The translations under genes were made by a program, and so were the position numbers. The notes under the pieces are model-generated. The model was not told the origin of the DNA. It saw nothing but the letters and a program-made list of their open reading frames with translations, and ran no database searches. From positions 1,860,001 through 1,924,000 of the forward strand of contig NZ_JMQM01000001.1 in NCBI RefSeq assembly GCF_000733725.1: a DNA stretch of 64,000 nucleotides. The letters are read 5' to 3'. This document shows positions 1 to 64,000 of this stretch, piece by piece. Within the stretch, counting starts at the first letter, position 1, and every line of letters starts with the position of its first letter. This DNA comes from Nitratireductor basaltis (GTDB lineage: Bacteria > Pseudomonadota > Alphaproteobacteria > Rhizobiales > Rhizobiaceae).

Positions 1-55
1 CCCCTCTGTGCTGACGGACTGCGCTCCGCTTTCACTCCGCGCGTTCGGGCGCTGA

Positions 56-77
56 CAAAGCCAAATGGTTGGCTTTG
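56..77. repeat. perfect 9-bp inverted repeat with 4-base loop
   Basis: The arms CAAAGCCAA and TTGGCTTTG flank ATGG. A second short palindrome, TTGACC-TGC-GGTCAA, follows at 80-94. No U-run follows either hairpin, so neither is an obvious intrinsic terminator. The role is unknown. Confidence 0.5.
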
Positions 78-104
78 CCTTGACCTGCGGTCAACCGCTA
101 CTCA

Positions 105-291
105 CCCCCCACGGGTGGGAAGATTCGCTGGCAGGAACGCTGTGCACTTCGTTAATACGGAAGGTAGCCAGCGTTGCGGCAAGCAGTTTTCCCCTTTCAG
201 GGGGAGATTCGCCGGCCCGTGCGCAATGCGCCTCGCTTGTACGGAAGATAGCCGCGATCGACGGGAGCAATCTCCCCCCTTGTGGGGGAGA
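105..291. repeat. degenerate tandem repeat, about 84-bp period, two and a half units
   Basis: Three C-run/G-run palindromes start near 105, 191 and 274. Each is followed by a related stretch resembling 'gggagattcgc' and then, in units 1 and 2, 'tacggaagatagcc'-like sequence. The spacing is about 84-86 bases. The last palindrome (272-290) is a strong CCCCCC/GGGGG hairpin. C/G-run hairpins of this kind are common intergenic repeats in Rhizobiales. The open frames that run through this stretch are judged non-coding. Positions 1-354 hold no gene I can support. Confidence 0.6.
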
Positions 292-354
292 TGCCTGGCA
301 AGGCAGAGGGGGGTGTGCCTGGCGCAAGCTCCTCCGCCATCCCGGGCGCTGTCG

Positions 355-392
355 TCACAAAAAAACCGCCGGAAGCTTGGCTTGCGGCGGTT
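355..392 (-). terminator. intrinsic terminator of the atp operon
   Basis: On the minus strand the 8-bp stem AACCGCCG/CGGCGGTT (364-371 with 385-392) is followed by a run of T residues. It lies 26 bases beyond the atpF stop codon. Confidence 0.85.
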
Positions 393-417
393 CGTTTTGT
401 TGAGGGGAAGGTAGCGC

Positions 418-897
418 CTAGTTCAGCTTTGCCTTCACCTGACCCAGAGCGTCCTTGAAGAGCTCGGCGCTCTTTGCGCCGTCGACCTTGTCGGCGAGGA
501 TGTTGCCGGCTGCAGCGACAGCGACGTCGACGGCCAGCGAGCGAACCTCGTTGACGGCGTCGCGCTCCGCCTGAGCGATCTTCTGCTCTGCGAGTGCCGT
601 GCGGCGCGCGACATATTCCTCGGTCTTTTCCTTGGCCTCGGCGACGATCTGCTTGGCTTCGCGCTTGGCAGCGGACACCATGTCCTGCGCCTCCTGCTCG
701 GCTTCCTGGCGCTTGCGCTGGTATTCGGCCAGAAGCTGCTGTGCCTCTTCACGCAGACGACGAGCTTCCTCGATCTCGTTGCGGATGCGGTCCGCACGCT
801 TGTCGAGGGAGCCGTTGATCATGCCCGGCACCTTGAGATAGGCCATGATCGCGAGGAAGATGACGAGGCCGACAAGGGCCCAGAATGTGGCGTCCAT
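418..897 (-). CDS. atpF: F0F1 ATP synthase subunit b
   Basis: Peripheral stalk subunit of ATP synthase, 159 aa. One N-terminal membrane helix (about residues 4-24) is followed by a long charged, Ala/Glu/Arg-rich helix typical of the b-type stalk that links the a subunit to F1. It is the last gene of the minus-strand cluster atpI-atpB-atpE-atpF'-atpF and starts 9 bases after the atpF' stop. The presence of both b and b' is usual in alphaproteobacteria and photosynthetic bacteria, where the stalk is a heterodimer. The terminator at 355-392 ends the transcript. Length is normal for the family. Confidence 0.93.
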   Translation of the reverse strand: MDATFWALVGLVIFLAIMAYLKVPGMINGSLDKRADRIRNEIEEARRLREEAQQLLAEYQRKRQEAEQEAQDMVSAAKREAKQIVAEAKEKTEEYVARRTALAEQKIAQAERDAVNEVRSLAVDVAVAAAGNILADKVDGAKSAELFKDALGQVKAKLN

Positions 898-906
898 GGT
901 CCTCTC

Positions 907-1485
907 CTAGCCTTCTGCGCGCTTCACGGCGCTGTCGAGCGTCGCCTTGTCAACCTTTGCGCCAACCAGTTCGGCGACAATGGTTTCGGCAGTCTCGGCC
1001 GCTATGGTGCTGACGTCACCAAGAGCGGTCTTCTTGATCTCTGCGATGCGGCTTTCGGCTGTAGCGAGCTTTTCTTCAAGGCTCTTCTCAACCTGCCGGC
1101 GCTCGGCTTCTGCATCGGCCTTGGCTTCATCGCGCGCTTCCTGGGCGATGGAGCCGGCACGCTTGCGTGCTTCTGCCAGTTCCTGCTCATAGGCTGCGAC
1201 GGCAGCGTCGGCCTCTTCCTTCATGCGTGCTGCCTGATCGAGATCCTGGGCGATGCGGTCACGCCGCACTTCCAGAATGCTACCGATGCGTGGCAGGACG
1301 ACCTTTTTCAGGAAAAGGTAGAAAAGCCCGAAGGTTATCGCCAGCCAAAGAAGCTGGGATGGAAAGGTTGCCGCGTCGAAGGGCGGGAATCCGGCCTCAT
1401 GGCCAGCTTCGCCCGCAACGCCGGTCTCTGAATGTGTTTCGTCGACCGCGTCGGCCGACTGTGCATATGCCGATGCCACGAACAT
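907..1485 (-). CDS. atpF': F0F1 ATP synthase subunit b' (b2)
   Basis: Second peripheral stalk subunit, 192 aa. It has an N-terminal Ala/Glu/Gly-rich extension of about 45 residues, then one membrane helix (about 46-65, [15 protein letters not shown]) and a long coiled charged helix to the C-terminus. The extension before the helix is typical of rhizobial b' proteins. It lies between atpE and atpF. The 178 bases between it and atpE are the widest gap in the operon and may hold a processing or mRNA-stability element, but I see no clear hairpin with a T-run there. Confidence 0.92.
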
Positions 1486-1663
1486 GGCCTTCCTCTCGGG
1501 CGCTGCCCCTAATCAACTTTCACAAAGGCTAAGGCAGGCTGGCACCGCTTGCTGCGGTGCCACTGATCTGCATAAGCCTTTCGTGCATCGGGCAGGAGCA
1601 TCTTGTCCCTGCCCTTGCAGCACGTGGCCGGCCTGAAGCCGGCCTGGCTAGTCTCGAGCTCTA

Positions 1664-1888
1664 TTAGGTGAAGAGCAGGAGCAGAGCGATGAGCAGCGAG
1701 AAGATGCCCAGTGCTTCCGTCACGGCGAAGCCGAAGACGAGGCGGCCGAACTGGCCGTCAGCTGCCGACGGGTTGCGCAGTGCGCCCGACAGGTAGGAAC
1801 CGAAGATGTTGCCAAGGCCGAGGGCTGCACCAGCCATGCCGAAACAAGCGATACCGGCGCCGATTGCCTTTGCTGCTTCTACTTCCAT
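1664..1888 (-). CDS. atpE: F0F1 ATP synthase subunit c
   Basis: Rotor ring proteolipid, 74 aa. Two hydrophobic hairpin helices are visible, with the Gly/Ala-rich first helix ([19 protein letters not shown]) and the polar loop ALRNPSA containing the conserved R-N-P. The proton-binding Glu lies in the second helix ([11 protein letters not shown]). Hydrophobic C-terminus. Length matches the family. Upstream 'aaggagtt' is a strong ribosome binding site, as expected for the subunit made in highest copy number. Confidence 0.95.
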
Positions 1889-1954
1889 TTTGAACTCCTT
1901 ATGGATCAGATTGCCTGTGATTGAACATGCGGCGCGAGCGCCGATGACCTTTTC

Positions 1955-2707
1955 CTAGTGGCCGCCCGGATGGACTGCATCATTGAGATACATGCAGGTC
2001 AGGATGGCGAAGACATAGGCCTGCAGGAAGGCCACCAGAAATTCGAGACCGGTAAGCGCGATGACCATGGCAAGCGGAAGAACCGCGCCAGCAGCACCGG
2101 CTGCACCAAGCGCACCCATGGATGCGACGAAGCCAGCAAAAACCTTCAGCGTGATGTGGCCTGCCAGCATGTTGGCGAACAGACGAACCGAAAGGCTGAC
2201 CGGACGCGACAGGAAGGAGACCACCTCGATGAGCACGACGAGCGGCAGAACGGCCGCAGGCACACCGGAAGGCACGAAAAGCTTGAGGAAGCCAAGACCG
2301 TGCTTGGCAAAACCGTAAATGATGACCGTACCTATCACCAGCATCGCCAGGGCGAAGGTCACGATGATGTGGCTCGTGACGGTGAAGAAGTAGGGAACCA
2401 TGCCAAGCAGGTTGGCCACCAGCACGAACATGAAGAGCGAGAAGACCAGCGGGAAGAAATGCATGCCCTTCGAACCGGCTGAATCACGCAACATGGACGC
2501 GATGAACTCGTAAGCCATCTCGGAAATGGACTGCAGACGCCCTGGCACCAGACCACGGCTGGAGGTCGTGAGGTAAAGGAACGCGCCAGCTGCTGCGACC
2601 GTCGCCACCATGAAGGCAGCGGAATTGGTGAAGGAGAAATCCAGGCCACCAATCTCGATCGGAATGAGCTTCGAGATCTGGAACTGTGAGATCGGGTCGT
2701 TCGCCAC
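1955..2707 (-). CDS. atpB: F0F1 ATP synthase subunit a
   Basis: Stator proton-channel subunit, 250 aa, with five or more membrane helices. The essential Arg sits in the motif [12 protein letters not shown] (about residue 173), and the C-terminal helix [20 protein letters not shown] carries the conserved Gln and Tyr. The start codon is GTG at 2707, preceded by 'gagggga'. It sits 66 bases upstream of atpE and 38 bases downstream of atpI. Confidence 0.95.
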
Positions 2708-2745
2708 TGAAATCCCCTCGTCGTCGATTTGCGGCCAATGGCCGG

Positions 2746-3096
2746 CTAATTCGCCCCTCGGTCGGAATCGTCATTGACGTTTTCCGCCCCGAAATCAGCA
2801 ACCAATCCTGCGGATCGCAGGACATTGAGAACACCTGCTCCAAAACCAAGAAGCAGGAAAATGATCAAGCCCCAGGGCGATGTCCCGGCAAATTCATCAA
2901 TGAACCAGCCGATCCCCGCCCCGACGAGAACACCTGCAACGAATTCGCTGGAAAGCCGCAAGGCATTTCCCATACCGTTCATCGTGCCGGTCTTCGCGCT
3001 TTCTGCCGCCTGCGGCTTGGGCCTCTTGGCTGCCAATGCGGCTTCCAGGTCCTGGCGCCGACGATCCAGATCGTTCGGCTTTTCCCCGTTTGCCAC
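2746..3096 (-). CDS. atpI: AtpI/AtpZ-family ATP synthase assembly protein
   Basis: First gene of the atp cluster, 116 aa. A charged N-terminus of about 45 residues is followed by two membrane helices (about 53-70 and 75-95) with the Gly-rich pattern [13 protein letters not shown] and [15 protein letters not shown] of the AtpZ/AtpI family. These proteins help c-ring assembly and Mg or Ca handling but are not part of the finished enzyme. It starts with GTG, preceded by a strong AAGGAGG site at about 8 bases. Confidence 0.85.
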
Positions 3097-3299
3097 AGCA
3101 ACCTCCTTGCCGGTTACCGCTCAGCAGCATCAGGCTGCAAAGTCGCGCGCAACATAGTGACCGGTCCGCAAACCGTCAAGCCACTGAAACGCGACCTGCA
3201 CAGAGGGAATTTTCTAGGAAAATCAATTATTTGGGCTTGAGCGCGCCGAGAAAGGACTTCAAGGCGCATGAAGAGGGGCAGGAATCGCCCCTTTTGTGC

Positions 3300-4475
3300 T
3301 CAGTTCCAGCCACCATTATGGGTGCGATAGAAGATATGGCGCCCGATCTGCTTCATGCGCTGCATGGCATGGGCCCAGCGCGGGTTCACATAGTTGGCGT
3401 GATAGTGCGTGGAAGACCCGACCTCCTCGAGCCAGATGCGACCAGCTGTCACAGCCTCTGCCACTTCTTCGGCCACCTTGTAGTGGGCGGGGCTTGCCAC
3501 GCGATCCTTGATGCCGTCGCAAGCGAAGGAGAACTGGCAGCGGTTGCGCCAGTGGTCGTTCTGATAGACCACGCCGCAAATTGAATCGGGATAGGTCGGG
3601 TTGCGCACGCGATTGAGGATCACCTGGGCGACTGCGGCCTGCCCCTTCACCGGTTCGCCACGCGCCTCGAAATAGATACCGGCAGCAAGGCATTGCTGTT
3701 CGCGCGAAGAGAAGACGTCTTCGGGCAGCGGACGGCGCATCCAGGAGAAATCCTTGTCCGCATTCGGTGGAATGAAGCGGCCGGCCTGCTTCTCCTCACG
3801 CAGAATGCTGGCAAAGGGTGAAGCCTTCGAATAATCGGGCCTGGCCGGTGCATAGGCAGCGGCAAGTACATCCACTTCGTCATTGTTGATGAGAGCGGCA
3901 ACCTGCGGGGTCAGATCCGGGATCTCCGGCTCCTTCTTCTTCATGTAGAAGGCAGTCGCGATCTCGATTTCCTTGCCGTGAAATTCCGGCTTCACGAATG
4001 CCATGCGCTCTTCGCGTGAGGAAACAGGTTCGAGCAGGGATCCTGTCTGCTCAAGAATGGAGCCTGCATTGAAGAAGCGCGGGGGCTGCACCGGAGCCAC
4101 GCGCACAAGGCGACCCTGCTTGCCGGTGCGCACGACGCGCTCCTCATCCGGCGTCTCGGGTGGGAGTGCCTTTGCGGTCTTGAAGGCAATCTTGCCGATG
4201 CCCGGAGCATCGACACCGGCTCCGGATATCGCTCCGGTCGAAAGGCTTTCATCCACGAAGGGCATTTCGGCCTTGTGGACGGAACCTGCAACGGCAGTTT
4301 CCACGACAGCCGACCAGCGCGGACCTGCCCGCTCCTGGCCGCCAATCATGCTTGCCATGTCCTGATAGGCCGCGACTGTTGGAAAACCTGCCCAGATGCC
4401 AAGGCCCAAAAGGAGGGGCGCGAGGCGGGACTTCTGCGGACGCGCGAACTCAGGCGCAACTGACACACTACTCAC
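3300..4475 (-). CDS. cell wall hydrolase, SleB (Hydrolase_2) domain
   Basis: About 391 aa. One membrane anchor lies near the N-terminus (LAPLLLGLGIWAGFP), then about 230 residues of low similarity, then a C-terminal SleB-type domain: REQQCLAAGIYFEARGE, AAVAQVILNRVRNPTYPDSICGVVYQ and CQFSFACDG. The Glu in YFEARGE is the expected catalytic acid of this lytic transglycosylase-like fold, which cuts peptidoglycan in the periplasm. Start is uncertain: the frame is open to a TTG at 4502, but a GTG at 4475 follows an AGAGG and fits better. Single-gene unit, between the atp operon and der. Alphaproteobacteria use such proteins for wall remodelling and not for spore germination. Confidence 0.85.
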   Translation of the reverse strand: MSSVSVAPEFARPQKSRLAPLLLGLGIWAGFPTVAAYQDMASMIGGQERAGPRWSAVVETAVAGSVHKAEMPFVDESLSTGAISGAGVDAPGIGKIAFKTAKALPPETPDEERVVRTGKQGRLVRVAPVQPPRFFNAGSILEQTGSLLEPVSSREERMAFVKPEFHGKEIEIATAFYMKKKEPEIPDLTPQVAALINNDEVDVLAAAYAPARPDYSKASPFASILREEKQAGRFIPPNADKDFSWMRRPLPEDVFSSREQQCLAAGIYFEARGEPVKGQAAVAQVILNRVRNPTYPDSICGVVYQNDHWRNRCQFSFACDGIKDRVASPAHYKVAEEVAEAVTAGRIWLEEVGSSTHYHANYVNPRWAHAMQRMKQIGRHIFYRTHNGGWN

Positions 4476-4582
4476 TGGACCCCGAACCTCTCTGCAACGC
4501 AACTTGCAACCACGGCAGAAAGATAATTGGTTAACCTTGATCAGCTGTTAACGCGGGCAGATTTGTTCGTTCCAGAATAGAA

Positions 4583-4612
4583 CAAAACCGGGTGCAGCCT
4601 CCCGCACCCGGT
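4583..4612 (-). terminator. intrinsic terminator after der
   Basis: On the minus strand the 9-bp stem ACCGGGTGC/GCACCCGGT with an 8-base loop is followed by TTTTG. It sits 37 bases beyond the der stop. Confidence 0.75.
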
Positions 4613-4648
4613 CAATGATTTCTTAACTTCAGGAGTTGTTCCCGCCCC

Positions 4649-6082
4649 TCAGCGCTTCTTCTTTGCCTTGTGCGCATAGGGGTTGTCGGATGTGCGCAGG
4701 GCCATGCGGATGGGCACGCCAGTGATGTTGAATGTCTCGCGCAGACCATTGGTCAGGTAACGCACATAGGACTGGGGCATGGCTTCGGGGCGCGAACATG
4801 AGACGACAAAGCCCGGCGGGCGCGTCTTTATCTGGGTGATGAATTTCACCTTCAGACGGCGCCCCGCAACTGCGGGGGGCGGGTGCTGTGCGGTCGCACG
4901 CTCCAGCCAGCGATTGAGCGGACCCGTCGGGATGCGGCGGTTCCAGGTCTCATGGGTACGGAAGGCGGCATCGAAGAGCTTGTCGATGCCCCTGCCCGTT
5001 TCCGCGGAAATCGGAATGGCCTGCAGGCCCTTCACCTGCGGCAGAAGCCGTGCGGTCTTCTCGTGAAGCTCGGTCAGCGTCTCCTGACGATCCTCGATGA
5101 GGTCCCACTTGTTGAAGGCAATGATCGGTGCCCTGCCCTCGCGCATGATGAGATCGGCGATCTGCAGATCCTGCTTTTCGAAAGGCATTGTGGCATCAAA
5201 AACCACGATCACCACTTCCGCGAAACGGATGGCGCGCAGGGTGTCTGCAACGGAAAGCTTTTCGAGCTTTTGCTGCACCTTTGCCTTGCGGCGCATGCCT
5301 GCCGTGTCGAACAGCTTGATATCGCGGCCCTTGAATGACCAGTCGACAGAGATGGAGTCACGCGTGATACCGGCTTCAGGCCCGGTCAGCAGGCGATCCT
5401 CGCCGATGATCTGGTTGATCAGCGTGGATTTGCCTGCATTGGGACGTCCCACGACAGCAATGCGCACCGGCTTGGTGATGTCGTAGCCCGGGTCTTCCTC
5501 ATCGGGATCGATATCGTCGCCGACCATGGCGTTCGCATCAACGACCGCTGCAGGGGCTTCGACCGCCTCTTCCTCCAAGGCGCCGGCTTCTTCCATGGCA
5601 GCGTGGATTGCGTCGCGCAGTTCGACCATGCCGCGGCCATGCTCGGCGGACAGACCCACAGGTTCGCCAAGCCCAAGATTCCAGGCCTCCAGCACTCCAG
5701 CCTCGGCGCTGTTGATGTCGGTCTTGTTGACCGCAAGCACCACAGGCTTGCCGCTGCGGCGCACGACATCCGCGAAGGCGCGGTCATCGGGCATGAGGCC
5801 TGCACGACCATCCATCATGAAGACGATGAGATCAGCCTCGGAAATGGCGGCCTCGGTCTGCGCACGCATGCGGCCTTCCAGCGTGTCGGCAGCGGCAACC
5901 TCGAAGCCGGCCGTGTCGACCACGTCGAAACGCAGGTCCTGGAGACGACCGGGGTGAACGCGCCGATCACGTGTAACGCCCGGCGTGTCGTCAACAATGG
6001 CGATGCGGCGTCCGACGAGCCGATTGAAAAGCGTCGACTTGCCGACATTCGGCCGTCCGACAATGGCGACCTTGAATGCCAT
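4649..6082 (-). CDS. der: ribosome biogenesis GTPase Der (EngA)
   Basis: Double-GTPase that acts in 50S subunit maturation, 477 aa. The first G domain shows [10 protein letters not shown] (8-17), [13 protein letters not shown] and NKTD. The second shows [10 protein letters not shown] (about 213), DTAGM and NKWD. A C-terminal KH-like domain begins near residue 360. The linker between the two domains is acidic and Glu/Ala-rich (about 165-205), longer than in E. coli, as is usual in alphaproteobacteria. Its start lies one base beyond the stop of the YfgM-like gene, so the two are co-transcribed, as in E. coli where yfgM lies near der. Confidence 0.96.
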
Positions 6083-6083
6083 C

Positions 6084-6752
6084 TTATCCGTTCGCCTTGC
6101 CAGAGGCGGTAATCAGTTCGAGCATGACTTCCGCGCGTTGGCGTACACCTGCCGGTGCCGCGGCATCGTTGGTGATCTGCTCGAAGAGGGTGACGGCTTC
6201 GTCGGTGCGGTCTTCCTTCATGGCAGCAAGACCGAGCGCCTCGCGCGCCAGATGGCGCATGGGATGTGCGTCACCGGTCAGCGTCTCCACTCGGGCTGCA
6301 ACATCGGCGGCACTGCCATTGTCGACCAGCAGAAGGCCGGCGCGCAGGCGGGCTACGTCGCGGATTTCCTGCGGGGCAGAGCTGTCGGAAGCCACGGCAT
6401 CGAACTCTTCCACGGCAGCATCGGCTTCGCCGCCCGTCGCCAGCAGGGTGGCCTGGCGCAGGCGGGCGAGAAGCGGATAGGCACCGAAACCTTCCTCTTC
6501 CAGCTGCTTCAGCGCATCAAGGGCTTCCTGACGGTTGCCGTCCTCGATCTGCTGGAGGGCAGCGGCAAAACGGTCGCCGGATTCATTGGCGCGGTTGGAT
6601 GACCAGTAGTCATAACCGACATAGGCCGCCGTCCCCACGATCACGAGCGCTGCCACGGCTACGGCGAGCATGCCGTAGCGGGTCCAGAGCGCTTTCATCT
6701 GATCCGAGCGAAGCTCTTCATTGACTTCGCGAATGAAACTGTCGTCCGACAT
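6084..6752 (-). CDS. YfgM-like tetratricopeptide membrane protein
   Basis: 222 aa. A short cytoplasmic N-terminus ([19 protein letters not shown]) is followed by one membrane helix (about 27-49) and a periplasmic Ala/Glu-rich region that fits TPR-like helical repeats (TPR_21 family). E. coli YfgM is an inner-membrane protein linked to the SecYEG translocon and periplasmic chaperones. The der-adjacent position, overall size and single N-terminal helix support the same family. Function here is inferred from that family only. Confidence 0.75.
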
Positions 6753-6995
6753 CCTGCCTCAACTGTTCAACAATGCTTGCCGGTAACTGCTGCCCGGACG
6801 TTATCTTGCCGGCGCTTTTTACTGGAAATTGCGTCTTTTGGAAGAGCGCCAGTACCAAAACGGCGCACGAAAGTTACCGCCTAGCACAGATATGGGGACG
6901 GGATAAAGCACGTGCACTTCCCCGCGCGGCGACAAGAGGCCGCCACATTCGACTTTTAGGCGGGTTCCCCCACCTCGCTTCAAGGGATCTTCCTG

Positions 6996-7988
6996 ATGCT
7001 TCAATCTCCGGCTCGCACATTCCGTACGATTCTGGCTCTTCTGGCCGGTACCGCCCCGCTTTCAGCGCAGGAAGCGCAGCTGGAACCGGGCGAGCCGCAA
7101 TATGTGATTATCTCCTTCGACGGCGCTTCCCATATCGAGCAGTGGGAGCGAAGCCGGGCCCTGGCACGTGAGACGGGCGCGAGTTTCACCTATTTCCTTT
7201 CCTGCGTCTTTGTCCTGAATGCGGAAGATCGCTCGCGTTACCAGCCTCCGGAGATGGCGGCGGGACGGTCCAATGTGGGATTTGCGCAGAGCAAAGCGGA
7301 AGTCGCGGCCCGCCTCGATCAGATCTGGAATGCGCGGGCGGAAGGACACGAGATCGCCAGCCATGGCTGTGGCCATTTTGATGGCGGAGGCTGGGGCGTT
7401 CAGGCCTGGCTTCAGGAGTTCGATCAATTCGAGACCTTGATGCGCGAAGCCTGGACAAGCAACGGCCTTGAAGGCGAGCCTGCGGGATGGGCAAGCTTCG
7501 TCAAAGACGAGATCCGCGGTTTTCGCGCTCCCTATCTTTCGACGGGCCCAGGCCTCTTCACGGCTCTGGCGAAGAGTGGCTTCGATTATGACGCAAGCAC
7601 CGTCTCCAACGGCCCGCAGATGCCGGGTAGCCGAAACGGCGTCGTCACGTTCCAGCTTCCAATGATTCCTGAAGGGCCAAAGCAGAAGCCGGTGATTGCG
7701 ATGGACTACAATCTTTATGTCCGGCACTCGGGCGGCGAGGAGCAGCCGGAAAATGCCTCGGCCTACGCAGAGCGCGCCTATTCAGCATTCAAGGCGGCCT
7801 TTGATGCACAGCAGTCCGGTGACCGGATACCGCTGCAGATCGGCTACCACTTCACCTTGATGAATGGCGGGGCCTATTGGGATGCGCTCGAGCGCTTTGC
7901 ACGTGACGTGTGCGTACGAGAAGATGTTCGGTGTCTCAGCTACACCGATTATCTGAAAGTGGCGCCAGCCGAAGCGCTCGACGGCTGA
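6996..7988 (+). CDS. polysaccharide deacetylase family protein (NodB-like)
   Basis: 330 aa. An N-terminal export signal is visible (RTILALLAGTAPLSAQEA, cleavage near 24). NodB-fold motifs are present: ISFDGAS (motif 1, about 42-48), EIASHGCGH (metal-binding H-S-x-x-H region, about 117-125) and RGFRAPYLS (motif 3, R-x-P). Motif 1 reads SFDGA and not the usual TFDDG, so one acidic residue is missing and activity or substrate may differ. It stands alone between divergent and convergent neighbours, after a 243-base gap. Likely a periplasmic or secreted hydrolase acting on N- or O-acetyl groups of a glycan. Confidence 0.8.
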   Translation: MLQSPARTFRTILALLAGTAPLSAQEAQLEPGEPQYVIISFDGASHIEQWERSRALARETGASFTYFLSCVFVLNAEDRSRYQPPEMAAGRSNVGFAQSKAEVAARLDQIWNARAEGHEIASHGCGHFDGGGWGVQAWLQEFDQFETLMREAWTSNGLEGEPAGWASFVKDEIRGFRAPYLSTGPGLFTALAKSGFDYDASTVSNGPQMPGSRNGVVTFQLPMIPEGPKQKPVIAMDYNLYVRHSGGEEQPENASAYAERAYSAFKAAFDAQQSGDRIPLQIGYHFTLMNGGAYWDALERFARDVCVREDVRCLSYTDYLKVAPAEALDG

Positions 7989-8002
7989 CGCCAGCTGCCT
8001 GC

Positions 8003-9274
8003 CTATCCTTCCTGACGAACCGGCTGGCCGTCCGGCCTGCGGCTGTGGAAGTCGCGGTCGATTTCGGGCATCGGCTCGCCGGAGATGATCGCCTCGAAGG
8101 TCTTCAGGCGCTTGTAGATGGACAGAAGCTCCACGATCGTCGTCCAGGAATTGACGAGATACTGGAAGGATGAGCGCACCTGCTCGAACACGTTCAGGAT
8201 CTGCGTCATCACGCCGAGCGTCAGACGCCCGGCGGCAATGGACGGGGCAAGCACGAAGAGGCCGAAAATGTTGTCGGCCTGCAGGTAGAAGATGCGCGCC
8301 ACGTTGAAATACATGTAGTGGAAATAGAGCCGGAAATAGTTCCGGCGCACATCGTCGAACAACTCGCGGACGGTTTGGGGCTGGGCCCGTTCGGGATTGT
8401 CCTCGCCATAAACGAGTTCCTTGCGGTAGGCGGCTTCCACACGCTGGTTCTTGAATTCCAGACCCGGCAGCTTGATGCCGACAAGCGCGAGGAACGCGGT
8501 GCCGAAGAGCGACCAGACGATTGCCGCGATGACCAGCGCGTAAGGCACCTCGCCGATGATCGGCAATTCGCTGACATTTTCCGACAGTGTCACGAGCACC
8601 GGCAGGAAGGCGATCAGCGTCATAAGCGCGCGTACCAGATTCACACCCAGGCTTTCCATGATGGTGGAGAAGCGCATCGTGTCTTCCTGCACACGCTGTG
8701 CGGCACCTTCGATATGCCTCAGCGTGGGCCAGTAGTGCATGTAATATTCGTTCATCGCCGTGCGCCAGCGAAAGATCCAGTGGCTGATGAAGAACAGGCT
8801 GAGCACGCCGACCGTCACACCGACAAAGGCGATGCCTGCGAAGGAGACCATGCCGGCATAGAGTTCTCCCACGGTCACGGGCGCAGTGCCGGCGAGCGCC
8901 TGCTGGATCAGGTCATAGAACGGCCCGTACCAGGCATTCACCGCCACGCTGACCTGCACCGAGAAATAGGTGGTGAAGATGATGAGCGCGGAACCCAGGA
9001 CCGACCAGAGCTGCCAGCGATGGGGCCTGACCACGAACCAGAAGGCTGCAAAAAGCAGCACGGCAACGGTGTAGTAGACATAGAACCAGAGAAATGGCGG
9101 TGTCACGAAAACGCCAACGCCGATGACCGGCTCCGCACCCGGCGCTTCAACCGGCAGCCCCAGATAGCCACCATAGTCCATCCCTCCCGCATACCAGCCG
9201 AAAATCGCCAGCAGGCTCCAGATGACGGCGGAGGGGAAGAAGAAACGGGGCGAAGGAAAGAAGGATCTGAACAT
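8003..9274 (-). CDS. SbmA/BacA-like peptide antibiotic transporter
   Basis: 423 aa from the ATG at 9274 (MFRSFFPSP), which matches the short N-terminus of SbmA/BacA better than the upstream ATG at 9310. Multiple membrane helices and family features such as [37 protein letters not shown] and [15 protein letters not shown] are visible. SbmA/BacA proteins are proton-driven inner-membrane importers of peptide antibiotics, and rhizobial BacA is needed in symbiosis and for very-long-chain fatty acid modified lipid A. Substrate here is not shown. Monocistronic. Confidence 0.87.
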
Positions 9275-9380
9275 CGGGTTCTTGTCGCTCGTGACCTGTT
9301 GATGCAGCACTCCCCTTCGGGTCGCATATTCCAGCGTTCACAACAACTGAACATTTCGAAAGGTTAGGCACCTGCCCGCG

Positions 9381-9421
9381 CAAAAAGATTGGGCCCCGCC
9401 GTTGCCGGCAGGGCCCATCTT
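9381..9421 (-). terminator. intrinsic terminator after the BCCT transporter
   Basis: On the minus strand a long GC-rich stem (GATGGGCCCTGCCG pairing with CGGCGGGGCCCAATC, two mismatches) closes on GCAA or TTGC and is followed by TTTTTG. Confidence 0.85.
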
Positions 9422-9445
9422 CATCAGCTCAGCTTTGCCTGGCTT

Positions 9446-11026
9446 CTAGCGTTCCTCGGTGATCAGCGCCTTCCAGGCCGCGTAGACCATGAGGACGAGC
9501 AGGATCGCGAAGGGGAAGCCGGTTGCGATTGCGCCGGCCTGCAGGGCTGCCAGCCCACCGCCGAGCAGCAGGACGATGGCAACGAGACCTTCAAAGATGG
9601 CCCAGAAGACACGCTGCGCGACCGGAGCGTCAATCTTGCCACCTGCGGTGATCGTGTCGATGACCAGCGAACCGGAATCCGACGAGGTCACGAAGAAGAC
9701 GATCACGAGCACGATGCCGATCAGCGAGGTGATCGATGCAAGCGGCAACTCGGCCAGCATGGCGAAGAGCGAAAGCTCCGGCACATAATCGACGACCGTC
9801 TGCTGCACGCCTTCATAGCCCTGGCCCAGGAACTGCTCCATGGCAGTGCCGCCAAAGGTGGACATCCAGAGGATCGAGACCAGTGTCGGGATGATCAGCA
9901 CGCAGGTGATGAATTCACGCACGGTGCGGCCCTTGGAAACGCGGGCAATGAACATGCCGACAAATGGCGACCAGGAAATCCACCAGGCCCAGTAGAAGGT
10001 GGTCCAGCCATGCATGAAGTCTTCGTCTTCACGGCCGATCCAGTTCGACAGTTCGGGGAGATGAAGGACGTATTCGACCGTGTTGTTGAAGAAGCCGGAG
10101 AGGATCGCGACCGTCGGGCCAAGCACGATGACGAAGAGGAGAAGCAGCACGGCGAGCACCATGTTGATCTCCGACAGGCGCTTCACGCCTGCATCCAGTC
10201 CCGCAACAACGGAAATGAGTGCCACGCCGGTGATGCCCAGAATGAGAAGCACCTTCATCGTGTCGGTGTTTGGAACACCATAGAGCTCATTGAGGCCTGC
10301 AAGCGCCTGTGAAGCGCCGAAGCCGAGCGATGTGGCCAGACCGAACAGCGTGGCGAAAACCGCCATGATGTCGATGACATGACCGATCCAGCCGCGAACG
10401 CGCTCGCCGAAGATCGGGTAGAATGCGGAGCGAACCGAAAGCGGAAGACCCTTGTTGTAGGCTGCCAGGGACAGGGATAGTGCGACCAGCGCATAGATCG
10501 CCCAGGGGTGCAGACCCCAATGGAAGATCGTCGCAGCCATGCCCATTTCCCGAGCCTCGGCAACCGCGCCTTCCACGACAGCGCCGTCCACCACAGGCGG
10601 CGCGACGCCGAGCGGCGGGTTGTTGAAGTGGTACATCGGCTCGAGTACGCCGAAGAACATGAGGCCAATGCCCATGCCCGCGGCGAAAAGCATCGCGAAC
10701 CAGCCGGCATAGGAGAATTCCGCGACCGCATCCTTGCCGCCCAGGCGCACCTTGCCGAGCGGCGAAACCGCAACAACCAAGCAGAAGATGACGAACAGAT
10801 TGGCCGAGGCCATGAAGACCCAGTCGAAGGTCGAGGTAAGCCAGACGCGCAGATCGCCAAGTGCCGGACCGGCAGCTTCGCGGAAGATCAGCGTCAGGAT
10901 CACGAATGCGACGATCAGGATCGCCGAAATGGGAAAGACCGGATTATGAACGTCGAGACCCAGGATGCGGACATTGTCCTGCCCCGGCTCAAGTCCATGA
11001 TCCTCCTGTACGGATTCACTAGACAT
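9446..11026 (-). CDS. BCCT-family betaine/choline/carnitine transporter
   Basis: 526 aa from the ATG at 11026, which has GGAG six bases upstream; the in-frame ATG at 11038 lacks such a site. Twelve predicted membrane helices. Family hallmarks are the Gly-rich stretch AAGMGIGLMFFGVLEPMYHF, the segment FHWGLHPWAIYALVALSLSL, and the signature FYWAWWISWSPFVGMFIARVSKGRT that contains the aromatic substrate box. These carriers import quaternary ammonium compounds with Na+ or H+ and often serve osmoprotection or catabolism. Substrate cannot be fixed from the sequence. Monocistronic. Confidence 0.9.
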   Translation of the reverse strand: MSSESVQEDHGLEPGQDNVRILGLDVHNPVFPISAILIVAFVILTLIFREAAGPALGDLRVWLTSTFDWVFMASANLFVIFCLVVAVSPLGKVRLGGKDAVAEFSYAGWFAMLFAAGMGIGLMFFGVLEPMYHFNNPPLGVAPPVVDGAVVEGAVAEAREMGMAATIFHWGLHPWAIYALVALSLSLAAYNKGLPLSVRSAFYPIFGERVRGWIGHVIDIMAVFATLFGLATSLGFGASQALAGLNELYGVPNTDTMKVLLILGITGVALISVVAGLDAGVKRLSEINMVLAVLLLLFVIVLGPTVAILSGFFNNTVEYVLHLPELSNWIGREDEDFMHGWTTFYWAWWISWSPFVGMFIARVSKGRTVREFITCVLIIPTLVSILWMSTFGGTAMEQFLGQGYEGVQQTVVDYVPELSLFAMLAELPLASITSLIGIVLVIVFFVTSSDSGSLVIDTITAGGKIDAPVAQRVFWAIFEGLVAIVLLLGGGLAALQAGAIATGFPFAILLVLMVYAAWKALITEER

Positions 11027-11446
11027 CAAGTACTCCATCTATTTTTCATCCGGCAGGCAGTTGTCGCGGAATTGCGACATGCCGGTCGTAGGATGTTTGC
11101 CGTCAAGACGCGGCTGAAACCCCGCTGGGGGCGTCATCCTGCAAGTTGAGGGCCTTTCCTGTCGCAAAAGCGACAGCAGTTAAACCCCTGAATTAGCGCG
11201 TGATGACGCTTTTTGAACATTTTTAGGGAAAATTTCTGCCATTATTGCCGTTCAAGCATCTTCCGTGGCGGTGCGTCCGCCACTTTCCTTGGGAGGGGCA
11301 TCTCTGCTGCAATACTGCGGAAATCGGTAGGTAGCGCCAGCACGGGTGGACGGATGTGAGCTCCGAAGGCTAGTCTGGAGCGGCATCTGGAACTTTTAGA
11401 CCCGTGGCGAATTGTCCCGCTTGCAACGCCTTGTTTGGAGAGACAC
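11027..11446. other. intergenic region between divergent genes
   Basis: About 420 bases without a supported gene. It must hold the promoters of the BCCT gene (leftward) and of the glycine-zipper lipoprotein (rightward). A short inverted repeat TGTCGC-AAAA-GCGACA lies at 11160-11175. The open frame 11242-11649 on the minus strand is antisense to the lipoprotein gene and is not credited. Confidence 0.5.
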
Positions 11447-11713
11447 ATGAAAAAGTTACTGCTTCTGGTACCCTTTGCCCTGGCTCTTGGAGCGTGCACG
11501 CCGACCCAGCAGGGTGCTGCCATCGGTGGCGCGAGCGGTGCCGCCATCGGTTCACTCGTTGCTGGCGACAAGGTTGAAGGCGCCATTGTCGGCGGTGCCG
11601 TCGGCACGATTGCCGGTGCCCTGATCGGCCGTAGCCAGGAAGGTTCCAACCAGTGTATCTATCGCGACGAATATGGTCGCCGTTACACGGCCGCTTGCCC
11701 GAGCGGATACTGA
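11447..11713 (+). CDS. glycine-zipper lipoprotein
   Basis: 88 aa from the ATG at 11447, which has GGAGAG five bases upstream. The N-terminus is a lipoprotein signal, KKLLLLVPFALALGAC, with the lipobox LGAC and Cys acylated. A glycine-zipper segment with repeated GxxxG/GxxxA spacing follows (AAIGGASGAAIGSLVAG, AIVGGAVGTIAGALIG), then a short polar tail with two cysteines (QCIYRDEYGRRYTAACPSGY). Small lipoproteins of this type sit in the outer membrane or periplasm. Function unknown. A strong terminator follows. Confidence 0.8.
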   Translation: MKKLLLLVPFALALGACTPTQQGAAIGGASGAAIGSLVAGDKVEGAIVGGAVGTIAGALIGRSQEGSNQCIYRDEYGRRYTAACPSGY

Positions 11714-11742
11714 GGGTCAGCCAGTTCCAAGCTGGTTACAAG

Positions 11743-11775
11743 AAAAAGCCGGAGCGTCACCGCCCCGGCTTTTTT
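11743..11775. terminator. bidirectional intrinsic terminator
   Basis: The stem AAGCCGG/CCGGCTT is flanked by an A-run on the left and a T-run on the right, so it can stop transcription from the lipoprotein gene (rightward) and from the UxaA/TRAP operon (leftward). Confidence 0.8.
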
Positions 11776-11799
11776 CATGTCTCGGTGCTGCGGAACTCG

Positions 11800-13332
11800 C
11801 TACATCGTCGCGCCAATCTGCCATGGCACGAATTCCGCGTCGCCGTAGCCGAGCTTTTCCGAGCAGGTGCGCTTGCCCGACGCGACCGCCAGAACTTCCT
11901 CGAAGATCTGCCGCCCCTTCTCCTCCAGACTGACGCCGTCGAGGATGTCGCCGCAATTGATGTCCATGTCACCGCTCATGCGTTCATACATGGCACTGTT
12001 GGTCGCAAGCTTGATGGAAGGTGACGGCTTGTTGCCGTAGGCAGAGCCGCGTCCTGTCGTGAAGCACACGACATTGCATCCGCCTGCCACCTGGCCGGTG
12101 ATCGAAACCGGGTCATAGCCGGGCGTGTCCATGAAGACGAAACCTTTCTCCTTCACCTGTTCGGCATATTCATAGACGGCGTTGAGCGGCGTGGATCCGC
12201 CTTTGGCCGCCGCACCAAGAGACTTTTCAAGAATGGTGGTCAGACCACCCAGCTTGTTGCCCGGCGACGGGTTGTTGTTCATCTCGTTGCGGTTGCGCGC
12301 GGTGTAGTCCTCCCACCAGCGGATGCGCTCGATCAGCTTCTCGCCCACTTCTGGCGTGACGGCGCGGCGCGTCAGAAGATGCTCCGCACCATAGATTTCC
12401 GGCGTCTCGGCGAGAACCGCAGTGCCGCCATTGCGAACGAGCATATCGGCGGCGAGGCCCAGTGCGGGATTGGCGGTGATGCCCGAATACCCGTCAGAGC
12501 CGCCGCATTGCAGGGCCAGCGTGATATGGGATGCGGGCACTTCCTCGCGCTTGAGCGCGCCGACTGCAGGCAGCATCTGGCGTATATATTCCAGCCCCTG
12601 CTCGATGGTCTTGGCGGTACCGCCAGTGTCCTGGATAGTCATGGTGCGGAAAAGGTCGTTTTCCTCGATACCATAGGTCTCCTTCATGCGGCCGATCTGG
12701 AAGACCTCGCAGCCAAGACCGACGAGGAGCACGCCCCCGAGATTGGGATGGCCGGCATAGCCCCACTGCGTGCGCCGCAGCATGTCGAAACCCTCGCCCT
12801 GGTCTGCCAGGCCGCAGCCTGTTCCATGGGTGAAGGCCACGACGCCGTCGATACCCGGATAGTCGTCCAGCATGCCCGAATTGTTGGCCGCCTGCGCAAT
12901 GAAGCGGGCGACGGAAGCCGAGCAATTCACGCTGGTGAGGATGCCGATATAGTTGCGCGTGCCGACCTTGCCGTTGGCACGGCGATACCCCATGAAGGTC
13001 GCCTGTTCTTCTTCGGGCAGGATATTGATCGGTCGCACATCCTCGCTGAAGCGGTAGTCGCGCTCGAACTCACCCATGGCCAGATTGTGTTCGTGTACCC
13101 ATTCGCCAGGCGCTATGGGACCTTTCGCAAAGCCGATGATCTGACCGAACTTGCGCACCGCTTCGCCGTCGGCGATTGGCTGCACCGCGAATTTGTGGCC
13201 GAAGGGAATGCGTGCATTCGTGCTGACGCCCTCGGCGATCACCGTGCCCGCGTCGAGCTTGCGGCTGGCCACTGCAACATTGTCTTCCTGCGAGAGGCGC
13301 AGGAAGGGCGGGCGGTCTGTGTGGTTGGTCAT
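11800..13332 (-). CDS. uxaA: UxaA/GarD-family dehydratase (altronate dehydratase-like)
   Basis: 510 aa from the ATG at 13332 (MTNHTDRPPF), preceded by GGAG. An N-terminal SAF-like domain (about 1-90, with GEWVHEHNL) is joined to a large UxaA catalytic domain (GYRRANGKVGTRNYIGILTS, TNHGTGCG-like FTHGTGCG, LQCGGSDGYSGITANPALG, GCNVVCFTTGRGS). Family members dehydrate altronate, galactarate or related sugar acids using Fe/Mn. It is the last gene of the dctP-dctQ-dctM-uxaA operon, so the imported compound is probably a sugar acid. The exact substrate is not determined by sequence. Confidence 0.85.
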   Translation of the reverse strand: MTNHTDRPPFLRLSQEDNVAVASRKLDAGTVIAEGVSTNARIPFGHKFAVQPIADGEAVRKFGQIIGFAKGPIAPGEWVHEHNLAMGEFERDYRFSEDVRPINILPEEEQATFMGYRRANGKVGTRNYIGILTSVNCSASVARFIAQAANNSGMLDDYPGIDGVVAFTHGTGCGLADQGEGFDMLRRTQWGYAGHPNLGGVLLVGLGCEVFQIGRMKETYGIEENDLFRTMTIQDTGGTAKTIEQGLEYIRQMLPAVGALKREEVPASHITLALQCGGSDGYSGITANPALGLAADMLVRNGGTAVLAETPEIYGAEHLLTRRAVTPEVGEKLIERIRWWEDYTARNRNEMNNNPSPGNKLGGLTTILEKSLGAAAKGGSTPLNAVYEYAEQVKEKGFVFMDTPGYDPVSITGQVAGGCNVVCFTTGRGSAYGNKPSPSIKLATNSAMYERMSGDMDINCGDILDGVSLEEKGRQIFEEVLAVASGKRTCSEKLGYGDAEFVPWQIGATM

Positions 13333-13377
13333 TCTTAATTCTCCGGCGGGGGAGTTCTCCTCCCCCGCCATGGTTGG

Positions 13378-14658
13378 TCAACGATAGATAAGGGTGGGCA
13401 GCCACATGGTGACGGCCGGGATGAAGGTCACCGCCAGCAAGACGAGGAACAGCGGCACCAGGAATGGCAGGGTGGCCGACATGCAGCGCTCGAACGGTAC
13501 TTTCGAGACGCGGGAGAGCACGTAGAGCACCATACCCACAGGCGGTGTGAGCAAGCCGATCATCAGATTGAGCACGAGGATCACACCGAAATGCACCGGA
13601 TCGACCCCCATCTGCATCGCGATCGGCAAGAGCACCGGCACCAGAATGGTAATTGCCGCCACCGTTTCCATGAAGCAACCGACGACCAGAAGGATCAGGT
13701 TGATAAGCAGGAGCACGATGATCGGGTTTTCCGAAACCGTCAGGATCAGCGATGCGAAATGCTCCGGCACGCGGTTCGATGTCAGGATCCAGGCGAAGAT
13801 CGAGGCAGCTGCCACGATGAAGAGCACCACTGCGGTCGTCTCGATCGTATCCATGGAAACCCGCAGGAAACGTTTCCAGGGCAGTGAACGGTAGACGAAA
13901 AGGCCCAGAAACATCGCCCATGCACAGGCGGCGATTGCAGCTTCGGTCGGTGTGAATGCACCTGTCAGAATACCGCCCACGATGATGATCGGCGTGAGAA
14001 GCGACAGGAAGGCGCGCTTGAAGGTGTAGTAGAGAATGCTGATGCGGAATGCCTGATCACGCGGATAATTACGCTTGCGGGCATACCACGCCACCATCAC
14101 CATGAGCGAGACTGCCATCAGCAGGCCCGGCACGAGGCCGGCAGCGAATAGCTGACCGATGGAAGCACCTGCAACCACGCCATAGATCACCATTGGCAGC
14201 GAGGGCGGAATGATGGGCCCGATGGTCGAGGAAGCGGCCGTTATGCCCACGGCGAAGCCAGGTTCGTATTTGGCGTCGCGCATGGCCTTGATCTCGATGG
14301 CACCGAGACCGCCTGCATCGGCAACGGCAGCACCCGACATGCCCGCAAAGATCACCGACGCGCCGATATTCACATGGCCCAGACCGCCACGCATCCAGCC
14401 GACAAGGGCCTTGGCAAAGTCGAAGATGCGCTCGGTAATGCCGGCCGTGTTCATGAGATTGCCGGCGAGAATGAAGAAGGGAACCGCCAGAAGCGGGAAG
14501 GAATCGACGCCGTTGACCATGCGGTGGATCACCACGACGTCGGGAATGCGTCCATCCAGAAAGATGAAGACGGCGGAAGATGCCGCGAGCGAGATGCCGA
14601 CGGGTACGCCAAGCACGATCATCGCGAACAGCAGGACAAAAAGCAGGGTAAGCAGCAT
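13378..14658 (-). CDS. dctM: TRAP transporter large permease (DctM)
   Basis: 426 aa, about twelve membrane helices. Typical DctM features include SFPLLAVPFFILAGNLMN, GGLGHVNIGASVIFAGMSGAAVADAGGLG and IGLLTPPVGMVLYV. It is the Na+-driven membrane subunit of a tripartite uptake system. The gene starts 10 bases after dctQ and ends 45 bases before the dehydratase start. Confidence 0.94.
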   Translation of the reverse strand: MLLTLLFVLLFAMIVLGVPVGISLAASSAVFIFLDGRIPDVVVIHRMVNGVDSFPLLAVPFFILAGNLMNTAGITERIFDFAKALVGWMRGGLGHVNIGASVIFAGMSGAAVADAGGLGAIEIKAMRDAKYEPGFAVGITAASSTIGPIIPPSLPMVIYGVVAGASIGQLFAAGLVPGLLMAVSLMVMVAWYARKRNYPRDQAFRISILYYTFKRAFLSLLTPIIIVGGILTGAFTPTEAAIAACAWAMFLGLFVYRSLPWKRFLRVSMDTIETTAVVLFIVAAASIFAWILTSNRVPEHFASLILTVSENPIIVLLLINLILLVVGCFMETVAAITILVPVLLPIAMQMGVDPVHFGVILVLNLMIGLLTPPVGMVLYVLSRVSKVPFERCMSATLPFLVPLFLVLLAVTFIPAVTMWLPTLIYR

Positions 14659-14668
14659 GGGATTGTCT

Positions 14669-15226
14669 CTATAGGTTCGCGGTGGAAACGGCGTAGTTTT
14701 CAGGATCTATCAGCCTGCTCGTGCCGGTACGCATGTGCCGCCACATGACCCGCGTCTGATAGAGCGCCATCGCGAGAAAGCAGAAGGCGACAATCCAGTA
14801 GACAACGGATTTCGGCACGTCGATGGACACCATCTTCTGCTGGGTCTTGCCGGCCATTTCCGTGCAAAGCCAGGCCGTCACGGCGTAAAAGACAAGCGAG
14901 ACAGCATCAACCGATAGCTGCAGCCCCTGCCGCACGCGTCTTGGAAAATAACGATAGGCAAGTTCGACCGCGATGTGGCTTTCTTTGCGCACGGCCATGA
15001 CCGCACCGAAGAAGGTGACGCCGATAAGCAGGAAGCGCGCGATCTCCTCGGTCCAGCCGAGGGAATTGTTCAGCACATAGCGGGTAAAGAACTGGAGGAA
15101 GACCACCAAGGCCAGGCTCCAGAACAAGATGAAGACCACGCCGTCGTCATACTGGATGTCCGACAGGTCTTCCTCGGGCAGAACTTCCTCGCCCGGCGCA
15201 GCAGAATTGTTGTCCATTGAAGTCAT
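14669..15226 (-). CDS. dctQ: TRAP transporter small permease (DctQ)
   Basis: 185 aa with four membrane helices after an acidic N-terminus of about 25 residues. The motif FTRYVLNNSLGWTEEIARFLLIGVTFFGA is the usual DctQ helix 2 signature with W-x-E-E. It joins with DctM to form the permease. ATGs at 15226 and 15217 are both possible starts. Confidence 0.93.
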   Translation of the reverse strand: MTSMDNNSAAPGEEVLPEEDLSDIQYDDGVVFILFWSLALVVFLQFFTRYVLNNSLGWTEEIARFLLIGVTFFGAVMAVRKESHIAVELAYRYFPRRVRQGLQLSVDAVSLVFYAVTAWLCTEMAGKTQQKMVSIDVPKSVVYWIVAFCFLAMALYQTRVMWRHMRTGTSRLIDPENYAVSTANL

Positions 15227-15282
15227 TCCGTTGGGTTGCCGCGTGCCGGGAGACCGGCACGCGGCTGTTGTGGAGCTAAGGC

Positions 15283-16263
15283 CTATTCGATCGCCTGAAG
15301 GCGGTCATAGGTCTCCTGATCCCAGGTTGCGTCCTCACCCATGTGAAGCTTCATCGTGGCTTCGCGGAATGGCGTGCGATCGACTTCGTTCACCGTCACA
15401 CCCTCGTCGCGGAACCACTGGACGAGTTCCTTTTCCGCCTTGATGATCTCGTTGGTGGCGCATTCGGCCGTGTTGTCCAGCACACCTTCCAGTGCCTGCT
15501 GGTCGGCCTCATCCATGGCACCCCAGGCCGGTCCGCCAACGATCGTCAGAAGCGCATCCGTGATGTGGCCGGTCAGGTTGATGTTCGACTGAACTTCGTA
15601 GAACTTCTTGGCCTGAATGGTCGGCAGCGGGTTCTCCTGTGCGTCCACGGTGCCCTGCTGGAGAGCCAGATAGACTTCTGCAAAGGCGATCGGGGTCGGG
15701 TTGGCGCCCACGGCCTTCGGGAACATCATGTAAAGCGGTGCATTGGGCACGCGGATCTTCAGGCCATTCATGTCTTCCGGACCGTTGAGCGGCTTGTTCG
15801 AAGTCGCATGACGCTCGCCGTAATAGGTCAGCGAGGTGATGTGATTGCCGGTTGCCTCTTCATAGCCCGCTGAAAGTTCGGCAAAGAGGTCCGAATTGCG
15901 GAACTTGTCCCAGTGATCGTAGTCGCGGAACATGTAGGGCGCGCCGCCGATGGCGATCGGGCCATAGGCGCGGCCGGCGAAGAGCTGGCCGGTATAGATG
16001 ATGTCGACGGTGCCGAGACCGAGACCTTCATTGATGTCGACTTCCTTGCCGAGCGAAGATGCAGGGAAGACTTCGATGGAATAGCGACCGTCGGTGGCTT
16101 CCTTCAGCTTGTCGGACGCGGCAACAGCGCAGGTGTGATAGGGCTCGCTCGATTCATAGACATGCGCCCATTTCAGGACCGTTTCGGCCTGTGCAGGCAC
16201 TGCCAGAAGCGAGGCGCTTGCAAGCGCAGCCGCACCGAATGCGTAAAGCAGGGATGATTTCAC
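15283..16263 (-). CDS. dctP: TRAP transporter substrate-binding protein (DctP)
   Basis: 326 aa. It has a clear signal peptide (FGAAALASASLLAVPAQAE, cleavage near 26). The mature part carries the DctP fold with LKIRVPNAPLYMM containing the conserved Arg that binds the substrate carboxylate, and GANPTPIAFAEVYLALQQGTVDAQENP. The binding-protein gene is transcribed first, as in many TRAP operons. Context with the UxaA-type dehydratase suggests a sugar acid ligand. Confidence 0.94.
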   Translation of the reverse strand: MKSSLLYAFGAAALASASLLAVPAQAETVLKWAHVYESSEPYHTCAVAASDKLKEATDGRYSIEVFPASSLGKEVDINEGLGLGTVDIIYTGQLFAGRAYGPIAIGGAPYMFRDYDHWDKFRNSDLFAELSAGYEEATGNHITSLTYYGERHATSNKPLNGPEDMNGLKIRVPNAPLYMMFPKAVGANPTPIAFAEVYLALQQGTVDAQENPLPTIQAKKFYEVQSNINLTGHITDALLTIVGGPAWGAMDEADQQALEGVLDNTAECATNEIIKAEKELVQWFRDEGVTVNEVDRTPFREATMKLHMGEDATWDQETYDRLQAIE

Positions 16264-16464
16264 GTGTACTTCCTCCCGATGTGATCAAGGCATGCGCGGC
16301 TGCCAGCCACACCTTACCTTTCCCGATTAGCCGCGCCTGTCCGGTCCGCCTCTGGCAGGACATTCGCGGCAGTTCTTAGCAAGATTTCCACCCCCACCCT
16401 CAAATCACGACCTCCTCGTGATGTGAGGCAAGAAAGGGGGCTTCCCCTTGCGGAACAAACCGTA

Positions 16465-16476
16465 CTAACATGTTAG
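16465..16476. promoter_or_regulatory. candidate GntR operator, palindrome CTAACATGTTAG
   Basis: A perfect 12-bp palindrome in the region between dctP and the divergent GntR-family gene, 40 bases before the preferred regulator start. GntR/FCD regulators bind short palindromes of this size. Position and symmetry suggest that it controls both transcripts. Confidence 0.6.
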
Positions 16477-16516
16477 CATGAGATCAAGCGGCAAATCACC
16501 GATTTCGGGCACTGCA

Positions 16517-17200
16517 ATGACAACACCACTCAAGCGCGGAGGCGCTACCGAACGCGTTGCCGAGGAGTTGCGTCAGGCAATCGTCACCCTGGAACTGCGC
16601 CCCGGCCAGGTTCTGGACAAGGCGGAGCTGACAGCGCGGTTCGGTGTTTCCCGCTTTCCCGTGGCGGAAGCTCTCAACCGGCTGAAGCTGGAAGGCCTTG
16701 TGGATATACGACCGCAGTCCGGCTCCAGCGTGGCGCTGGTGCGGTTGAAGGATGTTCAGGAAAATCTCTTCATGCGCCGGGCACTCGAAGCCGAGATCGC
16801 GGAAGCGGTAGCAGAACGCGCGGACAATCAGCTGCTTGCAGAACTCAAGCGCAACATGCGGTACCAGAAAGCTGCAGTGGAAGCGGAGGATCGCGTCGGC
16901 TTTCATGAGTTGGATGTGGCTTTTCACGAGCTGATGGTCAGCATGCTTGACTATCCCCGGCTGCGCCAATCCATTGAAAGCCTGCGGCTGTCGCTCGACC
17001 GGGTGCGCCGGCTGCTCTCATCGCCGCGCCGCCATGCACTGACCTATAACGAACATGTCGAGATACTGCGCGCCCTCGAGGCCCATGACGGCGTTGCAGC
17101 ACGCGCGGCCATGACGGCGCATATCGACGCGGTGCTTGAGGAACTGCAGCGGTTCCACCAGGAAAACCCGAATGTTTTTTCGGACCTTCAGGACCACTAG
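16517..17200 (+). CDS. GntR-family regulator with FCD effector domain
   Basis: 227 aa from the ATG at 16517; the upstream ATG at 16478 abuts the palindrome and is less likely. The N-terminal winged helix reads VAEELRQAIVTLELRPGQVLDKAELTARFGVSRFPVAEALNRLKLEGLVDIRPQSG. The C-terminal all-helical FCD domain carries metal/effector ligands in FHELDVAFHELM and NEHVEILRALEAHD. It is divergent from the TRAP/UxaA operon and likely represses it until a sugar acid binds. Confidence 0.88.
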   Translation: MTTPLKRGGATERVAEELRQAIVTLELRPGQVLDKAELTARFGVSRFPVAEALNRLKLEGLVDIRPQSGSSVALVRLKDVQENLFMRRALEAEIAEAVAERADNQLLAELKRNMRYQKAAVEAEDRVGFHELDVAFHELMVSMLDYPRLRQSIESLRLSLDRVRRLLSSPRRHALTYNEHVEILRALEAHDGVAARAAMTAHIDAVLEELQRFHQENPNVFSDLQDH

Positions 17201-17274
17201 GTCACAGCGACGGGAAAGGGGAACTGAGGCATGACCCGCGCCGTTTCCTCCTGAAAGTTCAGGAGTGAAGCACC

Positions 17275-17646
17275 ATGAGTGACATACTGTTCGATATTCA
17301 CAAAGGCATGCGGGTGGAAGATGCGCATGGCCACGAGATCGGGACCGTCGAATGGGTCCATCTGTCGGACGAAACACCCAGCACCCCCACAGCAGACGCC
17401 GGGGGCACCGAACCGCTGTCAAATGAACGCAAGTCCAGTTTTGTCGATCTCATTCTCGACGCGTTCCGCACTGATGAAATCCCGCAGGTTCTGCATGACC
17501 GCATGTTGCGGGAGGGCTTCATCCGTCTTGATGCGGACGGCATGTTCGCGGCCGATCGCTATGTGCTGGCCGAGCAGGTTGCGTCCGTGTCAGGCGATTG
17601 CGTGAAGCTGAATGTGGAGCGGGACGCGCTCATCAAGGAACGCTGA
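17275..17646 (+). CDS. hypothetical protein, PRC-barrel/DUF2171-like
   Basis: 123 aa. The N-terminus DILFDIHKGMRVEDAHGHEIGTVEWV resembles PRC-barrel/DUF2171 proteins, in which a short beta-barrel begins with a 'G-x-V-x-D-x-x-G-x-x-I-G-x-V' pattern. A Thr/Pro-rich linker follows (about 35-48), then a second region ending in LAEQVASVSGDCVKLNVERDAL. It is preceded by 'aggagtg'. No enzyme motif is visible. It is convergent with the sugar dehydrogenase, with only 9 bases between stops. Confidence 0.6.
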   Translation: MSDILFDIHKGMRVEDAHGHEIGTVEWVHLSDETPSTPTADAGGTEPLSNERKSSFVDLILDAFRTDEIPQVLHDRMLREGFIRLDADGMFAADRYVLAEQVASVSGDCVKLNVERDALIKER

Positions 17647-17655
17647 CCCGTACCG

Positions 17656-18801
17656 TCAACGGCCCTGGCTCGGCGTAAGGCGGATGACTGCACCGCCCTG
17701 CCCATCGGTGAGTGCGAAGAGCGTGCCACCGGCATCGAACAGGACGTCGCGAATGCGCGCCCCCATCTCGATGCGCTCCTCGCCCCTGATCATGCTGCCC
17801 TGCAGATCAAGGCGCGTGATGGCCTGCGACGACAATCCGGCGAGCAGCAGGTCTCCCTCCCATGCCTCCAGTGGACCGCCGGGTACGAACGCGATCCCGG
17901 AAGGGGAAATGACCGGGTTCCAGCTATATGCCGCCTGTTTCAGTTCGGGCTTGCTGGAGGGATCTGGGATGGACCGCCCGGAATAGTGCCTGCCTGTGCT
18001 GACCAGCGGCCAGCCATAATTGGCTCCAGCCTCAGGAATATTAACCTCATCACCTCCACGAGGGCCGAACTCGGAGATCCACAAGGCACCAGAGGCAGGA
18101 TGGATTGCCGCTCCCTGTATGTTGCGGTGACCATAGGACCAGACTTCCGGAGCACCTTCGTTGCCGCCGGCAAAGGGGTTGTCTCCGGGCACGGAGCCGT
18201 CGTCATTCAGGCGCACCACCGTGCCCAGATGATTGGCGGGGTTTTGCGCCTCGTCCATGTGGTTGAAACGATCAGCAAGTGTAACGAACAGCTTCCCGTC
18301 AGGCGAAAAGGCGAGCCGCGAGCCGAAATGATTGCCACCCGATACCGCGGGCTCCTGCTGAAAGATGACCTCGAAATTCTCAAGCCTGTTGCCGTCATCG
18401 CTCAGTCGTCCACGCCCGGCGGCTGTTGCAGCACCTCCCTCGCGCGGCTGGGCAAATGTGAGATAGACGAGACGGTTGTCGGAGAATTGGGGATGCAGTT
18501 CCACATCAAGCAAACCGCCCTGCCCCCGCGCAAAGACTTCCGGCGTCCCCTCCACCAGCGTGGCATCACCGGTGGAAGGGTCGATGCGCTGCAGCGTACC
18601 GGTGCGCTCGGTCACCAGCATCGCGCCATCGGGCAGGAAGGTCGCACCCCATGGTGACGACAGACCCTCAGCCACTGTCTCCACGACCAGCGTGTAGTCT
18701 TCGGCCTCAACCTGTTGAGGAAGCGCCTGCGCCATGAGTGGCGAAACCAAAGCTGCAAGGGCAGAAGTCGTGAAAGTCCAGTGCAAGATGGTGGGACGCA
18801 T
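17656..18801 (-). CDS. PQQ-dependent sugar dehydrogenase, YliI/aldose type
   Basis: 381 aa. It has an N-terminal signal (TTSALAALVSPLMAQALP). The six-bladed propeller of soluble aldose/sorbosone dehydrogenases is indicated by LVVETVAEGLSSPWGATFLPDGAMLVTERTG, GGNHFGSRLAFSPDG, EVWSYGHRNIQGAAI and WISEFGPRGGDEVN. The His in SYGHRN is the expected PQQ-contacting residue. The protein is periplasmic and oxidises a broad range of aldoses. The C-terminal RDVLFDAGGTLFALTDG is also typical. No PQQ synthesis genes lie in the window. Confidence 0.87.
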   Translation of the reverse strand: MRPTILHWTFTTSALAALVSPLMAQALPQQVEAEDYTLVVETVAEGLSSPWGATFLPDGAMLVTERTGTLQRIDPSTGDATLVEGTPEVFARGQGGLLDVELHPQFSDNRLVYLTFAQPREGGAATAAGRGRLSDDGNRLENFEVIFQQEPAVSGGNHFGSRLAFSPDGKLFVTLADRFNHMDEAQNPANHLGTVVRLNDDGSVPGDNPFAGGNEGAPEVWSYGHRNIQGAAIHPASGALWISEFGPRGGDEVNIPEAGANYGWPLVSTGRHYSGRSIPDPSSKPELKQAAYSWNPVISPSGIAFVPGGPLEAWEGDLLLAGLSSQAITRLDLQGSMIRGEERIEMGARIRDVLFDAGGTLFALTDGQGGAVIRLTPSQGR

Positions 18802-18957
18802 AAGCGGCTCCTCTGGCCATGTGGAATATGGGCTGACACGGGCATCCGAGCCCCTGCCTCACCCAGCATAACCCATGCTGGGTGGCACATGTTCCCAATA
18901 TGTCAGCCTTGGAAAGGCTTGCAGCCAGCCTTTGCACCGATCGGACTTGCCGAGGCG

Positions 18958-19737
18958 CTATTTGGGCTCCAGGCGCCTGGCCTTTCGCTTGAGGAAATTG
19001 TCGAGACCTTCAGCCACTTCAGGACCGCTTTGCACGATGCCTGCCATCAGGCTCTCCGCGAAAAGCCCGTCGGTGGTCGACATGTCGTTGATCCTGCCGA
19101 TGGCTGTGACAATCGCGTAATTGGACAGCGGTGCATGCCTGGCGGCGCTCTGCGCAATCTCCATTGCGCGCTCGAAGCTCTTGCCCTCGTCCGAGATCTC
19201 GTGGCACAGGCCAAGCTCATATCCGCGCTTCGCGTCGAGGGTTCTGGCGGCCAGCATCATGTCGACCATCCGGTCGGGACCGATGATGCGGCCCACACGC
19301 ACCGTTGCTCCGCCACCCGTGAAGATCGCTCTTTGTCCTTCCGGCAGTGCGAAGAAAGCGTTCGGTTCGGCCACGCGGGAATGGCAGGCAGCAGCCAGTT
19401 CGAGACCGCCACCGACAACCGCGCCCTGCATGGCTGCGATCACGGGCGTTCCACCATATTGGATCTGGTCGAATGCCCAATGCCACTTCTGGCACATGCG
19501 CATGAATTGCGCAGGCGTGCGGCGCAGGCGGGCATGTTCATCGAGATCGAGGCCCGCGCAAAAGTGATCGCCAGAGCCACGCAGAACGATGGTCTTTGCT
19601 TCTTCCGGCGGGTCGGCAAAGAAACGGCCGATCTCCACCACCATCTCCTCGCTGATGGCATTGCGCCGTTCGGGACGGGAGAGCGTGACCACCGCCACCG
19701 GGCCGTCCATCTCCACTTCCAGATATTTCAATTCCAT
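18958..19737 (-). CDS. crotonase (enoyl-CoA hydratase/isomerase) family protein
   Basis: 259 aa. Crotonase fold: GSGDHFCAGLDLDE (oxyanion hole 1), IAAMQGAVVGGGLELAAACHSRVAE (oxyanion hole 2, GGG) and a C-terminal helical region that ends LDNFLKRKARRLEPK. Where hydratases have the second catalytic Glu, the sequence reads PEGQRAIFTGGGATVRVGRIIG. A role in fatty-acid or aromatic-acid side-chain degradation is likely, but the substrate is open. Single gene. Confidence 0.85.
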   Translation of the reverse strand: MELKYLEVEMDGPVAVVTLSRPERRNAISEEMVVEIGRFFADPPEEAKTIVLRGSGDHFCAGLDLDEHARLRRTPAQFMRMCQKWHWAFDQIQYGGTPVIAAMQGAVVGGGLELAAACHSRVAEPNAFFALPEGQRAIFTGGGATVRVGRIIGPDRMVDMMLAARTLDAKRGYELGLCHEISDEGKSFERAMEIAQSAARHAPLSNYAIVTAIGRINDMSTTDGLFAESLMAGIVQSGPEVAEGLDNFLKRKARRLEPK

Positions 19738-19965
19738 GACGCTCTCCCCTCTCCACCGCCAGCCGGACGAAACTTCCGCTGGCGATGATTCTCATACTGG
19801 CGACACGTTAGCCGCTCGGCATGGGGAAGGAAGCCGGAACCGACCGAAATGGGGCAGACGACGGATGAAGCCCGTTTTGCATGGATGCGCGAGCGCTGCG
19901 GCCCCGGAACAGCAGATGCCACGATATGAGGTCTCAGACAGCCACAATGGCAGCTGCCTTGCCCC

Positions 19966-21528
19966 TTATTCCCACTCGATGGTGCCGGGAGGCTTGGACG
20001 TCACGTCATAGACGACGCGGTTGATGCCCTTTACCTCGTTGATAATGCGGGTCGCCGCACGGCCGAGAAACTCCATATCGTAGTGATAGAAATCCGCGGT
20101 CATGCCATCGACCGAAGTCACCGCGCGCAGGGCGCAGACGAATTCGTATGTTCTGCCATCACCCATGACGCCGACCGTCTGAACGGGCAGCAGCACCGCG
20201 AAGGCCTGCCAGATCGCGTCGTAGAGGCCGGCCTTGCGTATCTCGTCGAGATAGATCGCATCGGCGGCACGCAGAATGTCGAGCTTCTCGCGCGTCACGC
20301 CGCCCGGGCAGCGGATGGCAAGGCCCGGTCCAGGGAACGGATGGCGTCCGACAAAGCTGTCGGGAAGGCCGAGTTCCTTGCCGAGAATGCGAACCTCGTC
20401 CTTGAAGAGCTCACGCAGCGGCTCGACAAGCTTCATGTTCATGCGCTCGGGCAGACCGCCCACATTGTGGTGCGACTTGATCGTGACCGATGGTCCGCCA
20501 GTGAAGGAAACGCTTTCGATGACGTCGGGATATAGCGTGCCCTGAACAAGAAAATCCGCGCCGCCAAGTTTCCTGGCTTCTTCCTCGAAGACTTCGATGA
20601 ACAGGCGACCAATCGTCTTGCGCTTCTTTTCGGGATCCGCCTCGCCTTCAAGCTGACCGATGAACTTGTCGGATGCGTCTACCAGGATGAGCGGCAGATT
20701 GTAGTGCTCGCGGAACATCTGGACGACTTCCGCAGCCTCGTTCTTCCGCATCAGTCCATGATCGACAAGGATGCAGGTGAGCTGATCGCCAACGGCCTCA
20801 TGGGTCAGAAGTGCTGCAACGGAAGAATCAACGCCACCGGAAAGCGCACAGATGACCTTGCCGTCGCCAACCTGATCGCGGATTGCCTGTACGGCCTGTT
20901 CGCGATAGGCGGCCATGGTCCAGTCGCCCTTCAGGCCCGCAATCTTGTGCACGAAGTTGGCGAGCAGCTTGCCGCCGTCCGGCGTATGGACCACTTCCGG
21001 ATGGAACTGGACAGCGTAATATTTACGCTCCTCGTCGGCGATGGCCGCAAATGGTGCGCCTGACGATGTTGCCACGACCTTGAAGCCCGGCGGGAGCGCT
21101 GCGACACGGTCGCCGTGGCTCATCCAGACCTGGTGGCGGGTACCAGCCGCCCAGACGCCGTCGAACAGCGCGCAATCTTCCTGCACATCGAGGAAGGCGC
21201 GGCCATATTCGCGGTGATCGCTGCTTTCAACCTTGCCGCCAAGCTGGGCGCACATGGTCTGTTCGCCATAGCAGATGCCAAGGACGGGAAGGCCGGAGTC
21301 GAAAATGGCCTGCGGGGCGCGGGGGCTGCCGATATCGACCGTGGAGGCCGGGCTGCCCGACAGGATGACCGCCTTCGGCTTGAGCCGATGGAAGGCATCT
21401 TCCGCGTTCTGGAAAGGTGCGATTTCGGAATAGACCCCGGCTTCGCGCACACGGCGCGCGATCAGCTGCGTGACCTGGCTGCCGAAGTCGATGATGAGAA
21501 CTGTGTCTGGATGGCTGAGCGTCGTCAT
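19966..21528 (-). CDS. guaA: GMP synthase (glutamine-hydrolysing)
   Basis: 520 aa, normal full length. N-terminal class I glutamine amidotransferase with nucleophile Cys86 in [11 protein letters not shown] and the His/Glu pair in FHPEVVH. A PP-loop ATP pyrophosphatase follows with [14 protein letters not shown]. The C-terminal dimerisation domain ends in [13 protein letters not shown]. It amidates XMP to GMP in the cytoplasm. The other guanine-branch gene, guaB, is 6 kb away on the same strand. Confidence 0.97.
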
Positions 21529-21568
21529 GGCGAGGCTTTAGAAACTTATGGCCGAAAGCGCAACGGGC

Positions 21569-22225
21569 TTAGGCTTCATAATCGCGTTCTTCACGAAGTT
21601 TGTGCGTTTCGAGATAGGATGACAGTGTATCCACGCATCCTGCAAGCTTGCCATCGATGATGTCGAGATACTCGGTCCAGTCACTTACGTGCTGCAATTC
21701 CGCCGCCCCATCGGAGATACCGCGCAGGGCAACAAGTGGAACATCGAACTGCTGGCAGGCACGCAGAACCGCGTAGGTCTCCATATCCACCATCTGCGCA
21801 TCGATAGTGTCATATGCACTCCCGCTCACGATATTCGCACCGGTGGAAAGCGTGGCGGTGGGAATCGCGGGAAGCTGCAGAGGCAAGGCAAGCGCCGCCG
21901 GAAGGTCGAGGAAGGGCGTGATACCCTTCGGGAAGCCCAAGGGTGAAGCATCCATGTCACGATAGGAAACGGTGGAGGCCTGATAGATCCCGGTCTGTTC
22001 AAGTTCGCGGCTTCCTGCAGAGCCCAGCGACACGACAAGATGGGGCAAGCGCCCCGCGATCTTCGATGTCACCAAGGCGGCTCCAACGGAGACACCTGCT
22101 TCTACCGGTCCCACGCCGGTCATGAGCGGCGTGAAGCGAGATCGCAGTTGCGGGCCGTATTCGGCCTCCGCGGCCATGACGAAGAGCACATCATGACCGG
22201 CAAGCGATGTGAGCGGCACATGCAT
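21569..22225 (-). CDS. mtnN: 5'-methylthioadenosine/S-adenosylhomocysteine nucleosidase
   Basis: 218 aa from the ATG at 22225, which lies 4 bases after the thioesterase stop. Starting at 22258 instead would overlap that gene. Phosphorylase-fold features: VLFVMAAEAEYGPQL at the N-terminus, PHLVVSLGSAGS in the middle, the active-site DMETYAV (Met-Glu binding the ribose), and LRGISDGA with the catalytic Asp. It recycles MTA and SAH. It probably forms an operon with the PaaI-like thioesterase. Confidence 0.85.
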   Translation of the reverse strand: MHVPLTSLAGHDVLFVMAAEAEYGPQLRSRFTPLMTGVGPVEAGVSVGAALVTSKIAGRLPHLVVSLGSAGSRELEQTGIYQASTVSYRDMDASPLGFPKGITPFLDLPAALALPLQLPAIPTATLSTGANIVSGSAYDTIDAQMVDMETYAVLRACQQFDVPLVALRGISDGAAELQHVSDWTEYLDIIDGKLAGCVDTLSSYLETHKLREERDYEA

Positions 22226-22229
22226 CGGC

Positions 22230-22688
22230 CTAGCCCTCGATCCCCTGACGTCCGACAATGGTCATCATGGTGCCGGTCATGGTGGCGATCAGGCGCGCAT
22301 TGTCCTCGGCATCATAAGCGTATGCCTGCCCGTCGGCGACGATGATTGTTCGCCCCGGTTTCGTGACACTGCCGCGGAAAAGGAAACGCTCCCCACGCCC
22401 CGGCGCGAGGAGATTGACCTTGAACTCGATCGTCAGGACGCCCGCATCCGCAGGCATCAGCGAATAGGCCGCATAGCCGCAGGCGGAATCCAGGGCCATG
22501 GAGATGGCGCCCGCGTGCAGAAAGCCATGCTGCTGCGTGAAATCCGCATTGTGCGGCATCTCGATCTCGACGGTGCCGGGCGTGACCCTCGTGAGTTCCG
22601 CGCCCAGCGTTTTCATGGCTTTCTGACGCTCGAAGCTTGCTCGAACCCGTGCCTCGAAATCCGCATCTGCCATCGGTTGACCCGACAT
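22230..22688 (-). CDS. PaaI-family hotdog thioesterase
   Basis: 152 aa. The hotdog-fold signature FTQQHGFLHAGAISMALDSACGYAA shows the HGG-type motif (HGFLHAGA) with a catalytic acidic residue downstream. The central strand reads VLTIEFKVNLLAPGRGERF. These enzymes cleave acyl- or aryl-CoA thioesters. It overlaps no neighbour when mtnN starts at 22225, and the two genes form a pair. Confidence 0.85.
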   Translation of the reverse strand: MSGQPMADADFEARVRASFERQKAMKTLGAELTRVTPGTVEIEMPHNADFTQQHGFLHAGAISMALDSACGYAAYSLMPADAGVLTIEFKVNLLAPGRGERFLFRGSVTKPGRTIIVADGQAYAYDAEDNARLIATMTGTMMTIVGRQGIEG

Positions 22689-22756
22689 TCATTCCCCTCC
22701 GGTTTGGAAGGTTTTATTGCAGATGCCACTTCCGCTGGCAACGCGGCACCGGCTGC

Positions 22757-23221
22757 TCAGGCAAAGGGATTAAGCGCCCATATGCCCGTGTTCAGGGCCA
22801 GGGCATAGGCCACCCAAAGCGCGTAGGGAATGAACAGCAGCGAAGCCGGGCGCGCCGTCGTCCAGGTGCGGGAAGCAAAGGTCACGACCGAGGCGAGCAG
22901 CGCGAGGATCACGATCAGGGCCGCACCTACCAGGTGTCCGGCGAAAAAGAGGGGTGACCACAGGAAGTTCAAGAGCAGCTGGAACATCCACAAACGAAAG
23001 GCATAGGCGTCGGGCTGCTCTATCTTCACATACCACCCTGCCACGGCGATCATGACATAAAGGGTCGTCCAAACCGGTGCGAAGATCCAGTTCGGCGGTG
23101 TGAAGGGTGGCTTGTCCAGTGAGCTGTACCATTCACCTGGACGCGTTGCGTAGCCGATAGCCAAACCGGCGAGCAGAACTGCCAGTACAAATAGAATGAG
23201 TGCGGCCCAACGTCCCTTCAT
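22757..23221 (-). CDS. tspO: TspO/MBR-family sensory membrane protein
   Basis: 154 aa with five membrane helices. TspO signature residues are WYSSLDKPPFTPPNWIFAPVWTTLYVMIAVAGWYV and LNFLWSPLFF. TspO proteins bind porphyrins and modulate photosynthesis or stress responses in alphaproteobacteria. Single gene, with a 150-base gap to the RsmB-like gene. Confidence 0.93.
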   Translation of the reverse strand: MKGRWAALILFVLAVLLAGLAIGYATRPGEWYSSLDKPPFTPPNWIFAPVWTTLYVMIAVAGWYVKIEQPDAYAFRLWMFQLLLNFLWSPLFFAGHLVGAALIVILALLASVVTFASRTWTTARPASLLFIPYALWVAYALALNTGIWALNPFA

Positions 23222-23372
23222 ATGCGCCTACTCCAAAGTTTCACATTCATGCGCCAGATCGGCAGCCGACCCGCGCGCCCTGTTGCCGTGCCCTACATGA
23301 TTGTCGGTTGTAGCCTTACACACGAATTACAGATCGCCTGCCTCGAACTCCGCGCCATCAAACCTGTTCCGT

Positions 23373-24653
23373 TCAATCACGTTTAAATGAGGTGAGGTGG
23401 AAGCCATCGGTACCGGTGGAGGCCGGCGTCAGCATCACCCCGCCAGCGTCGAGATATGCAGGCACAGGTGCAGAAAAACACTGGGCCCAGAGTGCGGTAT
23501 GATCCTGCCGTGAAAATGCCTCGTTGCGCTTCAGAAAAGCGTCTGCCTGATCCTGATTTTCCTCTCGGAAAACCGAACAGGTGATGTAGACGAGCCGACC
23601 GCCCGGACGCACGAAGGACGCGGCATTGTCCAGTATTTCCGCCTGCTCTGCCATGCGCGCCTCAAGCTGCTGCCGGGTCAGACGCCATTTGGCATCCGGG
23701 CGGCGCCTCCAGGTGCCAGAACCGGTGCAAGGCGCATCGACGAGTACGAGATCCATCTGCCCGATTTGACGTTCCAGCCCGTCCAGGCGCGAGACGACCT
23801 GCACATTGCGGCTTCCTGCGCGCTTCAACCTGTCAAAGATGGGTGCAAGGCGCTGCTTGTCCGCGTCAAAGGCGAAAACCTGTCCCTTGTTCTCCATCCG
23901 TGCGGAAAGGGCCAATGTCTTGCCGCCAGCGCCCGCGCAGAAATCCAGGACTTGCTGACCGGCATCCGCCCCTGCCAGTTCCGCGACAATCTGCGAACCC
24001 TCATCCTGCACCTCGAACCATCCCTTGCGGTAGGCAGGTTCTGCCTGAACATTGGGATGGCGCCCATTGCCCGAAATGGGAGGAACGCGCACGCCGTGAG
24101 GAGCGATGGGGGAAGAGGCAGCGTGTGTGTGGGCAAGTGCCTTCAGCACCTTTTCTCTTGTCGCCTTGAGGGTGTTGACCCGCATGTCCAGTGGCGGACG
24201 GGCAGAAAGTGCCTCGCCCTCTTCGGCCCAGTTCTCGCCGAAACTCGCAATGAGGCTTTCCTCGCACCAAAGCGGGAAATTGGCGCGTTCGGCCTGCGGC
24301 ATGGGCTGCGCAAGACGTTGGGTGACGGTCGCCGTCTCCCCGCTGTCCAGCGGAGCGGGAGCGAAGTTGTCGCCCTCCAGCTCAGCCGCCAGCGCGTCGG
24401 GTATTGTCGATGTTTCCAGGAAATAGGCGCCGAGCACCAGGGTGCGCGGTGTTTCCGTGTCGAACAGCCAGGCTGCCGAGCGACGGCGGCGCAAGGCATC
24501 ATAGACGAGATTGCCGATTGCCGCACGGTCGCCTGAGCCGGCGAAACGATGCGACAAACCCCAGTCGCGCATCGCATCTGCTGCGGGGCGATGACGTGTT
24601 TCGATATCCTGGATGATTTCAATGGCTGCGGACAGCCTGCCGCCTAGGCGCAT
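23373..24653 (-). CDS. rsmB: rRNA (cytosine-C5)-methyltransferase, RsmB/NOP2 family
   Basis: 426 aa. An N-terminal region with NusB-like helices precedes a Rossmann methyltransferase. Motif I is VLDFCAGAGGKTLALS, motif IV is LVDAPCTGSGTWRRRPD with the product-releasing Cys, and motif VI is LVYITCSVFREEN with the catalytic Cys in TCSV. It methylates a cytosine of 16S rRNA with SAM. The family includes RsmB and RsmF-like proteins; placement in the RsmB group is by overall layout. Confidence 0.87.
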   Translation of the reverse strand: MRLGGRLSAAIEIIQDIETRHRPAADAMRDWGLSHRFAGSGDRAAIGNLVYDALRRRRSAAWLFDTETPRTLVLGAYFLETSTIPDALAAELEGDNFAPAPLDSGETATVTQRLAQPMPQAERANFPLWCEESLIASFGENWAEEGEALSARPPLDMRVNTLKATREKVLKALAHTHAASSPIAPHGVRVPPISGNGRHPNVQAEPAYRKGWFEVQDEGSQIVAELAGADAGQQVLDFCAGAGGKTLALSARMENKGQVFAFDADKQRLAPIFDRLKRAGSRNVQVVSRLDGLERQIGQMDLVLVDAPCTGSGTWRRRPDAKWRLTRQQLEARMAEQAEILDNAASFVRPGGRLVYITCSVFREENQDQADAFLKRNEAFSRQDHTALWAQCFSAPVPAYLDAGGVMLTPASTGTDGFHLTSFKRD

Positions 24654-24746
24654 GATAAGCCCTTGTCTCGGTTAACCCGTCTTGGCGCTTTGCCTAGACT
24701 CCATGACCGGCCAACGCAAGGGGCAGGCCACCCAGGCCGCGAAAGA

Positions 24747-24777
24747 CAAAAAGGGCGCGGATTGCTCCGCGCCCTTT
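24747..24777 (-). terminator. intrinsic terminator after catalase
   Basis: On the minus strand the 12-bp stem AAAGGGCGCGGA/TCCGCGCCCTTT with loop GCAA is followed by TTTTT. It sits 23 bases past the catalase stop. Confidence 0.9.
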
Positions 24778-24799
24778 GATCCCAGCGGCCTGAGCGCCT

Positions 24800-26302
24800 T
24801 TACTCGGCAGCTTCCTGCGGCGTCTTGCCCGTTACCGGAATTGCATTGGCCTCATAGCCATGCTGCTCCTTGAGAGCCTGACGCACGCCTGCGCCATAGT
24901 CCTCATGCACCTTGTCGAAATGAGCGAGCTGGCGCTCGATGATTTCGCCCGGCACACCGGCCATCGCGGCTGCGATATTGTTGAACAGGCGGTTCTTCTG
25001 ACCGTCGTCGAACAGGTTGAAGAGTGCCCGCGGCTGCGAGTAATCGTCATTGCCCACACGGTGGTTGTAGCGGTCCGCATCGCCCGAGATCTTCAGCGGC
25101 GGCTCCTTGGCTGCCGGCTGCTCGACGGCACCGCCGAAGGAGTTCGGCTCGTAGTAGGCATCCACATTACCCGTCTTCTGGCCAAAGAAGTTCATCTGGC
25201 CGTCCTTGTGATAGTGGTGGTACGGGCAACGCGGCGCATTGACCGGCAGGGCCTCGTAATGCGTGCCAAGGCGGTAGCGATGTGCGTCCGCATAGGAGAA
25301 CACGCGCGCCTGCAGCATCTTGTCCGGCGAGAAGCCGATGCCCGGAACCACGTTGGATGGCGAGAAGGCAGCCTGCTCGATCTCGGCGAAGTAGTTTTCC
25401 GGATTGCGGTTCAGCTCAAGCTCGCCAATATCGATCGGCGGATAGTCCGCATGTGGCCATACCTTGGTCAGGTCGAACGGATTGTAAGGTGTCTTTTCCG
25501 CGTCCAGCTCAGGCATGATCTGAACCTGCACCTTCCACTTCGGGAACTCGCCATTCTCGATCGTGTTGAAGAGCGCTTCCTGATAGCTCTCGCGGGTCTT
25601 GCCGACCACGCTTTCGGCCTCTTCATTGGTGAGGGTCTTGTGACCCTGCACGGTCTTGAAGTGGAACTTCACCCAGAAGCGCTCACCGGCATCATTCCAG
25701 AAGGAATAGGTGTGCGAACCGTAGCCATTCATGAACATCGGCGCGACCGGCAGTCCGCGGTCCGACATGAGGATCGTCACCTGATGCAGGCTTTCAGGCG
25801 AAAGCGACCAGAAGTCCCACATTGCGGTGGGCGAGCGGAGATTCGTCTTTGGATGACGCTTCTGCGTGTGGATGAAGTCAGGGAACTTGTAGGGATCACG
25901 CACGAAGAAGACCGGCGTGTTGTTGCCGACCAGATCCCAGTTGCCTTCCGGCGTGTAGAACTTGATCGCGAAACCGCGAACGTCGCGCTCGGCGTCGGCA
26001 GCACCCTGCTCACCGGCAACGGTGGAGAAGCGCAGGAGAAGCGGGGTTTCGGAACCCGGCTGCAGCGCCTTTGCCTTGGTGTATTTCGAGATGTCGCCCG
26101 TGATCTTCAGCGTGCCATAGGCGCCCCAGCCCTTGGCGTGCACGACGCGCTCTGGAATACGCTCGCGGTTCTGGTGCGCCAGCTTTTCGATAAGCTGATA
26201 GTCCTGCAGCAGGACAGGACCGCGCTCACCAGCCGTCATGGTGTTCTGATTGTCGGGAATAGGTGCACCCGCAGTGGTGGTTAAGGTGGGTCTATCAGCC
26301 AT
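24800..26302 (-). CDS. katA: catalase, small-subunit haem type
   Basis: 500 aa from the ATG at 26302 ([15 protein letters not shown]), which has GAGGAAGG upstream. The open frame extends to 26395 without a good start. The distal His is in [12 protein letters not shown], the haem Asn in [14 protein letters not shown], and the proximal Tyr in [14 protein letters not shown]. Length fits clade 3 catalases of about 55 kDa subunits. It is divergent from an OxyR-like regulator, the common arrangement for peroxide-induced catalase. Confidence 0.96.
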
Positions 26303-26398
26303 GATACCTTCCTCGTTAAACAGTGCCCGCGCCGAACCAACGCGAGGAAAATTGATGTCCTGAAAATTTGGAACAACTCTAAAATACCGATCCAAGCG

Positions 26399-26445
26399 AT
26401 AATTTCTAATTGTCTTTCCTGCTTGTGACGATAATTATAAATTAT
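26399..26445. promoter_or_regulatory. candidate OxyR-type operator: two inverted repeats
   Basis: Two elements with near-identical form lie between katA and oxyR: ATAATT-TCT-AATTGT (26399-26413) and ATAATT-ATA-AATTAT (26431-26445). Their centres are 32 bases apart, about three helical turns. This suits a LysR-type tetramer binding as two dimers. The right element overlaps the regulator's start codon, which would suit autorepression. Confidence 0.6.
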
Positions 26446-27412
26446 GATCCGATTAACGCTTCGACAGATGCAATACTTTGCGGCACTCGCCGACACGCTC
26501 CATTTCGGGCGTGCGGCTGAGAATGCGGGTGTCACGCAACCCGCCCTCTCCTCCCAGATTGCGGAAATGGAACAGCAATTGGGAGTGCGACTTTTCGAGC
26601 GGGGGTCCGGACGCGTGATCCTCACGGATGATGCCCAGCGCATCAAACCGCGGATCGAGCGAATCCTGGCCGAAGTGAGGGAACTGGAACAGTCTGCCCG
26701 CAGGCGCGAAGCCGTGCTGGAGGGCCGCTTTCGGCTCGGCCTCATTCCAACGGTTGCTCCCTATCTATTGCCCATCCTGCTTCCGGCCTTGAAAACCCGC
26801 TTTCCCGATCTGCGCCTGGAAGTGCGCGAGGCGGTCACGCAAACACTGGTGGACGAACTCAACAGCGGCAGCCTCGACGGTATCGTCATCGCTGAACCCA
26901 TGGCGTTGGCATCACTGGTTCAGGCGGATCTGTTCGAGGACACTTTCCTGCTAGCCGTGCCGCAAGGTGAAGCCGCGCGCCTGTCGCCACCGATCATGGA
27001 AGAGGAAATGGCGCTGGAACGGCTTATGCTGCTTGAGGAAGGGCATTGCCTGCGCAGCCAGGCGCTCGACATCTGTCGGCGCATGAAAACCACGGTAAGC
27101 ACGGATTTCGGCGCAACCAGTCTGGCCACATTGCTGCAGTTGGTCAGCAACGGTCTGGGTGTCACGCTTATCCCGGAGATCGCCCGACCGGCCGCCGAAG
27201 CAATGGCCGGGATCGCGGTTCTGCCCTTTGCACCGCCCCGGCCTTACCGAATGCTCAATCTCGCCTGGCGCAAATCGAGCGGCCGGCAAGGCGATTTCGA
27301 TGCGCTTGCCGAACTGCTCCGGTCCCTCAGGCCGGTCGGCGCGTCAACTGACGATCTGCACGGCAAGAACGATCCACATGATCGCCAGAACCAGAAAGCC
27401 CAGCCCGAATAG
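26444..27412 (+). CDS. oxyR: OxyR-like LysR-family regulator
   Basis: 322 aa. The N-terminal LysR helix-turn-helix reads TLRQMQYFAALADTLHFGRAAENAGVTQPALSSQIAEMEQQLGVRLFERG. The effector domain carries two cysteines in the expected order for OxyR, the first in LLEEGHCLRSQALDIC, which matches the peroxidatic CLR motif and the resolving Cys. With catalase next to it, peroxide sensing is a strong inference. No clear Shine-Dalgarno precedes the ATG at 26444. The 3' end overlaps the convergent MAPEG gene by 69 bases. Confidence 0.87.
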   Translation: MIRLTLRQMQYFAALADTLHFGRAAENAGVTQPALSSQIAEMEQQLGVRLFERGSGRVILTDDAQRIKPRIERILAEVRELEQSARRREAVLEGRFRLGLIPTVAPYLLPILLPALKTRFPDLRLEVREAVTQTLVDELNSGSLDGIVIAEPMALASLVQADLFEDTFLLAVPQGEAARLSPPIMEEEMALERLMLLEEGHCLRSQALDICRRMKTTVSTDFGATSLATLLQLVSNGLGVTLIPEIARPAAEAMAGIAVLPFAPPRPYRMLNLAWRKSSGRQGDFDALAELLRSLRPVGASTDDLHGKNDPHDRQNQKAQPE

Positions 27413-27763
27413 TTTCTGGCGATGCCCGATGCGACCGCCTCGAATATGGACAACGGCGTGTGCGTAACGGCTTGCGATAAATATCCAGGCCAGTGTGACC
27501 GCCAGCCCCGTTGCTCCACCCGTGACCGCCAGCGCCAGGCACACGGCGTGAAACAACACCGGCAGTTCGAACTGGTTGGCCAGATTGTTGCGTACGAAGA
27601 TGCTCTCCGAAGGCTCGTTCTGGTTCTCACGGAATTGCGCGACTGTCGCGTTGCCCGCCTTGACCGCAGCTGTTCTGCGCAACAGCACCAGCACATAGAC
27701 GATATAGACAAGCAGCACATGGGCAATCATGGGCCAGATGATGGCGGTCTGCGTCATGGACAT
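27344..27763 (-). CDS. MAPEG-family membrane protein
   Basis: 139 aa with four membrane helices. The MAPEG signature is visible in NNLANQFELPVLFHAVCLAL and in SRYAHAVVHI. In bacteria these proteins are often of unknown activity, some with glutathione-dependent peroxidase or transferase function, which would fit a position next to oxyR and catalase. The gene is convergent with oxyR and the two 3' ends overlap by 69 bases. Confidence 0.87.
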   Translation of the reverse strand: MSMTQTAIIWPMIAHVLLVYIVYVLVLLRRTAAVKAGNATVAQFRENQNEPSESIFVRNNLANQFELPVLFHAVCLALAVTGGATGLAVTLAWIFIASRYAHAVVHIRGGRIGHRQKLFGLGFLVLAIMWIVLAVQIVS

Positions 27764-27793
27764 TATCTCCCTCGATAAAGGACCTGGTCATGC

Positions 27794-27817
27794 AAAAAAG
27801 GGGCTTCGATAAGCCCC
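27794..27817 (-). terminator. intrinsic terminator after guaB
   Basis: On the minus strand the 7-bp stem GGGGCTT/AAGCCCC with loop ATCG is followed by TTTTTT. It sits 17 bases past the guaB stop. Confidence 0.9.
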
Positions 27818-27833
27818 AATTTGCAATGCCATG

Positions 27834-29411
<1,578 letters not shown>

Positions 29412-29561
29412 TCAGGATTGGCGCTGGCTGGTACCACGTTGCAGGCGCGTTGAAAAGACACTGCCCGCTCTGCTGGCGCAACTCTCTTGGCGGAGTGCGC
29501 CCTTGCCCACAGATTGCAACAGGCGTAACTGCAGCACATCTTCATTCCGCCTGGCGCGGGA

Positions 29562-30998
29562 ATGGAAGTCTGGAGCTTGAGTTTGAACCGCGCATTACCA
29601 CTGGTGCTTGCCGTTGCGCTCTTCATGGAGCAGATGGATTCGACCGTCATCGCCACATCCCTGCCGGCCATTGCCGCAGATATCGGCACCAGCCCGGTCA
29701 CTCTGAAACTTGCGCTGACCACCTATCTCGTCGCTCTTGCCATCTTCATACCCATCAGCGGCTGGATGGCAGATCGCTTTGGCGCGAAGAAGGTCTTCCG
29801 TCTTGCCATCGCCGTGTTTGTTCTGGGATCGATCGCCTGCGCCTTCGCCAATTCCCTGGTTGCCTTCGTTCTGGCGCGGTTTCTACAGGGTATGGGTGGC
29901 GCCATGATGACACCGGTGGGACGCCTTGTGCTCGTGCGCGCCACACCTCGCCACCAGTTGGTCAACGCCATGGCCTGGCTTGCGGTGCCCGCGCTCATCG
30001 GCCCAATCGCAGGCCCGCCGCTTGGCGGTTTCATCACAACCTATTTTTCCTGGCACTGGATCTTCCTGATCAATGTCCCGATCGGTCTTGCCGGCATAGC
30101 AATGGCGGGTCGGGTTCTGCCGGAAATTGAAGCGGAACAACTGAAGCGGCTCGATGCGAAGGGCTTTCTTTTATCGGGTATCGCCGCATCCGGCATTGTT
30201 TTCGGCCTTTCGGTGATCAGCCTCCCCGCGCTGCCACCGATGGTCGGGATCATCACCGTGTTGGCCGGCATCGCCGCTGTCCTGCTTTACCGCCAGCACG
30301 CCACGCGGGTGGAAAATCCGGTACTGGACCTGACGCTCTTTCGCGACCACGCCTTCCGCTCGGCCATCTTCGGTGGTTTCATCTTCCGCGTCGGCGTCGG
30401 AGCCACTCCATTTCTGTTGCCGTTGATGTTCCAGCTCGTCTTTGGCCTCAACCCGTTCCAATCGGGTATGCTGACCTTCGCCAGTGCCATCGGCGCATTG
30501 GCGATGAAGTTCGGCGCAAGCCGCATATTGCGCGTGGGCGGGTTCAGACAGGTACTGATAATTTCAGCTCTTCTCGGCAGCGTCTTCATAACCGTCAACG
30601 CAGCCTTTACGGCCCAGACGCCACACGCCGTCATCATCGCGGTTCTCATCGCCGGCGGCTTCCTGCGCTCACTCTTCTTCACCTCCACGAACGCGCTGGT
30701 CTTTGCAGAAATCGGCGATCGCGAAGCCGGTCAGGCAACGGCCATAGCCGCCGCATCCCAGCAGATCTCGATTGCACTGGGCGTGGCGGTCGGCGGCGGG
30801 GTGCTTGAGGCCACGGCATGGCTGGGCGACGGAACCATTGGCGCCAACGCCTTCACCAATGCCTTTATCGTGGTCGGGCTCGTGACGGCCTTCGCGGCGG
30901 TGCCGTTCCTGGCTCTACCGCCGGAAGCCGGCAGCAGTGTTTCAGGCCATCGGCGCGATGCGAGAACACCGGACGACGCAGCACAACCTGCCGAATAA
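29562..30998 (+). CDS. MFS transporter, EmrB/QacA-like (DHA2)
   Basis: 478 aa with about 14 membrane helices. Family motifs are FMEQMDSTVIATSLPAIA (DHA2 motif D1), the loop motif GWMADRFGAKKVFRLAI (motif A) and GPIAGPPLGGF (motif C of antiporters). It probably exports drugs or other lipophilic compounds with protons. Start uncertain: ATG at 29562 is used, but a TTG at 29580 preceded by GGAG would also fit. No membrane-fusion partner gene is adjacent. Confidence 0.87.
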   Translation: MEVWSLSLNRALPLVLAVALFMEQMDSTVIATSLPAIAADIGTSPVTLKLALTTYLVALAIFIPISGWMADRFGAKKVFRLAIAVFVLGSIACAFANSLVAFVLARFLQGMGGAMMTPVGRLVLVRATPRHQLVNAMAWLAVPALIGPIAGPPLGGFITTYFSWHWIFLINVPIGLAGIAMAGRVLPEIEAEQLKRLDAKGFLLSGIAASGIVFGLSVISLPALPPMVGIITVLAGIAAVLLYRQHATRVENPVLDLTLFRDHAFRSAIFGGFIFRVGVGATPFLLPLMFQLVFGLNPFQSGMLTFASAIGALAMKFGASRILRVGGFRQVLIISALLGSVFITVNAAFTAQTPHAVIIAVLIAGGFLRSLFFTSTNALVFAEIGDREAGQATAIAAASQQISIALGVAVGGGVLEATAWLGDGTIGANAFTNAFIVVGLVTAFAAVPFLALPPEAGSSVSGHRRDARTPDDAAQPAE

Positions 30999-31004
30999 CG
31001 GGCC

Positions 31005-31988
31005 TCAGTCGAATATTTCGGTCGAGAATGGAGAGGGTTCGATCTGCCCGGTCCGCTCGAAATATTTCTGCAGAACCAGAAGCGAGATCAGCGCTTCGCG
31101 CCTGTCGTCGTAGAATTTCGCGACATGGGATTGCGCGTTGGCAACAATCTCCCTTGCGTCATCCCGATTTTCCTCGCACCAGGCAATACGCTCATCCAGG
31201 TCGGACAGATCATCGTTGAGCGGCACGTAGTGCACGAAGGGCTGGAGCCGCCCTTCCATGAACCATGTCTCAAAGCGCGGCTTGGGCATGAGACATATGC
31301 TGTTCGAAGCCATGATCCACTGCGTGTTCGTGGCCACATCGTTTCCTTCAACGGAAATGATGTAGCGGAACCGCATCTGCTCCTGCGGAAGCAATCGTTG
31401 CGTCGGCACGAGACCATCCCGCGGAACGCCAGCGTGCCCAATGTCATGATCGCGTCGCATGCCATGCCGCGCAATCAGTTCACGCCGGACCCGGCTGTGG
31501 GCACTGCCCCGCCAAACTGCATGCGGTGCCTTTTGCTCGAAGCTGAAGGGGTCGCGAAAAAGCTGAAAATGGCGCAGGCGATTCAGCTTCAGAAGCACTG
31601 ATCGTGTATTTTCTGAACCAACGGGCCGACTTTTCACGATGCTCGGCACATCCGGGACATATGCTATGTCGCCGAAAAGCGGATGGAGCCTCAATGTCTG
31701 TTTGAATGCGCAAATATCGCGCCGCAGATCGAAATAGTAATAGCTTGCGCCGCGGGGGACGTCGTCCAAGCGCACGGCGTGCATGCCAAGCTCCGCACCT
31801 TGGGCGAGCTTGTTGTAGTAGTTTACCCGTAGGCGCAATTCTTCATCCACGCCAGTACGCGCAACTTCCGCAAACCAGCGCTCCTTGCGCATGGCCCAGA
31901 TGAGATTGGGTATCAGTTCACGCGCGATTGCCGCGCCATAGAAGCCCACCCGTCGCGCGGGACTGCGCATTCTGTTGGCGATGCCCAT
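31005..31988 (-). CDS. glycosyltransferase family 90 (lipopolysaccharide-modifying, CAP10-like)
   Basis: 327 aa. GT90 features are AVWRGSAHSRVRRELI, the Asn/Asp-rich core IISVEGNDVATNTQWIMASNSICLMPKPRFETWFMEGRLQPFVHYVPL (partly quoted) and the following DDLSDLDERIAWCEEN. GT90 enzymes include fungal capsule xylosyltransferases and bacterial LPS-modifying xylosyl/glucosyl transferases. It probably decorates a surface glycan. It ends 7 bases from the convergent MFS gene and starts 24 bases after rlmE stops, so it may be read from the ppx-rlmE transcript. Confidence 0.85.
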   Translation of the reverse strand: MGIANRMRSPARRVGFYGAAIARELIPNLIWAMRKERWFAEVARTGVDEELRLRVNYYNKLAQGAELGMHAVRLDDVPRGASYYYFDLRRDICAFKQTLRLHPLFGDIAYVPDVPSIVKSRPVGSENTRSVLLKLNRLRHFQLFRDPFSFEQKAPHAVWRGSAHSRVRRELIARHGMRRDHDIGHAGVPRDGLVPTQRLLPQEQMRFRYIISVEGNDVATNTQWIMASNSICLMPKPRFETWFMEGRLQPFVHYVPLNDDLSDLDERIAWCEENRDDAREIVANAQSHVAKFYDDRREALISLLVLQKYFERTGQIEPSPFSTEIFD

Positions 31989-32011
31989 TGACCCCCTGCC
32001 CCGTTGAAGGA

Positions 32012-32743
32012 TCAGCTGCTGTCGTCAGCCTCATAAGCGTTTCCATCATCCGGCCTGCCCTTGAACCCCTTGGCCAGGAGATAAAGCTCCACCGATTCAC
32101 TGCGTGAGGCCTGGGGCTTCACGTGGTGGACGCTCTTGAAGTTTTTCTTGAGCTGATCAAGCAGACTGTTTTCCGCACCACCCTGGAATGTCTTGGCCAG
32201 AAAATGTCCGCCTTCGCGAAGCACCGAGATCGCAAAGTCGGCAGCAGTCTCGCACAAATGCATTGTCCGGATGTGATCAGTGCGGCGATGGCCTGTCGTG
32301 GGTGCCGCCATGTCGGATATCACCAGATCAGGCTCCCCCCCCAGAGCTTCCATCAAACGTTGGGGCGCTTCGTCATCGAGAAAGTCCATCTGGAGGATGA
32401 CGGCTCCCGGAACCGGGTCCATTTCGAGGTAGTCGATACCAACAACGGACGGCTTTTCAGGATCCGACCCGACGCGCTCGGCCGCCACCTGACACCAGCC
32501 ACCCGGTGCCGCACCGAGATCGATGACGCGCAGCCCCGGCTTCAGGAGCTTGTGCTTGTCGTCGATCTCGGAGAGCTTGTAGGCGGCGCGTGAACGCATG
32601 CCCTCGGCCTGCGCCCGGTGCACATAGGGGTCGTTCAGGTGGCGCTCGAGCCAACGGCGGGAGGAGTTCTTCAGCCCCCGCTTCTTTTTCACCCGAGTCT
32701 TGAGCGCTCGCGCTCCCGTTACGGTTTTCCTGGTGCCGCTCAT
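32012..32743 (-). CDS. rlmE: 23S rRNA 2'-O-ribose methyltransferase RlmE (FtsJ)
   Basis: 243 aa from the ATG at 32743 ([10 protein letters not shown]), whose ATG overlaps the ppx stop in ATGA. The SAM site is [15 protein letters not shown]. The K-D-K-E catalytic set is visible as K in [12 protein letters not shown] in [18 protein letters not shown], and K in [11 protein letters not shown] basic N-terminal extension ([17 protein letters not shown]) is typical of alphaproteobacteria. It modifies U2552 of 23S rRNA. Confidence 0.94.
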
Positions 32744-34080
32744 GCTGCCGACCTGTTTCGTTTCGTCCGACGCCACACGCCGTCGCGCGCCATCATTTCG
32801 TTGAGCATGCCTTCACGAAGGCCACGGTCAGCGACACGCAACCGCTCGCTTGGCCACTGCCGGCGGATCGCTTCCAAGATCGCGCAGCCGGCGAGAACAA
32901 GATCAGCGCGTTCCGCACCGATACACGGATTGGCCTTGCGCGTATCGAAGTCCCAGGACAGGAGCCGCTCGATCATCCGGTCCACGCTCTCACTGTCCAT
33001 CCAGAGTCCATCCACACGGCGGCGGTCATAGCGCGGCAGATCAAGATGCACGCCCGCAAGGGTCGTGACCGTCCCGGACGTCCCAAGAAGATGGAAACGG
33101 GAAGGGTCACCCAGGTGGCTGAGGCGATCACGTCCATCGAAGCGCTCCAGCATCGCGGCAACATGAGCCACCATCTCTTCGAAACTCTCCGGCGTCACTT
33201 CGTGGCCGCCGAACTTCTCGGCCAGCGATACCACGCCCACGGGCAGCGAGGTCCAGGAGACGATATGTTCGGCCAGGCGCGGGCTGCGACGCTTCGAGGT
33301 ATCGATGAGGGCAATCTCCGATGAGCCGCCGCCAATATCAAACAGCACCACGCCCTCGGTCTCACGCGAGACGAGCGAAGAGCAGCCGGAGACCGCAAGC
33401 CGCGCCTCGGTTTCCCTTGAGATCACTTCAAGCCTCAACCCCGTTTCGGATTGAACGCGCTTTATGAAAGTCTCACCATTTCCTGCCGAACGACATGCTT
33501 CCGTGGCGATGAGATGCAAACCGGCAAGCTGGCGTCCTTTCAGCTTCTGAGCGCAGATCGCCAGAGCCTCGATCGCCCGATCCATCGCGGCGTCCGACAA
33601 TTCGCCGGCCAGGCTCAGGCCTTCTCCAAGCCGCACGATACGGGAGAATGCGTCCACCACGCGAAAGCGGCCGGGTTTGGTGGGGGTAGCCACTAGCAGC
33701 CGACAATTGTTGGTGCCAAGATCGAGCGCGGCATAAAGCCTGTTTTCCTCGCGCCCCTGCACGGCTCGAAGTGTCGGAGCAGGCATGGTCTTGGCTGCTC
33801 CATTGCCGGCATCGGGCTGTCCTGGGGCAATCTTGGCCTTCGTAGGCTGGCTGTCGTCGCGCACGAATACGCGCCGCCCGTTCTTGCGACGGCGCTTGCG
33901 TTTGCGTTTTCCCGGGGTTTTCGGTGCATCAGCACCCTGTGGCGTACTGGACGCACTCCCCGGAGCAGAAGCGCTGGCCGGCTTCCGCATCCTCGTATCG
34001 GCCACGCCGCCCCCGGCCAAGGCGTGATCGCGAATCAGATCCGCGACCGGTGGCGCATCGCTGTCTGCGTGCTCGTCCAC
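32740..34080 (-). CDS. ppx: Ppx/GppA-family phosphatase
   Basis: 446 aa with a GTG start at 34080. The N-terminal about 110 residues are polar and end in a basic Lys/Arg block ([17 protein letters not shown]) found ahead of the catalytic domain in rhizobial homologues. The ASKHA core follows: [17 protein letters not shown] (phosphate-1), [17 protein letters not shown] (phosphate-2). Members hydrolyse polyphosphate or pppGpp. It is translationally coupled to rlmE by an ATGA overlap, a conserved pair in Rhizobiales. Confidence 0.9.
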
Positions 34081-34302
34081 CGATTGTCCTTCCGCGCCGC
34101 GCGTACCGCCTCATCGGCTCCGCTGCTGGCGCAATCTCTCTTCGTTGGGTACCAGATTAACAGCCACGACGATATTCACCAAGGGCAGCAGGTTCATTTC
34201 CCCTGCATGAACGAGCATTCTTCATTCAAAGCCGACCGGCGGGGTTGACTCAGCCACGAGGATGAATAAATAGGCGGACATATCCGGCGCCGCCGGCCCT
34301 GC

Positions 34303-34376
34303 TGGGGAATAGGTTAACGGTAGACCCGCGGACTCTGACTCCGTTAGTCCTGGTTCGAATCCAGGTTCCCCAGCCA
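34303..34376 (+). tRNA. tRNA-Gln, anticodon CTG
   Basis: The acceptor stem TGGGGAA pairs with TTCCCCA, followed by discriminator G and an encoded CCA. The anticodon stem GCGGA/TCCGT holds the loop CTCTGAC with anticodon CTG. The T arm is TGGTTCGAATCCAG. The 3' end is a common integration target, and an integrase begins 159 bases downstream in the same direction. Confidence 0.95.
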
Positions 34377-34535
34377 TTTCGCACGTCCGCAGTTTGGATT
34401 CATTGAAGAATTCGTTCTGTGCGAATCCTCCAGAGCAGTGTTTTTGCCGATTTTGCCCTCTGTGCCCAAAACTGTCGCACAGGACTGCTGCACATGGCTG
34501 TGCACGTCCTGCGCCAAGCGCACAAGGATTCGGTC

Positions 34536-36749
34536 ATGGCAGCACGGCATCGCATCGCCAATCTCACCCGCCGCGGCAATGTCTTCTACTGGCGCGCAAG
34601 GATCCCTTCAGCCCTTGCGATCGACCAGCGTAGCCACCTCGCATTGTCACTGCGCCACGGGGATCATACAAAGGCCAAAAGCATGGTCCGGCGGCTCAAC
34701 ACGCTGCTGGCGGAACTGGCCGAGAATGACAGGGCGCGCATGACAAGCCGCGAACAGCTGGACGAGATTTTTCGCGCTGAGATCGAGCGCATGAATGAGA
34801 GCCTGGAGGATCTCGCCTTCGCCGCACGCCGCACGGGCTCGGCGGCGGAAGACAATCTGCGCGCCGACATCCTGGTCGGCTGGGCCTATCGCCTGATCGA
34901 GTTGTTTGGCACGGGCCGCCCGATGCGCTTCGACGCAAGCTGCCCAGCCCGTCGCGTTCTCGAACAGGCAGGTTTCGCAGAAAGCCAGATCAGCGAGATT
35001 GCCGCGACCTTCGAGCAGGAGCGGAAAGAGTGCCGCACGGCCTATTTCGAAGGCTTCCTCAAGTCTGAGATGGACGCGCATGGCCTTAAGGACACGCCAT
35101 TGAACCGCGAACGGGCAACGCAGCAGATCATGCGCGCCAAGGCAGATGTGCTGCTGGGTGCGCCTGATCGCTATGGTCCTCTAAGCACGGGCAGTGATGT
35201 GGCGGCGCTGTTTGGCGAGCCGACGCAGCCGCAAACATCTTCCCTGGAAGCCGCGCCGTTGCCAGCGCCTGCTACAGCCAGCCCAACCCAGGACGAAGCG
35301 CCCGCAAGGGCCCTCCTCTCGCTGGAACAGACGCATGCGCCGCAGACGCAGGCAACAGAATCTGCGCCTTCCGTCAGCGCGCCTGCGTCACCCGCGCCGG
35401 ACTTCGCCATTCCGCAGCAGCCTCAGCCCGCACAAGCACCAGCACCGGAAGTCATTGAACCCGCCACCCAAACACCGACCGCTCCTGTTATTGATGACGA
35501 AAAAGGCGTGGATCTGCCGCTGTCGCAGTTCATCACGGAATGCGATGCGCTGATGAAGAGCAACCAACATCATTGGGAGGATGCCACCGCCAAGGACGTG
35601 AAGGTCGCGGTCACCATGTTAGTGGGCGTGCTGGAGGAACAGGGCATTACCCATTCAAGCCAGATGCGACAGATCCATCTGGGCAAACTGAGGGAACATT
35701 TCGATCACATCCTGACGAATTACGGTCGCAGTCCGCGGTTGCGGTCTCTTGGCACGGCAGACCTGCGCGCTGCCTCAGCAGAAGCCGTGAAATCGCATGT
35801 GGATGCAGGCAAGGAACCGCCGAAACTGGGGCTAGGCCCGACGACAATCCGCAAGCACCTGGCCAATATCAACACTTTCCTCACCTATATCAAAGGCCGC
35901 GGCTATCACGTGCCGAACCTCACCATGGATGGGTTGCGGCCCAGGAAGCCGAAACTGAGCGATGCGCGCCGCATCACGGACAAGCCGGGGCCCGAACAGC
36001 TGCGACCGATGTTCGACATGCCGCTGTTTACGGGCTGCAAGAGTGCGACGGAGCAGGAGGTGGCGGGGCCGCATGTTTTTCACTCGGCCAACTATTTTCT
36101 GCCGATGCTCATGGTGTATCTCGGGCCTCGGCGCGCTGAGGTCGCAGGGTTAGCAGTCAAGGACATCGTCAAGACGGCTCAAGGCTGGGCGATCGACATC
36201 CGCCCGAACAAATTTCGCAGCCTCAAGAATGCGAGCTCGGCGCGGATGCTGCCAGTGCCTGATGAAGTTCTGCGGTTGAACTTCATCGACTATGTCGAAG
36301 CGATCAAGGCGCTGCGCTACGACGCGTTGTTCCCGGAGCTCTTTGCCAAAAGCCGCAGAACCGATCCGGGTGACCGCTTCTACAAGGATTTCGTCCCCAA
36401 GCTGCACCAACATCTCGGTGATGCCGAACGCTGGAACCGCGTGCTGCACGCTCTACGCCATGGATTTGCAGACACCCTGAAACAGGCGCTCGTCCACCCA
36501 AGCATCATCAGCGATATTGCGGGCCGCCTCGGAAACGACGAGACCAGCATGCGCTACACGAATCGCGCGGGGCTGAATGTGATCAAAGATGCGCTGCAGA
36601 AATATCCGAGCGTCACAAACCATTTGGAACCGCAACCGATCAGGTTGCTACCTTGGGTGGAGGCACAAGAACCGTCACCTTGGGAGGGGCGAAGCAGCGC
36701 ACATCGTCTACAGGAGGCTAGAGCGAAACGGAAGCGCCCAAAACGATAG
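34536..36749 (+). CDS. large tyrosine recombinase (integrase) at tRNA-Gln
   Basis: 737 aa from the ATG at 34536 (MAARHRIANL), which has AAGGA eight bases upstream. The frame stays open to a GTG at 34419. Domains: an N-terminal DUF6538-like segment (LTRRGNVFYWRARIPSAL); a long helical region; a Pro/Ala/Gln-rich disordered linker (about 245-350); a core-binding domain; and a catalytic domain with the first Arg in YLGPRRAEVAGL, the H-x-x-R region in LHALRHGFADTLK, and the nucleophile Tyr in MRYTNRAG. All expected catalytic residues are visible, so it may be active. It starts next to the tRNA in the same direction, as integrases of genomic islands do. Confidence 0.9.
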   Translation: MAARHRIANLTRRGNVFYWRARIPSALAIDQRSHLALSLRHGDHTKAKSMVRRLNTLLAELAENDRARMTSREQLDEIFRAEIERMNESLEDLAFAARRTGSAAEDNLRADILVGWAYRLIELFGTGRPMRFDASCPARRVLEQAGFAESQISEIAATFEQERKECRTAYFEGFLKSEMDAHGLKDTPLNRERATQQIMRAKADVLLGAPDRYGPLSTGSDVAALFGEPTQPQTSSLEAAPLPAPATASPTQDEAPARALLSLEQTHAPQTQATESAPSVSAPASPAPDFAIPQQPQPAQAPAPEVIEPATQTPTAPVIDDEKGVDLPLSQFITECDALMKSNQHHWEDATAKDVKVAVTMLVGVLEEQGITHSSQMRQIHLGKLREHFDHILTNYGRSPRLRSLGTADLRAASAEAVKSHVDAGKEPPKLGLGPTTIRKHLANINTFLTYIKGRGYHVPNLTMDGLRPRKPKLSDARRITDKPGPEQLRPMFDMPLFTGCKSATEQEVAGPHVFHSANYFLPMLMVYLGPRRAEVAGLAVKDIVKTAQGWAIDIRPNKFRSLKNASSARMLPVPDEVLRLNFIDYVEAIKALRYDALFPELFAKSRRTDPGDRFYKDFVPKLHQHLGDAERWNRVLHALRHGFADTLKQALVHPSIISDIAGRLGNDETSMRYTNRAGLNVIKDALQKYPSVTNHLEPQPIRLLPWVEAQEPSPWEGRSSAHRLQEARAKRKRPKR

Positions 36750-36912
36750 GATGTCTGCCCAGAGTGTGGAAATGCTATTCCCGACTTTTCGCAGCTTGAA
36801 ATAGTAGTTGCAGTGCAGTACTGCCGCATTTGCTTGAACTTGTTTCGCGACGGTAGCCATCAAAGTCACACATCAATTTGCGTTAGCACAGTTAGCCTTT
36901 GGAGATTCTCCT

Positions 36913-39337
<2,425 letters not shown>

Positions 39338-39354
39338 TGGTTATTGGCAGCCCC

Positions 39355-40326
39355 ATGCGTGTCCTCATTACAGGAGCATTAGGTTTCGTGGGACACCACC
39401 TGGTTCGAACCCTTGAGGTCACCTACGGAAGCAATATTTATGTGATACCGACTGCCAAGGCACCAATATCTGATCCTTCCTTCAATTTGATCGAGACTTT
39501 AGATGTAACCTGCCGTCTGTCAGTCGACAATGCCATCAAGCGATATAATCCGACGCATATCATACATCTCGCTGGAATCGCTTCTCCGGTCGCCGCGGCA
39601 AAAAATCCAGATTTAGCATGGCAGGTGCACCTGCAAGGGACTCGCAACATTGCACACTCAATTCTCGCGAATGCACCAGAGTGTACGCTCATCAATGCTG
39701 GATCAGGACTAATATACGGTGAGAGCGCGAAGGTCGGGCACCCTCTTGACGAGACAACTGTGCCCGCCCCTCTTGACGAGTATGGCGCATCTAAGGCTGC
39801 CGCCGACCTCGCACTTGGAGCACTCGGCAATCTTGGATTACGTGTATTCCGAATGAGGCCCTTCAACCACATTGGCGCAGGACAGACTGAAGAATTTGTA
39901 GCGACAGCTTTTGCTATGCAAATTGCTCGCATTGAGGCAGGAATTCAACCGCCAATAATCGAAGTTGGCAACCTTAACGCAGAGCGAGACTTTCTTGATG
40001 TGCGAGACGTCGCTTCGGCCTATGCTAAAAGTTTGTCCCTTCCCTCAGTATCTTCACGGTCTTTAATTTATAACATCGGCTCTGGAAAAGCGTGTCGAAT
40101 TGCAGACCTGTTACAGAAACTCGTTGCATTAAGTTCAGCAGACATCGATATACGCCTTGATCCGGCTCGCCAAAGACAAAGTGACGTTCCGATAATAGTT
40201 GCCAACGCCCAAAAAGCTAGAAATGAATTGAACTGGCGACCTCGATACAGCCTTGAAGAGACACTAGCTGAGGTACTCGCCGACTGCAGAAAGCGAGTAG
40301 CTACCCAGACACTAGGAAGCAAATAA
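39355..40326 (+). CDS. rmd: GDP-6-deoxy-D-mannose reductase (GDP-4-keto-6-deoxymannose reductase)
   Basis: 323 aa from the ATG at 39355. SDR with GALGFVGHHLVRTL at the N-terminus, NAGSGLIYG and YxxxK in YGASKAAADLAL. The pairing of gmd with a reductase of this kind, and no fucose synthase (GMER) or perosamine transaminase in the cluster, points to GDP-D-rhamnose as product. Its stop overlaps the wzm start by one base (TAATG), so translation is coupled. Confidence 0.85.
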   Translation: MRVLITGALGFVGHHLVRTLEVTYGSNIYVIPTAKAPISDPSFNLIETLDVTCRLSVDNAIKRYNPTHIIHLAGIASPVAAAKNPDLAWQVHLQGTRNIAHSILANAPECTLINAGSGLIYGESAKVGHPLDETTVPAPLDEYGASKAAADLALGALGNLGLRVFRMRPFNHIGAGQTEEFVATAFAMQIARIEAGIQPPIIEVGNLNAERDFLDVRDVASAYAKSLSLPSVSSRSLIYNIGSGKACRIADLLQKLVALSSADIDIRLDPARQRQSDVPIIVANAQKARNELNWRPRYSLEETLAEVLADCRKRVATQTLGSK

Positions 40327-41111
40327 TGCTCTCTGCTCTATGGTCCTATCGTCATTTTGTTAGGTCTTCCATCGCTGCTGAACTCCGAGCGAGATATGCG
40401 CGGTCACGTATCGGTCTATTCTGGTCTATATTACACCCGCTCGCTCAAGCAGCTATATTTGCCTTAGTGCTCGCGCAAGTTCTCGGCGCGAAATTAAACG
40501 GGATAGACGATAAAGCAGCATATCCGATGTATTTGCTTTCGGGCATGGCCGCCTGGAGCCTTTTCAGTGAAATCCTCACACGATGCCTAAATGTCTTCAT
40601 CGAGTACGCTGGCACCCTCAAGAAGATCTCTTTTCCACGTCTTTCTTTACCGCTGATAGTGTGGGGAAGCGCTCTATTGAACCATTTTTTTCTATTGCTT
40701 GCGATTTTCGTGGTATTCCTCTTTTTTGGAAAGTTCCCGTCATTTCCCTGGATAGCACTGCCCCTCGGCATCATCCTTATCTCGCTCTTCGCCTTTGGGC
40801 TTGGGATGTTGTTAGGTGTTTTAAACGTTTTTTCTAGAGATGTGGGGCAAGTCGTTACAGTTGTAATGCAATTGTGGTTCTGGATCACACCAATAGTATA
40901 TCCTATAGATATCGTACCTGAACACCTTCTAATAATTTTAAAACTAAACCCTCTTGTTCCAATCGTAGAGATATACCAGGATGCAATGGTATATGGCGAT
41001 TTTCCGAATTTATACTCCCTTATATATCCTGCAGCACTTTCGCTTTCCCTATTTTCACTCTCTTTTATAGTTTTTAGAAAGGCTAGCTCAGAATTGGTGG
41101 ATGTGTTGTGA
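40326..41111 (+). CDS. wzm: O-antigen/polysaccharide ABC transporter permease
   Basis: 261 aa ABC-2 type permease with six membrane helices. Typical features are ELRARYARSRIGLFWSILHP, where the amphipathic gate helix and first membrane helix begin, and GQVVTVVMQLWFWITPIVYP in the C-terminal half. With Wzt it exports finished, lipid-linked polysaccharide across the inner membrane. It overlaps wzt by four bases (GTGA). Confidence 0.93.
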   Translation: MLSALWSYRHFVRSSIAAELRARYARSRIGLFWSILHPLAQAAIFALVLAQVLGAKLNGIDDKAAYPMYLLSGMAAWSLFSEILTRCLNVFIEYAGTLKKISFPRLSLPLIVWGSALLNHFFLLLAIFVVFLFFGKFPSFPWIALPLGIILISLFAFGLGMLLGVLNVFSRDVGQVVTVVMQLWFWITPIVYPIDIVPEHLLIILKLNPLVPIVEIYQDAMVYGDFPNLYSLIYPAALSLSLFSLSFIVFRKASSELVDVL

Positions 41112-42349
41112 GCCCTAACATTCTCAGCGTCAGCAGCGTTAGCAAAAGATACACTACGTTTAGATCAAATTTTGCCCGTTTCCGATCCTGGTTCGACAAA
41201 CGCGTACAGCCAGAGCAAGAGTTTTGGGCAGTGAGGGACGTTAGCTTCAACCTGCACCGAGGTGAAGGCATTGCTTTGATCGGGCAGAATGGTGCTGGAA
41301 AAAGCACATTGCTCAAGCTGATTACGGGCACAGTACGCCCGACTATGGGAACCGTCGCGACTACTGGCCACGTCAGCGCGATCCTTGAACTTGGACTTGG
41401 GTTCAACCCTGAACTGAACGGTCGAGACAACGTATATCAAGCTGGCGGCCTAATGGGCTACCCTAAAGACCAAATAACTCAACTCATACCTGAAATTGAA
41501 GACTTCGCCGAACTTGGGGATTTTTTTGACAAGCCGCTCCGCGTCTACTCATCGGGGATGCATGCTCGACTTGCCTTCTCACTAGCCACAGCAACCAGAC
41601 CTGATGTGCTTATTGTGGACGAAGTCCTGTCGGTAGGCGACAGCTACTTTCAACATAAAAGCTTTGATCGTATCCGGCGCTTTAAAGACGAAGGTAGCGC
41701 CCTTCTATTTGTTTCTCATAGCATGAGCGATGTCCGCAGCTTGTGCGACAGGGTCTTGCTTCTCGATGATGGCCGCATTCTCCGTGATGGCCCAGCAGAT
41801 GAAGTTGTAGATCATTATAACGCCCTGGTCGCTATGAAAGACAATGCGCGAACTAATCTAGAGCAAGCACGTAAACCCGATGGCTGGCATCAGACGAGAT
41901 CTGGAACATTTGAGGCAAGTCTGAACTCCATTGAGTTATTAGACGCAGCAACGGGAAATGCTGTCTATACCGCGGCGGTGGGACAAGAACTAACCTTGAA
42001 ACTAAAGGTGAAAACAAAAAAACCTATCCCACGACTAGTTTTGGGTATAATGCTGCGTGATCGCACAGGCAACCTCGTTTGGGGGACTAATACTTGGCAT
42101 ACCGACCAGGTTGCTTACGATATACCTAAAGATGAAGACGTTACTTTTTACGTCCATTTTCCGTGCAACCTTGGACCGGGTTCTTATTCAGTATCACCAG
42201 CGCTAACGAGCTCTGATACGCACCATGAAAACAACTATGAGTGGATAGATAATGCATTTGTCTTTGACGTGGTGAACACAAGTCGAGCGTTCTTCGGTGG
42301 AACATGTTGTCTCGATGCTAAGTTTGAAATTCAGTTAGGCGCCGTATAG
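41108..42349 (+). CDS. wzt: O-antigen ABC transporter ATPase with C-terminal carbohydrate-binding domain
   Basis: 413 aa, GTG start. The nucleotide-binding domain has Walker A GQNGAGKSTLLK, signature YSSGMHARLAFSLA, and Walker B DVLIVDEVLSVGD. From about residue 255 a separate beta-rich Wzt_C-type domain follows (FEASLNSIELLDAATG, VLGIMLRDRTGNLVWGTNT, YEWIDNAFVFDV). In Wzt proteins with such a domain, it reads the modified end of the finished polymer before export, so a chain terminator is expected in the cluster. The FkbM protein next door fits. Confidence 0.92.
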   Translation: MSPNILSVSSVSKRYTTFRSNFARFRSWFDKRVQPEQEFWAVRDVSFNLHRGEGIALIGQNGAGKSTLLKLITGTVRPTMGTVATTGHVSAILELGLGFNPELNGRDNVYQAGGLMGYPKDQITQLIPEIEDFAELGDFFDKPLRVYSSGMHARLAFSLATATRPDVLIVDEVLSVGDSYFQHKSFDRIRRFKDEGSALLFVSHSMSDVRSLCDRVLLLDDGRILRDGPADEVVDHYNALVAMKDNARTNLEQARKPDGWHQTRSGTFEASLNSIELLDAATGNAVYTAAVGQELTLKLKVKTKKPIPRLVLGIMLRDRTGNLVWGTNTWHTDQVAYDIPKDEDVTFYVHFPCNLGPGSYSVSPALTSSDTHHENNYEWIDNAFVFDVVNTSRAFFGGTCCLDAKFEIQLGAV

Positions 42350-43608
42350 TGACAGTAATCTCTCATGCGCAAAATTTTGAAGATGTAATTTTGTGGCGTG
42401 CTCTGAAGCATGTCCAAGGCGGTTTCTACATTGATATCGGCGCTCAACATCCGACAAAAGACTCAGTAAGCGCACTTTTTTACGTCAACGGCTGGCGAGG
42501 CGTTCATGTAGAACCTAATCCGGAATATGCCGACCAACTGCGGCAGGCTCGTCCGGACGAGACAATTTTGCAGATTGCCATCTCAGAAGGCGACAAAACT
42601 GCCCCTTTCTTCAGACTGGCTGGTACAGGGCTAAGTACCGCCGATCTCAGTCTCGCACAAGAATACGAACGAGCAGGCTATGATGTCCTGGTAGAAAATG
42701 TAAGATGGAGTCGGTTATCTGATATACTTGACCGCTATCATGATCGTCAGGTGCACTGGCTCAAAATCGATGTGGAAGGACTTGAAGCCAGCGTAATACG
42801 CAGTTGGCAGCCATCTCCGGTCCGTCCATGGGTGGTTGTGGTAGAAGCGATTGCACCCCGAACCCACGTGAGTACCACTCTAGACTGGGAACCTCACCTA
42901 ATCGAAATGGGGTATCGCTTTGTTTATTTTGATGGTCTCAACAGGTTCTACCTGCACGAAGCTCATGAGTCTTTATCCCATCATTTTAATATCGGACCTA
43001 ATATTTTTGACGACTTTTTTCTCGCCCAAGAAAATCTAGTTTGTGGTCTTCTGGCTGAACGCATAAATAGCTTAGAAGATGAAATAGAGTCTTTAAAAAG
43101 CCAAATCGATAGATACAACGAAAACGCTTGCACGCTGAATGAAAAGATCGGCACGCAAGAGACTGAAAATCTCCGCCTGAGTAACGAATGCTTGGAACTG
43201 CGTTCTCTTCTGGAGGATTCAAAAGTAGAGTTAAGCTGTATCAAAAACTCGACATCATGGCGAATAACTGCACCTGTCCGGGCATCGAAACGTGCAATTG
43301 GACCGTCCCTAGAACGTGTACGCGCCTTGCTGCCTCACAATCTAAATAACCGGCTAAGGCAAACATTGAAAGTGATGATCAGAAAGATTTACAGCCTGAT
43401 CCTCACGCGGCCACGACTGGTAAGAGCTGCACTCAAGTTTATAAGATTGTTTCCACCAGCATTTGAGATGAAAGTCAGATCTATAATCTTCAGAAGCGAC
43501 AGTTCCCCGGCGTTCAAAGGCGAAAGCCGTATTGACTCCCCTCCTCAACTTTCGGCTCGTGCTAAGGATTTCTATGCACAGCTAGCAAGGCAGACGAAGC
43601 GAAAGTGA
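42349..43608 (+). CDS. FkbM-family methyltransferase with coiled coil; candidate chain terminator
   Basis: 419 aa, GTG start overlapping the wzt stop. Residues about 1-210 form an FkbM-type SAM methyltransferase (HAQNFEDVILWRAL, GGFYIDIGAQHPTKDSVS, GVHVEPNP, WLKIDVEGLEASVI). A predicted coiled coil of heptads follows, about 233-305 (LLAERINSLEDEIESLKS, LEDSKVELSCIKN). The C-terminus is basic and amphipathic (STSWRITAPVRASKRA), which could contact the membrane. This order resembles WbdD, the E. coli O9a terminator in which a coiled coil measures chain length, but the methyltransferase family differs and no kinase is seen. The role is inferred from architecture and position. Confidence 0.8.
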   Translation: MTVISHAQNFEDVILWRALKHVQGGFYIDIGAQHPTKDSVSALFYVNGWRGVHVEPNPEYADQLRQARPDETILQIAISEGDKTAPFFRLAGTGLSTADLSLAQEYERAGYDVLVENVRWSRLSDILDRYHDRQVHWLKIDVEGLEASVIRSWQPSPVRPWVVVVEAIAPRTHVSTTLDWEPHLIEMGYRFVYFDGLNRFYLHEAHESLSHHFNIGPNIFDDFFLAQENLVCGLLAERINSLEDEIESLKSQIDRYNENACTLNEKIGTQETENLRLSNECLELRSLLEDSKVELSCIKNSTSWRITAPVRASKRAIGPSLERVRALLPHNLNNRLRQTLKVMIRKIYSLILTRPRLVRAALKFIRLFPPAFEMKVRSIIFRSDSSPAFKGESRIDSPPQLSARAKDFYAQLARQTKRK

Positions 43609-43617
43609 TATTCAGCG

Positions 43618-46600
43618 ATGAGAATTGTAATAGATCTGCAGAGTGCTCAGTCTAGTGGGTCAAGAAACCGTGGTATAGGTAACTATTCACTCTCTCTGAC
43701 GAAGGCGCTGATCGAGAACGGAGATGAGCACGATTTTCACATCGTCCTGAATGGTTCTTTCACGGAAGCTGCAATTTATCTGCGCAATTATTTCTCCGAG
43801 CTTCTTCCTAAAGAAAACGTCCACACATGGCACCCGGTCGCGCCTGCTGCTTACGTAGATAACAGCAACGACTTGAACCGTCACTTTTCTGAACTGACAC
43901 GCGAAACATTTATCAACTCTTTAAAGCCAGACATCCTTCTCATAACGAGTTTCTTTGAAGGCTTCCATGACGATTCATGTATCACTATCGGAAAACTAGG
44001 AAAAACCTACCCAGTTGCAGTAGTCGTTTATGACTTTATACCGCTAATTTATAAGAATGATTATCTAGCGAATAGGAAATTTCGCGATTGGTACACTGAG
44101 AAACTGGGGTTGCTTCAAGAAGCCGATTTGTTCCTAGCTATTTCTAACTCGTCGCGGCAGGAGGCAGTTGAAATCGCGGCGCTCCCTCCGGAACGTTGCG
44201 TGACGGTATCCACGGACGCCTCAGACGTTTTTAGACCGGTCCCTACCAGTGCCAAGGCGGTACAGGAAACCTTGCGAAAGTATGGGATCAATAAAAAATT
44301 CGTATTATATACTGGCGGTATCGATTTCCGGAAAAACGTGAACGGGCTGATTGCCGCTTATTCTAAACTTACTAGTCCTGTACAGGATGAACACTGTCTT
44401 GTTCTTGTTTGTGCAGTGCGACCTGAAGACCGATCAGTGCTTGAGGCATACGCTACGCGCCACGGCGTACGTGAAGGTGACATCATTATTACGGGTTTTG
44501 TATCTGACGAGGAGCTAAATGCTCTTTACAGTTCTTGTAGCCTATTTGTCTTTCCTTCACTACATGAAGGCTTCGGTCTGCCCGCACTAGAGGCTATGCG
44601 GTGTGACGCTCCCGTAATCGGCTCGAACACTTCAAGCCTTCCGGAAGTTATTGGCATGAAGGAAGCATTGTTTGATCCACGGGATCTCAATTCGATGCGC
44701 TCCATAATTGAGAAGGCTCTCACCGATCACGATTTTCGTAAAGCTCTAATTGATAACTCTCGTGCCCAAGCGAAACTTTTCTCTTGGGATAGAACAGCGC
44801 AGGCGACTCTTGATGTTTTTAGTGGCTGCACCATCTCCCACGTCACCATAGACAGTTATGCGCGCTCTGAAGAGCACCCCAAGCCAAAGCTTGCCTACGT
44901 TTCACCCTTTCCTCCAGAGGCTTCGGGTATAGCTGATTATAGCGCAGATCTAGTCGCATCTCTTTCTGCGTTCTATGAGATTGACATAATCACCCCACAG
45001 AAAGATATATCTGACCTACCTAGCCTTCGGAATATCGCTATAAAAACTCCCGATTATCTGCTTTCGCACCCCGATCATTACGACCGTATTCTGTACCATT
45101 TCGGCAACTCCGTATTTCATCAACATATGTTTGATATGTTAAATAGAATTCCTGGCGTCGTTGTACTTCATGATTTCTTTCTTTCCGGAATTATTGCTCA
45201 TATGGATAGTACCGGCTTCCGACCTAGCCTATTTGCAGAGACGCTATATTACTCACACGGGTACACAGCGGCCAAAGAGCTGTGCGAACATCAGGATCGA
45301 TCGGAAGTGATATACCGGTATCCCTGCAACCTGCCCGTTCTTCAAAAAAGCACTGGCATCATCGTGCACTCGAATAGTACGAGCCTGATGCTCGATAAAT
45401 GGTACCCGCTAAAGACAAAGAGATGGGCTGAAGTCCCACTGCTTCGTACACCTCCGCTAGAGCGCTGCGGTAAGACTTCAGCCAAGAGGGCTTTGGGCTT
45501 TGGGGCTTCGGACTTTTTAGTTTGTTCTTTTGGTATGATTGGTATAACTAAACAGAATCTTCGTTTATTAGATAGTTGGTTAGCCTCGAACCTTTCCATC
45601 GACCGCTCGTGTTATTTGATCTTCGTTGGTGAAAACGATCCCGGTGGGTACGGCGCCCAAATGCTTCGGAGAATCGAGGACAGTAACGTTGCAGATCGCA
45701 TCATTGTTACCGGCCGTGTTAGCAAAGATGTATATCAGGGGTACTTGAATGCCTGCGATTTAGCCGTTCAACTACGAACAATGTCACGTGGAGAAACATC
45801 TGCCGCCGTACTCGATTGTCTCAACCATTCCATCCCAACGATTGTGAATGCGAATGGGAGCATGGCAGATTTGCCGACGGAAACCGTATTTAGGTTAAGT
45901 GACGAGTTTGAGAACCGTGCGCTCGTTGCTGGGCTCGAAGAACTTTATAGCAACGAGGCAGCCAGGGGGCTGTTGGGGACAAAGGGTAAAGAGTTAGTAG
46001 CGTCAGAACACGAACCTGAATACTGCGCTAAACTTTATCACACCCATATCGAAAGATTTTATGCCGAGAGTGCTCGCGATTGGCCGGGATTAATTGACCA
46101 TATTGAGCACGAAGAAAGATCTTTAAGTGTTGACGAGATGATGCATATCTCGCGTGCTTGGGGGAAAACTTTTCCTGCAGATACTCGGCAAAGGCAGCTG
46201 CTAATTGATGTCTCAGAGATTGTTCAGAGGGACGTCGGTACGGGTATACAACGGGTGGTTCGCAACATACTATTTCAATTTCTAGAGCTCGCGACGCCTG
46301 AGTTCAGAATTGAACCGATATACGGCAGCCCGGAGCATGGCTACCGTTATGCGAGGGAGTTTAGTTCGAGGCTCTTTGGCATTGATAATGTTTCCCTCCG
46401 GGACGAGCCCGTAGATTACTACAATGGAGATATCTTTTTCGGATTAGACTATCAACCTCACGTACAAATATTCCACGAATCTTGGTATAAAAAACTTCAA
46501 GCGCAAGGTGTAGAAGTTTATTTCACAGTATATGACCTTCTATGCATTAACTGCCCTGAGTATTTCGTTGAGGGAGCCGATGCACTCTTCGAACGCTGGC

Positions 46601-47364
46601 TTAACGTTGTCGCGATGGGACACGGTGCGATCTGCATATCGGAAGCTGTGGCAAATGAACTCCGAAATTGGCTGGGGCAGAATTTTCCTCACCGCCTAGA
46701 GAATTTCCGCGTGGAGGTTGCGCATCTAGGAGCCGAACTTGATCGGGTCCAAGAAGCCTCTGAGGCATCTTCGCTGCAAGAAATAGCTCCTATTACCAAC
46801 AGGTGCAAGGGCTCTACCATGTTCTTGATGGTGGGAACATTGGAACCCAGGAAGGCTCACTCTGAGGTTTTAGCCGCTTTTGATAAACTGTGGGACGAAG
46901 GTGAGGATGCTCATCTTGTCATTGTTGGTAAAGTCGGGTGGAAAACTGAGCAGCTGACCCAGATCATAAAAGCCCATCCAGAGCTCAATAAGCGGCTGCA
47001 TTGGTATGATGGAATTAGTGATACTTTGCTACAAACGCTTTACCGTGAGGCAGATTGCCTCATCGCCGCGTCGAAGGGCGAGGGTTTCGGACTGCCATTG
47101 ATTGAAGCAGCACGAAATGACGTCCCCATCCTTGCTAGAAATATCCCGGTATTTCGCGAGGTAGCCGGAAATAAAGCGACGTATTTTAATGCTGATAAAC
47201 CTGAAGAGCTTTTTGAAGCTTTTCAGCGGTGGCTTAGGCAGTTTCGCTGTAACGAACATATCAAACCGAACGGAATGAGCTGGTTAAATTGGAGGCAGAG
47301 CGCGGAGCAATTTCTGTCAGCACTCATGAGAAACCGAAACGGCGAAAGAACCAACAGTGTTTGA
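43618..47364 (+). CDS. three-module GT4-type glycosyltransferase
   Basis: 1248 aa. Three GT-B units in one chain. Module 1 (about 1-410) starts MRIVIDLQSAQ and has the nucleotide-sugar motif LHEGFGLPALEAM (EX7E). Module 2 (about 422-800) starts KLAYVSPFPPEASGIADYS and carries RGETSAAVLDCLNHSIP, where the second Glu is Asp. Module 3 (about 857-1240) starts RQLLIDVSEIVQRDVGTGIQRVVRNIL and has SKGEGFGLPLIEAA (EX7E). Multi-domain rhamnosyl/mannosyl transferases such as WbdA extend O-antigens made by the ABC pathway. It likely polymerises D-rhamnose or a mannose-derived chain. Linkage cannot be read from sequence. Confidence 0.87.
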   Translation: MRIVIDLQSAQSSGSRNRGIGNYSLSLTKALIENGDEHDFHIVLNGSFTEAAIYLRNYFSELLPKENVHTWHPVAPAAYVDNSNDLNRHFSELTRETFINSLKPDILLITSFFEGFHDDSCITIGKLGKTYPVAVVVYDFIPLIYKNDYLANRKFRDWYTEKLGLLQEADLFLAISNSSRQEAVEIAALPPERCVTVSTDASDVFRPVPTSAKAVQETLRKYGINKKFVLYTGGIDFRKNVNGLIAAYSKLTSPVQDEHCLVLVCAVRPEDRSVLEAYATRHGVREGDIIITGFVSDEELNALYSSCSLFVFPSLHEGFGLPALEAMRCDAPVIGSNTSSLPEVIGMKEALFDPRDLNSMRSIIEKALTDHDFRKALIDNSRAQAKLFSWDRTAQATLDVFSGCTISHVTIDSYARSEEHPKPKLAYVSPFPPEASGIADYSADLVASLSAFYEIDIITPQKDISDLPSLRNIAIKTPDYLLSHPDHYDRILYHFGNSVFHQHMFDMLNRIPGVVVLHDFFLSGIIAHMDSTGFRPSLFAETLYYSHGYTAAKELCEHQDRSEVIYRYPCNLPVLQKSTGIIVHSNSTSLMLDKWYPLKTKRWAEVPLLRTPPLERCGKTSAKRALGFGASDFLVCSFGMIGITKQNLRLLDSWLASNLSIDRSCYLIFVGENDPGGYGAQMLRRIEDSNVADRIIVTGRVSKDVYQGYLNACDLAVQLRTMSRGETSAAVLDCLNHSIPTIVNANGSMADLPTETVFRLSDEFENRALVAGLEELYSNEAARGLLGTKGKELVASEHEPEYCAKLYHTHIERFYAESARDWPGLIDHIEHEERSLSVDEMMHISRAWGKTFPADTRQRQLLIDVSEIVQRDVGTGIQRVVRNILFQFLELATPEFRIEPIYGSPEHGYRYAREFSSRLFGIDNVSLRDEPVDYYNGDIFFGLDYQPHVQIFHESWYKKLQAQGVEVYFTVYDLLCINCPEYFVEGADALFERWLNVVAMGHGAICISEAVANELRNWLGQNFPHRLENFRVEVAHLGAELDRVQEASEASSLQEIAPITNRCKGSTMFLMVGTLEPRKAHSEVLAAFDKLWDEGEDAHLVIVGKVGWKTEQLTQIIKAHPELNKRLHWYDGISDTLLQTLYREADCLIAASKGEGFGLPLIEAARNDVPILARNIPVFREVAGNKATYFNADKPEELFEAFQRWLRQFRCNEHIKPNGMSWLNWRQSAEQFLSALMRNRNGERTNSV

Positions 47365-48577
47365 ACGCGTATTCAATGCGAAAGATAACGTAATGTACCC
47401 CCGTCGAGGATCAAGCTCTGAGGAAGAGACTTCTATTGATCGTAATCGTGCCGCAATATTTCACGATTATTTCTCCATAAAAGGTGGCGGCGAGAGAGTA
47501 GCTTTGTCTATTGCAAATGACTTAGGATATCACCTTTACTATGGGTATTTAACATCTTCTACGTACAGCCTGCAGGCTTTCCCAGATAATTCTCATTCTT
47601 TGAACCTGCACCCGCTAGTCCAAAGGAGAGGTTTGAGGCCGCTTACCCTCAGTTACCTTTTTCGCAGAGCGCGGCGCATTGCATCTCAGTATGAGTTACG
47701 CATATACTCGGGCGTTGCGGCTCCTTTTGCGGCACCTCCGCTTGGCTCGTCGGGGCTGAATGTCTTTTACTGTCATACACCGCCGCGGTTTCTGTATGAT
47801 CAAAAAGCGCATTTCCTCAACCTTCTTCCAAACCCACTTCGCTGGATAGCGCCATGGATTCTTCGCAGGTTCGAGAAAGGTTATATTGATGCCATTAATA
47901 ACATGGACATTATTATTGCGAATTCCGAAAATACTAAAATCAGACTCAGAGAATACATAGGCGTAGATAGCAGGGTTGTATACCCGCCCGTAGATACTGA
48001 ACGTTTTAAATGGCAGGGACAGGGGGATTATTACGTATCAACTGCTAGATTATCGCCCCTGAAGCGCGTAGATAGAATTATAGACGCCTTCTCTGCTATG
48101 CCGGAAAAGAAATTGATTGTTGTGTCGGGCGGCGAAGAATTGGATAGGCTACGTAGTCGTGCGAAGAATTTTTCAAATATTGATGTTCTGGGATGGGTCA
48201 CCGAAAGCGCTCTGGAGGACATAGTAGGAAACGCTATTGCTACTATCTATATACCTAAGGATGAAGATTTCGGCATATCGCCTCTGGAATCGATGGCAGC
48301 AGGCAAGCCAGTGATTGGAGTAGCTGAGGGAGGACTCCGTGAAACGATAATTGATGGTGAAACGGGGATCCTCTTGCCTTCATCTCCTACTAGCCGAGCT
48401 ATCGTTGAAGCAGTTCGCTCGCTGAACTCTACAAGAGCTTTGCAAATGAGGCGCGCATGTGAGCAACAGGCGCAGAGATTCCAAAGAGAAAAATTTGTAG
48501 AGGCGATGTCAGGTATTATTCAAGGCCTGCAGCCAAAGTTGCGCCGCGCTCCATCAGGAATCCACGTGCCTGATTGA
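47357..48577 (+). CDS. GT4 glycosyltransferase with disrupted 3' end
   Basis: 406 aa from GTG 47357, overlapping the previous gene by 8 bases; an ATG at 47393 (MYPRRGSSSEEE) may be the true start. GT-B fold: FHDYFSIKGGGERVALSIAN at the N-terminus, LNVFYCHTPPRFLYD, and DFGISPLESMAAGKPVIGVAEGGLRETI (EX7E region). WbpZ-like initiating or early D-rhamnosyl transferases have similar form. The last 10-15 codons, from LQPKLRRAPSG on, are antisense to an IS110-type transposase, so the native C-terminus was lost or replaced. The catalytic domain appears complete. Confidence 0.83.
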   Translation: MFERVFNAKDNVMYPRRGSSSEEETSIDRNRAAIFHDYFSIKGGGERVALSIANDLGYHLYYGYLTSSTYSLQAFPDNSHSLNLHPLVQRRGLRPLTLSYLFRRARRIASQYELRIYSGVAAPFAAPPLGSSGLNVFYCHTPPRFLYDQKAHFLNLLPNPLRWIAPWILRRFEKGYIDAINNMDIIIANSENTKIRLREYIGVDSRVVYPPVDTERFKWQGQGDYYVSTARLSPLKRVDRIIDAFSAMPEKKLIVVSGGEELDRLRSRAKNFSNIDVLGWVTESALEDIVGNAIATIYIPKDEDFGISPLESMAAGKPVIGVAEGGLRETIIDGETGILLPSSPTSRAIVEAVRSLNSTRALQMRRACEQQAQRFQREKFVEAMSGIIQGLQPKLRRAPSGIHVPD

Positions 48578-48818
48578 TCAGACGGGTACGGCTGTGCACC
48601 AGGCGCTCTCTGACGCGGTGCAAAGATTGCAGATCGAGCTGTTCTTCGGACTTCACCGCGACGAATGACATGGTTGGACGTGTGGCCGCTTCTGCGATCG
48701 CCTCGGCATCTCGGTTGTCGTTCTTGTGGACCTTGAAAATAGGGATGCACGTAAAGCGGCGACATCAGTCGCGGCTCGTGGCCTTGCGCGATGCAGAAGC
48801 GTCCGATGTGATGGGCAC
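48535..48818 (-). pseudogene. IS110-family transposase remnant, internal fragment
   Basis: Read on the minus strand from 48818, the frame gives HHIGRFCIAQGHEPRLMSPLYV, then shifts to KVHKNDNRDAEAIAEAATRP, FVAVKSEEQLDLQSLHRVRERLV and LINQARGFLMERGATL. This is the conserved middle part of the DEDD transposase. A frameshift after YVHPYF and the loss of the C-terminal half show that it is dead. It merges with the 3' end of the glycosyltransferase on the other strand. The first part of the same gene lies at 50021-50091, beyond the IS3 element. Confidence 0.8.
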
Positions 48819-48842
48819 TGACCTGCTCCCCTGAGATGTTCC
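48819..48842 (+). repeat. left inverted repeat of the IS3 element
   Basis: TGACCTGCTCCCC-TGAGATGTTCCC; the first 13 bases match the right end exactly and most of the next dozen match with one gap. Confidence 0.85.
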
Positions 48843-48883
48843 CGATTTTGGGTTAGCCTGTTCCTCAACGAAAGAGACAGGCG

Positions 48884-49150
48884 ATGGAACGGACGCGGTT
48901 CTCGGAAGAACAGATCATCCGCATTCTGAAGGAACATCAGGCGGGCATGACCCCGGCTGAACTGTGTCGCAAGCACGGCATCTCTGATGCGACGTTCTAC
49001 ACCTGGCGCAAGAAGTACGGCGGCATGGACGTATCGGACGCCAAGCGGTTAAAGGCGCTCGAAGAAGAGAATGCGAAGCTGAAGAAGCTTCTGGCGGAGC
49101 AGATGATGGATGTATCGACGCTCCGAGAGATGCTGACAAAAAACTTCTGA
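48884..49150 (+). CDS. IS3-family transposase OrfA
   Basis: 88 aa. Helix-turn-helix domain: RFSEEQIIRILKEHQAGMT, ELCRKHGISDATFYTWRKKYGG, followed by a leucine-zipper helix (RLKALEEENAKLKKLLAEQMM). It binds the IS ends. The frame ends in TKNF after a slippery heptamer, where a -1 shift leads into OrfB (TKKLLTLGSRRKAVSW). OrfA itself is intact. Confidence 0.9.
   Translation: MERTRFSEEQIIRILKEHQAGMTPAELCRKHGISDATFYTWRKKYGGMDVSDAKRLKALEEENAKLKKLLAEQMMDVSTLREMLTKNF
49138..49144 (+). other. programmed -1 ribosomal frameshift heptamer A AAA AAC
   Basis: It is in the correct frame at the end of OrfA (ACA AAA AAC). After slippage the ribosome reads straight into OrfB without a stop. This is the standard way IS3 elements make the OrfAB transposase. 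Confidence 0.8.
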
Positions 49151-49173
49151 CGCTCGGCTCCAGGAGGAAAGCT

Positions 49174-49994
49174 GTGAGTTGGGCGATCGAGATGAAGAAC
49201 TATCCGCAGCGCCGTGCCTGTGCCCTAGTTGGCATTGCGCCGCGCGTCTACCGATACATGTCCAGTCGGCCGGACGATGCTGCTCTGCGAGAACGTTTGC
49301 GGGAGCTGTCATCGGAACGACGGCGATTCGGCTATCGCCGTCTACATCTGCTTTTGAAGCGGGAGGGCGTCGTGGTGAATTGGAAGAAGCTCTACCGGAT
49401 TTGCAAGGAAGAGCGGTTGACGGTCCGAAAACGCGGTGGTCGCAAGCGGGCTGTGGGTACGAGAGCACCGATGGCGGTCCCGCAGGATCCGAACCAGAGA
49501 TGGAGCCTCGACTTCGTGTCGGACACGTTGCTCGATGGACGCCGTTTCCGCATCCTGTGTGTCATCGACGACTTCAGCCGGGAGTGCCTGGCAACGGTGG
49601 TCGATAACTCACTCTCGGGCGAACGCGTGGCTCGTTAGCTGGATGCCATTGCAGAACGGCGCGGCTACCCCTGCATGGTTGTCAGCGACAACGGAACGGA
49701 GCTGACGTCAAAGGCCATGCTCGCCTGGCAACAGGACCGCAATGTCGAGTGGCACTACATCGCACCAGGCAAGCCGATGCAAAACGGCTTCGTTGAAAGC
49801 TTCAACGGAAGGCTTCGGGACGAATGCCTCAACGAGCACCTGTTCCGCAGCTACCGGCATGCCAGAGAATCATCGAGGAATGGAGGATCGACTACAATTT
49901 GAACCGACCACACACGAGCCTCAAAGGGCTCACCCCGCACGAGTTTGCAACCCGGTGCAAAATGGACCACAACGTGAACAGCGCTAGCCTATGA
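49174..49994 (+). pseudogene. IS3-family transposase OrfB, interrupted
   Basis: rve/DDE integrase core. RFGYRRLHLLLKREG and RWSLDFVSDTLLDGRRF with the first Asp are followed by a premature TAG at 49636-49638. The frame continues beyond it as [24 protein letters not shown] and [19 protein letters not shown] with the second Asp and the Glu. A further frameshift lies near 49865-49872, after which [20 protein letters not shown] follows. One substitution (GAG to TAG) and one indel separate it from an intact gene, so the loss is recent and the element cannot move by itself. Confidence 0.9.
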
Positions 49995-49996
49995 AT

Positions 49997-50020
49997 GGGT
50001 ACATTCCGGGGAGCAGGTCA
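49997..50020 (-). repeat. right inverted repeat of the IS3 element
   Basis: Read on the minus strand it is TGACCTGCTCCCC-GGAATGTACCC, matching the left repeat. Confidence 0.85.
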
Positions 50021-50091
50021 CTCCGTTCGTCCAGACCCACAACGCTGTAGATCGTCTTTCTAAGATCGATACCAAGAACCGCAATAACCAT
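50021..50091 (-). pseudogene. IS110-family transposase remnant, N-terminal fragment
   Basis: It starts at the ATG at 50091 after AAGGAG and reads MVIAVLGIDLRKTIYSVVGL before being cut by the IS3 element. The pattern GIDL...SVVGLD is the conserved N-terminus of IS110-family DEDD transposases. About 40-50 residues are missing between this and the fragment at 48535-48818, so sequence was lost around the IS3 insertion. The stretch 50092-50213 looks like the IS110 non-coding end. Confidence 0.75.
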
Positions 50092-50213
50092 CAGGATGCT
50101 CCTTCTTTCCACCATCTCACCGCGACGATAGCCGCGTTTGGGGTGGGAAGGCAGTTCATCCCATTAAGTCAGTTGCACCACAGTTCAATGCAATCCAAAT
50201 CTACTAATAACTC

Positions 50214-51323
50214 TTATGCGCGCTGCGCGGCTCGTTCACAAACCTGATGATAAACTTCAGTATAATTTTGAGCCATTACTCCAGCGTGAAAGCGCTGCAG
50301 AAACCGCCTCCGAGCGGATGTGCCCATCTTCTGGCGAAGGATGCGATCCGACAACAAGCGTCTCATTGCATCCGCCAAAGCTTTGGAGTCAGCTGGCGGA
50401 ACCACGATTCCTGTCTCTCCATGCGCATTCACAAAACTAGTTCCTGTTCCTATCTCGCAGGAAATCATTGGCTTTCCTGCCCGTGCCGCTTCTACCAATG
50501 CAATGCCGAAGGCTTCTGACCGCACATGTGACGGCAGAACAAATCCAGAACATAACGTAAGAAGCGCCTCTTTCTCCATCTCTGTCACCTCACCCAAGTA
50601 CACTATGTTCTCAGGCAGCGACCTTAGATCTAGTCTGAGATCTTGATTTTTACCTGCGATCACCAAAGGCAGCTTGGTTGCGCGAGCCGCTTGTAGAAGA
50701 TAGTTAATCCCTTTGTAGTATCGGAGTGCACCTACGAACAGTATAAAGCCTTCGCCGACTTTTGCGCGCATAGCAGACAGTATTCCCGCAGGTACATCTT
50801 GACGCTCTGGTAATCCAATTGGAATTACTTGTGTCTGCAGTAACCGTTTTTGCAGAACGCAACTCGTCTGCCTATAAGCGGGCGAAGTCGCGACTATTGC
50901 GTCCATTCTGTCCAGAAAGGCATTCATTAGAGGATTGTACAGCCACATGTGCCGGCGCTGCCGAACGATATCCGAATGATAGGTAAGAACAGACGGCTTG
51001 CTGATTCCAGAAACCAAATGCATTATGTCGGCAATCGGCCACGGAAAATGATAATGCACAACGTCAGCGTCACTAGAGAGCGATTTGAATTTAGATAAAA
51101 TAGATAAAGATATACTTGTTGAGGAAATTCTAAAGTTTTGCTTAACCTGAAATACTTTGTGATTACTAATTTTTATTGCATTTTTACTTGGATGCGCAGA
51201 AGGCGCTAGTACCTCATGATGAAAACCCCTCTTGTAAGTTGATTCTGCTAGCGTGTGAATGAAACGAGGTACTCCCGTCACGTCGTCGGGATAATAAGTT
51301 TTATACACATGCAAAATTTTCAT
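50214..51323 (-). CDS. GT4-family glycosyltransferase
   Basis: 369 aa from the ATG at 51323 (MKILHVYKTYYPDD); the open frame runs further upstream to 51407 with unrelated sequence. GT-B fold: TGVPRFIHTLAESTYKRGFHHEVL at the N-terminus, ILFVGALRYYKGINYLLQAA, and the EX7E region SEAFGIALVEAARAGKPMISCEIGTGTSFVN. It is AT-rich like the manC cluster and is probably part of the same polysaccharide locus, separated and possibly inverted by the IS events. It may add a side residue or a core-linking sugar. Confidence 0.85.
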   Translation of the reverse strand: MKILHVYKTYYPDDVTGVPRFIHTLAESTYKRGFHHEVLAPSAHPSKNAIKISNHKVFQVKQNFRISSTSISLSILSKFKSLSSDADVVHYHFPWPIADIMHLVSGISKPSVLTYHSDIVRQRRHMWLYNPLMNAFLDRMDAIVATSPAYRQTSCVLQKRLLQTQVIPIGLPERQDVPAGILSAMRAKVGEGFILFVGALRYYKGINYLLQAARATKLPLVIAGKNQDLRLDLRSLPENIVYLGEVTEMEKEALLTLCSGFVLPSHVRSEAFGIALVEAARAGKPMISCEIGTGTSFVNAHGETGIVVPPADSKALADAMRRLLSDRILRQKMGTSARRRFLQRFHAGVMAQNYTEVYHQVCERAAQRA

Positions 51324-51634
51324 AGCGAACGACCCTTTTCCGCCAAGTACCCGCAAGCGGCGTGCACTAGCACTGTCACAGATCTCGTTTAACGACAGCA
51401 GGAACAACTCCGCTACTACAAGGCGTTCATCTGCATCACCCTGTCGCGTCGTGGTGCGCCACAGTCACTCGCCCTGCTAGAAGACGCAAGGTCGCGCACA
51501 GTTCCACCTGCGATCGCTGCTCAGATACCGAATAGACTATTGTAGTGCGCCCTTCCTGAGGTAACTAGCATGCGAGTATCTACTGTTCCAGCACTCCATC
51601 CCAATGAAACTTGCGTTGGCTATACGTCACTTCG
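51324..51634. other. intergenic region, no supported gene
   Basis: About 310 bases between the glycosyltransferase and the ATPase gene, both leftward. On the minus strand an open stretch (51323-51470) reads QGDADERLVVAELFLLSLNE, which looks protein-like but has no start and no family that I recognise. It could be the tail of a gene truncated by recombination. It must contain the promoter of the glycosyltransferase. Confidence 0.4.
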
Positions 51635-54061
51635 CTACCTCGCAGGTTCCCGCATATCATCGAGCGTTTGTGTGAGCAGATCGCCTTCAAGCGTTCCTTG
51701 TGCGATCAGCGCTTTAGCAACACGTTCAATCGCTTTAGCGTTTAGCCTCACTAGTGCAAGTGCTTCGTCATAAGCATCATCTAGACGTGCGCTGACCCGC
51801 GCTTTCAGGTCTGCGTCGTTTGCAAGAGCGTCTTCCCACCCATCCGCCGAGTGGTAGACTAACGGCTGAACCTTCCCGGCTCCGACTGACGCTTCCAGTA
51901 TAAAGGAAAGCACTGTCGCTTGAGCGAGGTCGGAGTGCGGACCACCGCCTGCACCGAGTGTTGGCGCGCCGAACGTGACCTCTTCGGCCGCACGACCTGC
52001 CAAATTGCACAGGATCCGGTTCTTTAGCCCTTCCTCGTGGTGCAAAACGTCGGGATTGACTGATGAGAGGGTATAAGGCCTTCCACCCGATCCTTCAATT
52101 GTTACCAGTTTGACCTCGGCTACACCCGTCAGCGTGCGTGCCACAACATGGCCAGCCTCGTGCACTGCAAAACGGTAGCGAAGCTCATCATCCAGGACGG
52201 GCAGATGATCCCGGAGTCGCGCCTCAACGTCATCGAGCGACAGGTCACGACGCTCACGGCGTGACCTCTGACGCGCTTCTCGCACCAGCCGTTCAATGTC
52301 TGCTCCGCTCATACCACTGGCTCTCCGTGCGAGACGCAGAAGCCGCTGTTCCATGTCTACTCCCTCAATCGCGAGATGGCGCTTGAGGTGGTGCCGCAGG
52401 ATGCCTAGTAGTGCCTTCGTGTCAGGCAGCGGGATCTCGATGTGTGTCTCCAAGCGGCCGGAGCGTACTAAAGCTCGATCCAGCAGCTCAGGCTGGTTGG
52501 TTGCGCCGACGATGATCACCCCTTCACGTGCGACGGCACCATCAAGAAGCTCCAGTGCCTTATTGATGAACGAATTCCAGTAGGAGCTGTCACGGTCTTT
52601 GTGCCCTCCTCTGGTGCCAAGGCCATCGATTTCGTCGATGAAGAGGACGATTGGGCTGTTCCGCTCCGCCTCCTCGAAGGTTGTGCGTACGCGCTGCAGC
52701 ACCTCTCCGAGTGCGCTGGGCTCAAGCCAGGTTGAGACGGATGTTGCAAGCAGAGGCAGCTGAAGCGAATTTGCCAATGCTTTGGCAAAGGTCGTTTTGC
52801 CCGTTCCGGGTGGCCCATGGAGCAGGAGGCGCGTGATCATATCCGACCATTGGAGCTGGCCTTCGCGCCACAGAGTGAGATCCTCTTTTAGCGCCAGAGC
52901 CCACCCCGCAGCTTCGCCATAGCCAGAGAGAGCTTCTACCCGCAGCGCGTTCTCATCATCCGGAGCAGCTGGTTGAATGAGTTCACCACCTGTATCTGCA
53001 GTTCTGCCGTGCGATGAGGGAGAGTTGCGAGCACTCTTCTTGCTCTGAGAGGAGTGTTTTTCAGGTGGTTGGGCAATCTTTGCCTGAAGCCGCTTGAGGA
53101 CCTCCGAGCCGCTCATGCCAGGGCGGATGCACCAGAGCAGATCGTCCAGAGACAGCATTTTGCTCTTTTCTGGACTCACTGCATCCAGCACATCCAGATC
53201 ACCTGCCGCGCCGATCACATGCCGCGCAACGTCTCTCAGGAGTTCAGGCGACAGAGGCTGGCAGCTGAGCGTGAGATCAGCCGACTGCACCAGTCGCTGT
53301 GGCAGGAGATCAGGCTGATCGGCGATCGCCAGCAGAGGCAGCCCGGTAGTAGGTGCATGCTGAAGTCCCCGTGCCACGTCCCTCCTGGACATGTCATACG
53401 TCGCTTCAAGGAGGATCGTCAGTCGCGGTGAGTATGGCCGCATAACCGAAGGCGCTGACCAATCCAGACTGATACGATCGACTGGGATCATTGTGAGCGG
53501 ACGCGGCAGCAGGACGGCTCGACGCAGAAGATGCGAGCAGCATCGCTCGAACCCAGGAACGGCTCCTTTCAGAACGACAACAGGTCGGGGCCGTGACAGC
53601 ATGGCGTAAAGGTCCGACAGTGAATGGCCGCTGCGTACTGTGGCATCGCCAAGCATTAGGATGATCGCGATCTCTGCAGCCAGAGCAGGCTCCACTGCCT
53701 CGCGCACGGCGGCCAACAGCTGCTTCACTTGCGCTGCGTCAGCCCCCTCTTCATCGTCATCAGGCCCGATTCCCTTGTCCGTCTTTTTGCCGAAGACATG
53801 ATCTTCTTCCTCCCCGTCGAAAGCACGGTTTGCGATCACCTCCAGGCGCAGCTTCCGGCGCAGGCCGCCCTTCAGGAAAGTCTCGCTCTTGCGTCCCGGC
53901 GCATAGTGCACGGGCGCGCCCTCGCCCGCGGAGACGCGCTGAAGAACTTTCAGGTTAACCGCAGCTTGCAGCGCGTGCCTGTATGTCTGATGCCGCAGAC
54001 GTCGGAGCCAAAAGCGCACGAGGCGCTCGCGTGTCGGGGTGTGGGGAGAAGCCATACTCAT
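51635..54061 (-). CDS. soluble AAA+ ATPase fused to an M41 (FtsH-type) metalloprotease
   Basis: 808 aa from the ATG at 54061, which overlaps the upstream stop in ATGA. Residues about 1-400 are a region without Walker motifs, part of which (about 140-300) looks like a degenerate ATPase-like fold. The AAA module has Walker A GPPGTGKT (about 416), Walker B LFIDEID (Glu about 477) and the arginine segment DRALVRSGRLETHI. The C-terminal M41 domain has the zinc motif HEAGH (634-638) and the third ligand Asp711 in SDLAQAT. There are no membrane helices, unlike FtsH. All ATPase and protease residues are intact. It is the last gene of a three-gene operon. It is not a housekeeping FtsH; function unknown. 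Confidence 0.85.
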   Translation of the reverse strand: MSMASPHTPTRERLVRFWLRRLRHQTYRHALQAAVNLKVLQRVSAGEGAPVHYAPGRKSETFLKGGLRRKLRLEVIANRAFDGEEEDHVFGKKTDKGIGPDDDEEGADAAQVKQLLAAVREAVEPALAAEIAIILMLGDATVRSGHSLSDLYAMLSRPRPVVVLKGAVPGFERCCSHLLRRAVLLPRPLTMIPVDRISLDWSAPSVMRPYSPRLTILLEATYDMSRRDVARGLQHAPTTGLPLLAIADQPDLLPQRLVQSADLTLSCQPLSPELLRDVARHVIGAAGDLDVLDAVSPEKSKMLSLDDLLWCIRPGMSGSEVLKRLQAKIAQPPEKHSSQSKKSARNSPSSHGRTADTGGELIQPAAPDDENALRVEALSGYGEAAGWALALKEDLTLWREGQLQWSDMITRLLLHGPPGTGKTTFAKALANSLQLPLLATSVSTWLEPSALGEVLQRVRTTFEEAERNSPIVLFIDEIDGLGTRGGHKDRDSSYWNSFINKALELLDGAVAREGVIIVGATNQPELLDRALVRSGRLETHIEIPLPDTKALLGILRHHLKRHLAIEGVDMEQRLLRLARRASGMSGADIERLVREARQRSRRERRDLSLDDVEARLRDHLPVLDDELRYRFAVHEAGHVVARTLTGVAEVKLVTIEGSGGRPYTLSSVNPDVLHHEEGLKNRILCNLAGRAAEEVTFGAPTLGAGGGPHSDLAQATVLSFILEASVGAGKVQPLVYHSADGWEDALANDADLKARVSARLDDAYDEALALVRLNAKAIERVAKALIAQGTLEGDLLTQTLDDMREPAR

Positions 54062-54378
54062 GCCCCCTCTCCTGCGACAAGTTTCAGCTTCGGCCGATGC
54101 TGCTGGTCCGCGGTAAGCTGACCTCGCGAGGCAAGCCAATGCCATACGAGAATGGCAGTCGGATCGCCTTCGTCGACCATCTCCACGAGGCGGCACATGA
54201 CCCATTGCGCCATTTGTAAATTATGATGCCGCCCAAGCCGCGCCATCCGGATCGCAGCTCCTACGGCACCCGCTGACCTGTCGCGTCTATATGCACGTTC
54301 AAAGTGCGTCCCCTCGCGCAAATCTTCCACGCTCAAGCAGATGTCTCTGGAGATTTGGGGCAACTGATGTTCGTCCAT
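54058..54378 (-). CDS. small protein of unknown function, middle gene of the AAA-protease operon
   Basis: 106 aa. Mostly helical, with several charged segments (DICLSVEDLREGTHFERAYRR, AAIRMARLGRHHNLQMAQWV). No family is recognised. ATG at 54378; its TGA overlaps the ATG of the AAA-M41 gene, so the two products are translationally coupled and may work in a fixed ratio, for example as an adaptor or substrate-delivery protein. That role is inference. Confidence 0.65.
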   Translation of the reverse strand: MDEHQLPQISRDICLSVEDLREGTHFERAYRRDRSAGAVGAAIRMARLGRHHNLQMAQWVMCRLVEMVDEGDPTAILVWHWLASRGQLTADQQHRPKLKLVAGEGA

Positions 54379-54459
54379 GGCAAACGCCCTCCTGCCGCAG
54401 GCGATTTCGCCCGCGCTGATGAGTTGAAGTTGGAAGTCGAAGAGCGTGCTGGTGGCGCT

Positions 54460-55383
54460 TCAGGCGCGACCAGCGGGATCTATCGCGCCAATGCCACGCG
54501 CGTATCCGACGCGGATCGGCGGCATCGGCTCAACGACCACCTCTGCAGCCTCTTCGCCCTCGCTTTCCGGATCTTCACCGTCAGGGACGAGATAGTCGTC
54601 CGAGCTGCTCGTATCCGGCTCCGCAGGAGCAGTGACCAGCCGCTGGCAAAGCTGTTGCATCTCGTCCTGCACACGCTCGGCAAACATGGCTCGAAGCTTA
54701 AGCATAGCCCTGCCTGCGTATGGCAGGCGCAACAGCTCACCGACTTCTCTCAGGGCGAAGACACCACGCTCCTGCGCACTTTGCTCGTCGGACCCGTCGA
54801 TGATCGCGATATCGATCTCGGCGATCCCCTGCCTTCCCTGCTGGTGCAGCACATCGCCTGCGGTCAGAGCAGCCGCCATCATCTTCCGGCGCAACGTCTT
54901 TAGCTTGCTCTCCTGGTAGGAGGAGAGCGATCGCTTTACGTCGATGATGATTGCGCGGCGTGCGACCCGATCGAGGATCAGCAGGTCCGGCATGTAGCTC
55001 ATCTTGTAGTGAACATCTGAGCGAAGATGGATCGCCTCAAGCGCGTCCCAATCATTACGCTCAAGCAGCTCAAGTGCTGCAGGGACGATGGGCAGTGGCT
55101 CTGAGAGCTTGACCACACGCAGATCCGGACTGAGCGAAGCAAGGCGCTCCAGCCCCTGCTCAAGCAGAATGCCTTCGTGAAAGGTCACAGCTCGAACGAA
55201 ACTGTTCAGTTCAGCATAGCTGCCGAACACGTCGTCAGAGCGAGCGCTGCCAGCGCGGATGGCCTCCAGCGCCTGATCAATTAGGCCCGCAAGGATCGGC
55301 TCCAGCTCCGGAGCAACGGAAGGACTGCCAAGCGCAGCATGAGAGGTGGCGCTGCATGCGGCAGCACGATGAAAATGTGACAT
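54460..55383 (-). CDS. PD-(D/E)XK-like nuclease-fold protein, first gene of the AAA-protease operon
   Basis: 307 aa from the ATG at 55383, with GGAG nine bases upstream; the frame continues to 55467. The central part has the layout of a PD-(D/E)XK domain: a helix Glu at 70 (TFHEGILLEQGL), then MPDLLILDRV with P132-D133, a strand AIIIDVKRS with D148-x-K150, then a helix SSYQESKLKTLRRKM. The C-terminal tail is acidic and Glu-rich (SESEGEE-like, about 265-290). The residues fit a metal-dependent nuclease core, but the match is by motif only. It is 81 bases upstream of the small gene on the same strand. Confidence 0.6.
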   Translation of the reverse strand: MSHFHRAAACSATSHAALGSPSVAPELEPILAGLIDQALEAIRAGSARSDDVFGSYAELNSFVRAVTFHEGILLEQGLERLASLSPDLRVVKLSEPLPIVPAALELLERNDWDALEAIHLRSDVHYKMSYMPDLLILDRVARRAIIIDVKRSLSSYQESKLKTLRRKMMAAALTAGDVLHQQGRQGIAEIDIAIIDGSDEQSAQERGVFALREVGELLRLPYAGRAMLKLRAMFAERVQDEMQQLCQRLVTAPAEPDTSSSDDYLVPDGEDPESEGEEAAEVVVEPMPPIRVGYARGIGAIDPAGRA

Positions 55384-55460
55384 GGGAGGAACTCCAACAA
55401 GATCGGTCGTGCATGAACTGCAGACGATCGCCAGCGCTTCCGCACCTAAAGAGGAGCGGA

Positions 55461-55595
55461 ATGACACGGCTTAAAGTCTGCGGTGATGATGATGAGGTGG
55501 CGTTCACCCCGAGCGGCAGCTTTCAGCTATTCGCGCGCGCTCATGCACATGATCTGGAGGGAGCAGCGCTTCCACCAGGGAAGCGAATAAGGTAG
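55461..55595 (+). CDS. possible 44-aa small protein
   Basis: ATG at 55461 with an excellent site (AGAGGAG, spacing 4). The product TRLKVCGDDDEVAFTPSGSF is acidic in the middle, with no recognised family. It is divergent from the nuclease-like gene and lies in the 520-base gap before the outer-membrane protein gene. Only the ribosome binding site supports it. I see no other gene in 55596-55845. Confidence 0.3.
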   Translation: MTRLKVCGDDDEVAFTPSGSFQLFARAHAHDLEGAALPPGKRIR

Positions 55596-55845
55596 TTCTG
55601 GTCATAGCCCAATGCCTTCTACGGAAAGGTTGCGGGTCAGGCCTTCGTGGAGTGTTCGCGCACTCGCGGAGGCCGCTTTGTCTGCTCATCAATTAGAGCA
55701 AGACAGAATGTGGATCGGATTTCCCTGGATCACAAGTTGCAAGTTTGCGTTCTCGCGACTTTCGCGATCGCATGGTTAACGCCGGGCTCAGGCCATGGCG
55801 TCAGCGGCTTCAAGTATAGGCGCTGGACAACTTTCGATGTGCTGA

Positions 55846-55876
55846 CAAAAAAAGAGCCCAGGCATCGCCCGGGCTC
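55846..55876 (-). terminator. intrinsic terminator after the outer-membrane protein gene
   Basis: On the minus strand the stem GAGCCC-C-GG / CC-A-GGGCTC (one mismatch) with loop CGATG is followed by TTTTTTT, 30 bases past the stop. Confidence 0.85.
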
Positions 55877-55905
55877 AATCCTCCCAGAGTTGGAGGTCGT
55901 GGTGA

Positions 55906-57150
55906 CTACATGAGCTTGAACTTCAGACCCGCACGCACGGTGTGCGCTGACGGATCAACCTCAAAGCCAATGCCATCAAAATCTTCCGTTCCGTAGTCGG
56001 AGTAACGGTATTCCAGGTTGAAGGTGGTGCGATCGGCGACTGCCGTCTCAATGCCACCACCAACGGAGAAGCCGTTGCTATCCCAGTCGTAGAAAGTGCC
56101 AACACCGCTGACATCGACTTCAAAATGCTGGTGGCTGTAGCCGCCAAGAGCGTAGACCAGCGTTCCCGGAGACACTTTGTAGCCAAGGCGTGCAAGCACA
56201 TCGAAGCCGTAGTCCGCGTCGATCGACGCGCTGAGACCCGGGGCGGAAAGATCCGTGGAGACGGAGGAGATGCGGGCGTCGGCCATGACGCCAGCAACCC
56301 AGCCGCCTGCGAACTCCATGTCATAGCCAATGGACGCTTCAGCAAAGATGCCTTCTGCGCCGATACCGTTGAAGCCAAGAGGTCCAGCGGGAACTGACAG
56401 ATCATGGACGAGGCCGCCTGCACCAAGCGCTGCGCCAATGGTCAACCCATTCCAATCATAGGCGGGGGCATCGAAGCTCGTGCCGCCTGCAGCCATGCCA
56501 AATCGGTAGTTCAGCCCCGCATGAAAGGTGTGAGCGGAAGGGGTTACTTCAACAAAACCTGCCGTGTCGAAATCTTCCGATGCGTAGTGCGAGTAGCGGT
56601 ACTCGGACTTCAGCGTCCAGTTCGATGCGATGACCGTCTCAACACCTGCGCCCACGACGAAGCCGCTGCTGTCCCAGTCATAGTCGATGCCTGCTACGGT
56701 GGAGGAGACATCGAAATGCTGCCAGCTATAGCCACCAAGCACGTAGGCCAGGGTTGACGGCGTCAGCAGGTAACCTGCGCGAAGACCAACATCAAAACCG
56801 TAGTCAGCGTCAACATCGATGGAGTCGGCGCCAAAGGTGAGCTCAGAACCAACATTGCCGAAGCGTCCATCGGCAAAAGCACCAATGAGGAAGCGCGGCG
56901 AGACCATGTAGTCATAGCCAAGCGTCAGCTCGCCAAAGACGCCCTCACCGCCAATGCCATTGAAGCTGGCAGGCAGTCCGGGGATCTCGGCTTCACCGAC
57001 AAAGGCACCTGCGCCACCGCCGATACCAATATAGATCCCCGACCAGTTATAGCCTGCTGCAGCAGGCTCCGAAAAATCAGCTGCCATTGCAGACTGGGAA
57101 GCCAGTGCCACGCCGCCAGCGGCGAGCATCGCGATCAAGCTCGTTTTCAT
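55906..57150 (-). CDS. outer-membrane beta-barrel protein with two tandem barrel domains
   Basis: 414 aa. Signal peptide (TSLIAMLAAGGVALASQSAMAA, cleavage near 24). The mature chain is two homologous units of about 190 residues (about 34-222 and 230-414). Both have YxWxGxxIG at the start, FNGIGxEGxFxExxxGYD, DADYGFDV, LGGYSxQHFxV, YDWDSxGFxVGxGxET and a C-terminal SAHTxxAGLxxxF. Each unit resembles Omp25/RopB-type 8-stranded barrels of Rhizobiales, and the last residues KFKLM suit BAM recognition. Single-unit proteins are usual; a tandem pair is not. Confidence 0.87.
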   Translation of the reverse strand: MKTSLIAMLAAGGVALASQSAMAADFSEPAAAGYNWSGIYIGIGGGAGAFVGEAEIPGLPASFNGIGGEGVFGELTLGYDYMVSPRFLIGAFADGRFGNVGSELTFGADSIDVDADYGFDVGLRAGYLLTPSTLAYVLGGYSWQHFDVSSTVAGIDYDWDSSGFVVGAGVETVIASNWTLKSEYRYSHYASEDFDTAGFVEVTPSAHTFHAGLNYRFGMAAGGTSFDAPAYDWNGLTIGAALGAGGLVHDLSVPAGPLGFNGIGAEGIFAEASIGYDMEFAGGWVAGVMADARISSVSTDLSAPGLSASIDADYGFDVLARLGYKVSPGTLVYALGGYSHQHFEVDVSGVGTFYDWDSNGFSVGGGIETAVADRTTFNLEYRYSDYGTEDFDGIGFEVDPSAHTVRAGLKFKLM

Positions 57151-57164
57151 GCTACACCCCCAGA

Positions 57165-57202
57165 ATTAGTAAACGAACTGTTACTAATAAGGACTTACTA
57201 AT
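57165..57202. promoter_or_regulatory. three copies of an 8-base element upstream of the outer-membrane protein gene
   Basis: ATTAGTAA (57165-57172) is followed by its reverse complement TTACTAAT at 57181-57188 and again at 57195-57202. The first two make a palindrome with an 8-base spacer; the last two are direct repeats 14 bases apart. They lie 15-52 bases upstream of the ATG, in the expected promoter or leader region, and could bind a regulator or form a leader hairpin. Confidence 0.55.
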
Positions 57203-57347
57203 GAGTCCATAGGTAGAATATGGGTAGATGATCATGCTTCATGGTTGTAACTTTTATGCAACATATGCGCGTACTAAGACTACCGCTGCGACCATATCAC
57301 AGCGGATGCTGGCCAACTAACACCCCAACAGCAAAAGAGACCTCGTC

Positions 57348-57521
57348 ATGAGCGATGTCATTGAAGAACAAGCCACTCGCTATGCCGCTGGTGAGATGTT
57401 CCCCGGACGAACCTGGAACGACCTGAGTGAGGCAGAGCAGGCAGAGGCGCGCGAGCAGGCTCAGGAACTGCTCAGGATCCTCGGCGACCCTCCAGCACGA
57501 AAAGCAGCCAACGACAATTGA
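57348..57521 (+). CDS. small acidic protein, 57 aa
   Basis: ATG at 57348; the product begins SDVIEEQATRYAAGEMFPGR and continues with a Glu/Ala-rich helix. The start is preceded by 'aaaagagac', a weak site. The composition and helix pattern look protein-like. It precedes two other small rightward genes with the same orientation. No family is recognised. Confidence 0.5.
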   Translation: MSDVIEEQATRYAAGEMFPGRTWNDLSEAEQAEAREQAQELLRILGDPPARKAANDN

Positions 57522-57581
57522 CAGCAGCACATAGAGGAATAAATACCTCCATCGGTGCGGCGGCAATCACATGGAGCCGCT

Positions 57582-57842
57582 ATGTCGAAACCAGTTCAGA
57601 TCCCATTGTCCGAGGTAACGGGCCAGCCCTACTACAGCCTGCGCATGGAGGATGTCCCGGAGTGGTGGGTGATCGGTGCATCCTGCATGGCTTGCGGACG
57701 TGTGGAGGCGATCAGCCGCCGCGCGGTGCAGCGGCGTTGGCGCGGACTTCTGCTGCCGCATGTGGCACAGAAGCTGAGATGCTCTGGCTGCGGGAATAGA
57801 GATCACAACACTTTCGTCGCGCTTCGCAAGGAAGCGCGGTAG
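57582..57842 (+). CDS. small zinc-ribbon-like protein
   Basis: 86 aa from the ATG at 57582 with GGAG five bases upstream. Two CxxC pairs (CMAC and CSGC, about 31 residues apart) make a zinc ribbon likely. Between them lies an Arg-rich helix (EAISRRAVQRRWRGLL). It could bind nucleic acid or a partner. It ends 8 bases before the SRAP gene and is probably co-transcribed with it. Confidence 0.65.
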   Translation: MSKPVQIPLSEVTGQPYYSLRMEDVPEWWVIGASCMACGRVEAISRRAVQRRWRGLLLPHVAQKLRCSGCGNRDHNTFVALRKEAR

Positions 57843-57850
57843 GGTGAGGC

Positions 57851-58582
57851 ATGTGCAATCTTTACAACCTCACGACAAGCCAGCAAGCGATCCGGGAATG
57901 GTCGCGGGCAATGCGGGATGTGATAGGCAACCTGGAGCCATCACTCAACATCTATCCTGTTTATCTGGCTCCCATTGTACGCGTGGGTGCTGATAGGGAA
58001 CGGGAGCTGGTGCGGATGCGGTGGGGACTACCTTCCTCATCCCAGGCTCTCTACAAAGCGGCATCGCGCCGCGCGGACAAGCTGCGCGCGAAGGGGAAGA
58101 CCGTGGACTTCGATGAGCTTCTGAAGATGGAACCCGACAGCGGCACCACCAATGTCCGCAACACGAATAGCCGCCACTGGAAACGTTGGCTCACCCCGGA
58201 GCACCGCTGTCTCGTCCCTTTTACAAGCTTCGCTGAACCCGCCCCTTCGCGGAAGATTGAGGGCCAGCGCACGCCAAATGCGTGGTTTGCTCTGTCCGAG
58301 GAGCGTCCGCTCGCTTTTTTCGCTGGCATCTGCGTCCCGCAATGGACAAGCGTGCACAAGATTCGGGAGGGTCTGGTGACGGTCGACCTCTTCGGCTTCC
58401 TCACTACCGAACCCAACTCAGTGGTAGCGCAGGTGCATGAGAAAGCCATGCCCGTGATACTGACGAATACGGAGCAGACAGAGATGTGGATGCGTGCGCC
58501 ATGGGACGAGGCCAAGGCCCTGCAGCGCCCGCTTCCGGATGCCGAACTTGTAGAGATCGCTGCTCCGGAAGCTACAGGCTGA
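57851..58582 (+). CDS. SRAP domain protein (HMCES/YedK-like)
   Basis: 243 aa. SRAP features: Cys2 directly after the start Met (MCNLYN), which forms the thiazolidine crosslink with abasic sites; Asn in [10 protein letters not shown]; Glu129 in VPFTSFAEP; His196 in [10 protein letters not shown]. These proteins shield abasic sites in single-stranded DNA. The residues are all present, so it is probably active. In island context it may protect DNA or act as a phage-type accessory factor. Confidence 0.9.
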
Positions 58583-58593
58583 GGGACGCAGAA

Positions 58594-58610
58594 TCGCAAA
58601 CGGCGTTTGC
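58594..58610. promoter_or_regulatory. palindrome CGCAAACG-G-CGTTTGCG (site A)
   Basis: 17 bases with perfect 8-base arms around one central base, just after the SRAP stop. The centre is too tight to be a stem-loop, so DNA-protein binding is more likely than termination. It shares CAAACG-N-CGTTTG with the site at 59158. Confidence 0.55.
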
Positions 58611-58640
58611 GCTTAAAACCTCTGTAGAATCGTTACCACT

Positions 58641-58655
58641 GCAAACGACGTTTAA
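58641..58655. promoter_or_regulatory. variant palindrome GCAAACG-A-CGTTTAA (site B)
   Basis: It is followed by GGGAGTAACG, a downstream stretch also found beside site D (AGAGTAACG). A half-site CCGTTTGCG follows at 58694-58702. It lies between the SRAP gene and the convergent small charged gene. Confidence 0.5.
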
Positions 58656-58755
58656 GGGAGTAACGGGGGGAGAAGGATCTGAAGTGCGTCACGCCGTTTG
58701 CGATTGCACCGGGTTCGACCGCCAGCAGACGTCCGCGGTTTCAGAAGAGACAAGG

Positions 58756-59118
58756 CTAAACCTCATCATCACCATCTTCCACTGGAGCAGCATCTTCTTC
58801 TGCCCTCCACTTCTCTCGCAGGATATGCGTGCGATGACGAGGCTGCCAGCCCTGCTCATGCCGCTCGATGATCTCTTCGATCACCTGCTCCGTCTTCCGC
58901 TTGTCGAAGCCCTGAGCAACCAGTTCGCGCGTCACTAGATCCATGGCACGATCCAGCTTCTCGTAAGAGCCAGCCTTCACCGATTGCCTGACGATCACGT
59001 GCAGCAGCATACGGGCGATGTCATCCCTATGGGGAGAGCGCTCACGCAGCTTGCGCTCGCGCAATGCCTTCTGCCGCAGCCGCTGCTCCTCCAACCGCTG
59101 CTCGTAACTCTTAGCCAT
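58756..59118 (-). CDS. small charged protein of unknown function
   Basis: 120 aa from the ATG at 59118 with GGGGAGAGG upstream. The N-terminus is Arg/Glu/Leu-rich (SYEQRLEEQRLRQKALRERK), likely a long helix. The middle has helical pattern MLLHVIVRQSVKAGSYEKLD, and the tail is acidic (EEDAAPVEDGDDEV). It could be a DNA-binding or partner-binding accessory. No family is recognised. Sites A and B lie beyond its 3' end and site D lies in front of it. Confidence 0.6.
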   Translation of the reverse strand: MAKSYEQRLEEQRLRQKALRERKLRERSPHRDDIARMLLHVIVRQSVKAGSYEKLDRAMDLVTRELVAQGFDKRKTEQVIEEIIERHEQGWQPRHRTHILREKWRAEEDAAPVEDGDDEV

Positions 59119-59157
59119 CAACCTCTCCCCTGCTGGACCGCCCGGTCGCCCAGTTCA

Positions 59158-59170
59158 CAAACGTCGTTTG
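59158..59170. promoter_or_regulatory. palindrome CAAACG-T-CGTTTG (site D)
   Basis: Perfect 6-base arms around one base, 40 bases upstream of the ATG of the small charged gene (leftward), where an operator would lie. It is followed by CAAGAGTAACG, also seen after site B. Confidence 0.6.
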
Positions 59171-59892
59171 CAAGAGTAACGCCTTCTAAGGATTAAGAAT
59201 CGGTTCCGCAGCGTCCTGAATCGTGTTCTCCCGATCCAGAATCCGAACATCTCAAATTTTTTCAAATTGCAGGGGACCTGACTCAATTTGCTCGCATCGT
59301 ATGGAAGACGCCGGCACACCGCCACCGCTCCGGAGGACAAGTCGCGAGGGAACTGGGCCCTCTTTCACTACGATGAAGAGTTCATATCAACAGCGATAGC
59401 GATGGGTCTCGGGCTGCTCACCAGTGGTCGAGATTGAGCTGATGCCCGAGCATATGGCCATTTCCTACCATTAGCGCTGGTGAGACCGTCCACTGAAGCA
59501 GGGTCTTCTGTGCAAATGCAGAGATAAGCGCCACTGGCTCCAGCTCTTTCCGTAAGCGACATGTTCGTCCGCATATTCGGATGTGCCGCCCGCCGACGCG
59601 TCCAGCTGAAGGACCACCTTCATAGTCGGTTCAGAGCGGCGGCTCTCTCGTCAACAATAACCCAAGCAAAGATTCTTTTTCGCGGCCTCGAATCGGCTAT
59701 CTTTCAAGATTTGATAGTATTATTTTAAGTATTATACCGTCTTATCATGACCTTTCCTTCGTAGGCTCTTTTGCAAACATTTGTCATCTATGATATCATT
59801 GGTTTTGTTCTTCATTGATCGCAACCCTGTCTTCGGATGAACAAATTACACTTGGACGCGCGAGAACCGCGCTTACGCGAAAGGCAAAGTGA
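59171..59892. other. 720-base region without a supported gene
   Basis: The right half (about 59690-59830) is AT-rich and probably holds the promoter of the HerA-like gene. In the left half a short plus-strand frame (59293-59442) reads EDKSRGNWALFHYDEEF and ends in GLGLLTSGRD; it looks protein-like but has no start and may be the tail of a lost gene. No RNA gene or repeat was recognised. Confidence 0.4.
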
Positions 59893-61314
59893 ATGAAAGC
59901 AGACGCACAGATTGTTCCGGACTCCACACTCGCAACCACAGCGGACGGCCAGAAAATTGAAGTGGATTTCCGACAGCTCATCGGCCAGCACAGCGCGTGC
60001 ATCGCTCAAAGCGGCGGCGGAAAGAGCGTGCTCATGCGCAAGGCGCTCGAACTGGCTCTCGCCTCTGCATTGCCCGTCGTTGTGTTCGACGTGGCAAGCG
60101 AGTTCCTGGATCTATCGAAGGCCAGCCCCAATGGAATGTTGATCGTTGGCGGCGAACATGGCCACCCGGAGGTGACCTATAAGACTGCGATTCGGCAAAT
60201 CGAGTCGATTGCCAATGGCCGCGCATCTGTCATCTTTGATATCAGCACGCTCTCCAACAGTGAGGGCTCAACCGTGGTGCGTGAGGTACTCAATGGACTT
60301 ATGCGATTGCCAGGCGCACACCCGATGTTGGTCGTGCTGGATGAAGTGCATCGTTTCGCTCCAGAGCGTGGCACATCGCCGTCCAAAGATTCTGTAGCCT
60401 GGGTGGCAAAGGAAGGACGGAAAAAGGGCTACAGTCTGCTGATGGCAACACAGCGACTGCCGGATGTAGCGAAAGCCGTGGTGTCCCAGACTCGCAATAA
60501 GTTCTTCGGCCGATCCACGGATAGCAAGGATATTGATCGCGCTGCCAAAGAGCTCGGCAGGTCGGCGCGTGAACTCGCGTGCCTCGCCTCTCTGGAAGCG
60601 GGAGAGTTCGTGATCCAGGGCGCAGCCTTTGGCGGCTATCACCCGAAGGCCCGGATCCTCGCACCTATGACAGGCAGATTGGACAATACCCATGTGACGG
60701 AAAAGCTCTCCGTCCCTCCTGTACCGATCGACAGGGTGGTTGATGACATTCTCGCAAATGGAAGCAACAACAAACTTCCTCCTGCGCCTGATGAACCGCA
60801 ACCGAGGGCCTGCATTACCGCACCCGATCTCTATGCGGAAGCCTCTACCTCCGACGCTGCCGGATATGAGGATCTCGTTCTTCAACTTCTTCAGGCCTCA
60901 CCCGGCGGCCTTAGCAGCAAGCTGCTGGCGCTGCTCTGCGGTGCAACACCAAGAGACCGCGCACACGATACTGCGATCTTGCAGCTGATCGAACGCGGGA
61001 TTATCGCGAAGGACCGGACTGACAGATTGAGGCTTGCAGACGCAGATGCATCCTCGTCGTCGGGGGCTCGAAACACCGTGTTCCTGCAGCATCAGCTTGA
61101 TCGGCTGATCCGACAGCTGCCAACCGTGGAGCGGAGAGTTATACGCGCATTTCAAGCCACGGGTGGCGGCAGCCTGCAGCTGAATGAACTGCGAGACTTG
61201 ACAAGGATGTCGCGTTTTCGGTCAGCGACGCTTCAGCTTCATCGTCGCGGATGGCTTGTAAAGCGGAAGGATGTGTATCGTTTCCGCCCGGACCTGGCCA
61301 AACTGCTGGGCTAG
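59893..61314 (+). CDS. HerA-like ATPase (DUF87/FtsK-HerA superfamily)
   Basis: 473 aa. Walker A is AQSGGGKS (38-45); Walker B is MLVVLDEVHRFAPER (D150-E151); the arginine/sensor part GYSLLMATQRLPDVAKAVVSQTRNKFFG is characteristic of HerA-like hexameric DNA translocases. The C-terminal third, from about 320, is helical and winged-helix-like (LNELRDLTRMSRFRSATL). HerA proteins commonly pair with a nuclease (NurA), Sir2 or a DUF4297 effector; none is directly adjacent here. Preceded by AAAGG. It may act in DNA processing or defence. Confidence 0.87.
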   Translation: MKADAQIVPDSTLATTADGQKIEVDFRQLIGQHSACIAQSGGGKSVLMRKALELALASALPVVVFDVASEFLDLSKASPNGMLIVGGEHGHPEVTYKTAIRQIESIANGRASVIFDISTLSNSEGSTVVREVLNGLMRLPGAHPMLVVLDEVHRFAPERGTSPSKDSVAWVAKEGRKKGYSLLMATQRLPDVAKAVVSQTRNKFFGRSTDSKDIDRAAKELGRSARELACLASLEAGEFVIQGAAFGGYHPKARILAPMTGRLDNTHVTEKLSVPPVPIDRVVDDILANGSNNKLPPAPDEPQPRACITAPDLYAEASTSDAAGYEDLVLQLLQASPGGLSSKLLALLCGATPRDRAHDTAILQLIERGIIAKDRTDRLRLADADASSSSGARNTVFLQHQLDRLIRQLPTVERRVIRAFQATGGGSLQLNELRDLTRMSRFRSATLQLHRRGWLVKRKDVYRFRPDLAKLLG

Positions 61315-61333
61315 TTCCACACAGTCCCAACAC

Positions 61334-61365
61334 CAACAGGCCCAAGCCTGGGCCTGTTGTGCTTT
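61334..61365 (+). terminator. hairpin after the HerA-like gene
   Basis: A perfect 11-bp stem CAACAGGCCCA/TGGGCCTGTTG with loop AGCC, followed by TGCTTTC. The T-run is short, so termination is likely but not certain. Confidence 0.6.
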
Positions 61366-61518
61366 CGTCGCCTGAACGGTCTATCGCCTTCTCGACCCCG
61401 ACGAGAAGAAAAGCCCCACCCTCCCGTGCAGCCAGATCATTGAGTGGCCGGATAGCGCGAACTGATATGAGCGGTTTGGGCTACGCGGGCCCGGCAGGAA
61501 CCGCGAGACCAATGTTCC

Positions 61519-62157
61519 TTATTCATTGCTGAAGGATGCGATGACGTCTTCGACATCCTGCACACGGCAGTAGCCGCCAAATGCGCGCAGACCTGTCGCA
61601 TGGCGCTCTTCGGTGTAGGCAGCGCAAGCGTCCTGTGCGCAGACCATGTAGTAGCCGCGATCAGCACCGTCGCGTATTGCCATATCCACGCACTGGTCGG
61701 TCACAAAGCCGACCACGATAACGTTTTCAATGCCCAGATTACGCAGGACGTAATCAATATTGGTGGAGTTGAAAACGCCTGACGAGGTCTTTGGCAGGAC
61801 GATCTCGTCACCAACCGGGGCGACATCGTCGATGACCGCTGCGAGCTTCGACCCCTTTGGCACGTGGATGTTGGAAAGCTTGTGGTCCAGCGAGCGGTCG
61901 CGACCGTCCTTGGTGAGCGACTCGATCACCGTGTAGAGGACCTCAACACCCTTCGATCTGCCCGCCTCGATGAGCTTTTTCATCGCAGGCAGAGCACGGG
62001 TTTTCAGGGCACTGGCAAACTCGGGGTGAGCCTCCAGGATGGCTGGATCCAGTTCCGCATTCTGTGCATCCACGACGAGAATTGCCGTCTTCTCAGGCAC
62101 CAGGTTGCGATCGCGCCCCTCATATCGGGCCAATGTGCCGCCGCTGCTGTCATTCAT
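61519..62157 (-). CDS. isochorismatase-family cysteine hydrolase
   Basis: 212 aa. The catalytic triad is visible: Asp30 in AILVVDAQNAELD, Lys123 in VLPKTSSGVFNST, and Cys156 in FVTDQCVDMAIRDGADRG. Members hydrolyse amides or vinyl ethers, including nicotinamide, biuret, peroxyureidoacrylate and isochorismate. The next gene upstream on the same strand is a LivJ-like binding protein, but a terminator lies between. Substrate unknown. Confidence 0.9.
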   Translation of the reverse strand: MNDSSGGTLARYEGRDRNLVPEKTAILVVDAQNAELDPAILEAHPEFASALKTRALPAMKKLIEAGRSKGVEVLYTVIESLTKDGRDRSLDHKLSNIHVPKGSKLAAVIDDVAPVGDEIVLPKTSSGVFNSTNIDYVLRNLGIENVIVVGFVTDQCVDMAIRDGADRGYYMVCAQDACAAYTEERHATGLRAFGGYCRVQDVEDVIASFSNE

Positions 62158-62194
62158 GTCTTGCTTGCTCCAAATCGACCATCAAGGCTTGTTC

Positions 62195-62223
62195 CAAAAA
62201 GAAGCAGGGCCGAAGCCCTGCTT
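62195..62223 (-). terminator. intrinsic terminator after the LivJ-like gene
   Basis: On the minus strand the 9-bp stem AAGCAGGGC/GCCCTGCTT with loop TTCG is followed by CTTTTT. It lies between the two leftward genes. Confidence 0.85.
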
Positions 62224-62246
62224 GTACGTGTCGTTGAGCCTTTGGC

Positions 62247-63389
62247 TCAGTTCATTTCCGGCTTCCAGATCTCTTCGACCTCGAACTTCCCGCCCTGAAC
62301 GCTGATGATGGATACAGGCTTCGGCGGCACCATGGTCTCACGCGTATAGCTGATCTCACCCGTGACCCCCTTGAACCCGCGGGTTTCGGCCAGCGCATCC
62401 TTGATTGCAGCAGGTTCCGCGGAGTCCGCGCGGCGGATGGCGTCGGCGACGAGCATGATCGCGTCATAGCCGAGAGGCGCGAAGGCGTTTTCCGGCTCGA
62501 TGCCATACTCGCCCTTGTAGTCCTCGATGAACTTCGTCACTTCCGGCCGATCATCAGCACGATAGGTGTGCGTGGAGAAATAGACATCGTTGGCCAGTTC
62601 CGGCCCCGGTACGGTCGACACCAGCTCGGTATCAAAACCATCGCCGGAAACGATCGGCATGGTGATGCCCTGCTCGCGGATCTGCTTCACGGAGAGACCA
62701 GCTTCAGAGGGAATCGCGGAAATGAACACCGCATCTGGCTGAGGGTCCATCGAAGCGAGGCGAGCAATCTGCGCGGAAAAGTCGGTATCGCCCATCATGA
62801 AGGAATCGGTACCGATGATCTCGCCACCCTTCTCCTCGAAACGCTCGACGAAGAACTTGCTCAGCGCCTTGGTGAAGTCCATGGAGTTGTCGGTCCAGAC
62901 GGCGACCTTGCGCGCGCCGAGATCATCGTAAGCGTAGTCTGCGATCGCGTAGGACTGGTCGTCATCCCCGAACGGGGTCATGAACATATAGTCGCCAACC
63001 CACTGCGGAAGCTCCGGGTGCGTCGCGCCTGAGGTGACGAATGGCACGCCTTCTTCCTGGAAGAGCGGTGCGCCTGCCATGACAAAGGTCGTGTCAGACT
63101 GGCCGATACCAGCGACCACACCTTCAGACAGAACGCGCTGGGCCGCCTTTGCGGTTTCCTGCTGATCCGTCTTGCCATCCGGCGCGATCAGCTCGATCTG
63201 CTTGCCGAGGAGGCCACCATCCGCGTTGAGCTGCTTTACAGCCAGCTGCGCACCTTTCAGTGACGGACCATCAAGCGAGGACATGCCGCCCGTCACGTTA
63301 TAGAGCGCACCAATCTTGATATTCTCCTGCGCTTGCGCAGCGCCGAGTGTCGTGGCGACAGCCACCGATGCGGCGATCAATCGTAACAT
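62247..63389 (-). CDS. branched-chain amino acid-type ABC transporter substrate-binding protein
   Basis: 380 aa from the ATG at 63389. Signal peptide LRLIAASVAVATTLGAAQAQ, cleavage near 21. The Peripla_BP_6 fold follows: NIKIGALYNVTGGMSSLDGPSLKGAQLAV, VVAGIGQSDTTFVMAGAPLFQEEGVPFVTSGAT, and AFAPLGYDAIMLVADAIRRA. It binds amino acids, amides or related compounds in the periplasm. The permease and ATPase genes are not in the window. It is divergent from the RpiR-type regulator, which may control it. Confidence 0.9.
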   Translation of the reverse strand: MLRLIAASVAVATTLGAAQAQENIKIGALYNVTGGMSSLDGPSLKGAQLAVKQLNADGGLLGKQIELIAPDGKTDQQETAKAAQRVLSEGVVAGIGQSDTTFVMAGAPLFQEEGVPFVTSGATHPELPQWVGDYMFMTPFGDDDQSYAIADYAYDDLGARKVAVWTDNSMDFTKALSKFFVERFEEKGGEIIGTDSFMMGDTDFSAQIARLASMDPQPDAVFISAIPSEAGLSVKQIREQGITMPIVSGDGFDTELVSTVPGPELANDVYFSTHTYRADDRPEVTKFIEDYKGEYGIEPENAFAPLGYDAIMLVADAIRRADSAEPAAIKDALAETRGFKGVTGEISYTRETMVPPKPVSIISVQGGKFEVEEIWKPEMN

Positions 63390-63570
63390 CACAGTCTCCG
63401 TTTTCTTCTTGTGTTCACCCTCTGGCGCACGAGGCATGCCCCAGTGCTACAAACAGCATGACTCTGGAAAGGGGAGGCGTCAATCGAATGATACATTTTT
63501 TCTTTATCTCGGGCATTTTGTCTGATTTCATACACGCCATGAGGGACGAAAGCCTGAGGGGCATCAGTCA

Positions 63571-64000
63571 ATGAGTGTGCTGGAACAGCTGCGCAGGGTA
63601 CTGCCCGAGCTGAGCACGCGTGAAGCGCGTGCGGCACGCCATTTGATGTCGAACTATCCGATGGCCGGGCTGACGACGGTTGCCGAGTTCGCCAAGCAGA
63701 GCGAAGTCAGCACCGCCACTGTCCTGCGCCTCGTCAAGCGCCTCGGCTTCCCCGTCTATTCCGAGTTTCAGAACGCGCTGCGCTCTCATATCGAGGAAAC
63801 ATTGCAATCGCCTCTGATGCGCCTTGGTGAGCGGCAGACACGCGATAGCCAGACAAGCGATACATTCTTCGCGCGCACCTGTGCCAGAATGGCGGGGCAT
63901 TTCCAGACGCTCCCCGAGGTACTGCCCGAGGAGGAGTTTAATCGCGCAGCGAAGTTACTGTCGGACCGCAAGCGCGATGTGCATCTTCTCGGCGGGCGGT
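63571..64000 (+). CDS. RpiR/MurR-family regulator, truncated by the window end
   Basis: First 143 codons, starting ATG at 63571. The N-terminal HTH_6 domain reads LSTREARAARHLMSNYPMAGL, VAEFAKQSEVSTATVLRLVKRLGFPVYSEFQNAL. The following helix and the beginning of a SIS sugar-isomerase-like domain (HLLGG near the end) indicate the full RpiR type. It is divergent from the LivJ-like gene with 181 bases between. Members sense sugar phosphates or related compounds. Confidence 0.87.
   Translation, partial: MSVLEQLRRVLPELSTREARAARHLMSNYPMAGLTTVAEFAKQSEVSTATVLRLVKRLGFPVYSEFQNALRSHIEETLQSPLMRLGERQTRDSQTSDTFFARTCARMAGHFQTLPEVLPEEEFNRAAKLLSDRKRDVHLLGGR

Follow-up and report, generated by a model that had tools for sequence, protein, structure and literature searches.

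A conserved operon of a PD-(D/E)XK-type protein and a soluble AAA-M41 protease on mobile elements, with a possible role in element maintenance or conflict

Gene organization at the locus

In the window, namely the whole stretch of 64,000 nucleotides analysed here, an operon is found which runs from a nuclease-like gene through a gene for a small protein to a gene for an AAA-M41 protein (Table 1). All three open reading frames lie on the minus strand in the order given by a preliminary description of this DNA. The first two genes are separated by a gap of 81 bp, and the last two are coupled, as previously proposed, by an ATGA overlap between the stop of P0002 and the start of P0001, with a purine-rich AGGAG just upstream. 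The mechanical ORF of the latter gene is 48 codons longer at its start than the 808-aa call used here. A further gene, P6, is split from the operon in the window by a porin-like gene and the SRAP gene. The neighbouring SRAP and HerA-like genes, which had been regarded as a fitting setting for a system, are both present; however, they give no support to that idea, since just three of the 106 loci contain the HerA-like gene and just one contains the SRAP gene, counts that each include the window.

Table 1. Features of the locus, with positions in the window
Feature	Position	Strand	Remarks
tRNA-Gln	34303..34376	+	beside the integrase; candidate attachment site
Tyrosine recombinase, C1 family	34419..36749	+	candidate island integrase; E 1.5e-193 to C1 profile
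P0001, AAA-M41 protein, 808 aa, soluble	51635..54061	-	N-terminal alpha/beta region, AAA+ ATPase, M41 zinc metalloprotease
P0002, small protein, 106 aa	54058..54378	-	no known family; between nuclease and ATPase genes
P0003, PD-(D/E)XK-type protein, 307 aa	54460..55383	-	assigned from motifs, model and conservation
SRAP gene	57851-58582		neighbour of the operon
P6 (P0006), basic protein, ~120 aa	58756..59118	-	co-travels with the operon
HerA-like gene	59893-61314		neighbour of the operon

The AAA-M41 protease and the nuclease-like protein

In Pfam, P0001 matches AAA (8e-32) and Peptidase_M41 (1.9e-13), both exceeding the cut-off, and its motifs are GPPGTGKT at residue 416, LFIDEID at 473, HEAGH at 634 and SDLAQAT at 710, where the Asp of the last is presumably the third ligand, as taken from FtsH. 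As the maximal 19-residue hydropathy is only 1.54, an FtsH-like membrane helix is not seen, and the earlier reading of a protease with intact Walker A and B, HEAGH and third Asp ligand but no membrane helices holds. HExGH (134/136) and Walker A (117/125) are nearly always intact among the relatives, and the AlphaFold model (pLDDT 83.2) agrees with FtsH across the AAA plus M41 region. The two domains are fused in the window and in some lineages, and are encoded by two genes in most relatives. Among viral sequences P0001 has one remote match, to the AAA part (L164, 28% identity). Though P0001 shares with FtsH the AAA+ and M41 domains, the intact Walker A, Walker B, HEXXH and third ligand as well as the fold, it differs in having no visible membrane helix and another N-terminal region, in being accessory and in adjoining a nuclease, and its score of 191 bits to the FtsH equivalog TIGR01241 lies far below the cut-off of 600.

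The motif residues of P0003 are E70/E75, Y130-x-P-D133 and D148-x-K150, of which Y130, P132, D133, D148 and K150 are invariant over 50 aligned rows, and the pattern PD..(D/E)xK is matched by 136 of 141 unique sequences. Pfam gives only a sub-threshold nuclease match (AHJR-like, E 0.023), and no solved structure is matched by sequence at E up to 1. The structure model (pLDDT 83.4) is built around an alpha-beta core, and in the fold search against the PDB the first 11 rows are what we take to be PD-(D/E)XK nucleases, all of them weak (best E 1.2e-3, no row at E <= 0.001, TM 0.2-0.4). A PD-(D/E)XK fold, as suggested in the preliminary description, is thus supported though not proven: the motif stands, while the predicted structure matches the fold only weakly. 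Compared with nucleases of this type (Bse634I, MunI, BstEII, the R2 endonuclease domain and NucC), P0003 shares the order of the motifs and a weak fold likeness; it differs by an operon without methyltransferase and by a C-terminal motif of its own, a conserved I-R-V-G-Y/F-A which follows an acidic disordered linker. No protease family is found by Pfam in P0002 or P0003.

Two ideas on the origin and evolution of P0003 were rejected. As to a viral origin, a search of 50,697 phage records gave no match at E 0.01, and the peptide patterns run against IMG/VR brought up no relative. A nuclease arms race with faster evolution was suggested by the copies within the window's own genome, which look mosaic, and was refuted by the wider set, where P0003 is the less divergent of the two proteins when set against the ATPase, with a median ratio of 0.71 in 415 pairs.

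Conservation of the unit and its co-travelling genes

Among 68 related named loci with sufficient downstream DNA, the nuclease, small-protein and AAA-M41 domains lie on one strand in fixed order in 66, which excludes a chance grouping, and the profile of the small-protein family is present in 67. The search for co-occurrence proposed earlier returned the same order nearly throughout, and the unit is conserved, with three parts here and four genes in most relatives. Of 394 genomes sampled within the window's family, 78 are matched by the nuclease profile at E 0.001, some of the matches being weak or partial; among 384 further genomes sampled across the class none is. The homologues are patchy, in some genomes multi-copy, and co-inherited with the AAA-M41 protein, with one exception (L156), where full flanks enclose a nuclease without recognised AAA-M41; in the genomes sampled, none was seen as a solitary gene of the core genome.

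The core trio previously noted is real, however it is not the whole unit, as two further genes belong to it: P6 and usually C0, a cluster upstream of the nuclease. Nuclease and P6 occur together in 67 of the 394 genomes, only one of them in 11 and 19, and neither in 297. The pairwise identities among the four core parts correlate with rho 0.86-0.92, those of P6 and C0 with the core at 0.75-0.82, and those of the recombinases, in smaller sets, at 0.40-0.66. C0 is absent from the window; in Pfam it gives a weak DUF3102 match (E 0.0063) in one of two members tested, and its identification as RepA was ruled out by sequences, orientation and Pfam.

Comparison with known systems

A comparison with PADLOC-DB 2.0.0 gave no match at E up to 1 for P0002, P0003 or P0006, and for P0001 only matches to general AAA parts. 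No PADLOC or NCBIfam model covers the unit, in agreement with the earlier statement that no named system has these parts, and in the portions of the literature available to our search no description of a matching system was found.

The closest parallel is given by AAA ATPases paired with a protease. IetS is subtilisin-like (S8), and ietAS is located close to repABC and acts against phages. PMC5006074 describes sgiAT as a toxin-antitoxin system which maintains or stabilises SGI1, with IetA and IetS as its homologues on pTiC58. The present unit is likewise an AAA ATPase with a protease carried by a genomic island or plasmid. However, its protease domain is Peptidase_M41, a zinc protease and not a subtilisin; AAA and M41 make one FtsH-type entity; and a PD-(D/E)XK-type protein, the small protein, P6 and C0 are added. 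The PADLOC IetA models cover only the AAA core of P0001, and the IetA family model NF042959 reaches 103 bits where its cut-off demands 510, again over the AAA core only. In the best reading, the unit may work like IetAS and SgiAT but lies outside their family.

Mobile setting and proposed function

In some soil bacteria of the Rhizobium group, the unit is carried either by repABC plasmids or by islands that also encode a recombinase of the tyrosine or serine type. Of the eight plasmid regions read, three have repABC within 3 kb. Tyrosine recombinases are found near it in 37 of the 68 loci, serine recombinases in 18 and neither family in 13, and the two never occur together in this set; in the other set, of 106 loci, one locus (L160) has both. 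The integrase of the window belongs to a recombinase family found near the operon elsewhere. The right end of the island is not fixed, since no direct repeats of at least 18 bases were found within 34200-63500 (seed 14) and a genome-wide search that allowed up to 2 mismatches gave a single copy of the tRNA-Gln 3' end.

Such a position suggests that the unit could guard mobile DNA or fight against competing DNA. We propose, with a probability of about one half, that it is a module for mobile-element conflict or maintenance in which a nuclease is controlled by a protease. More specifically, the AAA-M41 ring would be a dedicated ATP-dependent protease gripping the nuclease at the acidic, disordered part near the nuclease's C-terminus; the small protein would perhaps serve as an adaptor, and P6 and C0 would have regulatory roles. 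Nuclease activity would be held low as long as the element is present and undisturbed; if the protease were lost or overwhelmed, by loss of the element or by an invading phage or plasmid, the freed nuclease would cut DNA, and either cells without the element would die or the invader would be blocked. That the nuclease may be the substrate of the protease is inferred from the disordered acidic linker and the gene linkage. The proposal as a whole draws on the fixed order and co-inheritance of the parts, the mobile setting, the preserved active sites, the fusion of AAA and M41 in some lineages, the defence-type neighbours and partner exchange described below, and the precedent of sgiAT.

Several observations weigh against this proposal. 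The constant place on islands would also fit a role in mobility or regulation, and several copies in one genome argue against a strict exclusion of like elements. Moreover, the loci without either recombinase family, the lack of C0 in the window and the lack of AAA-M41 at L156 speak against the module.

Possible, though somewhat unlikely, is a defence against phages or plasmids with no part in keeping the island, where the nuclease would cut invading DNA and the AAA-M41 protein would degrade a protein of the invader or an inhibitor. In the neighbourhood check once suggested, recurrent clusters of defence-type genes (type I R-M, MmeI-type, Mrr, HNH, BrxC and PDC-S02 type) are nearby in 38 of 80 loci, a raw count without matched control which may only mirror island cargo. 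TIR and SIR2 genes near two AAA-M41 relatives point in the same direction, as does the exchange of nuclease-type partners among these relatives. However, the operon is constant while the defence genes vary, it tracks C0, P6 and a fixed island place, no PADLOC model fits and no phage counterpart of P0003 is visible in the records and peptide patterns searched. As the unit is constant on islands and the known defence genes vary, maintenance or control of the element is as plausible as phage defence.

In that exchange, more distant AAA-M41 relatives pair with other upstream genes, namely TnsA-like, GIY-YIG-type and annotated metallophosphoesterase. Seven aligned TnsA-like proteins of ~210 aa match an annotated TnsA-N protein (probability 90, E 1.5e-6). 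Among solved structures nothing convincing was found (best E 0.06, an unrelated enzyme), no Pfam family was found in the three tested, and the profile has two weak matches among 142 genomes of the class. D-x-K is missing from six of the seven, and this partner is TnsA-like and possibly inactive. The GIY-YIG label stems from the way two records are annotated and from T5orf172 matches below threshold; a third candidate (L170), annotated as hypothetical, matches no profile but one to which its own sequence contributed. The metallophosphoesterase label comes from the record annotation, and Pfam gives nothing at E 0.1. It may be speculated, as a rather doubtful extension, that the protease acts as antitoxin or guard: the nuclease would be constantly destroyed by its own AAA-M41 protein and freed on jam or removal, and AAA-M41 would be a reusable chassis whose nuclease-type partners (PD-(D/E)XK, TnsA-like, GIY-YIG-type and perhaps metallophosphoesterase) are swapped across Alphaproteobacteria, forming a class of mobile-element conflict systems.

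An improbable alternative is that the unit regulates or executes the mobility of the island, the protease removing a repressor so that excision or transfer follows and the nuclease nicking island DNA. The close linkage of recombinases in 55 of the 68 loci, with C0 and P6 linked too, is consistent with it, as are the plasmid copies with an annotated integrase ~5-6 kb away (L028, L033) or an annotated recombinase nearby (L029). However, one core goes with tyrosine recombinases, serine recombinases or neither, and the co-inheritance of recombinases is weaker than that within the core. Ordinary cytosolic protein quality control, found on islands by chance, would agree with the FtsH fold of the AAA-M41 part, but is hardly probable at all for a patchy gene, multi-copy in some genomes and tied to a nuclease, in a genome with a separate FtsH-like match (34% identity) elsewhere.

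Altogether, about one fifth of the sampled genomes of the window's family carry a relative of the nuclease, subject to the weak and partial matches noted above, and the unit combines intact nuclease-type and protease sites with varied recombinase types and lies outside PADLOC-DB 2.0.0. If the unit is a module for maintenance or defence, it would help to explain why repABC plasmids and islands with defence genes persist among soil and nitrogen-fixing bacteria, and it would offer an example, open to testing, of how genetic elements in conflict make use of an FtsH-type protease in the cytosol.

Anatomy of the operon and its AAA-M41 protein

The three ORFs of the preliminary description are all present on the minus strand of the window in the order and at the sizes described there (see the table), with 81 bp between the end of P0003 and P0002, while P0002 and the ATPase gene are indeed coupled by an ATGA overlap, ahead of which stands a purine-rich AGGAG stretch. 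The 808-aa protein has AAA and Peptidase_M41 domains, both over the Pfam cut-offs, and as described before, its motifs GPPGTGKT, LFIDEID, HEAGH and SDLAQAT are all intact, where the last Asp (SDLAQAT) is presumably the third zinc ligand as in FtsH, and no membrane helix is seen in it, the 19-residue hydropathy maximum being 1.54. Its AlphaFold model (mean pLDDT 83.2) matches FtsH across the AAA and M41 parts (e.g. 2ce7, TM by target at most 0.74). Judged by its sequence, it is not FtsH proper: no membrane anchor is seen, and the score is 191 bits against a cut-off of 600.

Coordinates of the operon, its surroundings and features of related loci
Feature	Locus	Coordinates	Strand or orientation	Remark
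P0003, nuclease-like (307 aa)	window	54460-55383	minus	ORF
P0002, small protein (106 aa)	window	54058-54378	minus	ORF
P0001, AAA-M41 protein (808 aa)	window	51635-54061	minus	ORF
P6 (P0006), ~120 aa	window	58756-59118		basic protein
HerA/FtsK-like ATPase	window	59893-61314
tRNA-Gln	window	34303-34376		directly before recombinase
Tyrosine-family recombinase	window	34419-36749	opposite to operon	E 1.5e-193
Glycosyltransferase-like genes	window	36900-51400		lower GC
Transposase-like ORFs	window	48884-49987		several short frames
~316-aa downstream family	L231	14160-15110		and relatives
~774-aa downstream family	L208	16033-18357		and relatives
Nuclease and M41 gene fragments	L034	12553-19528		C1, ~629.5-636.5 kb
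Two operon copies	L029	13894-29961		Pseudorhizobium plasmid
Region with AAA-M41 gene	L165	256-15530		Methylorubrum plasmid pCMU01

The probable PD-(D/E)XK nature of P0003

A PD-(D/E)XK fold for P0003 is well supported by sequence and model, though not proven. The profile libraries give only a sub-threshold AHJR-like match (E 0.023), and a search with a 50-row profile, run up to E 1, brought up no relative of solved structure. In the 50 aligned rows, E70, G71, E75, Y130, P132, D133, D148, K150 and R151 are invariant, and the PD...(D/E)xK pattern fits 136 of the 141 unique relatives. In the predicted model (pLDDT 83.4) both Glu lie on the long helix 56-82, D133 comes immediately before strand 134-138, and D148 and K150 are on strand 143-150. 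The top 11 rows of a PDB fold search with this model are PD-(D/E)XK nucleases, among them the reptarenavirus L endonuclease domain, R2 retrotransposon proteins, Bse634I and BstEII, with MunI, SdaI and NucC ranking lower; all of these we take to share the fold. All these fold matches score poorly (best E 1.2e-3, TM 0.2-0.4), and unrelated folds come next.

The C-terminus consists of an acidic low-confidence linker and then a conserved I-R-V-G-F-A-like motif. The strict form of this motif occurs in 69 of 77 unique sequences; of the remaining eight, one is truncated and seven carry what looks by eye like a close variant. Over the 45 residues ahead of the motif the median net charge is -11, with a negative value in 66 of the 69.

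Conservation and extent of the unit

With at most five candidates scored per genome, the P0003 profile matches, in some cases weakly or partially, at least 78 of 394 genomes sampled within the window's family (from 42 of 109 genera), which the named relatives indicate to be Rhizobiaceae, and none of the 384 other sampled genomes of the class. The plasmid collection contains 11 records with a relative of P0003; each comes from a rhizobial genus (Rhizobiaceae in the eight opened), and all fall among the 13 with a relative of P6. An eight-row alignment search confirmed 83 loci, the best 80 of which were taken; nearly all belong to Rhizobium relatives, Aurantimonas and kin, with three MAG contigs labelled Devosia (two) and Parvularcula (one, L207). 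The P0003 relative on the Parvularcula contig is 92% identical to the window's, and this contig is possibly mis-binned.

For 68 of the 80 loci at least 4.5 kb lies downstream of P0003, itself present by selection; here AAA is found in 68, M41 in 67, the small protein in 67, P6 in 66 and C0, a gene upstream of the nuclease in relatives, in 63. The genes form a conserved unit: the four core parts lie in order on one strand in 66 of the 68, with AAA and M41 in a single ORF in seven. Another set, which overlaps the first, comprises 106 loci picked by nuclease or ATPase matches (the window, 8 plasmid, 17 genome and 80 more genome loci, with a few duplicates). Here 87 loci have the four parts complete, and 94 have nuclease, AAA and M41; several incomplete loci are cut by contig ends, but L156, whose flanks are complete, carries only the nuclease. 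Pairwise identities co-vary most closely within the core (rho 0.86-0.92), a little less between the core and P6 or C0 (0.75-0.82), and least with the recombinases (0.40-0.66, fewer loci). Elsewhere in the window's own genome, nuclease and M41 fragments lie downstream of a second operon copy (L034), which suggests repeated insertion and decay, and a further copy is on a 7-kb contig, C4.

The unit is not limited to three parts as first described, for P6 and usually C0 go with it. P6 has conserved Q17, R21, P30 and R37, and of the 394 genomes 67 have both nuclease and P6, 11 only the nuclease, 19 only P6 and 297 neither (Fisher p 4e-46, which is optimistic because the genomes are related). C0 is a protein of ~400 aa; of two members examined, one resembles DUF3102 weakly. 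Its gene is mostly found 200-600 bp upstream of that for the nuclease; none is in the window. Two more genes recur downstream of the nuclease at nearly fixed distances, of ~316 aa (23/80) and ~774 aa (20/80), the latter matching no PADLOC model.

Mobile setting and neighbouring genes

Of the 68 loci, 37 carry a tyrosine recombinase from a single family, whose tested member resembles Phage_integrase and DUF6538 below threshold, and 18 a serine recombinase (Resolvase, 1.4e-27), none having both and 13 neither; both occur in L160 of the 106-locus set. Ppx/GppA lies 6.8-8.6 kb downstream in 9 of the 80 loci. In three of the eight plasmid regions read (L028, L029 and L033), repABC is no more than 3 kb away from the operon, and a gene annotated as integrase or recombinase lies at most about 6 kb from a copy. 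On the L029 plasmid each of the two copies is within ~3 kb of a repABC locus, and in the second an IS3 transposase gene stands in place of a listed M41 gene.

In the window, the recombinase and tRNA-Gln arrangement fits an island setting, and the opposite orientation of the recombinase is the common one among loci that have it downstream; a search for a duplicated att site gave none. About 14 kb of lower-GC DNA (about 46-55%) separates recombinase and operon, and its glycosyltransferase-like genes (P0007 confirmed by Pfam, others by eye) look like sugar-polymer cargo of the island. The transposase-like ORFs there, IS3 type by eye, are apparently degraded.

Genes of known defence types recur near the operon: type I R-M (two families), type IIG/MmeI, Mrr, HNH_2, PDC-S02, BrxC and DrmMI-like. 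Clusters so labelled, by one representative each (Mrr by likeness to a tested member, ResIII in three loci by eye), are near it in 38 of the 80 loci (32 if the HNH_2 cluster is left out), a count without a matched control which therefore shows context, not enrichment. The HerA-like neighbour noticed before is present, with relatives near the operon in only two other loci (L037, L043) of 106.

AAA-M41 relatives with other partners

Soluble AAA-M41 relatives of 35-43% identity have a wider distribution, being present in 12 of 198 other sampled genomes of the order, the same family included, at E 1e-46. A set of 42 such loci (L165-L206; 41 distinct, L185 and L197 being one gene; flanks short in the 16 from L191 on) was selected for likeness to P0001, regardless of the partner. 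In this set a TnsA-like protein of ~210 aa is directly upstream or overlapping in 14 (13 of 41 distinct), where seven of the loci built the profile and three entries reach only 22-31 bits. Other upstream partners are GIY-YIG-type (three loci, which built their own profile), a metallophosphoesterase by annotation (one locus) and a P0003-family protein within two genes (two loci, 33 and 43 bits), with no partner assigned in the remaining loci; except for P0003, these partner labels find little backing in Pfam. C0 or P6 relatives are near L175, L192 and L202. As the upstream partners differ, the ATPase-protease appears to be a common core with an exchanged partner. On pCMU01 the AAA-M41 gene lies amid TIR-domain genes, one S8 peptidase gene and two metallophosphoesterase genes (all by annotation).

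Known systems and a possible mechanism

The preliminary description knew of no named system with these three parts, and in fact PADLOC models match none of P0002, P0003 and P0006; no published description was found in the literature covered, which is mostly outside subscription journals and without bioRxiv preprints. From its predicted products the operon is not IetAS, which has a subtilisin in contrast to the M41 here, and the IetA-family score is far under the cut-off. A simple antitoxin role of the ATPase towards the protease is unlikely, since AAA and M41 make up a single FtsH-type machine and in the window even a single chain. It is more economical that the AAA-M41 machine probably controls the nuclease. 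The make-up of the unit and its inheritance are shown, whereas a substrate relationship, toxicity and a biological role are what we infer, as follows: the disordered acidic tail of P0003 may be the handle for the machine, the small coupled protein may be an adaptor, and P6 and C0 may be regulators; once the protease is lost or overloaded, the nuclease would be freed, serving element maintenance or defence against incoming DNA. Such maintenance of an element is reported for sgiAT, which keeps SGI1 (PMC5006074). Altogether, the operon belongs with the AAA-protease modules of mobile elements, and maintenance or element-level conflict is favoured over simple cargo defence, itself still plausible, because the operon position is constant while the defence neighbours are variable.
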